Shown here: piece by piece, positions 1-64,000 of the stretch
Position numbering within the stretch: position 1 is the stretch's first letter
Layout: each line of letters begins with the position of its first letter
Source: Nymphaea colorata
Lineage: Eukaryota > Streptophyta > Magnoliopsida > Nymphaeales > Nymphaeaceae
Assembly (NCBI RefSeq): GCF_008831285.2
Contig: NC_045144.1
Location: forward strand, 5,914,575-5,978,574
Reading direction: 5' to 3'
Length of the DNA: 64,000 nucleotides
Notes under the pieces: generated by a model
What the model was told of the DNA's origin: nothing
The model's input: the letters and a program-made list of their open reading frames with translations, nothing else
Database searches by the model: none
Made by a program: the position numbers and the translations under genes

Positions 1-540
1 GCCTAAAAAGTTCTGTACATATTACAGTGCAGTCAATATAAAGTATAAGCAGTCAATTTGTAATTTTTTATACAAAAAATATAATCAAGAACCATATGAG
101 TATTACGACATTAGCTGAAATCCTGAAACATACATCAGACTTTTCACAAAACAAAAATCAGACTTCCCATGTCAAAAATTTTAGAAAGCTTTCCATTACC
201 AAATTAAATGTTTAATATCATAAATTGGCATGTCTTTTTCATAAGAAAACCGAAAATTATGAACGGGCTGTAATGAGTTACAAAGAGACTGCAAATAGAC
301 AAATAAACAGATTGTAATCACATGAGTTACAACTTACAAATAGAGTCACAGACCATATAATGAAACAGAATCTATACAAAACATTATTACATTAAAATTA
401 TCAGTCAATATAGATTATCGACAAATAAACAGACTAATCAAATGAGTTACAGAATCTATATAAACATTATTACATTAAGTCTATTATGTAATAAGAAAAA
501 CAGTATATTATATATAAACAGTCACAACCAAAAAACGTGC

Positions 541-597
541 ACCACAACAATCTCCAGCACCCATTTAATCTTTATTAAATAGTCCTTAAGAGCCCCA
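541..597 (+). repeat. Dispersed repeat block shared with 53425-53480
   Basis: The core TCTCCAGCACCCATTTAATC is present in both places with similar flanks (AATCTTTATTAAA here, AATCTTTGTTAAAA there, then AAGAGCCC). The AT-rich surroundings of both copies also share a CCTAGG-type motif nearby (CGCCTAGGC at about 687 here, GCCTAGGCG at about 52682 in the other copy). This looks like one uncharacterised dispersed element family. Confidence 0.6.
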
Positions 598-774
598 CTG
601 AGAGACTCTTGGACTCCTCTGAACTAGGTGCAGGTTGGACTAGCCGTGCCTAGTCCATAGTAGGTGTGCAGTCCATAGTAGGTGTGCGCCTAGGCACTAT
701 AGTCATAAAATATTGTTAATGGGTTTTAAAGGGCGAGGTTTTTCTCAAGCATTTTTCAGCAAAGCCTAAAACCT

Positions 775-1110
775 CTGGAAAAATCTCGGCAAACAGAGAT
801 ATGGGTATAGACACGGCAACTTAAGAGAATGTAGGTACAAGGCTACAGCAGGATGTATATAACTATATATGTATATGTATGCACAATAACACAAAAAAAA
901 TCAAAATGAAAGCAACTTAAATAAACAAGTGGTATAAACAAAACCATCGCATGTTAATGAACAATAACTTTAAAAACAAAATGAAAACTGAGTTAGAAAG
1001 AACTAAATTAAGTAAAATTAAGCAGTTTGGATCAACTTCGATCTACAAAGTACCCAAGTGTGTCCAAGTACTCATTTTGTGTACGGGTATTGGCGAACAG
1101 CTATGTAGTG
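775..1110 (-). repeat. Dispersed repeat, inverted copy of 5535-5900
   Basis: The reverse complement of this stretch aligns through its length with 5535-5900. Shared landmarks in order are a TACCCGT near one end, GAGTACTTG, the block TTTAAAGTTATTGTTCATTA, CACTTGTTTATTTAA, GTGTTATT.TGCATACATAT, and AAGTTGCC near the other end. No coding potential is seen. Class is unknown; it may be a non-autonomous DNA element. Confidence 0.65.
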
Positions 1111-1469
1111 ATAGACTGTGGAGCCTCATCCATACGTGATAGCCTTCCCTAATTTTTGTAAGGGCATTTATGTCATTTTTCTGCTTTGCGGATTTTGCCC
1201 TAATCTCATGTTTATGAGGGTGCCGTTTTAGCTTGTACTTTGTGTTCTTCTGTGATAGTGAAAAACTGCTTTGTGTGACAGCCCGTAGACGTAGGACAAC
1301 ATTGTTTTCGAACCACATAAATCTTTGTGTGTTCTTCCTTTTTCTTTTTTTCTGTTTTCTTGTTCCCTTGGTGCATTAAGAGAGTGTGAGAGAGACATGT
1401 TCCTAACACGTGGACCTTACTGAAGTACCCATGTCACTTAGCTCAACAACATAGCTTGGGACTATGCAG

Positions 1470-1619
1470 AAAAAATGATTTGTTGAAGTCACTTCAGTTA
1501 CCAAAATAGGGCAAATCAAGGCTCATAGCCCTCCTCATGTGTCCAAAAAATGATTTGTTGAAGTCACTTCAATTACCAAAATAGGACAAATCAAGGGTCA
1601 TGGCCCTCCTCATGTGTCC
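1470..1619 (+). repeat. 75-bp tandem duplication
   Basis: Two adjacent 75-bp units (1470-1544 and 1545-1619) begin with AAAAAATGATTTGTTGAAG and end with CCTCCTCATGTGTCC. They differ at only about four positions, so the duplication is recent. Confidence 0.9.
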
Positions 1620-2443
1620 AAGGCCCTCGCTAACGTCCATCATAATCCAGTGCAAGCCTGTGTCTAAAACTGGATAATTCCAGTGTGCATCTGTGCTGCT
1701 TGTTATCTGAGTTCTTCCAACAAGTGTTCATAATCAGATAGTCTACCGTAGCCTGAACCTGACGACGAATGACAAAAGCTGAAAAGATAGTGGAAGTGAT
1801 GCCAGCCCATTGAATGATGGCCGATGACCAATAAAGGACTACTTAGGCAAGCTGTCAAAGACTAATCGGAATCTTTCAACGTTTAAGAAGGTTACATATC
1901 ATACTGGGGGAAAATAAGGAAAAGAAAAATTTTCACAAACTTATTTTTTAATGTTTCCAAATAATTCCCCAAAACCATTAAAATTGGTCAAAGAAAAGAA
2001 TAACTGTACATCATGATGTATATTATTACCAAGGACCAACTATACATTGTGAACAATAATAGTAAAACTATGTTATCAAGTACCACGAATAGTCGAATAT
2101 CTGAACTGTAGGAGACATTTGATCCTATTCGTCTAACAAAAACTTCTGCAGAAGAACCCTACGAGGCATATAGAATTCACCAAAAAATCAAACAGCGCAA
2201 AAAAATAAACCACAGGAAAAGCCCCAAAAAGGTTCCCCGCCCAACTGGAGCATGGATCAAGGAAAAAGATCCCATGATCGTAATAATAATGCAAGGTAAC
2301 GATTCTGTAAATTCTAATGGATAGTCTTCTTTTCCCAGTGAAGTACGCTTCTAATGGACTGGCATAAAAAGAATACTGGTAGGCCTTCGCATTAATTTCC
2401 TTTCTTCTAAGAAAATATCGTATAAAGCTGCACAAGTTAGTAC

Positions 2444-4096
2444 CTTCTGTTTTCTGCCTTTGGAAGAAACCTTTTGCATGACATTTGCTTCATTTTGCAC
2501 AAACCGTTTCCTTTCGGGTGGATGTTTTTTGGAACTTTTCTTTCTCCGGTCATCGTAAATGGCATCCGTATCTCTGACTGGATCGGAGGGTATGTCTCGC
2601 GAATTGGGCATAGAATCATCATTATCACCATTGTCATACTCCGAAGTTTCCTCCCCCTCAAGCCCATTTGTGTATGTTGTTTGAGTATCTGCAGTTCCGT
2701 TGGCATTACTGACATTTTCGGACTTTTGAACATATTCAACGTCTTTCTTGGAAACCAGAGAAGTTTGAAGATTCAAATAATCGGATTCCTGATCTCCAGC
2801 ATATGATGCATCGACCTCATGTGAAGACATATTTCGTCTAGCTCTCTGCTCCTTCACCATAGCCTCCAAGATGCTCATCTCGTCCTCATCAGTGCTCTCA
2901 GTACCATCCTTTTCCCCATGACCTTCAACGTCTGATGTTACGCTTCTCGATTCATCACTTGCTTCACGGTCAAGGCCTCCGACGTTTTTGCCACTCACAT
3001 TCCCATCATCTCTCTTTTCCTCATGAATGTTTATTGCGTCCTCGAACTCTTCACATAGCCCATCCTCAATTCCTTCATCCACAACAGCATCAGATGGCTC
3101 CCCAATCTCTGCAACTTTCATTCGGTGCTTCTTTGACTGCTCGTGGTTCTTCCACTGCTTATCTGATTTGAACTTCTTGCTGCAAACTATACAGTAGAAC
3201 TCCTTAACCTCTTTCCTCGGTTGATCAAAGGCGTCATCAACCTCCTCCATCTCCTCAGCGACCTTCGCCCATTCCGGCTCTTCGTACAACATCGCCTTCT
3301 CCCTTTTCGCCTTCTCCATTTCCTTCTTACGCAAAATCTCTGCCTCCGTTTTCTTCCGCTGCTCCAAATCCTTCTGCAACTTCCGCTCGATCACCCTTTT
3401 GTCCCGCTTCTTAACAAATTCCGCCAACCCTCGAATCATCTCGTTGTACTCCCTCCTCGCCTTCCTCCTCAACTTGTTGTTCTCATCCTCTGCCATCCGC
3501 CTGAGCTTCCGGTTTGGTGCTGCCGATGGACGGTACTCATCGACCCAGGAGAAATCCAGAACCGTAGAGAAACCCAACCAATAATCATAGAAGGCCGAGA
3601 CCTGGAAGTAATCGCTCTCCAAATTCCCCATGGATGGCGCCTCCCTAACCAAAACCTTATTCCCGGCTTCCTGAGCCTCCTTCGCGAAGGCCACCTCGCT
3701 GGAATAAACCCTACCGAAAACATCCCCGTACACCTTGAAGAACCCCTTTCCGGTGTCACTGAAGCCGGAGAAGGCCGAATTGGAGAAGTAGGGCCACAGG
3801 TTCGGGACATCGACGGCCGACGAGGAAGCACTGTAGGTGCAAGGGGTCTGAGGGGAGAGGATCTGAAGGCGGTGCGAGTCGTACCAAGAGCGCTCCCGGG
3901 GATCGGAGAGGACATCGTAGGCGTGGCGGAGCTCCTGGAAGGCGGCGGTGGCGGATGACTCGTCGGAGGAATGGCGGAGCTTGTCCGGGTGGAGCTGGAG
4001 GGCAAGACGCTTATAGGCGGCCCTTATCTCCTCCTGGTTGCACGTTCGTGGGAGACCAAGCACCTCGTAGAGACAGCGCTTGGGGGCCGGATCCAT
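2444..4096 (-). CDS. JJJ1: J-domain zinc-finger protein, JJJ1 homolog (first exon, 551 codons)
   Basis: This is a cytosolic Hsp70 co-chaperone of the JJJ1/ZUO1-like group; yeast Jjj1 works with Hsp70 in late 60S ribosomal subunit maturation. The start ATG is at 4096. An N-terminal J domain covers residues about 8-73 with the HPD triad at 36-38. A conserved DYWLGFSTVLDFSWVDEYR block lies near 171-189, followed by a charged Lys/Arg/Glu-rich helical region (about 195-285). A single C2H2 finger (C302, C305, H318, H324; C-x2-C-x12-H-x5-H, the U1/JAZ type) comes next, then an acidic low-complexity tail. The open frame continues to 2351, but GAAG|GTACTA at 2444/2443 is a good splice donor and the sequence after it (VLTCAALYD) is unlike the family, so I end the exon at 2444. 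Homologs usually carry a second C-terminal C2H2 finger; it was not found down to position 1. Internal J-protein identity is certain; the gene's 3' end is not. Confidence 0.92.
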
Positions 4097-5534
4097 CCCT
4101 CCGCCGCCTCCTCTACCTCCTCCTCTTCTTCTTCTTCTCCTCCTCCTCCTCCTCTTACTTTATATGGCACCGACGTCAACCGAAAGCAAACGGCGAAGGA
4201 TGTTGTCATCAGATTAATACTCCATATAATTTTTAACAGCAAATGTTATTAACAAAATTTTCAGAATACACTTACTGCGATAGAAAATATGCACAATTTT
4301 TAAATATTGTTAAAAGTAGACATAATTTAGTTTCTCAATTAATTAAAAGGATAATTCATGCTATTTTTGTTAAAATAATTATAAATCAGTTAAAAAATTA
4401 CATTTTATGTTATAAAAATGACATGATTGATTGAGTTTGTTTACAAAATTAGGTTCCCTTGGTTTTGAATTTAATATACCACAAAGAATTTACATAACCA
4501 TTTTAAATGTAATAATAAATAATTAGTGGATAATTATATATCATATATAATTCAAGAGGCTAGGCAAACAAATGAACGTGAAATATGGTTTCATGGAAGG
4601 AATTTTAGTCGTTTTATTAAATTTAAGGTTAACTTAGGTTTGTAGTAAATAAGAGGTAACTGATCAAGAACAATTTCATTAGTAATATAAAATTACGTGT
4701 ATTTTTATCAATATAAAAAAGTTAGACATATTTTTTGTCATCTCCAATTCTTTTTAATTGTTATTTAAAAAAAGTATTATTAGCATATTTTTTTTAATTA
4801 CTATTACAGAATATACCATATTCTAAAATGTCGTTATTATGAATTTGTTTGTTCATTTCTTTTTCCCCCTTTCTAATTACACGGTATTTTATAAAAACCA
4901 TAAAGTGGAAGAGTTCTAGTTTTAACTTCATATAACATTAAAATTAACATTATTTATATTAGTTTCTGTTGTTTGTTATTGGCTCGAGGATGTCAAGTCA
5001 ACTGAGCCACTCGAATTGTTACAGCCAAAACTTCACCCTAACTAAGAATAGGTTGCTACAAAACATATATTAAGGTGATCATTTTTCGAATTTCAATAGC
5101 GTTTTTGTAACAAGCAAAAACCAAGAAACTCACGTAGCAGCAACATTTTGATAATAGGAAAATCCACATTTTTCATGTTTTACATCAAGATAGCTTTTGT
5201 AATACATGAGAATGTTTATATTTATTTAAAATAATTTTTTACTAAAAAATCAAAGGATCTGGTTTTTGTCCACAGTCTAACGGTTTGGTTTCTACTAATA
5301 CATAAATATACCAGTAAAAGAATGACTCACTCAAAAAAAAAAAAAAAAAAGGAAGGTGTAAACGAAATTTAGATGACCAAAGGAAGATACTCAGGGAAGC
5401 ATTTTCTGCTGCATCTGATAGAGTAGGCTATTATAATCTTTACCCAACTAGGAATAACAATAAACTGGTTTCACACAAATCTATTCACCTTGACACCCAG
5501 ACTGGGTAGGCTACCTTACCAACTTTAGCAACTC

Positions 5535-5900
5535 ACGAGTCAAATAAGGTCCACATACCCGTGTCGTTATACTCATACTACCGAAAGTGAGTACTTGAAC
5601 ATACTTTGATACTTTTTAAATTCTAAATTGATTCAAACCGCTAAATTTACGTTATTTATTTTTTTCCAACTTAATTTTAATTATATTTTTAAAGTTATTG
5701 TTCATTAACATGTAATATTTTTATTTAAAGTCACTTGTTTATTTAAATGTTGCTTCCATTTCAACTTTTCGTGTTATTTTGCATACATATATATTGCTGT
5801 ACTCTCATACTCATATTACATACTCATATTTTGTAAAGTTGCCATATCCATACCTGTAGGTCCATACTGGTACCTCCAACCATATCTGTCTCCATGTGAG
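5535..5900 (+). repeat. Dispersed repeat, inverted copy of 775-1110
   Basis: It aligns to the reverse complement of 775-1110, sharing GAGTACTTG, TTTTTAAAGTTATTGTTCAT, CACTTGTTTATTTAA and AAGTTGCC in the same order. The ends are only approximate. No target-site duplication was identified. Confidence 0.65.
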
Positions 5901-5939
5901 TTAGGCAACAAAAGTCTAACTCTGTTTTATGTTCTCCAC

Positions 5940-5940
<1 letters not shown>

Positions 5941-5969
<29 letters not shown>
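5941..5969 (+). repeat. (AG)n microsatellite
   Basis: About fourteen AG units run without interruption. Confidence 0.95.
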
Positions 5970-5973
<4 letters not shown>

Positions 5974-8285
5974 ACAGGTGTTGCTTAGGATGGCCAAGAG
6001 AAGGACACACCTATAAGCCAGAAAAGCGGTACAATTGCTTCATGAGATAACGCAGACAAGCCATCAACACGGTGTGAAAAAGGATAAAAAGGAGCTTCCT
6101 TTTAATGAGGAAACTATAAAAAGAAAAACAGCAAAAAATGATTAGAAAGGGAATCCAACTTTTTCCTTTGAATGATTATCTGAGAGACTATTTTAGCAAT
6201 GATGACAACCATTTCTGAGGAAAAATAGGAATCCCTCTTGAGGAACAGAGTAAGCTGGAGAAATCTTCAGAGTGTTTAGACAAGATTTATATACTTGCTC
6301 AGGCAATGTTTGCATCCTTCAAGGATTTACACACAATAATGCCTGCTGATGTCCGCATTGGGTACCCTCCAAGGACAGCTTCGCAAGAACTTGTGGTCTT
6401 AAGGTGAGGTTGCACGTATTCCCATATTTTCTTTTTCTGCACCTGTTGGAGATAACAGCATTAATGTCACCAAGCAGAAACATATCAATAAGTGTTATGC
6501 AGACAGGCACTTAGGATGCCCAATCTTTTGAAATAGTTAGATTTCTCCTATTTAATTTGAAATTCATACACATTTAGCTTGCTTAGGAAGGACATCTTTC
6601 AATGTACAACCCAGTGGGGCAGAGCCAGAGGACAGTTGCTAACCATGAGTTATAAATGAGTTACAAATTATCTTATTTAAAAAGAGACTCTTACGGAAGA
6701 ATTCCTATTTAAGTTACTTTGGCTGACAAATAATTTTCTTAAGTGGACCTTCTTTGTCTTTTCCTTTATCTTTTGAGAAAAATAAAGTCGAACATCACAA
6801 AGAAATGCCTATATATGTCAATATACATTTCCTTAGAGAACATTAGCATTAAATGCATTACTTTTATTTAGAGAAGATTAGCATTTAATGCATATGATAT
6901 GACATTTTCAGTCTAGATCTACCTTTTTTACATTTAAAATTCAAGTTAACTGTCAATTTTTTGGCATAGTTAAATGAGCTTTACTAATTTAAACGACAGT
7001 CGGACTTAAGGTGCTCATTCTACATTTTATCATTGCGGAAGATACAAAACCTATCAATAAGTTTTAAAAACTTATACTTTAGTATGTTATTCAGTTATGT
7101 TTAATAGTTGGAGCAAGGGAGAAACTACAGCTCTTACTTTGCCATTACTAAAACTACAAAATTATTGTTAGTTTGAAAAATGAAAATTTATTTTTTATAA
7201 ATCTTACTTAAAAAATCTTCACAAAGTTAAATTCCACGACATTTTGAACTTGTTACAAGAGAATTTCGAAAATATATTGACAACTTACATTTTAGAAAAA
7301 CAAAGGAAAATTAAAATACAAAAAAAAATTAAGATTACAGAAACATACATAAAAGAATTTCAAAACTGCACTCAGTTTGTGAAAACATGACATTTATAAA
7401 TACCATTTGCACATACATCAAAAAGGTTTCTATTTTGCCTGTTAATAACTCAAAAATTTATATTTTTCTATTAAATTGACAGCCTTGCAAATCAATTGAA
7501 AGTTCGTGCCTATTAATTAAATTTCTGGCTCTGCTATTGGAACAACCCAGCAGCGTAAAGATCAATCAAGAATGTAGTTGCTACACGACCAACGCGACCT
7601 TATCACCATTAGCTAAACAAAAATATAACCTAATCCATCATTGGGCTAGACAAACAAACAAAAAAAAGCTTGTATTATGCATTCAAAATCGACTGGCAGT
7701 AAAGACCTGAAAGTACATACTTGTGCATGCAATCATGCATTCACATCTACATACGTATGCAAGTGCATGCACGTGTCTGTTTGTGTGGTCAGAGAGAAGT
7801 AGAGAAAGGGAAAGAGATAAATTATCTGACAACATTACCAACCCTTCCCAACAAAGAGTTATGAAGCAACAGAAACATAGTTTAACATCACAGGGTGGAC
7901 ATGGTAACATGAACAAGACCACAAATAGTAGGATGCAACCATTTAACAAGTGAGGCTACACCAGAAAGAATACGAGGGGGCCACCTATTAATATTAACTT
8001 TAAGTTTATCCCCTCTGTAGACTGCATTTTCTTTTGCAACCACAAGCCATCAAGTGGAGAAAAGCCACATTCTCCATAACATGGAGCCCCCTTTTGAAGA
8101 CTGGCAAAAAAAAGGTCCCTTTTATGAGGTCCCTAGCAACTGAGTTTTTTCTCAAAATTACTTCCGGCAAATTCCTTGCTGTGCAATATAATTCTTGCAT
8201 GATGGAGCAGAGAGAGTAGACAAACCCAATGCACCAATGTTTCCCACCTCTGCTGAGACATGAGAGAAAAATTTGTAGTACCCAG

Positions 8286-8980
8286 TTATTGTGAGAAGAC
8301 AATCATTCGCTTAACGGATTCCACAATGTTAATAGAGGCGGCAGAAGATTTATGATGACTCTGAGACACCATTTTATGAAAGAACTTAGTATTGCTATCT
8401 GCATACTTTAGCCAAGTAATCCTAGAACGTATCTTCCACCTATTTCCTAGGCTCTCCATTCATCTTACGTTGAATCCAATGGCAGGCCATTTTGCAGTAG
8501 CAAGCACCATCTCGAAAGAAGCGAAGAGCTCACTGAATTCCTTCTCATTTAACGACCACTGTTCCTAGTCTTAGTAAACTGGGATCCCTAGATGATGGAC
8601 AATTCCCTATGGTTGAATAGGAATCTAACTGCTAAATGAGATGCAATATCTGGGAATACATCCAAGATGTCAGAAGAGATGAGAGCCCTACACAATAGGT
8701 GAAGACATAGACCTGTTCTTTTGCTAGACCATGAAATTTTTTCTCTAGAATTAGGTAGAGGATATAGTCCACAACCTTGGATGAACATTTTGAAACCACA
8801 AATCATGATATTTGGGGCCACATAGACGTTTGAATTGTGAACTGATAGCAAGCAATTGAAATCGTTGGCAGTAATATGCCTAGGCCCTAGAGCCATATGA
8901 AAGCAGTGGAACCATGAAGGGGTGCTGGTCCCCATAAGCCATATGAGAAACGCAATTTCCCCATGCAAAAAAGAAGCTAA
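8286..8980 (-). mobile_element. Decayed LINE (non-LTR retrotransposon) ORF2 relic
   Basis: The minus strand from about 8457 to 8286 reads RSRITWLKYADSNTKFFHKM followed by VSQSHHK. This is the typical stretch that precedes the reverse-transcriptase domain in plant L1-like ORF2 proteins (R-x-W-L-K-x-x-D-x-N-T-K-F-F-H). Upstream on the same strand, to about 8980, are broken open frames in the position expected for the endonuclease-to-RT linker (for example EFSELFASFEMVLATAKWP at about 8540-8480), with several stops and frame changes. Extent beyond the core is inferred. It is a dead fragment with no intact RT domain found. Confidence 0.6.
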
Positions 8981-11080
8981 GAATTAAAGGAGAGCATGGG
9001 GAATGAGACATCATCAAGTATGAAAGGCTCTTCGACATACATGAAAACACCTCGGGCACATGCACCAGCTCGCCGTTCTTAATGTAATCATGATTTGGCT
9101 CGTTAAGACAAATTGACATGAAGGGTTCTGCCTCCCATAGAAACTTCAGCCAGGAGGTAGAGGAGTAGCTCCACATCGAGGCTAGACCCATTGGCAGCCA
9201 TAGCTTGTAGAAGCCACAATGAGGGATAAAAGTGTGATGTTCTTAGGTGATGGAGTCCCAATATTCGATGAATTTTATAACTACAACAGGATCCTTTTTG
9301 TCATAATAATAACAATTATTTGTGATGCTACTAAAATGACCAAAACTACTAAACTGACCAAAACAACATAGTAAAAACCACACTGAAGCATTCCACCCTC
9401 ACTTTGAGATTCAAAGTTGCACACCTAGCAGGCTAGCACACTACCAATTAATCTTTCTAGCCTGGTGAACTGCTACTCTGGCACTAAATACTGCCCATGA
9501 GGATTGCCAGCTAGGCCAACCGACTTCCCAGCCTCTTGAATAAGAATAGGAAAATGGAGAGGAGAGCAAAGCTACAACACCATTGTAAGAGAGGGTCTCT
9601 GTCTTGATTGATTTGATGAACACTCACACACGGATCATCCTTGTGAGATAACTAGACAAGAAAATGAAGAAATTTACTAATAACCGAGAAGGAACCTCAA
9701 CCAGAGAGCTCCAACGTCAAGAGAGCCTCCATAAATACCTCTTGGTTTTATTTCTCATTTAACAGGCTACCAAAAACTTATTGCTCCCCGTATCTCTTCG
9801 GATACAACAAGCCAAACAATGCTTAGACAGCTGCCAATGACCATTCTTCATTGAGTAGACACAACCCTCAGACAGCCAAATGATGAGAAAGAAAGGGAGA
9901 GCTTCTTTCCAAAAAGGGAAAGTGTACCCAAGCCAGACTATTGATTATCAAAACCTGGTTCACGAGAAGATCAGAGCTAGCTGGACTAGGACGTTAGCAT
10001 GAGCCAGGATTGAGTGACATTGTTAGACACCTCGCAGAAGACTACAAGGGGGTTCCAGGTTCCTGCCTACTGAAGAGAATTATATATATATATATAGCGA
10101 GAGAGAGAGTTTGTGTGTGTGCTCCAATGATATAGGCGGGGCCCTAGTGGCAGAGAGGTGCAACAGTAGCAGTACTGTAAAAGGGATTGCAACATCAGGA
10201 CTTCTTGGGATGTCTCCTATCCTAGTACTACTCTCTCTAAGCACTCTTGATTTCAGAGCTTTGATGGGATACAATGTATAAAGTGAGAGTGTGAGAGAGA
10301 GAGAGACGCAAAAAATGAACATATATACATGTGTATTAGCTGACGTTGTTTGAATACATTACCTGCCCTTTTCCTAGCCAAAGGCCCATATTGTCCTTAT
10401 ACACATTAGAGAAAATATAAAACCGCAAATTAATTCCCCCAATTTAGGAATCTCAGAACTTTATTTCAATATAGGCACCATCATATCTCCACATTTCACC
10501 AGCTAAATTTCTCAGCTGGTATAGGAGATTTATGGTCATCAAAATGAATCACACAGCTAAACTGTCACTCTTTCTTCTTGAGAGGAATGCCATTGTCTGA
10601 AACAAGATGACCAAGGATCCCAAAATGACATATGCTGTTGCACAAGCAGTGGGCACCATAAATAAGGGCAAGACTTGCCAAAAGGGACTCCTATTTCAAA
10701 ATCCAAACTTCAATCATATATTGCATATAATAGCTTTTTCCTAGACAACCATGGAAAAAGAAATTTGTTTCACAGACATGGTCCATCTTCCTAGCAAAAG
10801 CTTGAAATCCTTCCATGGAGAATTACCCTTTTCCACTTCCAAATGAAAACAAACAAACTGCGTCAATTTCACTGGCATTTTAGAATTGCAGTATCATCTG
10901 TTCATTCACATTCACTGGTGGTAGGGCAAACCTTCATGAAAATACTTGAATTACTAAGATTAAGAATGCTAAAAAGATAAGAAAACTATGTGGTATGTAT
11001 GCACCTTTGCAATTTATACAGTCATGCCTTAGCAACAAATAAAAGTATCTATTGGAAAAATACCAAATGCATAACGCATA
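8981..11080. other. Intergenic or 3' gene region, no exon recognised
   Basis: The missing 3' exon of the tRNA-binding-protein gene (11082-12402, minus) should lie here. I searched the minus strand by eye for its conserved C-terminal tail and did not find it. A short (TA)n/(GA)n tract lies at 10081-10108 and another (GA)n at about 10290-10304. Confidence 0.5.
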
Positions 11081-11081
11081 C

Positions 11082-12402
11082 CTGATTTGGTGTGGCAGCT
11101 TCTTGTTGTTCATGTTTGTCTTCTTCTAAGCCAAACCATATTCTTTCTCCAAGGGCAGAACCTTCTGGTGGTAAAAGAAGCTCGACATGCTCATGTTGTG
11201 CATCTGAAGCAGCCAAAAGCATTCCATTTGACTTAATGCCACGCATATTCCGTGGCTTAAGATTAGCAAGGACAACAACATTCCTATCCTGCAAATATGA
11301 ATTACAGTAATAAATATCCATGGAGTCTGTGCATTGTATAAGTTCTTTAGCAAATTCAACAGGTGCTACTGCTGGAACTCAACTGAACAAATCACGCAAA
11401 AAAATTATTAGATCTTGATCAGCAACTAAGGAAACGATATTTGCCAACTCTTTCTTGAATATCTATACCATCACAACATCCACAAACAGGTAATCAGGTT
11501 TTATTTTCATTCTTCTTCAGCACCTGCACTAGGAAGCATTTGGTGCCCCAAAGACCATCACAACATTTCTCTTTCATTACCATGTGATAGGTTGAACATT
11601 GGAAGCAACAAAAAATAACCATCTCTTCCACATTGATTATTTGAATACTTCGAGCATGCTTTGGGATCACTTAAAACTTCCATTCCTATATTTGTTTGTA
11701 TGCCCTTCCTACTAAGTGTTAGTAATACAAATATACAATCGTTATATTATTAGAAGTATTCACGCAATGAATTCGTATTCATCTTCGTAGTATCACTCCA
11801 ATTATGTTAACATCAGAAAAGATCTCAAACATTTCCTTTCATTGTTTGGCAATTGCAAGAGGCCAATTGATGTCTCTTCTTTTCAACGGAAAAAGTATTC
11901 GGACGAAGAAAGAAGAGAAACCGACCTGAAGCTCCTCCAATGGGACGAAGCCAACAAGACCACTACAGATAGTCCGGGGTTCGGGCTCACCCACATCCAC
12001 CTCCTCCACGTAAAGAGAGTCGGCCTCCGGATGTCTCCAGGCTTTTATTATTCGTCCGACTCTGATATCTAGTGCATTGGCATTATCTCGTAGGGGATCC
12101 ACATTTGTGGACGGTGCTGGCTCATCGGGAATGGATGGAGACGTTGAAGGTGTCGGGTTTACTACAGTGCTGCTGCTGCTGTTGTGGGACACATCTGCTG
12201 AGGAACAGAAGATTCTTGAACGAAGGGGCAAAATGCTACTGTTGATGCTTCCAATTTTGATGGCCTTGAGGGAAAATGCAGCATTCTTTAACTGAAGGAT
12301 AGGAAAGACCAACTCAGGTCTTGTATGAAAACGTTGAGCGGCAGAGGAACAAGGCATGGCCGCGTGGAGAGCCATCCTTGTGAATCCGATGGCGGCCGCC
12401 AT
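11082..12402 (-). CDS. Organelle-targeted EMAPII/AIMP1-type tRNA-binding protein (two exons seen, 3' end not found)
   Basis: Exons are 11926-12402 and 11082-11288, joined in phase 0 (donor CTTCAG|GTCGG, acceptor TTTGCAG|GATAGG); a further donor CAAATCAG|GTATGCG follows exon 2. The start is the ATG at 12402, in a good context (AAGGATGG); the frame continues upstream only through a GTG. Residues 1-70 are rich in Ala, Arg and Ser with few acids, like a plastid or mitochondrial transit peptide. From about residue 109 the sequence is a tRNA-binding OB fold of the EMAPII/ARC1/AIMP1 family: [20 protein letters not shown], then [37 protein letters not shown] and a [13 protein letters not shown] tail. 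The family binds the tRNA elbow and helps synthetases retain tRNA. In total 228 codons are seen. The C-terminal part normally following EEATPNQ is missing, so the gene either has a distant exon or is truncated. Confidence 0.87.
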
Positions 12403-13724
12403 CCTTGTCCGGAAAATATCAAGTGGCACAAAAAATAATCTGTTCTAAAACACAAGAGAAAATCATAAAAAAGATCAAAGAAAAGTGGGGGATTCAATGT
12501 TGAAAGGCAATGTCGTTATGCTTCGGCGATCAAAAATTTTGAGCATCAGTCAAATATCACTGGTAGTTTGTGACTTGTGAGGCCTAAGCCGGCAAAAAAA
12601 CGACTGGTTTTTCCCTGCCCACGAGAAGGAGACAGCAAGACAAGGGTTTTCGTGAGTTTACCTGAAGAAGCAGGCGGAGGCGAAAGAAAGAGGCAGGCGT
12701 GGCGGAGCAAGAAGCCCAAGAACCACGGAGGACGAACGCGATAACGGCCTCGGAAGAAAAGAAAGAATTTCCACGACACGGTTCTTTTTCCCGATTCCAC
12801 CCTGGATTCGAGGAAAAACTCAGGCGTGTTTGTTGCGGCTGAAATATAAAATCGCAAATCCTGGAAAAAAAAGTCCGTCGCAGGCTTCTTTTTCTCGGGG
12901 CGTATCTAACGGCCTAGTGTGGTTCTAAAAACTACATTTTAGAACAAATTCTTGCCGAAACACCATTCTTTCAAATTTTGAAAATTTAACTTTGACGAAT
13001 TAAATCTTTCAAAACTTTCGGTCTAGATGGAACTTTTGGAAAAGTAGAAGTTGGCCCCTATCAAAAAATTTTCAAAATTTTTATTTAATAGTTGTATTAA
13101 ACCCCCTAGAAGATGAATTCTTGTTTCACCCCTTGTGCTAATGGCCTTGAATTTTGGTTGTGGAATTAAAATTCTATAATCAAAATCCGACCTTAAGCTA
13201 GCACTAGAATGAAAACTTCGGTTCTAGTATTTCTTTGTGTTTGATAGTTCAAAGTATAGATTGCGGAATTGAAAATGATCTGTTTGACAAATAGAAATTG
13301 ATGTATTAAAACTTTCCTAACTTGTGCCCTAAAAAAACGATTAAAAAAAAATCATAATTCTGGAATCATAATTTTATCCCAGAATGAGATTACAATATCA
13401 GAACTTTGATTAAAAAATGAACCTATAATTCCAGAATCAAAACTCTTTGTTTGATAATGCAATTCTTATTCAATAAAAAATGAGAATTTTAATTCTAAAT
13501 TCACAATTGAGGCCTCGTCAAATGCCCCATGTCTTTCTGGATTGAGACCTAAACTTGACAGGGAAATAGGAACGAGCTATGGTCAAAGGTATGATTTTCC
13601 ACATGACTTGGCTTCATCAATAACTACAAAACACATGTTTTAAGAATGCAGAATGTAACAATTAAGTTGGCTTATTCATAAGAATCTTACATTCTCAAAC
13701 CACCGTGCGAACTGGTTTGTATAT
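12403..13724. other. Upstream region of the tRNA-binding gene and AT-rich repeat
   Basis: 12403-12870 is GC-richer and is likely the promoter and 5' UTR of the minus-strand gene. From about 12920 to 13530 the sequence is AT-rich with repeated phrases such as GTTTGATA and ATTCTAGAATC-like segments, typical of a decayed non-autonomous element. No coding sequence was recognised. Confidence 0.45.
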
Positions 13725-13950
13725 TTAGCTTGTACTACCGAAAACTGCTCACTCTTGACAGGTGCCAAAGAATGGGAATCCAAATGGCCAATAGGTGTTG
13801 GTTGTGTGAAAAAGCTGAAGAAGACAATAAGCATCTTTTCTTTGGGTGTAAAGTTGTTAGTGATGTTTGGAAAAATATATCTACCTTTTTTAGGAGGGTA
13901 AGAACTCCATGGACCGAAGCTGATAAGGCATTGCAAAACCTCTTCTAAAT
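13725..13950 (+). mobile_element. LINE fragment: C-terminal zf-RVT zinc-binding domain
   Basis: The plus frame starting at about 13730 reads RKLLTLDRCQRMGIQMANRC, then WLCEKAEEDNKHLFFGC and DVWKNISTFF, ending in a stop at 13948. The pattern T-L-D-x-x-x-x-x-G-I-x-x-x-x-x-C-x-x-C-x(n)-H-L-F-x-x-C is the zinc-binding domain that ends reverse transcriptases of plant non-LTR retrotransposons. The rest of the RT is absent on the 5' side and no poly-A tail is obvious, so this is a short truncated relic. Confidence 0.8.
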
Positions 13951-14576
13951 CTGTTGGAGAACCTGCAAAGATGCCTTTTTGGCCATGAAATGTAATCAGC
14001 AAGACAAGAAAATGGCACATATCTGGCTGAGGGCAGGTATACCGTGTCAATGAAGACACATCTAACTCTGTTGACGTAACTAATCTTTGGGTCAGACGTC
14101 TCAAAGGAATGATTGAAGGCAGAAGAAGCTGGCCAGACCGATGAAATCATATAGGAAGGATGGTTGAGTCCTTTAACATTCAATCTATTGAGGTCCCTAG
14201 AACAACAGGCAAACTTGTTTTGCAGCATGGAAGCGTAGGCCATGTTTACGAACTGGGTTGATCTTTCTGTTTTGCCTCCCCTGACTCAAATTTTTCTGAG
14301 TATAGTTGCTTGATTTTCCTTTGGCTAATGCAATGCATTTATTGTTTTCTGGTTGATGTTTTCTGATAAATACTATTCTTGTTTGCAACAAATTTGGGGG
14401 AGCGCCTCCCCCACAGATGGCTTCATTTGGAAGATTCAAATTTTAGAATCCATCTGGGTTCCAGCTAGTGGGGGATAGTTTTTTTTTTTTTTACCATTGG
14501 AAATTTCATTTGACCAAAAAACTGCCCGTTGGAGTCTCAACTATGTGTGCTTGCTCCCATAGTTGGCTTCTTCACG

Positions 14577-14584
14577 GTCTCCAC
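14577..14584 (+). repeat. Left target-site duplication of the 14585-15361 element
   Basis: GTCTCCAC precedes the element and GTCTGCAC follows it at 15362-15369, identical at seven of eight positions. An 8-bp duplication is characteristic of hAT-superfamily insertion. Confidence 0.8.
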
Positions 14585-15361
14585 CAATGTTATAAAAGGC
14601 GTAGCGTATCGCGTATCGGTCGGGCTGACCTATATGCCGTATCGTAACGTATCGTAAACGTATCGTAAAATTAATTTTTTAATTTTAAAAAATATTTAAA
14701 AATAAAAAAAATAGACAAAAATTCTCAAAAATCTGAAAACAATGAACAAAAAATCAGAAATCAAGAAAAATAAAAAATGTATTCAAATATAAAAAAGATC
14801 ATCATACATAAGGAACATTCATGTGTATACTATCAACAACACATTCAAAAATAAGAAATCAAATATTCAAATTAACATAATAAGCATCTATCACAATTTT
14901 AAACTTGAAAATTTTATAAAATTTGAGGACTTAGAGTCTTAAGTCTTGGAGTTTTAGGACTTAGATTACATCAGAATTTTATAAGTTCAAACATACAGTT
15001 ATCATATTTCATGATTCAACGATGATATCTCCCAAATCGATGAATCATCGGTTAATTTTTATGAAAATACGCAAAATTTCTCCCTCCTATGTCTATTGGA
15101 GTCTTTAAATACAAGAAGAGAGAGAGGAAGGAGTGTTTAAACTTTTAAAAAATAAAGAATTTTATGTTTTCTCCCGTATCGTACGATACGGGGGTGTATC
15201 GCTCGTATCGTACGATACAGGCCCCGTATCGTACGATACGGCCGATACGGGTACGATACGCACGCGTATCGTGTATTGAACATGTATCGTATAGGTTTCT
15301 TCAACCTATACGATACATATCGTACGATACGCGTGCGTATCGTACGATACGGATAACATTG
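14585..15361 (+). mobile_element. Non-autonomous hAT-like element with CGTATCGTACGATACG array (copy 1)
   Basis: The element starts CAATGTTAT and ends ATAACATTG, giving 9-bp perfect terminal inverted repeats, and is flanked by 8-bp near-identical duplications (GTCTCCAC/GTCTGCAC). The right 190 bp (about 15172-15352) contains repeated copies of the 16-bp palindrome CGTATCGTACGATACG and an inner hairpin (AACCTATACGATAC with its complement GTATCGTATAGGTT). The left 80 bp holds a few half-sites (CGTATCG). The middle is AT-rich and non-coding. A second copy lies in opposite orientation at 46926-47637 with its own 8-bp duplication. hAT assignment is inferred from the duplication length; no transposase is encoded. 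Confidence 0.85.
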
Positions 15362-16066
15362 GTCTGCACTACCCAAAAAGGAAAAACAAAAAACCTCTGA
15401 AAAAAAGGTTTCGATACCTTAACCACGATGATGCAAAGGAAAACCCTCTACGTCAAGGTGGTTGATCCAAGGGAAACCCTCCTCCACGCAGAGGGAAACC
15501 CTCTGCATGCGGTTTTTTCCACAACGCGGAGGGTTTCTCCCTGTGTCGATGGGCTACATGGGAAAACACTCCGATGCAAACCATCAGAAATGAGAGAGAG
15601 AGAGAGAGAGAGAGTCGCCTCCATTTTTCCGGTATTCACTTGTATTTTTTCTTCTTTTTTTCTTTTTTTCACCTAAACCCCTCATGTTCCTGACACCTGC
15701 TTCAAGTCAAACTGATCGCATGGTAATCGTTGTGAAAGATACAGTTGCTATTCAAGGATATAATTCCACGAGCTTGAACGGAAAATCAAGACAGAGACAT
15801 TGTCATCCATGTAATTACTGCACTCCAGATAGACATTCCATTCGACATTCATCTGAAAAAGAGTGAAAGTCCTTAACCAATACAATAAGACAAGTTACTC
15901 CACGAAGCTCGAGAAACAACAGAACATACAGAATAGGGGTAGTATAGGCTACAGAAGGTTCAAGATTCATCAACATCTACAGAACTAGCAACAAAGTCAT
16001 ATGATCCTCTCAGAGTCAAGCAGCACTAACACATCAAAAATGCCACAAGGCATATGTTTCTTAAGT
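15362..16066. other. Region 3' of the FAX gene
   Basis: It contains a palindromic AGAGGGAAACCCTCT at about 15489 with related GGGAAACCCTC copies nearby (15470-15540), a (GA)n tract at 15593-15615, and likely 3' UTR of the minus-strand FAX gene just below 16067. No gene was seen. Confidence 0.5.
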
Positions 16067-17473
16067 TTATGCATGCATACTGCGCAATATCCCGTGGATA
16101 TAACCACCAGTCATTATGAAAGAAACAATAGATACAACACCTGCGGGAAACATCTTCCCTGATTTTTTGAAGCGAGAACCCATTACTCCCAGAAGTGCGG
16201 CAGACACGCCTACAACCATAGGAAAATGAACTTTGCTTTCAGAAAAAAGGTCCATAAAGATCACTCTAAATTAAATTCATCCTAGAGATGAGACATCAAA
16301 AGATTGAGAATGACAGTACCAAGTCCCACAGATGAGGCAAAAACTGGATTCGTTGGAAGCTGCGTGTACACGTAAAAAAGAAGCAAGGCTGACACACCAC
16401 CTGCAGCAAGTGATGTCTTGCTCCCTCTTTTGAGAAACCCCGCAACTCCACCAGCTGTCAGCAACATTAATCATTCAAACATATGTTCTAAATATGGAAT
16501 GATTGAAAGGTGCACCCAAAGTTTCACATGCCCTCATGTTTCTGTCCCAAACTCAATGACTTATTGGTGTGCGGGTGGGTGGGTTTGTGCGCATGCCAAG
16601 CTCAAAGTATTATGAAGCAGATATATGATCATAATAGAAGGGAGAGATGTTGAAGATACAGTCCTTAAGAAATTGTATAGGAAACAAAGGTCACTACTTG
16701 ACCAATATTAGTCCAAACAATTTCCTCATTTATGTCGTCCTTCCAAAGCAATCCAGGTCAATGGCAAGGCCGTCTATAAACTAGCCCTACCCACTTCATC
16801 CTTAGTGCATCTAGTGTCCCACGCATCTAGTCCAAGACCTTACTATATCCATCCTCTACCAAAGAAGTCACCTATGAGGAGACTACTCCTCTACTCCTCT
16901 GTCTGCTAAGGTGTTGGAGACAAAGAAAATAAGAAGAGCAATTGTTCTAGCTGCATAGTTAATGGTGTGAGTGGATGCTGGGAGGCAGTCATTTTCAGTA
17001 AGCCACCACCCAGGTGCCAGTCATTTTACAAAGAGGTTTTTTTTTTCCTGAAAAAACAGTATGCATCCTCATTCTCTCTCCTCCGCTGCTGTTGCTTACC
17101 TGTTCCCCTCCATCACCCCATATTGCTGCTCCAGTTGCTGACACTGTTCTCTTCCACCAAGTACACTTCCTTTTTGTTCATTCTCATCCTCTCTCTTGTT
17201 TTTCTTCTTACTTTTTCCTTCTTCTTCCTTTTTTCCTTATTTCCCCCACCTCCTCCTCTTACTTTCTCCGGCTTTGGTTCTTTTCTTCCAGTGTTCATCA
17301 TCTTTATTTTCTCGTGCTTCGTCCCCTAATACCTTTTTGTTCCTTCTTCCAACTCCTTGATCTCCTGCCGTATCTTGCTTTCTTTTTCTTGTACTTCCTC
17401 TTTTCTTTCTTCTCATTTTCCATTATTCTTCTTCATTTTTATCCTCCTGTTTCTTCTTCTCCACCTTCTACAC

Positions 17474-17504
<31 letters not shown>

Positions 17505-17618
17505 TATATACCCACACCACACATATGATGATATAATTTTTGATATGGTATATAAAACATTTCTTCTCCACCTTCCACACGTATGTGTGTATACATTATA
17601 TATACACACACACACACA

Positions 17619-17674
<56 letters not shown>

Positions 17675-20600
17675 CTGTTTAATTTTCCACTTAATGCTTT
17701 AGTCAATGTTGTATCCTATGATACAGAGGCATATCCTATGATGCATATTGTAGCTAGCTACAGGGGAAATTGATACAATACGCTCGTTTCTAGTTACAGG
17801 ACAATATGGGGGTATTGGAGACCTCTTTGTGCACTCTTACAAGTTGAATGAAGGGGGACCTTGTTCCTTTGAGGGAAACAAAAAAAAAGAAGGCTTGAAG
17901 GAAGATTTGAACTAGGAGATCAATTTTATGATTGAAGAAAGAGGGTTTTCCAGTTTCCTTCACAAAAGATATAAATTCTCTCACTTTCATCATAGATTTC
18001 TATTCTTTTGGAAGATTACTGTACATTTCTAGGCCATGTTTGTCCCCTCTGAATGCAACTGTAGCAAAAAAATGGGTAAATTTGAGTTCCATCCCAATTT
18101 GGAGCAAACAGGGATTAGTTTTTAAGACATTTTAGGGCAAAACCAGGGATCCCGATTCTGGAATCCAAATTCCTACCATAGGGGTGGAATGAGAGAGCAA
18201 GCATAAATAGTTTGGCCATTATTGCTTAGAGACTGGGCTTTTTGTTTACCGGTTTTTCTTCTCTTTAATTGGACAAAATCATATTTGAACATGATTTTGT
18301 TTGTTGAGATTTAGTTTGTGAATCTATTGAAAAGCTTTTTATGCTAACATTTGCAATGTATAGTACCCTGCTAGGGTTTCTCATGTGACACTGAAAACTA
18401 AGGCCCAAGTCTGTATGGTGGAGCTGCTTTCTATGATTATAAGCTCACCAGTTTTAACAAGCATTTTGACATGTTCATCCTTTGATCGATACATCCCCTT
18501 TTAATTTTTGTCAACTGCTGCCTCTTCAATGGTTGGAAATGGTTCCAACATCCCTAACCCAATCTCTAAAGTCCAAACACAGGAAAGGTATTCAGGCATC
18601 AGGTTTCCAGTTCATCAAACGCAGAATTCTGAATCCAGGAATCCCCATCTACAATTAGCAAACACAATGTCATTTTGGAAAATGGCATTGTGATTCCCAT
18701 TCCACCAATTCCAGAACCAAGTTTCTGAAATTAGCATTCCAGAAACTTGATTCTGGGGGAGCAAATAGTACCCTATCGTTTTTGAAGATCACCATAGATT
18801 TCTACTGTTTTGTGAAGATATGGCTTCAAAATTTCAAATAAACTTGCACGACGATGGTGCACAAGGGTGAGGAAAATGATCAGCTGAAAATTATTTGCAA
18901 GTACTTTAATTAGATGATGCATGATGAATAGATGATGTCTCATAACTTTCATTTTTTATTTGTATTGAAGACTTTCATGTCATGACATATATGACCTTAA
19001 ACTTATTTCTAATATGCTATTACGTATGACATTATGATTATGTTACATTAAATTGATGAATGTTATTCACTATAAGCCTATATCTATGTGTGAAGTTTTT
19101 TATGGATAATGTATTTCCTAGATTTTTTCTAATTTTTCATAATTTTCTCTATTTTTTGCTTATTTTGAATTTTTAACATAAAAAAAAATATGATTCCAAT
19201 TACGATACGTTACAGTAAGTATCTATTGCCCTAACCAATACAGGTTAAAACTTAAGAGTTAAGACATGCACTTCATAGTTCATAGCATTGGTTTTAGCTT
19301 TTGATTTTTGTATGTGCAATGTCTAATGCAGTTTTTGTTAGTTTGTTTTGACTCAACAACATTAACTATTGTATTCCAAACATGTCTAGTTCTATCTAAA
19401 TATTGTATAGCCCTTTGTCACAATATTTGACTTTTTTTTTTTTGCCACCCTAGGTGCCTAAGCCATTTCAAAGGTCTCCCATCTAGCAGCAGCACTTTTG
19501 CTAGGGATAATAATGAAAAGGATATACGCAAGAAGATGAGGTCCTGAGGATGAGTCTTCCCAAGCTTGTCTACAAGGGCAGAGCCAGGAGGCCAAGGGCC
19601 ATGGCCCCTCCTGAAATTTTAAAAAAAAAAAGGCTACATGTAAATATCTTGAAAATTTTCAACTTATCCCTTGTAAAAATTTTGGGAATTTGAATAGGCT
19701 CTGGTGGAAAATTTTTCAAAAGTTCTACTTTTTATTTTTTATACATATGGCCTTAGAGACCACTACCTTATATATCTTTACGTTTGCAATTGACGAGACC
19801 ATGCCAGCGTAGCATGCATGGAGACGCCCTGATATTTTAACAAGTATTTTGTCCATTATTTTTCCATTATGTGTGTAGATATATGAAGATTTCGATTAGA
19901 ATTCAATACATTTTACATGTGTTTTGTCCAAGTGGAAGGTATGCATGTATATATATGAAAATTTGGGATATGAATTCAGCTTCGCCATTCTTTTGCTTTG
20001 TCCAATGTTTCATGAACAAGCAGATTCATGTAATATGTTTTCAAAAGTGGTCCTTCTCTTGTATGGATAAACTTGTCTTTAGATGTTTGCATGATTGATA
20101 TTCATGCAAGTAATAGCCAACGAAAAGGAAAATTACTACTTAGATGAATTTAGGCATGCTAAGCAATGAGTACATGACAATTGTAAAACTTCCACCCAGA
20201 GAAGCTCATTGTTTGACAAACTTAATTGCTAGCATTTGATTGTTGACGAGCAAGAGTACCAATTTCAGATGGTGTTCCTTTCCAAAGATGAAATATCTAT
20301 TTTGCCATGCACATCTTGTGATGAGTATTAACCATTATTTTTGTTCATTTATGAGTCATTGCATGTGAACATGCATATTGACTGTGAGCACGTGATTATC
20401 TGTTGTTTATTGCACAGTTAATACTTCTGCTTTTGTCATATCAGAAAATATAAATTTCATCCCCGAGCTAAATGGCTCAAACTTCAAATTATAGAAAGAG
20501 GGATACATGGATCTGGATCTCGCACTTCAAGAGGAACGACTACCTGCTCTGACAAATGAAAGTACATTTAAGGTTAAGAGAAATTTTGAGAGGTGGGGAT

Positions 20601-22208
20601 ACTCCAATTGGATAAGTCTAATGACCACAAAGCATAAAACTGCAAAGAACTTCAGGGGTGCAATTACTGAAGAGGCTAGTGCCAAGGCATTTGTTGAGGA
20701 GGTTGAATTATTTCTTTTTCCAATTCAATCACCCAAACCTAATGGTATGTGTTCATCAAAGTTCAAGCTCTTCAACAAAATTTGGCTATTAAGCTCAAGA
20801 GGCTGACTAGTCACCCTCATACCCCAAGCGGTATCAATGAAACCCAATATGAACGGTGTCATAGGTCATATGCAAAAAAAGAAACTGAATCGAAAATGAC
20901 AAGAAAAAAGTGAATGCGAACTGATTAAAAAAACCTAGATTTCACAAAAAATCAATGTAACATTGAACGACTTAGCACGAACAAAGGCCCTGATACACAT
21001 GTCAACACAAATGCACATCAACCTTGGCATGTTAATGCTCAATATCGAATATAAAAAAAAGATATAATGAAAAAGCATGCCTAATTCCATCTTTGGAAGT
21101 ATAGTGGTATGATCTTCCAAAGTCTTCGTGTGAGAATAAAGTGTCTTCCGTAACTAACCAGAGATCACAGTTTATTTCCGACAGAAAGGAAAGGAAATTG
21201 AACTCTTCAGACAGATAGCCTTGGGAATCACAACGTTATATATCTTTATGTCAATTTCAGATCCAGCCCATCGTAGAATAGAAAATTACTAACCGATATC
21301 TGCAAAGAATAACTACTCATATCCTTCAAAATGGCCCAAAGAAATAGAGATTGATTCGCAGTACATTAGAACCACAAATAGAAGATGGGGAGCTGCGGCC
21401 TGCGGGAGATTTTTCGGCACAGAGAAACAAACTGCAGACATCATTGCAAAAAAACTGGCAAAAAAATTGGTCAGGAAACTTAAACTCTAGGTTGTACAAG
21501 AAAACCATTGCCCAATGATGCAAATAGTGCAAGACAACGAACAGAAACCCTCACCGAAAGTAAACTCAAGACAATAACGTCATCATCAGCACTGAAACAA
21601 ACGCGGGACAGCCCAAGGAAGAGCATTGGATCATTGATTCCCCCAGATCACATGAAAAAGGGAAAATAAAATGGAAGGTCAGCGAAAGATCCGATACCTC
21701 CAACCAGGGCAGCGTACCCTAATGTCAGCTTTTGAGACATTGACATCTTCTTGTTATTCTCCTGGTTTTCGCCTTCACCGGAATTGTCCTTGTCGTTGTT
21801 ATCGTTGTTGTTTCCGCCGTCGCCACCTCCACCAAACCCACCTTCAATGCCTCCGGTGCCGCTTCCTCCTTCCAGGCTGATTTCCTCCCCGCCCGAATTC
21901 TTCACCTCCAACTCCCTCGAACTAAAGGATTCAACGACCAAGGGCACCGGCTCCTGTGCTCCGGAAGCAGCACCGACACTCTCGAACTGTCTCTCCTCCA
22001 ACTGCGCGACAACTACCACCGTCCGCCCTGAAGCACGGGAACGTATGGGGAAACCAAGCAAGCACGATGATGACGACGGCCGCCTCAAAAGCAGATGCTT
22101 AGGCTTAATGAGGAGAAGAGAAGGGCCTCTCCTCGGCAGGCGATAGATCGGAGTAGAGAGGCGAGCTCCTGCAAGGCCAGACGACTGCAGGACGACGGGA
22201 AGTGCCAT
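16067..22208 (-). CDS. FAX2: FATTY ACID EXPORT 2/4-like plastid membrane protein (complete, three exons)
   Basis: Exons are 21698-22208, 16320-16454 and 16067-16209 (511, 135 and 143 nt), all splices GT-AG, giving 262 residues and TAA. The family (TMEM14/FAX) moves free fatty acids across membranes; plastid FAX proteins export newly made acyl chains from the chloroplast. Residues 1-70 are a Ser/Arg-rich transit peptide. Residues 113-152 are a Gly/Asn/Asp low-complexity linker. From KKMSMSQKLTLGYAALVG (153-170) the TMEM14 domain follows with about four hydrophobic helices, including GGVSALLLFYVYTQLP, SAALLGVMGSRFKKSG and FPAGVVSIVSFIMTGGYIHG. The junctions rebuild the conserved sequence exactly (VGAGGVAG and GLGGVSAA). 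FAX2 versus FAX4 is my judgement from the linker and helix wording, not a tree. Intron 1 (5.2 kb) carries a copia gag relic and microsatellites. Confidence 0.92.
17474..17674 (+). repeat. Compound (GT)n/(TA)n/(CA)n microsatellite cluster
   Basis: (GT)n at 17474-17495, (TA)n at about 17500-17511, (CA)n at about 17603-17656 and (TA)n at 17656-17674 lie within FAX intron 1. The near-inverted GT and CA tracts could form a long hairpin. The long open frame here is a by-product of the repeats and is not a gene. Confidence 0.9.
17704..19290 (+). repeat. Possible diverged third copy of the palindromic hAT-like element
   Basis: It begins CAATGTTGTATCCTATGATAC, close to the CCGTATCG end of the 46926 copy. 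Near its right end it has TTTTCTCTATTTTTT, then ACGATACGTTACAGTAAG, matching the inner part of the other end. It may stop at ATAGCATTG, with flanks GCTTTAGT and GTTTTAGC matching at six of eight. The clear palindrome array is gone and the middle differs, so this is tentative. Confidence 0.35.
20462..20806 (+). pseudogene. Ty1/copia gag fragment
   Basis: The plus frame reads PELNGSNFKL, a TAG stop at 20492 where copia Gag has Trp, then KEGYMDLDLALQEERLP, FKVKRNFERWGYSNWISLMT and FRGAITEEASAKAFVEEVE. This matches the N-terminal Gag region of plant copia elements (L-N-G-S-N-F-x-x-W ... L-D-L-A-L ... W-x-x-S-N-x-x-S-L-M). The homology fades after about 20760. No pol or LTRs were found nearby. It lies antisense inside FAX intron 1 and is dead. 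Confidence 0.75.
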
Positions 22209-24300
22209 TTTAGTTGGAGGAGGAAGCCGGCAAACATATAGCGCACATAGGAATTGAACGCATATGGAGGAGATTCACACGGACACAAACTTCTCGAAGA
22301 CAGCGACCGGCCGTTACCAGAACGGAGTATTCTCGCTCAATGGAGGAGGCCCTCCAGGCCACTCTTGGCGAGAGTGGACTATGGAACATGAACAGTCTTG
22401 TCCGCGGACAGTCTTGTCCGCACCATCCGAAATGTCGAGTGGACACTGCGGCGGCTCGACTCGTGTCCGAGCCCAGTCCGTCAACGTGGGCGTCCGGCTG
22501 GCAGGACAAGTTAGGTCAGCCGCCTGTTTATAATATTATTTTATTTAAAATATATATGTATTTTATTATAATTGAACATGTTTATATTGTATTATATTTT
22601 TTACATTATATAAATATATATACATACATATTATAATCGCAACGATGGTCAACAGCTCGGCCCCAGCCCAACTTATTATCAGCCGGCCCGCTACCCAGCC
22701 CTAGTTAAAATTGTCCTGTTGATGTAAACCATAGAACATGCCGCAATACTCGAAATTAAGCTTGGGCACCAGCTTGAATACTCGACGCGACTCGGGTCAG
22801 GGTCTCATCTCAAAAATTTGGTGTTGGGCTGTCCAACGCGGCTCGATAATTTATATTTAATAGCATTTTATTGTTTTTATATGTAATTATATATTTTTAA
22901 ATATTAATTGAGGCAAGCTCAAGTTTTGGGTAGTCAAGCCAAGCCTGGCCTAGGTTATCGGCTGTGGCCTTAGAAGTGTTTTTATTTCATTTTCATTAAG
23001 CCTGTTTGGATAGACAGAAAGCTTGAGAACCCTTTAATCTTCCACCACCATTCCTCTTTCTCCCACTTAACCAGCCAGAAAAAGGCCTTAGAAGTGATTT
23101 CTAGTGAGTCCTATTCTAAATTTGATAGAATCTTTACTTTTTAGTTTTTAGTTTGATATGTATAGCTGAAATCAGCCGGCTACCAAATGATAACGATCGA
23201 GAACATATTTAACAACTATCACTAAAAGCACTATGTGCATAAGCATGAGCAACTATTTATGATGGCCTTAAAGACGTTCATTATGTTTATAGTAACAAAC
23301 TTTAAATATTTAGTCGTCCAACAACGTTCAGCTGCCTGCCAATTTCAAAATGTTCTTTGTCTATAAGTTTTTTTGCTCTCTCTCTTTTTGATCTATGAAT
23401 TTTTTTTATGAACAATGAGTGCAAATCACATTGCAGTGTTCATGTGCAGTTTGTTTTGAGTGAATCTATTGCGGGGTGACTGTTTCTTCTCATTTGGGTT
23501 CCACCCTGGATTTTATTCAAAACTGGTGAGTGGATGGTTAGGTTGTCATTTTCTTCTTCGTTGTTTCTGGTGTAGTTGGTCGTTCGGTTGTTCGCTTGTC
23601 ACTTAGTTTGCCGTTTTTGGTCCTCAAGTCTATTGGACAATGGGACCCTATGTTCCTTACCCAAACAAATCAAACACCCCAAAAGAGAATCACTGGCCTG
23701 ATTAACCCCGGATAGACGGACAAGGACATCATTGTTCTCATCTTTCAAGATCACAAACTAAACGTCCTCTGTGTTCTCTTTCTATTGACAGGAACTTGTG
23801 TTCTAGAATTGAGGTGCACCATGGGATGAGAGGAGTCCCTTTGCTTATTCAAGCTTGGGCATAAAAATATGGGTTTGAGTGTACATATGGGTCATTTGAA
23901 TTTTAAGTTTCCAAATTGTCCATCAAGTTTAGGATGCACTTTTCTTATAATACCCAACATTCAATTTCGTTTATCTTTACAACATTCAATTTTGTTTATC
24001 TTTTTGGTTGTAGGTTTTTTTTTTTTTTTTTGGTGAAACACGAGCTTGTGGAACTGTTGAATCAACCAGTGCATGTGGTTCTCTACTCTTTTACTTGTCT
24101 GAGTGGTCTAATGTTGACAAACATCAACCATTGTTGTTGGCCATGTTAGATACCGTTAAGGAGTTTGTGTACCTCTTATTATATTTTTTCTTACTTGTGT
24201 AGTCAATAGAAGAACTGTACATAAGTGTTGTTTGTTGAATCCAAAAGCTAGTTTTGCCACTTAAGGGATGAACCTTAGAGGCCGTTTGGCATGAGAAACA
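22209..24300. other. FAX upstream region and repeats
   Basis: 22209-22510 is GC-rich and probably holds the FAX promoter; it contains a direct repeat around 22392-22421. 22520-22640 is very AT-rich. 22640-22960 has phrases such as CAGCCGGCCCG and CGACGCGACTCGGG that resemble GC-rich ends of degenerate DNA elements. No other gene is seen. Confidence 0.45.
22392..22421 (+). repeat. 14-bp direct repeat around a TGTCCGCGGACA palindrome
   Basis: ACAGTCTTGTCCGC occurs at 22392-22405 and again at 22408-22421, creating the perfect palindrome TGTCCGCGGACA at 22400-22411. It is about 185 bp upstream of the FAX start codon. It could be a regulatory site or a small duplication; the sequence alone does not decide. 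Confidence 0.6.
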
Positions 24301-27249
24301 CGAGGTGACTATTTCATGAATCTGCTTCTAATATTAGGGCAAATTCGCAGAACACTTGTTTGAGTAGTTGATAAATATAATTCAATATTTGCGCTAGATT
24401 CATAACACAATTGCACAATATGCCTCGTAACAAACAACCCATAGGACTTGTTTCAACATACAAAAAGCGTGTTAAGTTAAATATTCATCTCCATACCAAC
24501 ATATCTGCAAGACTATGGAAGCATTGCAAAGGACCTATAAAAAAGACGCAAAAAAATAAAATTACTAAAACAAATAAAATTAATAAAAGCTAAACCTTAT
24601 TTTGCTATATTTTAACTATCTAAACTGAAAACTATGGGAAGAACATGCATCAAATAAAATTTAACAAATCAAACAACTTAAATCTGTTGGAGGAATATTC
24701 GACCCCAAAACAAAACTATATGGATTCCAAAAATGACATAAGCATAATAGAAAATAAATTATGTAAGAAAATTCCTAAAATGCCCCCAATATAATGTTGA
24801 AATGGTTTCCTCACATGCTTCTAAAAACAGAGACTTTCAAAGGAAAAAAATGTTCAAATTGAACAAAAAAGACCGACAATAAGACTCTTTTTATTGAACC
24901 AACAATTCATCCTAGATCTCAAGATATGAGTGTTCATATAATAACAATTTGTCACAAAATAGTTACAAGTTTTGAATTAATCTATGAAAATAGGATTGGA
25001 GAAACCTTTAAAAAATAGGCCTGAAGAAGACTAAATAAAGTGAAACTTGGTCTCAACTCATGTGACTCATGATGAAAAGAATGAAATCAATTTTGACAAC
25101 TCAGATAATTTATACACAAAATGATGAGTTCAAATATAATAAAATTACAGTTTAAAAGAGAGCCAATAATGCGCAAAACAGCCACTTCTGGCACTATAGT
25201 TTACTAAAGTGAACTCTAATCAGCACTAATAGTATTCCAAAGTGAGAGGCCAAGGGTGACAGTGACACATGAGCCTGGAGTAGGTCCTGCTTGAAGTAAA
25301 TGAAGTGAAACCCTAAATTAAATATGTGATGCAAATTAATAATTAAATGAAATGCAACTCAATCATATGAAATGACATGTAAGATAAGTGCAATGAGATG
25401 GAATTAAATTAAGATAATCCTAAATGAAATTAGATTATAACTATATGAAAATAAAAGTTCAATGCAGGGAAATGGATCTAAAATGAAGTGAAGTCCACTA
25501 GAGGTGGCAGCAGACCTATAGAATCCTAGGGAGATCATCCTTCTAAATGGGGTCCACATATTTTTTGAGACCTAAATAAAAAATGTAGCTTTAATGCCAA
25601 ATCAATAGAACAAATTGAGTTTTTTTTTCTGAATTAAATGTAATATAAGATGTTAAATAACACCTTAACATGCTAAAATAACAAAATCCTAATGTGAATC
25701 ATAAAATAAAGTCATAAACTACCACGAATCAAGGAGAAAAAAATATCAATATGCTGAAAAAGTAGAAAAGAACATTGCCAAAACTAGAGCAGATCTAGCA
25801 TATGAAAACCTAAAGTATATTATGTACTGGCTGAAGTTTTTGACCTGAGAATTGAAGCTTCCCATATCCGCCTCTCTCCAAGATTTACTCCTACACAACC
25901 AGCAATATGTGATATGGTGGAATGTGATGGTGAAGAAGAAGATGGTTGACAATTTCCTTGCTTGGGAAATGCCTAGAGACCTCATAGGTGCACAAAAGTA
26001 CCACCCATAAGCTTGTTTCTTGCAAAACAACCCACAAAGGGGGAATAAAGGACAAATATATGAGGAAAGAAAGAGAAGAAGATGGGTGGGTGAAGGATGA
26101 CAAACCAACAATGGAATGAAAAATGTGCCCTTTGAAAGGATTTCCATAAATTTTTGAGACGAAATTTCTGCATGTTAGCGCTGCATGAGTGTGTCAATCA
26201 AGAACTGCGTCACTTCCTCCACAGCTTCACTGCAGTTGTCTTCCTCCTGCTCTTGTAGCTCATCCTCAACACACTTATGTTTGTCTCCAATAGATCATCC
26301 CTAATGCGTAGTAGCTCAAACTGTTGTTGCTCATCGACCTCTCTTGGATTCTCCCCTACATATATTGAGAGAGAGAATAGTTGTTGCTTCCTCTAGCAGA
26401 CTCACCACAGACGCCCATTGTTTGCATCCCAAAACTGTTTTTGTAGTGTTTTAGAAAAATAAAATTTTCGTTTGAAAAGTGAGAGGAAGGGACTCACCCT
26501 TGGATTGGCTATTTCGGTGTCTTTACCATGGGTAACTAATCCAAAAGTTATATTTATTCTTTATGCATTTCGTTTTTACTTGAACATCCAAATGTGATGT
26601 GATGTGGTGCTTGAAAATAATTTTAAAAGTTGACATCTCAAAGTCTTTTGAATGAGAAAATTTTGAAGTATCATTTGAGAGATTAAGCCATTTTCAAAGA
26701 TTTTCAAATTAAAAAATCTTTGTAAATATCATTTTGAAACTAATGTGCGCATATTTGAAGATTTTTTTTAAAATCAATTTAGTGTTTTCTTAAGATTTTA
26801 AGTAAGTTCAAGATTTTGCTATATTCGGTTATTACATAGCTAGAGTTTTATCTCATCATGCTTAAGTTTTCTTAGAAAAGTGCATGTGGTCATTCTTAAA
26901 GTGAACGCGAACGTTTGAATGCATTGATTACATACGATTGAAAGAAACTATTCATTCATATCATGACATTCAATTTAAGGGCATTCCTACAATCACATAT
27001 GTCTAAGTTTCTTACACTTGCTTATATATTTTCTATCATTTTATCATAAATATTCTTGCAAAGAAATAAAAGTTTTTGAAATTGGAATGAGGTTGTAGAC
27101 TACCAAGCATGATTTCAACATTTGATCATTACTTGAGTTTTGATCTTAATGAAGTTTATAAATGAAAATTAAAATTTTAGGCCCTAGAAAAGAGATATTT
27201 ATATGAATAAAAGAAAGAAAATGAAAGAGAAAGTGATTTTAGAAAAAAT

Positions 27250-27278
27250 GATATATATATATATATATATATATGTGT

Positions 27279-27320
<42 letters not shown>
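27250..27320 (+). repeat. Compound (AT)n(GT)n(GA)n microsatellite
   Basis: (AT)n at 27250-27274, then (GT)n, then (GA)n run head to tail. Confidence 0.95.
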
Positions 27321-27324
<4 letters not shown>

Positions 27325-27433
27325 AAGAAATATTTTAACAAAAAGATATATGTGTGTGTGTGTAAGAAAACTTATAAGAGAAGATTTTAAATGAGAGAGA
27401 GAGAAAAAAAAAAGGTTTTAAAGAGAAAAAATG

Positions 27434-27436
<3 letters not shown>

Positions 27437-27503
<67 letters not shown>
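27437..27503 (+). repeat. (AT)n microsatellite of about 66 bp
   Basis: About 33 uninterrupted AT units, followed by GAAAAG. Perfect self-complementarity would allow cruciform formation. Confidence 0.95.
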
Positions 27504-27507
<4 letters not shown>

Positions 27508-29029
27508 AGTTAATATCAATGGATAACTTGAAGCACTTTTTACTTTGATTTTTTTTTGTAGGTTAGAGAGGAACTTAGGCTTATGCAAGAGCATATGTTA
27601 AGTCTCCAAGGCCTCATTGAAAATGGTTTTTACTTTTGAAATTTTTTTAGAAAACAATACTCAAAATATTCTCATATAAGCATGAAAAAAAATAATTATT
27701 TCATCTATCATAAGGAAATTTATTTCTCCCACCCTTTGATATCGAAGAAAAACAAGCATACATGAAATGACAAGTTAAAAAAGTAAGAAAGCTCTTATTA
27801 GGATCCCTACTCGGGTGATTAAGAGAAATGCTAAAGGTAAGAATGTTATGAAGGTACATTATAACATATACACATTCGTAAAGGTTTTCTCGAGTTGAAT
27901 AAATCTCAACTTCAAAAATTAACATAATAAAAACAATCTCAACCCAAGCACTCAATCTTACCATTCATTCACATATTAATTGAAAAATCAATAAACTATA
28001 CATATACATAATTTCAAGCATAAACAATGTACTCATTTAATCAATAAAGAAAGAAACCCATGCCGATCTTAGAAAGAAAAATGAAGTTTAACTTTACCTT
28101 GCTCATGCTCCAGGTGCACTCAATAACAACTCTCGATTTTGGAGAGGAAACTTTATAGTTACCTTGTATGGCCATGGGAAGATAAAAAAAGAAGAAAGAA
28201 GGAAAAAATGATTAATGTATTGACTACATACCTCTAAGTAGACCCATTAGAGAACCAAACTTCTTCTCTGAATGATCCCGAAGACTCTCGAAGTGAACCT
28301 CCAAGGTGTTGAGGATGTTTTCCTAGGAGATCTCCTCATGTTCCATTGAATAATAAAAGTTGAAGAAGAAGCTTGCTCCCAAGGTTGAAGAAGAATAAGA
28401 AAGAGAAGATAATGAGAATAAGAGAGTTGGAGAGAGCTAACGGAAGAACTTCCAAAATTTCACATTAAAAAACTATAGAAATTCTCCAAAGTTTAACTCA
28501 TACTCAAGAGGAAAGATTTTGGAGGTATTTATAGAGAGTTTTGGATTTAAAACTCATTGTTTTTTTAATTTAACAAGATTTTAATGCAAATTTGAAGTAT
28601 GTTTGAATTATTTTCAATTTTTTTTAATAAGCCTTGACCAAAGGGGATTGGCTTTTAGCCCTGTAAAGGGTGGGGTGGATAGTGCCCACCCAACAGACTG
28701 AAAACCGCCCCTTTGGGGGCAGTTTTTGACCAAAATGGGGCATGCGTAGGGCACGGGCCCTGTCTCGACACGTTGGGTTGGCCGCACATGCTAGCGCAGC
28801 CGTACGCCATGCCCCTTGAAAAGGGGGGGCAAATGCCCCCTTTATTTGGCCTATTTTGGGCCAATGAGTGTGGCTTTCACCTTCCATGGTGGTCCCACAA
28901 TTTTTTTGTAAGTCTTCAATGCAAAATTGAGGCAAAAACAAAGGGAAGATTTGTGTGTGCGGATGTGCCGCTAAATAGTGTTGGGACTCGTCATTTTGAT
29001 GTTGACTTGCAATTTTGAGTTGAAATTCT

Positions 29030-29400
29030 TGATTTGGTCCAATCTTTAGTTTTGGATCTAATTTGGACACAGGAGCAGCATTATGGATCCACTTTCTTAT
29101 TTTGGACTTGATTTTTGCATGTTGGGCTTGATTATGACATTGGCTTTGTATTTCGGGTCGAGTTGTGAGTTTTGAGATCTAGGTTTTTTATATGGATCTA
29201 AATTTAGGTCAAAGTTGGATTTTGAGTTTAGACCATGTATTTGGATTTAGATATGGGTATAGAGGTTCATTTTGAATGTGGTGTCGAGGCTTGAATTTGG
29301 ATATGGATCTAGAGGGTGGTTTTGGATCTAAGGTCAAGATTTGAATTTGGACATGGATTGGATGTCAGTTTTGAGGCGAACTTGGGGCCAGTGTCCAAAT
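29030..29400 (+). repeat. Degenerate GT-rich simple repeat region
   Basis: Phrases such as TTTTGGATCTAA, TTTGGATTTAGATATGG, GAATTTGGATATGGATCTAG and GAATTTGGACATGGATTGG recur with irregular spacing, suggesting an old expanded short repeat. No coding pattern is seen. Confidence 0.45.
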
Positions 29401-31509
29401 TAGATCTGAATTGCCGTAAAAATTATTGAAATCATGTTTGAATAAGAGAGTATCATCTTTTGGAAAAAATTGGGGTGATAATACCCACCTCCTTCACCTT
29501 CTGCTCATCTCCAATCCATCTCCACTAAGTTGCAAGTTTGGAAGTTAGACACCTAACTGAACCGTTGGAGTATGAAGATCACTACTGAAATAAAAAAACA
29601 GTTTGTGACGACTTTTGTACTTTTAGATTGTAATTTTTGCTTCATTACAATTTTCATGCGACCTTGATTAAGGATTTGATTTGTTTCTGTTTTTGTGTGG
29701 TACATCTTTCTCAGCTATTGGATGCAAACGGTGGGAAGAGATTTCTGCACTACGAAGAACACCAAAAGAGGGAAAATGGTTTGTTGATTTTTGTGACTAT
29801 TTTTCACCACTGCTTGATGTTGTTTTGTTACATATTTTCGCTATTTTTGACTGTTTGTGCCATTGTCACTTTCACTTTTTTATTTTCACATTTTGTTTTT
29901 CATCCCATGCCATCAAACTAAGAAAGAAGTTTTCAAAAACTTCTTTCAATGTCATCACACACACAACGAAATTGGAAGGAGCACCAAATTTTCCATTCCA
30001 CTTTTCCTGGAAAGATATTGCTAGAGACTTCGTTCCATTCTCAGGTTTCCAAACAATCAAACGCTACCTCGGAAATAGTGAATAGAATTACCATGGAAAC
30101 TTCGCCTCATAGATGAAAGTTTCAAATATTTGAAGAGAATTAGATGGATTTGAAATTAGACCCTCTTGGTTATTGCTCAAAGCACACTTAACCAGTGATA
30201 TCTTCTCCATTGTAGCTCCAAATTGGGAAAAATATGAAACATCACTCCAAGACACATAAAACATCATAATCTTGGGCTCATATAGTAAAAATGTAGATGA
30301 ATGCATGCATTTAGTGACCTAAAACATAATGCATTTCATGAATAATGTGCTGTGATTTAATTTCTGATTAGTCATTTATATTTGACAATCTTAACAAAAT
30401 GCAAGAAGATCGATCAACATATATCCAAAACTTCTTGCATTTGATAATCTTAACAAAAAAATACATTGATCCACAACAGAAACCAAAAAATTGATGGGTA
30501 CCCATTGGCATCCATGACTTGCCCCTACCTAGCCCACTAAATTAGTGGGTTGGACTTAAGGTTGGGCATTGGGCCGGGCCGGCAATGCCCGTCTCAAAGC
30601 CCGGCAATAGAAACGGGCCGGCCCGAAGCCCGACCCGTTTCTAGATGGGCCGGGCCGGGCTTACGTAATATCGGGCCTCAGGCTGCAGTTTATGCCCGAG
30701 GCCCGGCCCGGCCCGATTGTTAATGAGCCAGGCGGGTTGGGCCGGGCTTTGAGACGGGCTCGAGAACTATGCTGCAAACAAAAAAATTAAAGCCAATACC
30801 AACGCTGCTCATTTGGTTAGCTTCAGCTGATTGCAATTTGCAGGTCTGTACCTGGTAGGCTGGTGAGAACCAGATTTTCAGTTTAATTTTTATGGATGCT
30901 ACTAAATATGTAATCACAATACGTTTACCACAATGATCACTGATCAGAGGTACTGCTGCCAAAAGATGCATGACAATTACCTTTGCAGTCAAAAGCCCAA
31001 GTCCCAACGTGACCCTAAGCATAGCAAAGCACAGTAAATTAAAGAAAAGAGAAGGAAGAAGAAGAAAGCCATGTTCCTAAGCATACAAAACAATACTACT
31101 AAAACCATTAATGAACTCTTTAACACTATGAGACCAACTATTTATCCAGTGGAAGATGCTCTGTCTACATCACAACCACATGAACCTACAAAAAAATTGA
31201 AGCAGACACAAACCGGAACCCCATTACAAGACCTTGGATTTTAAACCTTCGTTTGACTCAAAGCCCAAATGTTCATTTGCAGTGAAGGTTAGAAGCGACA
31301 TATCATTGTTCTAAGCACCAAAACAATACAATAACAAAAAGGAAACATACTGAAATAATTTAGAAAATGGCAACAAAGTTGGAAGAACAATATAGGAAAA
31401 TGAGAGGACAGGAATGAGTATGCTATCTAACTAGAATTCTGAAACAGAAGGAGAAAAACATGATAATCACCCAACAATGAACAAGTAGTAATAGAAGCAT
31501 TCAACAAAG

Positions 31510-31682
31510 CATTCAACGGTTCAATGTGATTTAACAAGCAGTAATAGAAATAAAAAGCTTCAAATATAAAAGCAGTCAACGGTTCAATGTTATTTAACAA
31601 GCAGTAATAGAAAGCATTCAACGGTTCAATGTGATTTAACAAGCAGTAATAAAAGCATTCAACGGTTCAATGTGATTTAACA
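31510..31682 (+). repeat. About 41-bp tandem repeat inside the hAT element
   Basis: Four units of CATTCAACGGTTCAATGTGA followed by TTTAACAAGCAGTAATA, the second with a small insertion before it and CAGTCAACGG variation. It lies 3' of the transposase reading frame. There are no spacers, so it is not a CRISPR-like array. Confidence 0.9.
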
Positions 31683-31907
31683 ATTAGTGGGCCCGCTTAC
31701 ATAAGTTTCACTAACAAATCTGAATAACCTTCTAAGTTGGAAGAACAAATGAAAATCACTTAATTAGTGGCCTGGTTACATATGTTTCAGTTTTCACTAA
31801 CAAATCTGAATAACCCTTTAACTCTAAGGGGTCTATAGACAAATGAAAATCACTTAATCAGTGACATATTTACATGTTTCACTAACAAATCTGAACAACC
31901 CTCTATG
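31683..31907 (+). repeat. About 80-95-bp degenerate tandem repeat inside the hAT element
   Basis: The phrase TTTCACTAACAAATCTGAA occurs three times, each preceded by TTAGTGG or CAGTGAC and TTACAT. Two of the units are also preceded by CAAATGAAAATCACTTAAT. Confidence 0.8.
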
Positions 31908-32369
31908 TCCACCATGATTGCAGTCCTCCTCTTTGTCCACCATGATTGCAATCCTGCTGCTCCTGCACTTGCAATGGCCCAATGACAAACTTGGATTTCA
32001 CCTACAAGAGCAACGGTAGGAAACACAAGTAAAAATTAATTCAATAAAACCTACACATATAAAAGGCTAAGTGGATTAATATAACTAGATGAACTCACAA
32101 ACAAATATAATGCTTTAATTAAAAAATTATTCTTGATGGGCATGCATGAGTGGAGCTAGCTATGTTATATGGACATGCCAATTCGAAATATGAATGAAAT
32201 GTTATAACATTTTACCACAACGAAATATGAATCATGCTAATTCGTCACCAGAAGAGTCATCCTTATCTTCAAAACTACAAAAGACACATCACCACAAGCA
32301 AACCACAATGTTAGTATATCATAAAAAACAAAAGGAATGAGCAAAATTTAACATTAAACAATGAACATC

Positions 32370-34400
32370 TTACATTTTGCATGAGTTATCTTCATCACGA
32401 ATCCAACTCTGTGTACAAAGTAGTGCTTCAACAGTTTCAAGAGTGGTTGAACATCGATAATCATTAATGATTCTTCCAGCTGTACTGAATGAAGACTCAG
32501 ATGCAACCGTAGATATAGGGATTGCCAATATATCTCGAGCCATTTTGGATAAAACTCTATATTTACTTTCATTTGCCTTCCACCAATTTAATATACAGAA
32601 GTTTTCATTGGGACGAGGTCGTTCTATTGGATCAGTTAAATATGCTTCCAGATCTGTGCGAGGTACTTGACGAGATACAGAACTCATGTAATATGTGAAG
32701 GAGGCATCTCTTGAAAAAGCTGAAGGTTTCTCTTCTTCAAATTCCACATTGGTGTTGTTTGCATTCTCATTTTCTTCATCATATGTTGCATACACATTTT
32801 TGTACTAAGCATACAATTCATGAAGACTTCTCTCTACTTTTTCATATTGTACCATTGCATCACGTTCATTTAAATTCTCAAGCACATACTTCAAATATCC
32901 CAATTTGGACCTGGGATCTAAGACAAATGCAATTGCAAAGAGGACATTGTAGTTATTTTTACAATATTTGTCAAATTTTTCTTGCATTTTGATGGCTAAT
33001 GATCTTATATAATCATTATCTGCCACACTATGTGTATGCAAATGGTTGCATACCTTTTGTATTTCTTAAAAAACCACATTAGCTGTTACATTTTTAGTAG
33101 CAGAGAAGATATTTGCAACATTATAGAATAATTTCAAAAATTGGCACAAGGTAGTTGCATAAGACCATTCATCCTCAGAAGGTAAATTTATATAATTGGG
33201 ATCCACAGAAGCCAAATGTTGAAATGCATCTTTGTAAAACAATGCATCTCTCAACATAATATATGTAGAGTTCCATCGAGTTGGAACATCATAGGTTAAT
33301 TTCTTTGTTCCAATCAAGCCCACTGTTCTTATACAATTCTTAAAGGAATGTAACCGCTTCGGTGATCCATTTACATATTTAACACTTTCACAAACTTTTG
33401 AATTTGTATCATGCAGATCCTGCATACCATCTTGAACCATAAGATTTAGAATATGTGCACCACAACGAATATGCAAATGTTGCCCTTGCATTGGAATAAG
33501 ATGTCTTCTTCCTAAGTTCCTTTTCAATGTAGTTATTGCACTATCATTCGTCGAACAATTGTTAGCAGTAATAGAAAACAACTTTGACTAAATGTTTCAT
33601 TTAGAGATACAATCTAATAAAGCCTCACACAAACTATTTGCATTATGTGGCAGAGGTATATATACAAAAATGAACATATGAGCATGAAACTTCCAATATC
33701 TATCAACATATTGTCCTGTCACGCATAGATAACTCAATGTCTGCTGTGAAGCCCACATATCAAATGTCAATGAAACTCGTTGGGTAGAATCATTTATAAA
33801 TCCTTCAAGTCGGGCTTTCTCAATCTTGTACATTGACATAATTTCTCTTTTCATAGTTCTTCTAGAAAATGGAACGAACCTATGATTGCAAGCTTGAAGA
33901 AGTTTATTATGATATTTATATTCTACCAAATTGAACGAAAGCTCATGTGCTATTACACACTTTGACATCAACTTTCTTATAGACTCCATGTCAAATTTTT
34001 GTATAGATACAGAAGCGGCACCAGAATCATTAACTGCAAGAGCTAAAGTTCTTTGTTTTCCTTCATTGATTTGCCTACTTAAGCAAGATTTTATATGTCG
34101 ACTTAAATGGCTAGTTCCATGACCACTGCTTGCTTTCAATCGTTCTCCACAATGTTTGCACTTTGCAAAATCTTCTCCTTTATATGTAACCAATATAAAA
34201 TCAATCAATACTTTTGAGGTCTTTTTTTTCTTGGAGACAGCTTCTCTCTCGGTAGATGATTCCAATGATTCCATATTAGAAGTTGGACAATATTCTTTAT
34301 CAGAGATACCGTGCGACATAACTGACATAAGTTGAAATGACACAGGTAAATAACCAAAACAATAAAAAGGACCATTAAGATGCACAATGCCTAATTTCAT
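32370..34400 (-). pseudogene. hAT transposase (BED zinc finger, RICESLEEPER/DAYSLEEPER-like), four in-frame stops
   Basis: The protein reads in one single frame from 34400 to 32370 (677 codons), broken only by stops at 33597 (TGA), 33588 (TAG), 33066 (TAA) and 32805 (TAG). The likely start is the Met at 34274 (MESLESSTE). Next is a BED-type finger (CKHC then GTSHLSRHIKSC), then VSLTFDMWASQ with the first catalytic Asp. FSITANNCSTND stands where the family has a DNA-type motif, so the second catalytic Asp appears to be Asn. Further on are YDVPTRWNSTYIML, LDPRSKL and the hAT C-terminal dimerisation block ILAIPISTVASESSFSTAGR with the catalytic Glu. No frameshift is needed anywhere, so decay is by substitution only. 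Given the stops and the lost Asp, it is not functional. Confidence 0.9.
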
Positions 34401-35483
34401 TAATATAGAAATATCTTAATCCGAATTACATGAAACCCTCAAAAACTTGAAAAAACTTCATGCTTTATAAGAACAAGTAACCATAACATCTTCATGCTTT
34501 AGAAGAACAATTAACCATAACATATATGATGACAAAGATGATCCAGATGCATGTGCAATGGTTAATAATATCATCAAGAGTTATGAGAAGAAATTCAGTT
34601 GAGATGAATCATGAGTTTATCCACATTAGAGAATAGGATTCATTGTCAGCTTGTCACACAAATTCAGTCGTGTATCTTCTTCGTGATCAACCTTGTACAT
34701 CAAAATGAAGCTCAAAAGAACATATGTTATTGCTTCACAAGAATGTTCAGCAAATGCAGAACAGAACATTACTTTTCCTTTATGCTTTTTCTAAACCTTA
34801 CTTTTGGCTCAGGATTGCAAATACGTGCACAGTCTTTCCTGGTTTCAAGCAACATGTACGTTTGATTGTTGAAAAATTGATTTAAAACATTCTGTTATCA
34901 GTGAGTCAAAGTTCCATGAGCAGATTGACAGATTCTATTCAAATTGAAAGGAAAAAGTATCCAAATGCCTAATTTTTGTGTTATTTTGACACAAATAATA
35001 GTTTTCTACCAGTATTTGGTTTTCTAAAGTTTAACAAAATGAGAATACATTAGATAGCATTTGTCAATAAAAACACCTTAGATAATTTGTAAACTAGATG
35101 TGTAGAATTAAAAAGAAAAAAAGCATTCAAATAGCGGAGTCAATGGCACATCAAGTTCTTTTGTCAGTTATCAAGTGTAAGAAAATTCTCTTTGTCAGAT
35201 ACGAAGACTTACTTTAGAATAACAGCAGGAAACCCAACTTTGTTTGTGCCAAGGGAAGAGACCAAGATGAAATGCTTGACCTTTGATGCAGTTGCTGCAC
35301 ATTGATGCAGAAGTGTTAGTTTTTATAGAGAAGAATCAAAATTGCTATTACTTCAACAAATGTAACATAAAATTACCCTGAACATAATCTGGAATAAGTT
35401 GCACATGCATTAGTACTGACTTGGGTGCAGAAAAAGATAGAAAATATGTGTATGGGCATGTACACAGAGACACTTGCATATAT

Positions 35484-35543
35484 ACACATACAGGAAAGTT
35501 ATGAGCTTCTAGGACACATACAGGAAAGCTATGAGCTTCTAAG
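35484..35543 (+). repeat. 30-bp tandem duplication
   Basis: Two adjacent units of ACACATACAGGAAAG followed by TATGAGCTTCTAGG (35484-35513 and 35514-35543) differ at about two to three positions. Confidence 0.85.
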
Positions 35544-35749
35544 GATATCACAATTAATGGCTCATGAGAATTGTAAAACAAACAAGTAAAAATTTAATAG
35601 CTTCGAGTGAAATCCCAAAAGTTAGCATTGTTACATAGAATCCACAGGCACAATTCGTGACATTGTTATTTCAGCAACTACAGCTTTAATGCAATTGAAA
35701 AGAGAAAAGGAGGAACCGCTCTCGACCTTCCAAATGAAGGGGGGGGTGG

Positions 35750-36170
35750 GGGACAACAGATGGGCATCGGCGATGACCCAGACCGACTGGTTCTATTGTT
35801 CAATTGACAACAGAAGTTACAAAATAAGACAATATAACAAGAACTGAAAAAAAGACACTCACAAAACAGGGGAATAAGAGTTGAGACGGACAGAGAGAAA
35901 GGGGAAAAGTGGTGCACCTACACGAAGGACGGACAGGGGGACAACAGATGGGCGACGGCAACGGCGATGACCCAGACCGACTGGGATGACGGGAGGATAA
36001 AGCCGATGGGCGACGGGGACGGCAACGATCGACTGGGAGAACCGGAAAAGGCAGCGGATGGGCGACGACGACGGCGACGGTGATGACCAACTGGGAGGAC
36101 CGGTCGCCGGAGAAGGCAGCCGATGGCGATGGTGACGACCGGAGGAGCAGCCGATGGGCGACGAGGAGGC
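35750..36170 (+). repeat. Degenerate GC-rich repeat at the 5' end of the hAT element
   Basis: The phrase GATGGGCGACG (or GATGGGCATCG) followed by GACCCAGACCGACTGG-like sequence recurs at about 35759, 35947, 36006, 36057 and 36153 with variable spacing. The strong GC content contrasts with the AT-rich flanks. It lies upstream of the minus-strand transposase, so it may be its promoter or 5' leader. Open frames in it are rich in Pro/Ser/Arg and are artefacts of the repeat. Confidence 0.6.
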
Positions 36171-36476
36171 AATCTCGGATTCTCGAGTCTCGACGGGAAG
36201 AAAGTCGAAAGAGAAACAAAACAGCTGAGTAAACCCTAACTAAACTAAGTTCATTTTTATTAAACCCTAACTAAGTTCATTAAAAAAAAAAAAAGGGCTT
36301 CGCGGGCCGCCGGCGTTCAAAGCGGCTGGCCCAAGCCCGACCCGTTAGTTACCGGGCCGGGCCAAGCCCGGTAACTAATGGGCCGAAAAGTAAATTTGCA
36401 AGGCCCGGGCCCGAGTCGGGCTGAGTACCGGGTACCTGGCGGCGGCCCGGCCCGTTGCCCAGGCTTAGTTTGGACT

Positions 36477-39189
36477 AGGCTCGATTATGTAAGCATGAGG
36501 GCCAAAAAGTGCAGCTTGTTAAGGTTGGGCCATTGCCCACTGCCCCATCTACTTTGGGTCTAGCTATTCACATGTTTTTGAAGTTGAGTTTTGTAACAAC
36601 CGATCTTGAAACTAACTCAAGCGTGTATCTTGGCAAAACTAGGGCAATTAGTAGAATGACACTAGCACTAGTAAAATTTTCAAAGGTTTTTTATGCCAAA
36701 AATGTAAGAATATTCTTTATTCTTTCACATAAGATGCTGCAAAAATTATGTTTCTAATGTTGGTACTGGCACAATGTCGAGTTAAAACATAAACTCTATT
36801 GCTTTCTTCAATGAAGTTTTGACCCAAGCAAAATGACTATAAGAACATATGACATTAAATCTTATTTGAGTTGTACAAGCCACTTGTTGCTCGAAGCACT
36901 TTCTTATTCATGAAGAGTTTATCTTATACACTAATAATGAAGCACCCAAGTATCTGCATACCCAAAAGAAACTTAGTACTATGTGTGTTAAACTTAGCTT
37001 TTGTGTATCAATCTTTTGCAATGCTGTGCTTACTCTATTGACAATCAATTGGGAGTCGTACTGGTGATGCTAATGCCCTTAGCCAAAAAGTAGTCCTCAT
37101 ATATATGATCGTGTATTGAAATTATGAATTTCAAAGCAGTAAAGAGCTTTATCTTATGAACCTTGCTTATGTAAAAGTTTGGAAAGGTTGTACTTTCACC
37201 CCACACTCTCTGAATTCATAGCTTTCTATCCAAATGGCCATTTATTTCTGGCAATAAATTTTGCATTCCAAATTCTTATTTGCAACTTCAGTTGATCTCT
37301 AGGTTACATGGAGATGGGTTGTCTAATCACTTTTTGCCATACAAGGCTTTCACTTGTTAGATGAGCATTACTTTTGGCCAGAGATGTAATCAATTTGTTT
37401 AATATTGTCATAGTTGTGATATGGTTAAGGGTTACTATCAAAAGAATGCATGGTTTATATGCATATTTGTTGTATATGGTTGTTTGCACAACATGTTTCT
37501 ATATGTGGGCCTATACAATAATATTTATGTATTTAATTTCATCTTAATTTGAATTTTTCCAAGATGGGTCCTTCTCCAAGCACGTCCCTTATTGTGTCTT
37601 ATTATTTTAAGGATGTCACTTGTTTTCATAGTTTTATTTTGGGTGAACAGGAGGGTAATTTCACCATGTGAGTGAAGGCCAAAGCCTCCCCCTTTTCCCT
37701 CTTTACCTATGGTCTAGGGCTGCTTCAAGTAACTTAAGGTGAGACCCTTGGCTTCAACTTGCATATCGGTCTCCTTCCTTTTCAGCATGGAGAGTTGATA
37801 CCATGGGGCCCAAACAATAAAAATAAGTTTCAGAATTTTTATATGGGCCAAATTACATAAAAAAACCATCCTTCCAAACAATCCCAATGCATAAACCAAG
37901 TAAACTCCAGATAAAAGATCCAATTTCAAAATCCAACCAGCCTTTTATTGGACAAGCTAGAGTAAGGAACAAATCCAAGTGGACCGCCATGCATAGGCAG
38001 AAATATACATGTATGCATGGATTTGCTCAAAACTTGACATATTTCATTGTTATTCAATGCTTTAGATCTATTCCCTTAATTTGGTGACAATGGTTCATCA
38101 AGGATGCTTGAAGATAATGGTGTGGAATAGTATGACTTTATAATCAAAACTAAAAAACCCACATTTATGTAGATCATATAGAGATTGGTTGACAGCAGAA
38201 GAAGTTGAGTGTTCCATGAATCTGCATAAAAAAATGAGGGGAATTCCTAAAGTACTAAAGCACGCATCTTATGAATCTACCCAACCTTAAAGCCAGATTT
38301 ATGAAATACTCACAAATGTACTTATTGTCAAACTATTATGTTCCGACCTCTATTGGTTCTAATTAAGTCGGATCACTAATGATGGACCCAATATCCATTA
38401 TTTTCTTATTAAAGTAGCCTCGGATTTCTAAACACCAAATTATTATTTTTTTAAAATTTTGTGATTGCGTGTTGTTTGCTGTTTTATTTCAAGTTACACG
38501 GTGTCTTATTAAAACCCATTCACTACATCAGAATTCTATATCTATTTCTTGGCATGCTTGGGGTCTCAAAAGCCTTGCGAGGTACTCGAAGTGCTCATAT
38601 ACCTTCAAAAATAAAATAAAAAAAGCGAATCTACTCCGGCTAAATTTCTTACCGTCGTTCTCGCATCATTGTCCGCAATGTGAGGGATAGCCACTGCCTC
38701 TCTTCTCAAGTAACTAAGCGAGCTTGTGCTCTGGTTTGCTTTCGAGAACGAACCGAACCGGGCCACCTTGAGTTCTGCTACATTTTTATCGAGTCGAGCT
38801 CGGAATGTTTCAATTGGGCTGCAAGGCGGTTCACATAAAAAGGGTCAATATTTTGAATCCTTTCATATATTATTCTTCTGGCTGCAAACAGTGATAAATA
38901 AATACCATACACGATTTGAAAAGTTTACTATAAATCTATTCAAATTCTAAAGCAAACCAAAACTTCATTCAAATGTATAATGCATGATCTTTTGTTTAGT
39001 CGTGGATCTCAGATCTATAGATTTAAGGTCGGACCCTATCTTTGCTTTTACGTATAACGTGGATCTTTACATGCTTTCTAACGCAATACGCCGGAGCTTG
39101 AATCGAATTCGAGCGCACCGATTGGTTCGACTCGGCTGCCAACAGCCTGCACAGTGCGCAGTCAAAGGCGACGCCGGCTGAACACGGCG
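36477..39189. other. Intergenic region between the hAT element and BIG5
   Basis: AT-rich sequence with no recognised gene. 38716-38810 has phrases (GAACGAACCGAACCGGGCC, GAGTCGAGCTCGG) like those in ends of degenerate DNA elements. From about 39050 GC content rises toward the BIG5 leader. Confidence 0.45.
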
Positions 39190-39766
39190 TGATTATTAAA
39201 GACTTGAGAGAGCCGCGACCGGAGCAAAGGGCCTCCCCTAGATCTGGTGATCCGTAGTGCCGGATCCGCGATCTGGGCCTGTCGTCGCTCTCGCTCTCTC
39301 CGACTGATGGTCTTGGGGATCACAGTTTTCGAAGCGGTTTCCAGGTGAGATCACCGGTGAGGGTCTTTCTTTCTTTGCTGATTCCTTCTACATTTGGAAG
39401 CGGAAGAAGACGAAACCCTATTCATTCTACCGGTGAGTCTTCACTCCCATCTGGATCCTGTCCATTCCGTTCCCGGTTGTAACGCGATCCGGGGCTTTGT
39501 TGGGCAGATAGATCTCGCTCCTCCTCATCGGAATTCAGCGGTCGTCCTCACGGGAGGCCTGGTGTGTGGAGTGGTAAATTCTATTTCATTGACATCCCGA
39601 GTTTTCTCTTGGTATGGATCTTGTTTGTCGGTCTTGGGGGAGATCTTTTTACTGATAACTGGATTTCGATTACCCGCTTTTGTTCTGAGAATGTGGTAGA
39701 TGTTCTGAGAAGAAGCCGGCGCTCGATCAAAGAGGAAATTGCCAGCGTGAGTGTACTCGCGTGAAG
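39190..39766 (+). promoter_or_regulatory. Probable promoter-proximal region and 5' UTR of BIG5
   Basis: This GC-enriched block lies directly upstream of the BIG5 start codon and contains CT-rich leader-like stretches (CGCTCTCGCTCTCTCCG at about 39281). GGTGAG motifs at about 39354 and 39431 could be donors of a 5'-UTR intron. I could not place a TATA box or transcription start with confidence. Confidence 0.4.
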
Positions 39767-42700
39767 ATGGCTGGGGCTGCGGGCGGTTTCGTGACGCGCT
39801 CTTTCGCGTCTATGCAAAAAGAATGCTCCGGGAAGAAGTATGGGGCGCTCCAGAAGGCTCTTCAGGAATACATAGGTCGGTTGTTCGGCATAGGGTCGGC
39901 TGTAGAAATTGTTGATTTTAGGCGATGAATTTAATCATGAAAACTGTAATGACGTTAGTCTTAGCTTACGAATTTAATATCGAAATCATGTTGGTCCGAG
40001 GTGATGAATTTAACCATCTCTGCTCCTCTCCCTTCAGCATGTTGGGAAGAAAGAAACAGCCAAGCTAAGGAAGGCCTGTGTTTTTTTGGTCACAATTTTC
40101 TGGATCCATGATGTTGTGCCCGTCTCGTTCTGTCAAGCGGCATTACGATCTTTCTTTTCCTTCTTTGTGAAATGCGAAACGTGTGTAGTTAGCTTGAATT
40201 CTAAGGCTTATAGAGACAAATATTAGCAAAGCAAAATTCTTGTTAGAATAGTTTAGCATACTTCAAACAGTTCTGACAAATGACAGGCAAAATTTTTACT
40301 CGTCATATTGGGGAGGAAACCCTCAAGAAGATCTACATTCTGCAGCAGTGGATAAAAAAATAATTGCTGCTTGGATGCCACTGGCTTGGGTATCAATCAG
40401 TAATTCAGGTGCCCGGTGGCTTTAGCTGTTTCACACACACGCCGTGTGATACTCCTACAGAGTACAGACCATGGTGGTTAAACGAAAGACTGATTAATAA
40501 AATTTTAATAAAGGAGAGCAAGAAGGGACTAGCATAACCCTTCCTAGCTTCCCTGCCTATAACAAATTTTCTTCTTGATGGTGCAGATCGTACTAAAGAG
40601 GTCAGTCAGCCGCCTGCTTCCAGTGATAAGAATCGTGCAACAACTTCGCCTGAAGATGAAACGTATGTCTAAACTTTGATTGTTCATGTTTTTAATGTGA
40701 CTCCTCATACACTTCTTTCTTTTTGTTATTTTTTGTTCCCCATAGCAATCAAACAAAAACACGTGATAAGATGTGCTCTTCTAGAATGTTGCTGGAACTT
40801 GGAATGCTTAGTATAGAGAGTATCTCCTTCCATTCAAATGACAATTCTCACTAAGTGTTGATGTGGATTAACTTTTGGAAGTCACAGCATTACTCTCAAA
40901 AGTTTCCACTCGCAGCATTATGTTTCATGATCTAATTACTGCCAGCACAATGTGTCCTGTTTCTATCTGTTTATGGCCATTCGCAGAATCAATTGTATGG
41001 AATTTTGGAAAGGCATTATCCCTTCTCCTAAATGTGAAAATTCAAACTTTGAAGTTGGATCAATTTGGTCATACATGAGACTTTTGGTAAAAAAACGTCT
41101 TTTCCAGGGTCGGCAGAGATTCTTGACATGGTCCTAGTTGCCGAAATCCTGACTAGTTTAGCTAGTTGATTGAGTTAGTGAACCGGCTGATCTAACGAGC
41201 GATTAGTTGGTCAGTCAGACTAGCCAATTAATCAGCCTAGTTGTTAGTCAACCAAGTAATCCTTGACTTATATGTATGTGCGTTCTTTGGGTAGAAATGT
41301 GTCTCTATATTTATTTCCATACATGTATAGTCAGTCACAGAAAATGCGTTTTTTTCGAAAAAAAACTCGAAAAAACCCAATAAATTAAATGGCCGTTTAA
41401 AACTTAAAAAAAAGTGTTTTTTTTTTAAACATTGAAAACGAAAAAAACGCATTTTTAACCCATTTTTAACGCTTTTTTTTTGATGTATTAGTCCTCATTA
41501 GTCTTTTTAGGGTCTTGAACAAAATGTATCTCACTTTCCAATTTTGATAATTTAGGACATGGTATAACATATGCTTTTGGATTAATGATGCCAAGATTTG
41601 AGCTCACCAATAGGGAAGGAAGTGCAGATCCTCACAACTTTAACTTTTTTCCCCATTTTTTCCCCCTTCCTGTTCCAAAATACTTCATTGCCTCACTGTT
41701 TACAATTGTAAATGAGAGGTTAGATGAATAACTCTATTCACTGCTTTAATTGATGCATGTTTAGAAGCACGGACTTGGGAATAAAGAACATAAAACTATA
41801 AATAAGAGTTGCAATAATGATAAGATACATTAGAAAAAGCTGCAGCCTGCAGGTAAAATACAAGCACAAATGACCAGAAAATCTAATCCATGGTCATTCA
41901 AAGAAGACCAACAACCATCTCTATTTAGTAATGAACAGGGAAAGAACTTAAGAACAACACAAAAAGATTGACGTTCACCTTTCTATAGATTAAGAATTTA
42001 AGATCTATATGGAAAACTGCTTTCTTTTGATGAGTTTTTCCATTAAATTTACTGAAAGAGAACTCTGCCATTTTAACACACCTTATGGAATCTTGTCATT
42101 ACTTTAATTTCACATGTTTAAGTGGAATAACATTGGATAATGTTCTCAGTCAGGCAGGTAGATTTTGTGGGTTTGATGGTAATTTTGTAGGCTGTAGCAC
42201 CTTAATGGGCAATGTTCTCATTGGTCACTGTTATTCCCTCGTGTATTGGTGGAGCATCTCTTTGTGCTTTTTCAACTTTGGTTAGAAAATAATGAACTGA
42301 AAATATGTTTGACATAGGAACTGATGAACAAACTTAAATTTTGGCAACTTCTCAACAATGAAAAATGACTGTTTTTGTTTTGTAGGATAACCTTGGAAAA
42401 ACAATGGGTTCATAAAGATGATTATTAAATGAATATTTAGTAAGACACTGTTGTAAAGTTTTAAAATAAATGTCAATTGGCAACTGTGGTCATGTGTTAA
42501 TATCAAAATGATAGATAACAATGTCATACATATACCAAACAATAGTATTTTAAGCATTGGATCAAGAACCGATCTAGCATAGTTTTATCAGCATAAAGGG
42601 CAAGGTAATACTAATATCTAAAAAAATGAAGTTGTCTCCCTTTAATAAAAATTCGTGTGAAGTCCATCCTGCAGCCCCTCTGCATGGTTCCTGGCCAAAG

Positions 42701-45700
42701 AAAGTTGACTTGTTTGTCATTTGTTTTGGCAGCTTTACAAAGTTTTCCTTTGCTCCAAAAATACCAACTTTAACCTTTTACTGGATATGTGACACTGTAA
42801 AGCTATAACATAGATCCATAATGCATTAGTAATATTGTAAAAGGTGCAGTTGTCTAATATTTGGCAATTAAATTACAAAATTTCAATATTTTGGTGCTGT
42901 TTGTGGCTGTAACTGTTCCCACATTTTATCATTTCATAGCGAGCAGAAGTAATGATAACTTTTGACGTACATCTAATATTTTATTTTGATTCCCAGGTTC
43001 TGATGTTTGCTTAGATGCATTCCTAGTGATTATAATTTAAATAATTTAGTGGCATCAAGATGCGTGGAAAATGACCTTGGATGGAGATATTATAAGGCTA
43101 TTTTTTGCTGATGTATATGGACCCTTCTTAAGCATATTTTGTCATTGTGTGATTCAAAGAAGTTTGCAAGATTGGAGGCAGTATATTATGCTAGTTTATT
43201 TTTCCATACTTTACAAAGGTGCATAAATTCATTCATGCTGGTCTCCTAGATGTGGAGGCAACAAACATAGACGATAGCACATGCTCTACAATTAGATTGA
43301 GATCTGCCAATCCTGGAGCCTAAGCCCGGTGTGGGAGTGACCAATTGTTACAATGATGTTGGCTAGGGAAGAGGAAGCTAGGGGGGTGAAGGTGATCATG
43401 AAAAGAAAAAATCCTCTGCCTTGATGAAACTAATATATTGCCGATGTTGAACTTGATCATATCTATCACTTAGTTGATTAGGGCACGCGGCTGCAAACAA
43501 TAGTGTCAGAGATTTGAATCCCTCCTTGCATCATTGAGAACATTAGAATTACACACTCTTGTTAAAAATTAACTTAAAATGAATGACTCATTGGAACTTT
43601 ATTTATCACAACCAACATAATTGTTGTTTTATTTTGTTAGGGCTGATGAGTTGCTTCATACTCTTTAGGATGAGGAATCCATTGTTTAAAGTTTTATGCA
43701 ACTATCAGGCTTCTTTAAGTGGCACCATTTTAATTTCTGAAATGTTCACTAGAATGGCAGACCTATAACTCTAGACCATGCTTCTCTGTGAAAGGTACCC
43801 TTTGTGTATTTACTTTTTAAGCAGTCCTGTTTAGGTGTACTTTGTTCTCATGTTTGATAATTGGGCCAAGTTCTTTTGCCATGATGCCCTTGGCCTTGTA
43901 CCTGAGTCATGACACCGTTGCTATTCATATTTAGAATTCGTTTTGCGCTATGCTGTGTGGATTGTAAATATTCCATGAAATAATAAAGTTTGTTTTTCTT
44001 CAGTAGGTTGCCTGGTGAGGCAGAAACAGCAAAAAATGAAAAAACGGTGGATGGTACCGGAACAGATCAAATTGATAAGACAGGGGGAACAAGTGAGACT
44101 GTTACAGCAGCCTTGTCTTCTGCTGGCCATACTTTGAGTGTGGCTGATTTAGATATTGTCTTGCAGCCTCTTCGTTTAGCAATTGAGACAAAAAATGTGA
44201 AACTTGTAGAGCTTGCCCTTGATTGCCTTCATGTAAGTGAATCCTTCTGCTGACACATGCATATGCTGTTACATTTTTTTTTAATCTTTTACTTTTTTGA
44301 GCTTCACAAGGAATTTTAATTTCATATGTTTATCTCTGGGTATATGCTCAACTAAATTGTGAGATGAGCTGCAAGAACTTTTATATTTCACACAGAAATA
44401 GATCACTGGCCTAACATCTTCTTCTGTCGCACACAACAGAGACACAAATAATAGACATGCACATACACATATGACACTATAGCAGAAGAGAAAACAAACA
44501 AAAACAGAATCTTGTTAACCTCCAACAAACAGCGGGAGAAAAGAGATTTAACAGAAATTAGAAATTTGATGAGTGCTTTATCAAATATAATGAAAAAACT
44601 TTTGTCCATCGCCCTGTTCTAAATCAGTTATTTAGGAATAAGAAAGATGCATTTCTTCCAAAGGAGGAACAAAAAACCAGGGACATACCATTATATTAAA
44701 AATGCTGTGATGTGTATCTTGATCTTGATGTGGAATAACTGTAGATAAGCTGGGTCAACAGTGCTTTGATCCAACAAGGCTATCCCATAGGCATGACTTC
44801 AAATGTGAACCCTTTTTGCCCTTTGAATCTTGGCTACAAAAGTTTAAAATGTTGATTGTTGTGTACGGAGAATGGGACTATGAACTAATATTCTCTGAGA
44901 TCCAATCCGAGTGAATTATTACAGTATACCACATAAAGATGCCTCCCTTTATAAATTTCATAAGGCGTTGTAGAATCTTATAATCTGATTCCGTTTTTCT
45001 TGTGATAGAAACTCATTGCCTATGATCATTTGGAAGGCGATCCTGGTCTAGATGGTGGCCTAAATGCTCCACTGTTCACTGATATTCTCAATATGGTCTG
45101 TGGCTGTATTGATAATTCTTCATCTGATAGGTATGCAGCATTTTCTTGTTGAATTGCATTATGTTGATCATAATGTCCATAACTGTCAGCTGAGTCTCTG
45201 AGGCATATGCTACACAGTACCATCCTACAAGTTTTGAAGGTGCTTTTAACTGCTGTGGCATCAAACAAGTTCAGAGGTATTCACCAGTCAAAATATTTCA
45301 GTTCCACAGCATATTTCTTTCCATTTTCTCCTTTTGAGTTGCAGTCTGCAAGGCTCTGAAAACAGTTTTTCAATTTGCTCCTGCATGGATTTACCCGTAA
45401 AGAAGAAGTTCCTTTACAAAATTGGGAACTGATTGGGGTCTTCGTTCATCTGAAGGTTTATTCTTTTGAAGATCAGTCCATTTGTGCAGGACCATAATAC
45501 CATTAGTAACTTTGTGGTTGATGCATGGATTGTTACTAGAATATCATATGCACCCATTAGTTTGTCTTGTGGATATCTTGTTTCAGTTATAAGATGACAT
45601 ATATATTTTAAATTACTCTGGCTCCATTAGTTTAGATGTTAAGATATCCTTCTAAGCACTGGATGGGCACATGACACAAAAATATTTTGACCCATTAAAA

Positions 45701-46116
45701 TGTTTGTACTTCGTATCTCCAGATTGAACTCCGTTGAACTTAATATTTATTACCTATTGCTTGTCATGTGCTATGTGACTTTTTATCTGTTTTGATTTTA
45801 AATGGCTAAGCACTTAACTAGTTCAAGTGGAGGGTTATACTAAAAAATGACAACCATGCTGGGAGAGTGGGAGAGATAACACACGTAAATATTTAAAACA
45901 CAAGCAAGTATAGGTTAGCTTGAAAGTTTTGTATCTGTGGGTTACCCATAATGTTTTTTGAGCCTTGTCATGGGGGCTAGTGCTACACATTTTTATTCAT
46001 GTTCTGTATACATATATGACCGTCCTTCAATGTTGTTAGCAAAACTTGAAGTTCTGTAAAGATGATTTTTGATGTTGATGTGAAAAGTTTGTTTCTTTTA
46101 CTAAGGTCTGCAAGCC

Positions 46117-46199
<83 letters not shown>

Positions 46200-49100
46200 T
46201 GTTACAACTATAGTATGCATTTATGCAAAATTACATGCAATAAGAAAGAAAAAAAGTGAAAATTTAGGTTGCCAATAAAAATACCAGGCTATTGCTCACT
46301 AGGTGATGTTCTAGGCATTTGCAAAGGGAAGTTGCTGAGGACAGCAAGCCTAGGTGATCAGCCAAACCTGACAGCCTAAGCAGGTAGTATCTGAGTTCCA
46401 ATTTTGACAACTTATTGGAAGGCATTTCGAAGAGCTTACAAGGAGAAGAGCATAGCACCACAAAATCTAGAATGCATAAAAGTAAATATGTTTTGTTAAG
46501 CAAATGCTTGATGAAATCCCTATGTACATGGGATTAGAACTTGGACTGGTCCCAATAGCTATTAGACCTTGAACTGGTCCCAATAGCTATCTGTTGGAAC
46601 TAGCCCCAGTGCTATTTTGTTATTCAATCAATGACCAAACTGCCATCACCTCGGTCAACAGAAAAAGTAAACAAGAAGTAAAACAAAAAAAGAAAAAAGA
46701 AAATTTAGGACAGAGACAAATATATGTGTGGATGGTCATGCATGTGTGGGATTTCTTATATGTATTTCATATATAAATATGTATAAAATGTATATACATA
46801 TTTATCACGTACATTTGACATGAATATAGTCAGTACACTTAGATACATATACACACATATACCTGTATTTTAGCAGCATTATCGTTCATTTATTATGGCA
46901 CTAATCTATGTCACATAGGTACGGGCAATGTTATCCGTATCGTACGATACGCGTATCGTATAGGTCTAAAAAACCTATACGATACACTTATAATACACGA
47001 TACGCTCGTGTATCGTAAGCGTATCGCCCGTATCGTATGATACAAGCGATACACCCCCGTATCGTACGATACGGGGGAAAACACAAAATTTTTTAATTTT
47101 TAAAGTTTAAACACTCCTCCCTCTCTTTCTTCTTGTATTTAAAGACTCCAAAAGACGTGGGAGGGAGAGATTTTGCCCATTTTCATAAAAATAACCGAGG
47201 ATTCATCGATTTGGGGATATATTGTCGTTGAATCATGAAAGTTGATAACGATATGTTTTGAACTTATGAAATGTGATGTATTCTAAGTTCTAAGACTCCA
47301 AGTCCTAAGACTCGAAGTCCTAAGTTTCTATAAAATTTTCACGTTTAAAATTGTGATGGATGCTTATTATGTTATTTTGAATCTCTGATTTCTTATTTTT
47401 CAATGTGTTGTCGATACACATGAATGTTCCTTATGTATGATGATCTTTTTGATATTTGAAAACATTTTTCTTGATTTCTGATTTTTTGTTTGTTTTTTCA
47501 AATTTTTAATGATTTTCTCTATTTTTTTCTGATTTTTTAATATTTTTCAATAAAAAAATTATTTTTACGATACGTTACGATACAACGTATAGGTTGGCCT
47601 GGCCGATATGCGATACGCTACGCCAGTGGTAACATTGGGTACGGGTACTGGTTCGCACTATTTTCAAAAAGCTTGGGTATGAGGGTATGAATGTTATATA
47701 TATATATAACATAAAATAAGAATTCAAACAAAATAACACATTCACGATTCAAAATTTATAGTTTCTAAAGAAGAAACTATTGAACAAAATATGAAAACGC
47801 AGCTATATATCTGTTTCCTAAGTGTAAATGGTGTAAAAGAAGTAAAGAACATAACTGAAATCCTAAATTTTGGATAGGAAAGGACTCAGTCAACTTTGAC
47901 CTAGTCCTAAATTGGACGGATACGGTCCTGGGTACGTTGACCGTATCTGGTACTGTTTGACCAGTACCCAAGATGTACCCGGGTCAGTACCAGTACCAGT
48001 ACCGGTGTCGTGCCTAACCGGTACGGGTATGCTGCCTTTACAGCAGTATCCATGTGACAAAGGCACTAATCTATGATAAACCGAGTTTTAATAGTAAGTC
48101 TATGATTAACAATGTTAAAAAGCTAATATTAAGAAAATTTAGCTTCAGAAGTCGGAACAACTGTAGTAACTTGCTGTACACATAACCCTATGAAGTTTTT
48201 CCTTACCTAATAGCAAAGCGGGTCTGGCATTTCTTGTTTGATCTCACATTATTTATTATTTTCAATATTCCTAAGCCCCCTTCCCCACTTTTTGGGGATA
48301 CTTATAGAGGTGAGAAAGAAACTGGATGGGTACTAAACTGGTGCAGGTAGGTTGGTTCGCAAAAAGTTTCAACCTTGGTTGCCTACATTATGGAGGCATT
48401 TGTCAACTGGTCTTAACTTATTCCTAACTTGGCACTCATTTTGACATTTTGTATTTGCTTTTGTTATGTGGATAATTTGGGCATTATGTGTAATTAGGAA
48501 AATAGCTTTCATTTGAATATGCTGAACACATCAAAAAGTTGGAATCTGAAAGGAATAAAATATTAGCTTTAAGTATTGAATGTAAGTTTCTAGATCGATG
48601 GATGAGTGCAAGATTGCAAGTCTTAAAAGAACTTTAGTTCTATCATTTTGTTATTCTATTTCAGAAGTACAGGAGGAAATCCTTCAAAAGTTTCCCTTTA
48701 AAAAACTCTTTTCCTAATTAGGATATTCTTCACAATTTTTTAATAGATTAGCGATGATTTTGACTTTATTAATTTAAGATTTTGTTAAAAAGTAATGCCC
48801 ATGTGCCTATACTGAAGGAAAAAAAAACAAAAATGGCCTTGTAAGCTAGGGAGAAGTAATATCCCAATGATGAGGAAGCTAAATCTGCTCCATGGATGCA
48901 GGCAATAGCCCTCATACTGTGGCGGACTTAAAAATTTAATGTAGGTAAGCCATTAAGGTTGTTCAAGAAAAAGAATACAAATGTGGTTTGGAAATTTCCT
49001 CCCTCTTCTTCTCTTGCTGCCATATTCAGAATGAGCACACAAAATAAGTGGCAAATTTGTGTAAGTACCATGTATCAACTATATGTTGTACATTTACAAT

Positions 49101-52100
49101 GTTGATCCCCAATTGAGCTTGGTTTTGGATCAGTATTCATGAAGCAGATCTTAAGCAGCCTGTTATTGAAAAGCAACTTGCTAAGATATTATCAGTTGAA
49201 TAATGCTAGTGACCATTTTTGAATTGCAGTTCATGGTGAATGCCTGCTGGGAGTGATTAGAGTATGTTACAACATTGCGCTTAACAGGTAGCGACCTGTG
49301 ACTTGTAGAGCAGGAAATTGTGATGAAGAATATTCACATATTCATATCTAATTCTTATCTTGGATGTATAGCAAGAGCCCTATAAACCAGGCAACATCAA
49401 AGGCCATGCTGACTCAAATGATTAACATCATTTTTAGAAGAATGGAGAATGATCAGGTATAGGATCTCACTTCTTCCATTTTGGACATGTATTTGCCCGT
49501 TGATTTCAATTTTCACATCATGGAATGGACAAACCTTCATGAGGTCCCTTTATGTGCTAGACTCCCACAAATGATCCTGTAACAGTGGAAGAAAAAAGTG
49601 AAGTTGCTCTCCCTGCATCAGACAATTTAGAACATGCAGTTGGTTCTTCACCTGAGGGAACACCCATGGACAAGCAAGATGATGAAAAAAAGACTTTGGG
49701 GGATGCACTTTCCATGGATCATGAGAGAGATGCACCTCTTGCAATTGTTGAAGAGCTTCAACATCTTGCTGGTGGTGCAGATATCAAGGTATCAAATGTC
49801 TTATTTATATCCAGATCTTGAGGGTGCATTCTTCTTTTATTTGCATTTGTCAAAACAATTGGTCTGAAAATTCATGTTTTTGTAGGGTTTGGAGGCTGTT
49901 CTTGACAAGGCAGTTCAACTTGAGGATGGGAAAAGAGTATCTCGGTATGGGAAAGTGTTATAGAAAGTAATTTGTTTGGTGTTTCTATGTGATTCTTAAC
50001 CTGCATAATCAGACATTTCAATCTGAAAAATGTAACCAATAGACTTTCTAGAAAGTTCAGCTGCATAATAGCTTGTTAAGGCAATCTGGTGCTTGTCTTA
50101 GAGATTGCATGCTCGCGGTGCTAAAATTCCTCCTTATTGATTCTTCAAACCAAACATTGCATATGTTTCAGTGGGATTGAACTTGAGAGCATGAGTGTGG
50201 GGCAACATGATGCTTTGCTGTTGTTCCGAACACTTTGCAAGGTAACCTTGTGGAGTTGTATGTTCTGTTTTCCTCATTCAGTTAAATGTTCTTGGTATTC
50301 AGACATCAACGCTTCTAATGTTTTCAGATGAGTATGAAAGAAGATAATGATGAAGTTTCTATCAAGACAAGATTGCTGTCTCTTGAACTTTTACAGGTTT
50401 GGTTTTGCTATATACCACTTCAGTACTTCTTTTGTTATTTGGATCCATAAATAGATTATGATTGTAGCACCAACTGAGGTTTCCTTCTGATCCACATTTG
50501 CAGAGCTTATTAGAAGGGGTGAGCATGTCTTTTACCAGGAACTTTCATTTTATTGATTCAGTTAAAGCATATCTTTCCTATGCTTTGTTGCGGGCATCTG
50601 TTTCTCCATCACCAGCCGTCTTTCAGGTTGTTATTTTAAAGATCTTTCTCGTCTCTTAATTTTGTATTTATTTCAAGAATTTTAAGCTGTCCAGTTGTTT
50701 TACAAGTTATTGCATGCTTCTATAGCAGCAAATTTTTCTAGACCTTTCTTTTTCTTTTCTATCTGTCAACTGAGTGAACATGACTAATTCTTTCGTTTTC
50801 TCCACCTGAGCAGCATGCAACTGGAATTTTCATGGTGCTTTTGCTGCGGTTTAGGGAAAGTTTAAAGGTACACTGAAATTTTGCAAGATTACCTGATGTT
50901 TTGTCATTTTGAAGTTCCTGCATTTTTTAAAATTAAATTGTCATGGCATTTGCAGGGAGAGGTAGGAGTCTTCTTCCCGCTGATCATACTACGGTCACTG
51001 GACAATGCTGAGAGTTCCACTAGTCAAAGGACAAGTGTTCTACGGTGAGCAATTTTGTTTACACTTTACAGTATGAAGTCTGTACCATAATTTGTTTTGT
51101 TGCTTAACCAACTATCTAGTAAAAAATGCACCTAGACACTGCCTGCATGCTGGTGGCAGCCTAAATGCCTGGTCCGAGGCACCTAGGTGCCTGAAACAAA
51201 AAATTATTGTTTTTACAAATTTATTGATAAAAAATTTAATCCTTTGTGTTTTAACTTCTGGTATATTGTTTGATGTGGAGTATTTCGGAACCCCACTTTT
51301 ATTGTTTCCTGTTTTTCTTCTTCCTTTTTTCTCCTTTTCCCATATTTTCTGTCGATAGGATCGAGTTGGCCCCTGTGCCCACCATGCTGCCTGCACTTTC
51401 TGCCAGGGGGGGGGGGGGTTGCCTAGTCCCTCCTGGCACCTTCAACTATATAGTTAACCAATTAAAATTTCATAGTAGAGTGAACCTTCTTGATTGTGAA
51501 AGCGGTACCTGACAAGGTTGTGACTTGTCAGACAGTTAGTCTACAATTTCAGTTTTTTGATCTGTCACTGGTACTGATTCAAACAGGCCAATAGATTCTT
51601 GTGCAGATCTCCATCCTTGATTTTAAAACGTGGTTCTATAAACCTTATGGTTTTTTTGCTTTGTCTCATTCTTTTCTTTCACTTAGTATCATCACCTTGA
51701 CCAATTTGTGCTGCAGAATGCTTGAGAAAGTATGCAGGGATCCTCAAATGCTTGCTGATATATTTGTCAACTATGACTGTGATCTTGACTCACCTAACCT
51801 TTTTGAGCGAATGGTAACATCATCCTTTTTGGTTTCTTATTATTTAAAGTACATTATAACTTCAAAGTTCAATTATCTGATGCAGCTAACATCTGATCTT
51901 TTGGATGCCATTGATGCATGCTTTACTTGTTGCTTTGACTCAAGACAGGTTCATGCTCTTTCTAGGATAGGGCAAGGGTCTCCAAGTACCGAGCCAAATT
52001 CAGTTAATTTATCTCAAAACACATCCATCAAAGCTTTATCTTTGCAGGTTATACATTTATTTTATTATGTTCTCAAAATAAAAAACCAAATATCTGCATC

Positions 52101-53812
52101 CTCTTCTCTAATATTGGACTTAAAAGAAAAGACAGATAATTTTTTTTTATACTTCCAGTGTCTTGTGAGTGTATTAAAATCACTTGTTGACTGGGAGAGA
52201 TCACAACGGGAATCTGCTGAACTGGCTAACATTGATCATGGCTCTGGAGAGGATCCGTTGGCAAGGGAAGCTGGTGATGGTGATGTAAAACATAAGGATG
52301 ACTCGGTAAATCAATTTGAAAAGGCCAAGGCACATAAGTCAACAATGGAAGCCGCTATTGCTGAGGTAATAGCTGTTATTTCTGCTATGGTGATGCAAAG
52401 TTAACTTGTTTGTGTGCCCTTCTGTTAACGTTGTTAATTTCATGTTGTTGCTGTACAGAGAATGTGTAACATATATTATATTACAATCTACAAGCTTATA
52501 TGCGCATGTATAGGCAGATGGGTGTAATTCTTTGTGAGTTATTCTTGTTCTTGCTGACACTTGTTATATAGGGACATCCCTTTTTTGGTGGCACACCTGC
52601 ATCGGTTCAATGCAGGTGCCAAATCTGCATCACACGATGTTATGAAAGTCGCTAGGTACAGCCTAGGCGACAGGACATGCCTAGGCGTACTTAGCTGACA
52701 ATTTACATTAATGAAGCTATTGATTAGCTTGTATTAAGTTATATAATATGACAACAGTCCATAACAGTCAATGTTATATTATATGATTTACCATTTATGT
52801 TGTATAATGAAGACAAAATGCGAAGTTATAATTTAGAACTTTGTAAGTTGTAACATACTGACAGTCACACAAATTATATGACAGAGAAATAGAGAATATC
52901 TGAATATGTATGCATAATAGATTCATTGTATATAAATATTAAATATATATATATATTAGATAATATATAATGCAACAGACTAAGAGTTTAGTACATAATC
53001 CAATAAAACAGAGTTACAGAATATAATCAAACTGAGTTACAATGTAAAACATATGATCAAAAAATTATCTAAAGAGTAAACAGCCTATAAATATAAATAT
53101 AAACATAATAAGCAAAACTAACTTAATAAAAAAATATGTAAACGGATTTACAGAATATACATATAAACAATATAAGCAATAACGGTCAATTGTTGAAGGT
53201 TGAAATAGAATATAAAGTAAAAAAAAATATTGGTAAACTGTAAATTGTTACACGTGATTACAAGGTATAAATATAAAGAGAGAGCACTGAATTTTAAGGT
53301 TTATCATTTATGAATGTCGATTGGAACAAAATACACTAACTAGAAAGCAAGGCAGTGAGGCACAGATCAGAACAGAGCAATTAGTCAAAGAAAGATACAA
53401 TCCACTCCTGATTTAGAAAACATGCATCACAACAGTCTCCAGCACCCATTTAATCTTTGTTAAAATCTTTAAGAGCCCTGTTACTCTTGAACTTCTACAC
53501 ATAGATGTAAAATTACAAGTTAATCTCATTAGACGAACTATAATAGTGCAATTGAATTGAAGGACGTAGATTTCGGTCATATTGTGTACTTGTGATTACA
53601 ATCATTCAAATGAATCTCTATAGATGTAAATACATGTTAATCTCATTAGACAAACTATAATAAATTAATAATGCAAATAAGGGACCCAAATCTCGTTCGC
53701 ATCACAATGAACTTGTGATTATAATCAATTAAATGAATCTCTATTGATGTAAATTTAAGTTAATCTCATTAGATAAATTACAATTGTGCAAACGAAGGAC
53801 CGAATAATCTAG

Positions 53813-53865
<53 letters not shown>

Positions 53866-56800
53866 GTGTGTGTGTTGTCAAAAGGATTAGGTGCAGCCTA
53901 GGTGGGTTAGATGAGCCTAGATCTTAGGCAGGACTGGGCCCATTAATCAGTTTGGCTTCAAGAAAACAATCAAGAAAACCCCTTATAACTAAAAACAATT
54001 TTAAAGGAAAAGCTTATAACCATCAATTTGTAACAATCAAAGAATCAACATGCACCAATAACACAAGCACATTATACATTTCATAGCTTGATAATAGACA
54101 TATTTAAATGTTTGAAGGACCAAAATTGATGAAGTTGGACAACTAAAGTTCACAAGTTATATAATACAATAAAAAAAGCTTACAAGTAAATATATGTGAT
54201 TTCCAATGTTTTAAAGCATGCAAAATCTTATTATTTCCTCAATTGTAACTGCGAAATCTCTATTTCTAATTTCTGAAACTAGAATTTAAAATCAAATCCT
54301 AAAATTAATAATCTAATAAGAAAAGCCAACAAAATTCCATAATACAATCATAGTTCATGTTAACATTGTTTGCTGTAATACTATCTTCTATAATTATTAA
54401 GAAGATATTATGTATGCATGCAAACCGGAGTTAAAAACTTAAAATAACATACAAATTGTCAAAGTAAAATAGTATATCTATTGTACTTGTAATTATAACC
54501 ATAAGTGTGAAGGCACACAAACACATGCAAGCACTTGCATATACTTTTCATGCAAAATCACATGCAACAACAAAACAAGTAAAAAAAAACTGCACAAAAA
54601 TACAAGAAAAAGAAAAAAAATTCTATGTCAAAAGAAGACAAGGAAAGGATAAGAAGGAAAAAAAGAATAAAAGTTTAGTTTGTGGAAAAGGAAAAACAAA
54701 AAAACTTAGGAGGTTGAATGCTTAGCAAGCCTAGGTGTCCTACGGCAATGTTCTAGGTGTTTTCAAGTGTAAGGTTGCTTGGAAGTAGGAACTACTAGCC
54801 TAGGGGTAAGCCAAGCTTGGGGGCTAGGTGAGTCGAGGCACAAGCGTAGTGAGCTTTCGAAAACATAGATACTTACTCATCACACACATGAAAAATGAAA
54901 GCAATAGAAGATGATAATCAAATGCTTCTTTTGAAAGCATAGGTTGATAGTTCTCCAATATTTTGGATTTTGTAGCAATTTTTGTCGACAATATTGCCTA
55001 AGTAGTTAGATTATGAATGCATCTAAATTGCTTTTTTTCTTTTTGCCAACAGTTCAATAGGAAACCAGTTAAAGGTATAGAATACTTGGTTGGAAACATG
55101 TTGATTGAAAACACACCAGCATCTATAGCTCATTTTCTCAAAAATACTCCTAGCCTGGATAAGGTACTTCTCTTTTGGTTCAAGTTTTTGTGGTCATTTA
55201 TATTCTCGTGCTGTATTTGTGATATCTTTATGACATCATACAGGCTATGATTGGTGACTATCTGGGTCAGCACGAAGGGTTTCCACTAGCTGTTATGCAT
55301 GCTTATGTTGACTCCATGAATTTCTCTGGGTTAAAGTTTGATGCTGCAATTAGGGAATTCCTGAAAGGGTTTCGACTTCCTGGAGAAGCACAAAAAATTG
55401 ATCGTTTCATGGAAAAATTTGCTGAACGGTACTTAAACTGTTCTTTGGTTAATTCTTTTTTATTTGGAAACTGTTGAACTTTTAGTTTGGACTTTGGAGT
55501 CCCTACATGAAATTGTGCATGTGTATGCGTTTCCTGTTTCACTTTCTACTTTTATAGGGAAGAGATTTCATTTTGTTCATAATTCATACATGTCATTGTA
55601 CACATATACGTGTGTCCTGTTTCACTTTCATATTTTATGGAGAAAAGTTTTGATTTTGTACATTACAATTTGAAGTTATTGTGGAAATCCATTCCCAAGA
55701 GTAATGGTGAAGAGTTCTGGCATTTGTACATAGTTCCTGCATGACACTGGACATATGTATGTGCTTCCTTTTTCACTTTCTAATTTTATGGGGTTACAGT
55801 TCTGATCTTGTACATGAAAATCCTCTATGAAGGGTAATGCATAAGTCATGAAACAACACTTGCACTCTCATAAAAGAGCTTTCAGTAAAATAAGAACAAA
55901 ACCTTCATGACAATGTGCACAAAGGCACCTACAGATGGGTAAAACATAAATAAAGTTTAATATATACAAGAAGAGGGAGCAAGAAGAGGCTAAGGAAGCC
56001 ATTGTGTTTAGCTCCTTGCTATAGATCTAGCTGTTGGAGCCAGCCAATGGCTAGTTCAGTCTTGGTCATAGATGTTTCTTCAAAAACTAAGCACATAAAA
56101 ACTAGAAAAAATAGAGAATATGAGAAAAGAATGAAAGTAAATAAACTAGAGATGCACATACATCATTTATACAATAAATTATGTATGATAGGAATATATA
56201 TTATAAGAATATACACACCTTTATACATAACCTGCAGCACCGGCCATTTTTGCAAAAACTGATTCATAGATGAGTCAGATGCACCTCGAATGGCGGAAGG
56301 TCCAACTTATTGGTGGAGTTGTCTACCTTCTTAATCACAGTGAAGGTCCTTTGTACTTCTTGATCAGCCTGTGGTGTCACTGATAGATGATGCCCATTCT
56401 GGCAGTTTACAACATCAGTACTATGAAAGAGTGTTTCTGTAATATTAGAAAGTTGAATAGTAGTAATTTAAATATTTTCTTATATTTAGTGGACTGATTT
56501 TGTAATTGTTATGTTGCCAACCCTAATCTCTTTTAATATGAGATTAGGGTCACGTGAATGAGCAATAAAGTGTTTTCCTCTCTCTCTCTCCCTCTCTCAC
56601 TCTCTCGTCCCCTTCTTCCTCCAATATTCAACATGGTATCAGAGCTTTAGACCTAGGGCTGTGCTAGGGTTCCCTTCTCCTCTCATTTCTCATCTCTTCC
56701 GCCAAACTAGGGTTTCACACCTAGGGTTCTTGTTGTTTACAAAACAAGCAAGTTGATTGGTTGGTTGGATAGGGGCTAATCATGTTGTTAACATGTGAAA

Positions 56801-59800
56801 ACGTGATTAGCACCCTTGTGTTGCTGCTGCTGTCGTGAAGTTGCTGAAAGCTGCTGCCGTTGAAGCTTATCACGTAGCTGAAATGGTGAATCAGATTAGA
56901 CCTTGCTGCAAAATCAAATCTAACTCCAGTGCAGCCGTGGAAGACGTTTGGGCCAAAGAATGTCGGATCTGCTAGGGCAGTCTAATTTGTTTAGCCGTGT
57001 GGTGCTTGGTGGATTCTCACAAGCAAAGGTATGTCGTGTGGGCAGGTTCAGTCTTTTTCCTGCATCGTTGAAGTGAGACAAGTTTGAAATTGTATGGAGT
57101 AGGCAGATTTCTGTTTTGTCTCTGCATCGTTGAAGTGAGAGAGGTTTTCTGTACTGTCAAACTTGTGCTTGTTTGCTACCTATTATCAACATCTGAAAGT
57201 GCTGCCTGCTATCCACGTCTGAAAACAGTCTGCCAATTTGTTTTGTGTTTGTGTTCAACCTAATCCTTAAGTGGATCTCGTGGAGGTTATTGTTGCTGTA
57301 ATCAGATTTTTATGTTGACCGTGTGGGGCAGAGTCAATCTACTGCTTGTGGATATAATTTGACGTGAGGAGCAGAATGATCTACAGCTCGTGGATATGAA
57401 ATCTATAAGTTGAGGTCTCATTAGTTGTGGACTGCTGCTAATCGTTGTGTTGCAGCCATCGGCTGAAATTATTTTGTTGAGTTGCTGCCTGAGTTAGTGC
57501 CTATGTTGCTGCCCGTTTTTAGTGAATTTTTGAGTTGATGATTAGAGCCATAAGTGTGTTCCAGATTCTTCTATGCTGTCGTGCCTTGGTTGAAGTTAAC
57601 TACTGCACCTTATACATACATATTGTAAGTACAATCCTGGTTGGAATTTTACTATGGCTGATGGTAATGTGTTTGAGGGTTCCAATGACTACAAGATGGC
57701 TGAAAATTTCTTCTCATATGCCTGCACGACTGTGATAGACTCTTCATTCTCTGTTGGTGCTCCTACCGATGACCCAGATATGATGTGGATGATAGATTCT
57801 GGCGCCTCCAGGCACTGTTGTAATCAACCACATATTTTTTCATCATTAGTCAGGTTCTCTACACCACAGCATGTCAGACTGGCAGATGGCAAACTATCTC
57901 CTGTATTGGGCAGCGGTGATATTTATCTCCCACATTTAGGCACTATTACCCACGTGCTCTATGCTCTACAGTTTTCTGTTAATTTGTTATCTGTTAAGCA
58001 GCTTGCTATTGATTTAAAGTATAGAGTCATTTTTGACCCTGGTACATGTTCTTTTTAGGATTTACTAACTGGAAAGATGATTGGTGGCAGCCATGAACGT
58101 GAGGGTCTCTATTTCTTGTCTGTCCCAGTAAATGTTGCTACCTCTTCATTCTCCTCAAAGCCTTTTCTTTTTCAGTGGCATCTCAGACTGGGTCATCCTT
58201 CAGTGTCAAAACTTCGTCGCATGCTTCCAGGTATTACTATATCAGAGTCCTTCTTATGTGATGCTTGCCAATTAGGCAAATATACACGGAGTAGCTTTCC
58301 TTCGAGTCAAGAACCATCTAGTCAAAGTCCATTTGATCTCCTTTATGTGGATGTATGGGGTCCTAGTCGGGTTCCTTTTCACTCGCGTTTTCGGTATTAT
58401 CTTGTTTTGGTTGATGATTTTACTCGAGTCAGTTGGGTATTCTTGTTACGGGAAAGATCCGAAGTCATATATATTCTTCCTAAATTTGTCAAGGAAATAA
58501 AAACTCAATTTGGTTTCATTGTCAAAAATATTCGCACTGATAATGCTCTTGAATTCAAATCTTCCGTTCTACTTCAATTTTATGCCAATCATGGAATTCG
58601 GCCTCAATATACTTGTCCACACACATCCCAACAAAATGGTGTTGCCGAACGCAAACATCGACAACTCCTAAATGTGGCCCGTACCCTCATGCTGCATTCT
58701 CACATGCCTGCATACTTTTGGGGGTATGCTATTCTTACTGCATGTTACCTCATTAACAGATTACCCTCGTCAGCCATCCAAGAACGTATTCCCATTCAAC
58801 TTTTATATCCAAATCGACTACTATTTCATATACCTCCCAAAGTATTTGGATGCACTTGCTTTGCACACATCCTAGGCCCGGACAAAAACAAACTTGCTGC
58901 TCAAGCCATCAAATGTGTATTTATTGGATACTCTGCCAATAAAAAAGGATATAAGTGCTTTGATCCCCAAACCAAGAAAGAGATTATCAGTGCGGATGTT
59001 ACATTCTTTGAGTCTCGTCCTTATTTTTCTCCTTCGAGTCCTCCTCTGTCTGAGATGCCTATACCTGTTCCTCTTCCCATTCCACCAGTGTCCCTTGAGT
59101 CCTTACCGCCATCTCAACCTATGTCACATGAACGTTTCTTTGATCCTTCATTGGTTTACACTCGTCGTCTTGGTCCTTCTTCCAACCACCTACCAACGTC
59201 TTCTCAAGAGGTAAACTCCACTGATAAGACTGATTCATGTTTAAATGATGATCACACTGCAGATGATCTCCCCATTGCTATTCGCAAGGGCAAGCGACAA
59301 TGCACGCTACATCCGATTTCTAATTCTGTCTCTACTGACCATTTGAGTACAAGTTTGGTGCAGTTTGATGGAGCTTTGTCTAACTACATCATCCCGTCTT
59401 CTCACCATCAAGTCTTGTTAGATTCAAGGTGGCGGCAAGCCATGCAGGAGGAAATGGATGCTCTTATCTCTCGGGAGACTTGGGATTTGGTGGATCCACC
59501 GATGCACTGTGATGTGGTTGGCTCCAAATGGGTGTTCACCATCAAGTATCATTCTGATGGTTCAGTTGAACGGTTTAAGGCACGTCTTGTTGCTAAAGGA
59601 TATACACAGACTTATGGCGTTGACTTCTTTGAGACTTTTTCGCTCGTGGCTCGGTTGGGCACTATTCGACTGATTATATCTCTTGCTGTCCAGCGAGAGT
59701 GGCCTCTATTTCAGTTGGATGTGAAAATGCTTTTCTGTATAGAGACCTGGCTGAAACTGTCTATATGCAGCAACCACCTGGTTTTGAGCGACAGGGGGAG

Positions 59801-61081
59801 TGTTCCAAGGTATGCAAATTAAAGAAGGCTATTTATGGACTTAAACAGAGTCCTCGTGCATGGTTCCATAAGTTAACTGATGTTTTATCTAAGTGTGGAT
59901 TTCAACGATCTCAGCTTGATCACTCATTGTTTATCAAGCGAGGCACATCTGGTATAGTGATATTGATTGTATATGTGGATGATATTGTTCTCACTGGAGA
60001 AAATAATCAAGAAATAGCTCAGACAAAGGAGTTTTTACAACAACACTTAGTCACAAAAGACCTTGGACAACTCTGTTATTTTCTTGGTATTGAGGTGGCT
60101 CGTAGTAGTAAAGGAGTTGTAGTGTCTCAAAGAAAATATGCTCTTGATCTTCTGCAGGAAAGAAGTTTATTGGGAGCTAAACCTGCCACACTTCCCATGA
60201 ATAGCCGAATTCATATACATGATGATGAATCAGAGTCTTTTGACTCTAGATCTTACAGATCTCTTATAGGGAAACTGTTGTATTTGACGGTCACTCGCCC
60301 CGACATTAGCTTTGCTGTGAATAAGCTAAGTCAATTCATGGAAAAGCCTCGAAAGGTTCATTGAGATGCTGCTCTAATGATTGTCAGATACTTGAAATCA
60401 GCCCCGGGAAAGAGGTTATGGTTTAAAAAGGGAGAAGGTGTTGACATCGAAGCGTATAGTGATGCTGATTATGCAGGATCTATAGATGACAGGAAATCTA
60501 CCACAGGTTTTTGTGTCTTTGTGGGAGGCAATCTTATTTCTTGGAGGAGCAAGAAGCAGAATGTGGTGACTCGATCTAGTGCTGAGTCGGAATATAGGGC
60601 TATGGCTCAAACTGCGGCTGAAATGTTATGGGTCAGATCATTACTTTTAGAGTTGAGTGTTTCAGTGAATCTCCCAATGAAGATGTATTGTGACAACAAG
60701 GCGGCTACCTATATTGCTAACAATCCTGTTTTTCATGAAAGGACAAAACATATTGAAGTGGATTGCCACTATGTTCGGGATTTAGTTCAAGAAGGAATTA
60801 TTAGCACTATTCATGTCTCCTCTGAAGATCAGGCAGCTGATATGTTCACCAAGGCTCTTCCCATAGGCGATTTCCTGAGAGGTTGTAACAAGCTGAGCAT
60901 GATTGATATCTATGCTCCAGCTTGAGGGGGAGTGTTAAAGAGTGTTTCTGCAATATTAGAAAGTTGAATAGTAGTTCTTTAAATATTTTCTTATATTTAG
61001 TGGTCTGATTTTGTAATTGTTATGTTGCCAACCCTAATCTCTTTTAATATGAGATTAGAGTCACGTGAATAAGCAAGAAAG

Positions 61082-61133
<52 letters not shown>

Positions 61134-63106
61134 CCTCTCTCTCTCTCTCTCGTCCCCTTCTTCCTCCAATATTCAACAAGTACCATCTACTCTCCTATGC
61201 AGAAACCAGCCAACATAATTATATAAGTCAAATCAGAGTAGTGATGCAAGAATGCCTTCATCAGTTTTGTTTGCTTGTGCCAGTCTTGAACAAACTACTA
61301 TGCGAAGGAGGGCCTTCTTTTCTCTTACATGGCAAACAGATATGACACATACAGGAAGAAAATAAAATTACATAAAGAAAATATATACACACAGTATACC
61401 AAATGAGCAACACACACACACATATATATAAGTATATATATAGACAATAAAAAACTATGTATTACAAGTATGTACATAGGTATGTATATACTATATAGTA
61501 CTATTACTATATACACAGTCCTAACACCACCCCCCCCCCCCCCCACCTCCCAACACACACAAACACATCTATGCACATATCTTAACAGTTATGTCACAAG
61601 GAATCCTTTTGGTTACTTTGTTGCTTGCACAGTGCTTTGCATGTTAAGAACTTAAGATATGTCACAAGGAAACCTTTTGGTTACTTTGTTGGTTGCACAC
61701 TGCTTTGCATGACCATAGATTAACAATTTTAATAGTTTCTGATAGCCAAAGTGTTTTCGGACTTTCCCTTTCCTAGTATTGAAGCTGTTGATTAGAATTT
61801 GAAAATCCTCATCTTTATGGCTTATCTTGGAGAATCTTCAAAGTTCAAACCCTCAAGTCGAACCTGCATCATGTGTCTTGTCTCACATGTTTATGACCAG
61901 TAGCATGGATTGGGATGTTTTGGGGTGGCTAACTCATGTCTGTGCTTCTTTTGCAGTTACTGTGCTGACAACCCAGGGCTTTTCAAAAACCCAGATACTG
62001 CATATTTTCTTGCATATGCTGTAATCATGTTGAACACTGATGCACACAATCCCAATGCGAAGTCTCGTATGTCGAAATCTGACTTTGTACGGATGAACTC
62101 CTCCACTGATGCCGAGGAACATGCACCTATGGAGCTCCTGGAGGAGATCTATGATTCTATTGTCAAAGAAGAAATAAAGTTGAAGGATTATGAAGCAGGC
62201 AGTGGCAGAAATATCAGGCACAGGTCAGAAACAGAGGGAGGTCGCCTTGTCAGTATTCTTAACTTGGCCCTTCCAAAAAGAAAATCTGCCAGTGACACAA
62301 AGAAGGAAAGTGATGACATTGTTAAACACACACAAGCCTTCTTCCGGAAGCAAGGAAAGAAGAGAGGTGTCTTCTACACGGCACATCAGATAGAGCTAGT
62401 ACGTCCAATGCTTGAAGCTGTGGGATGGCCATTGCTTGCTGCATTTTCTGTTACTATGGAGGATAGTGAAAACAAGCCAAGGGTTATTTTGTGTATGGAA
62501 GGATTAAGGGCTGGTATACATTTGACACGTGTTCTAGGTATGGACACCATGCGCTATGCCTTCTTGACATCTCTTGTAAGGTAATTCTCCTTCTTTGTTT
62601 GCATGTGAAAAACTTCTCAACTGTCAAATACTTTCTTGTGCAAAATACTCTATAATTCCGGCATTTTCTAATTAATTTTGTTTTGTAGATTTACCTTTTT
62701 GCATGCTCCAAAGGAGATGAGAAGCAAAAACGTGGAAGCGCTGAGAACTCTGCTGGCACTTTGTGATGTTGAGACAGATTCGCTACAGGACACATGGAAT
62801 GCAGTACTGGAATGCGTCTCCAGGCTGGAATATATCACTTCAACACCAGCTATTGCTGCCACTGTTATGCAAGGCTCAAACCAAATTTCTAGAGATGCTG
62901 TACTCCTGTCGCTGCGAGAGCTGGCGGGAAAACCAACGGAGCAAGTATTTGTTAACAGTGTCAAATTACCTAGTGATTCGGTGGTTGAATTTTTCACAGC
63001 ACTTTGTGGGGTTTCCGCTGAAGAGTTAAAACAAACACCTGCACGTGTCTTCAGCCTTCAGAAACTTGTGGAGATTAGTTACTACAATATGGCTCGAATT
63101 AGAATG
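39767..63106 (+). CDS. BIG5: BIG5/BEN1/MIN7-type ARF guanine-nucleotide exchange factor (21 exons, C-terminal part off the window)
   Basis: A large GEF that activates ARF GTPases for trans-Golgi/endosomal vesicle budding; Arabidopsis BIG5 (BEN1, MIN7) acts in PIN recycling and immunity. Exons: 39767-39875, 40587-40662, 44004-44232, 45009-45130, 45218-45276, 49230-49287, 49372-49456, 49561-49788, 49886-49944, 50172-50241, 50328-50396, 50504-50626, 50814-50867, 50956-51044, 51717-51813, 51949-52047, 52159-52365, 55053-55163, 55244-55428, 61957-62580, 62689-63106. All junctions are GT-AG and the frame is kept throughout: 1057 codons, about 60% of the usual 1740. The N-terminus [13 protein letters not shown] fits BIG5 rather than BIG1-4. 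In order come the DCB-HUS region (roughly 60-590, including [20 protein letters not shown]), the Sec7 domain (about 607-787) with catalytic Glu696 in [12 protein letters not shown], and the start of the HDS repeats ending at [11 protein letters not shown]. No lesions were found in the exons. Confidence 0.95.
40663..44003 (+). other. BIG5 intron 2 (3.3 kb)
   Basis: This intron is AT-rich and bounded by AAAC|GTATGT and TTCTTCAG|TAGG. It contains a tRNA-derived SINE candidate near 43460-43580. No other gene or coding relic was recognised. Confidence 0.75.
43460..43580 (+). mobile_element. Candidate tRNA-derived SINE
   Basis: A pol III box A-like TAGTTGATTAGG is at 43471-43482 and a box B-like GATTTGAATCC (tRNA consensus GGTTCGANTCC) at 43511-43521. 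The stretch between them, GCACGCGGCTGCAAACAA, has tRNA-like length. This is a tRNA-like head, but the cloverleaf is degenerate and there is no acceptor stem, so a SINE is more likely than a tRNA gene. The 3' end was not determined. Confidence 0.55.
46118..46199 (+). repeat. (TA)n(CA)n compound microsatellite in BIG5 intron 5
   Basis: About 30 TA units are followed by about 11 AC units. Confidence 0.95.
46926..47637 (-). mobile_element. Non-autonomous hAT-like element with CGTATCGTACGATACG array (copy 2)
   Basis: It begins CAATGTTATCC and ends GGTAACATTG, and is flanked by a perfect 8-bp duplication, GGTACGGG (46918-46925 and 47638-47645). It aligns over its whole length to the reverse complement of 14585-15361: the palindrome array (here 46936-47085), the block TTTAAAGACTCCAA, GATTCATCGATTTGGG, GTGATGGATGCTTATTATGT, ATGAATGTTCCTTATGTATG and the final ACGATACGTTACGATAC. 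By eye the copies are about 80-85% identical. It is inserted in another repeat rich in GGTAC words, inside BIG5 intron 5. It has no coding capacity. Confidence 0.87.
47638..48030 (+). repeat. GGTACC-rich element into which copy 2 inserted
   Basis: Words such as GGTACGGGTACTGG near 47638 and CAGTACCAGTACCAGTACC, CCGGTACGGGTATG near 47985-48030 are in inverted arrangement at the two ends. This suggests a separate element, roughly 46915-48035 before counting the nested insertion. It contains a TATATATATATA stretch. Class is unknown. Confidence 0.4.
51110..51430 (+). repeat. Repeat segment in BIG5 intron 14, with poly-G
   Basis: GCACCTAGGTGCC with related CCTAGG-type words lies at about 51180-51195, and a G tract of about 13 bases at 51406-51418. 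The same CCTAGG-type words recur at 46370, 52660-52690, 53897 and 54735, pointing to a dispersed element family. It is not coding. Confidence 0.45.
53425..53480 (+). repeat. Dispersed repeat block shared with 541-597
   Basis: It shares TCTCCAGCACCCATTTAATC and flanking AAGAGCCC with 541-597, 53 kb away and in the same orientation. Confidence 0.6.
53816..53865 (+). repeat. (CT)n(TA)n microsatellite
   Basis: (TC)n is followed by (TA)n and then ACACACGTGTGTGTGT. Confidence 0.9.
55540..55830 (+). repeat. Degenerate three-copy repeat in BIG5 intron 19
   Basis: The motif TTTCACTTTCTA(A/C)TTTTAT, then GGG(A)A..A.TT(T)TGAT or similar, then TTGT(A/T)CAT, recurs at about 55530, 55618 and 55769. Units have drifted and their spacing varies. 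Confidence 0.6.
56417..56421 (+). repeat. Target-site duplication of the copia element
   Basis: AGTAC at 56417-56421 is repeated exactly at 61179-61183 after the right LTR; 5 bp is the normal copia duplication length. Confidence 0.9.
56422..56633 (+). repeat. Left LTR of the copia element
   Basis: 212 bp, beginning TATGAAAGAGTG (the expected initial TG is mutated; the right LTR starts TGTTAAAGAGTG) and ending ATATTCAACA. It shares AAATATTTTCTTATATTTAG and CAACCCTAATCTC with the right LTR. Outside the CT tract I count about eleven differences in about 165 bp. Confidence 0.92.
56634..56645 (+). other. Copia primer-binding site
   Basis: TGGTATCAGAGC lies immediately after the left LTR and matches the 3' end of plant initiator methionine tRNA. 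Confidence 0.9.
57654..60925 (+). pseudogene. Copia pol (protease, integrase, RT, RNase H) with three lesions
   Basis: Pol has in order: aspartic protease [11 protein letters not shown]; integrase with H-x-H and CDACQLG zinc motif, [14 protein letters not shown] and TDNALEF; RT with [20 protein letters not shown] and the catalytic YVDDIV; RNase H with [24 protein letters not shown] and [15 protein letters not shown]. Lesions are a TAG at 58056 in the protease-integrase linker, a one-base loss in an A run at about 59724-59727 (after FQLDV), and a TGA at 60362 in place of the Trp of the KVHWDAA motif. The start at 57654 is arbitrary, because an intact element would have gag in frame upstream. 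It encodes nothing functional now. Confidence 0.93.
60921..60932 (+). other. Copia polypurine tract
   Basis: TTGAGGGGGAG directly abuts the right LTR and lies just after the pol stop codon, the standard place for plus-strand priming. Confidence 0.85.
60933..61178 (+). repeat. Right LTR of the copia element
   Basis: 246 bp, TGTTAAAGAGTG to ATATTCAACA. It is longer than the left LTR mainly because its (CT)n tract (61091-61152) is expanded. Confidence 0.93.
61530..61544 (+). repeat. Poly-C tract
   Basis: About 15 consecutive C residues in BIG5 intron 19, next to CA-rich simple sequence. Confidence 0.9.
61591..61711 (+). repeat. 53-bp direct duplication just upstream of BIG5 exon 20
   Basis: ATGTCACAAGGAA.CCTTTTGG through TGCTTTGCATG occurs at 61591-61643 and 61659-61711 with three mismatches and a 15-bp spacer. 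Confidence 0.9.
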
Positions 63107-64000
63107 GTGAGGAGATAAAGCTACTTTCACTATTGTCCTACGGCATTGACAGAAATATCTAGCAATATTTTAATATGATATCATCACCAAAGAGGGAAAA
63201 TGACTTTTATGAGGAAAAGATTGTGATATTTCCAATAGCATCAGAAAATAAATATAGTGAACACAAGTTTTTTCCATTGTTAAAAGATCATTTTTAAGTA
63301 TAGTTTATTTGCATATTCCCCATTTCTTTGTTTCCTCAAAATTTTAAGAACTAATTTGAATATTTGACAGTGTTTTTTTTTTTAAAAAGTAGAAAATTCT
63401 TAATCTCATAAAATTTTCATACAATCTATCATTCTTGATATAGCTTTAATTTTTGAATTTTTGCAGAAAAACAAGATTTTTGAAAACTTCCAAGAAAAAT
63501 CTTCCCAAGGAATTCTCAAGAATGAGAGTTGCTGATAACTTTATATGCTTATATTTATATATTGAATAACTTGTTAAATCTAAGCACGAGACAATTGTAT
63601 GCTGTACCACATTGACATGACAATTGGTCTGCCACACCAGCATCCATGCACTGTAGCTTCAGCACCCTTTTTTGATTAAAGCTAAAACTTAAAAGAAAAG
63701 ACAAAATGGATGGTGAGCTTACCTTGTGATGGCTCCTTGCAGCAGCAGCTTCTTCACTGCTGGCCTTCTCTAGCTATCAAAGCGGGAAGAAGAGAAAGAG
63801 AAAAGAATCATGAAAGAGGTGTGAAGGAGCTAGTTACAGCGATGTGGAGACTTGAGAGGGTAGTATCGGAGGCAAAGGAATGGGGAATCAGGGGCTTCTA
63901 ATGAGAATTAGAGGAAAGACCTAGAGAGTGAGAGAGAGAGAGAGACAGAGAGAGAGAAGGCTTCGGGGAAAAGAGAGGGTTCATGTGACCAATGTAGTTA
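63107..64000 (+). other. Start of BIG5 intron 21, no exon seen
   Basis: The donor AGAATG|GTGAGG opens this intron. The next exon should begin with a Val/Trp-rich HDS segment, but nothing like it is seen up to 64000, so the intron continues past the edge. A (GA)n tract lies at about 63929-63956. Confidence 0.6.

Follow-up and report, generated by a model that had tools for sequence, protein, structure and literature searches.

Most hAT transposons carry sets of subterminal repeats near their ends, and the housefly element Hermes illustrates how such repeats can be used: a quasi-palindrome made up of its first two subterminal repeats lies within bp 11–27 of the left end and is bound cooperatively by two BED domains (PMC10368747). 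The same source reports that the left end as a whole engages three BED domains and the right end none, an asymmetry regarded by its authors as an important requirement for activity, and proposes that the left end is located by a transposase which, through multimerization, has gathered a sufficient number of BED domains (PMC10368747). Cooperative binding by the transposase has also been described for the subterminal AAACGG repeats of Ac (PMC3260210), and the Herves transposase binds its ends asymmetrically (PMC3143072).

Here, we describe a short repeated element in a 64 kb stretch of Nymphaea colorata DNA, referred to in its entirety as the window. With a probability of roughly 0.8, we regard it as a short non-autonomous DNA transposon of the hAT type, in which a transposase with BED zinc fingers, acting in trans, would find paired binding sites in an array of palindromes.

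Results

Two insertions of one family

An earlier note on this DNA had proposed that positions 14577–15369 represent a bounded insertion with inverted ends and an 8-bp duplication, and both the limits and the description are correct. The interval comprises an element of 777 bp (copy 1, 14585–15361, on the minus strand if the array end is taken as the start) with CAATGTTAT inverted ends, together with two 8-bp flanks, GTCTCCAC on the left (14577–14584) and GTCTGCAC on the right (15362–15369). A second copy of 712 bp (copy 2, 46926–47637, plus strand) lies in the opposite orientation, with the ends CAATGTTAT / CAATGTTAC and with GGTACGGG as the target-site duplication on both its left (46918–46925) and its right (47638–47645). 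Scored in both copies, as the note had suggested, the inverted ends match at 9/9 positions in copy 1 and 8/9 in copy 2, and the target duplications at 7/8 and 8/8, respectively.

When the whole window was scanned for stretches of 80 bp to 6 kb with CANNG ends, an inverted repeat of 9 bp and a duplication of 8 bp (at most one mismatch in each), copies 1 and 2 were the only two candidates. When the same scan was applied to 20 first-order Markov controls, 13 contained no candidate and seven contained one; the ends and the duplication alone are therefore weak evidence for a single copy, and it is the shared interior and array that make the case for the element strong. Read from the array end, the two copies are identical at 609 of 711 ungapped aligned columns (72 of the 482 interior columns differ), while a comparison of 400 bp of flanking sequence on each side detected nothing but one 13-bp match (E 0.46). 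Since the copies align and their flanks are unrelated, they are two independent insertions of one family and not a duplicated segment. The mismatches between them consist of 52 transitions and 50 transversions, and only 18 of these 102 fall within a CpG of either copy, so that CpG decay explains only part of their divergence.

A further stretch, at 19121–19241 on the plus strand, is probably a decayed remnant of the family's far half; it has no array and its ends are unclear. It was detected by nhmmer using a profile built from both copies (E 5e-6, with a high composition bias of 28.8; no match up to E 10 when the window was reversed as a control), and by blastn against copy 2 with the low-complexity filter off (E 3.5e-15). 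The family is thus represented in the 64 kb window by two good copies and one probable fragment.

Short inverted ends starting with CANNG are the rule among hAT elements; such ends, 8-bp target duplications and subterminal repeats at both ends are all present here. The target preference nTnnnnAn reported for Hermes is matched by GTCTCCAC and not by GGTACGGG, a comparison involving two sites only. Neither copy contains a stop-to-stop frame of at least 150 codons. A MITE in the loose sense would be short, devoid of coding capacity and present in many copies; against this, the window offers lengths of 777 and 712 bp, no such frame, and the two copies and probable fragment in 64 kb. Together with the CAATG ends and the 8-bp duplications at two independent sites, the lack of a long frame makes a hAT-like non-autonomous element, as previously suggested, the best reading of the sequence, albeit one that falls short of proof since no transposase of the element's own family was found.

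The repeat-like block that surrounds copy 2 (46897–48075) abounds in GGTAC/GTACC words, and a direct repeat of 14 bp, GGCACTAATCTATG, marks its two limits without mismatch (46897–46910 and 48062–48075). Elsewhere, the window carries a DnaJ/zuotin-type gene and, at 57600–60361, a polyprotein of the Ty1-copia type (with Pol_BBD, integrase and RVT_2 domains) that is located between pieces of a Sec7/BIG-type gene (51595–52401 and 61904–62581), perhaps within an intron. Taken with the degenerate hAT element described below, this gene content would suggest a plant.

Architecture of the two ends

The array of copy 1 (15173–15352, minus strand) contains five copies of the palindromic 16-mer CGTATCGTACGATACG, at 15175, 15204, 15225, 15316 and 15336, of which three are perfect and two carry one CpG transition each. 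That of copy 2 (46936–47077, plus strand) contains three, at 46936, 47029 and 47058, the second of them with two CpG transitions, in addition to a hairpin. With up to two mismatches allowed, the 16-mer occurs eight times in the 64 kb, five times at 15175–15351, three times at 46936–47073 and nowhere else; the expectation from dinucleotide shuffling is 0.00, with 0/100 shuffles reaching eight. In the three imperfect 16-mers the changes are exclusively C-to-T or G-to-A at CpG. Each palindrome is a back-to-back pair of one half-site, approximately CGTATCG, and the half-site GTATCGTA is found 26 times in the window (0.59 expected), 25 times in the two copies and once in the fragment.

In both copies, counting from the array end, the inverted end occupies bp 1–9 and the first palindrome bp 11–26. 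These are followed in copy 1 by a palindrome at bp 31–46, the hairpin, single half-sites and further palindromes at bp 122, 143 and 172, and in copy 2 by the hairpin and palindromes at bp 104 and 133. Array length therefore varies between the copies, that of copy 2 being devoid of an 18-bp and a 21-bp piece found in copy 1. At the far end, same-direction TATCG half-sites start 23, 30, 56, 66 and 77 bp from the tip, counted inwards, in copy 1 (14585–14668, minus strand); the first four positions are common to copy 2 (47566–47637, plus strand), while that at 77 bp occurs only in copy 1. A palindrome cluster at one end facing half-sites at the other, as the earlier note had described it, is thus confirmed.

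The second hairpin mentioned in that note is likewise real. Formed by GTATCGTATAGGT...ACCTATACGATAC, it has a 13-bp stem with seven bases between the arms in both copies, and in copy 1 it lies at 15284–15316 on the minus strand (arms GTATCGTATAGGTT / AACCTATACGATAC), where the half-site continues into TATAGGT. The loop, read from the array end, is TGAAGAA in copy 1 and CTAAAAA in copy 2.

The observed/expected ratio of CpG is 2.59 in the array of copy 1 and 2.65 in that of copy 2, compared with 0.52 in the window; for the last 100 bp the values are 3.36 and 2.48, and for the interiors 0.58 and 0.89. Single-strand folding of the arrays with DNA parameters gave z scores of −12.95 and −9.88, with 0/200 shuffles equalling either. 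Of five helical periods tried for the phasing of half-sites, a period of 10 gave R values of 0.75 and 0.84 in copy 1 and 0.50 and 0.57 in copy 2, and a period of 10.5 gave 0.23, 0.11, 0.44 and 0.14.

Conservation of the half-sites

Conservation was counted on a single MAFFT alignment of the two copies, from which gapped columns were dropped. Within the array, half-site columns mismatch at 1/71 positions and spacers at 14/70 when the motif is defined on copy 1, and at 0/66 and 15/75, respectively, when it is defined on copy 2; under either definition, only 2/141 circular shifts of the mask, including the unshifted one, perform as well. The contrast at the far end is weaker: half-sites defined on copy 1 mismatch at 3/28 positions compared with 11/42 for the rest (17/70 shifts are as low), and those defined on copy 2 at 0/18 compared with 14/52 (3/70 shifts). 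CpG retention did not differ significantly between motif regions and interior (23/34 versus 3/9, p 0.12). The contrast between half-sites and spacers supports constraint on the half-sites, which a comparison of only two copies may suggest but not prove.

Search for an autonomous partner

The earlier note had proposed a search for an autonomous relative with the same ends. Pfam recognized no transposase associated with such ends in the 64 kb window, either in its 18 closed stop-to-stop frames that reach 150 codons or in two shorter pieces; frames below 150 codons were scanned only for these two pieces, which belong to a degenerate hAT gene, and a badly broken second transposase could thus be missed. 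The degenerate gene, the sole hAT transposase recognized among the scanned frames, lies in pieces separated by stops at 32373–34415 on the minus strand, with a zf-BED domain at 33600–34415 (2.4e-6), a hAT-like RNase-H domain at 32808–33065 (1.4e-19) and a Dimer_Tnp_hAT domain at 32373–32804 (3.7e-30). The element that contains it spans approximately 30557–36467 (about 5.9 kb), with the ends TAAGGTTGGGCA / TAAGCCTGGGCA and an 8-bp-type duplication, GTTGGACT / GTTTGGACT, both identified by eye, and its outer 200 bp or so contain 11 and 9 GGCC words, compared with 0.42 per 200 bp in the window. With different ends and a different repeat word, it was rejected as the autonomous partner; it represents a different hAT family in broken form and shows that this genome has hosted hAT elements of the BED type. 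At 31480–31690 it includes a unit with CAACGGTTCAATGTGATTTAACAAGCAGTAATAGAA that is imperfectly repeated in tandem, and a sequence resembling the end of this GC-rich hAT family, TAGGGCTGGGTAGCGGGCCGG, is found at 22702 on the minus strand, possibly another old hAT end.

Searches beyond the window

Neither the pattern of paired 16-mers nor a 28-base interior word matched any viral contig; the bare 16-mer occurred in three viral stretches, once in each and without an array, and these occurrences were taken as chance. A pair pattern was also absent from the genome contigs and copy 1 from the plasmids, but these collections are prokaryotic or viral, so that the zeros say little. The same applies to the absence of the exact 16-mer from the text of 5.39 million papers, since transposon families of this kind are usually deposited rather than printed. 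Words related to the 16-mer led to no transposon paper as judged by title, and a literature text search for plant non-autonomous hAT elements with CAATG terminal inverted repeats and a target-site duplication found none.

Discussion

Of the three functions that the earlier note had offered for the palindromes, namely transposase-binding sites, hairpins feeding small-RNA production and targets of a host DNA-binding protein, the first fits best because of the position, pairing and conservation of the sites and the presence of half-sites at the other end; the other two are less supported. Paired sites for a BED-type hAT transposase would be the simplest account of a perfect palindrome at bp 11–26, of the array behind it and of the half-sites at the far end. 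The mobilizing transposase would be made elsewhere and act in trans on the element, and the N-terminal BED zinc fingers of this multimeric protein would bind both half-sites of each palindrome cooperatively. The end with the dense array would capture the transposase first, as proposed for the left end of Hermes, and the far end with its single, one-direction half-sites would be joined second, after which cut and paste would leave the 8-bp duplication. That same note had considered an asymmetric cluster of palindromes to be unusual, a view that is not supported by the accounts of Hermes and Herves, in which asymmetric subterminal arrangement or binding is reported (PMC10368747; PMC3143072); indeed, an asymmetric layout is to be expected by analogy with Hermes, where one end is bound by BED domains and the other is not (PMC10368747).

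It is unlikely that the array acts mainly at the RNA level, with read-through transcripts folding into hairpins that are diced into small RNAs silencing the family. Both arrays do fold far better than their shuffles, the 13-bp stem has been kept while its loop changed, and plant transposons have been described as a source of microRNA genes (PMC3086885). However, any cluster of palindromes folds well, so that folding does not discriminate between the two readings, and the two copies have arrays of unequal length with different predicted folds, a divergence that constraint on an RNA precursor would disfavour. The single half-sites at fixed distances in the far end would also need a separate explanation, and a search of the window for Rfam families yielded no match at the gathering score. 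Small-RNA production from the array is accordingly possible but not indicated. That the array instead binds a host protein, either a domesticated transposase or a transcription factor, and that the element has been spreading regulatory sites, is highly improbable: a short conserved word in many CpG-rich copies (2.59 and 2.65 versus 0.52 in the window) would suit such a role, but it has no specific support, and the fixed distances of the outer sites from the tips in both copies suit transposition better than a later use.

The assignment to hAT can be questioned in turn, as an 8-bp duplication alone is not decisive and no transposase of the element's own family was found in the window. Short ends of the CAATG type are nevertheless the usual hAT picture and match those of the element. 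Sets of subterminal repeats near the ends, as most hAT transposons have according to PMC10368747, likewise argue against a different superfamily with duplications of this length, for instance P, and we consider such an origin very unlikely.

A hAT-type transposon with transposase-binding palindromes would be an ordinary representative of a well known class of element, and its family may still lack a name. A bolder and rather doubtful proposal is that it represents an unnamed hAT lineage in which the single Hermes-like BED-binding palindrome was expanded into an array, at one end only; with each 16-bp site containing four CpG, DNA methylation by the host could turn transposase capture on or off, and the length of the array could determine mobility. 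Although the element is otherwise unexceptional as a transposon remnant, its clean and testable layout of putative binding sites is of modest interest. Should they indeed bind transposase, this layout would offer a test in a plant of the Hermes model, in which the transposase first locates the end that carries paired BED sites, and variants in array length would be natural material for relating site number and CpG methylation to mobility.

The degenerate hAT element in the same window resembles the element described here in its 8-bp-type duplication and in having repeated words near both ends, carries zf-BED and hAT domains, and differs in its ends and in its GGCC-rich repeat word. The inverted repeats of maize Ac/Ds also differ in sequence from the ends found here. 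They are 11 bp long and the AAACGG word is non-palindromic, but the presence of several copies of a short subterminal word under cooperative transposase binding is similar, as is the observation that short Ds forms share with Ac little beyond the ends and some of the repeats (PMC3260210). Herves, from mosquito, likewise has a short subterminal motif at both ends and asymmetric binding; its motif is CG/AATTCAT, and the available text of the report contains no form of 'palindrom' and no mention of a palindrome array (PMC3143072). The likeness to Hermes comprises a quasi-palindrome next to the inverted end (within bp 11–27; the palindrome here occupies bp 11–26), further subterminal repeats, ends that are arranged differently, with right-end repeats 1–5 running in one direction, and an 8-bp duplication (PMC10368747). 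Hermes is, however, autonomous and about 3 kb in length, its binding word is given as AAGT/AAGC instead of CGTATCG, and of its two palindromes one is close to the tip and the other lies far in the interior, whereas the element presented here carries three to five perfect or near-perfect palindromes.
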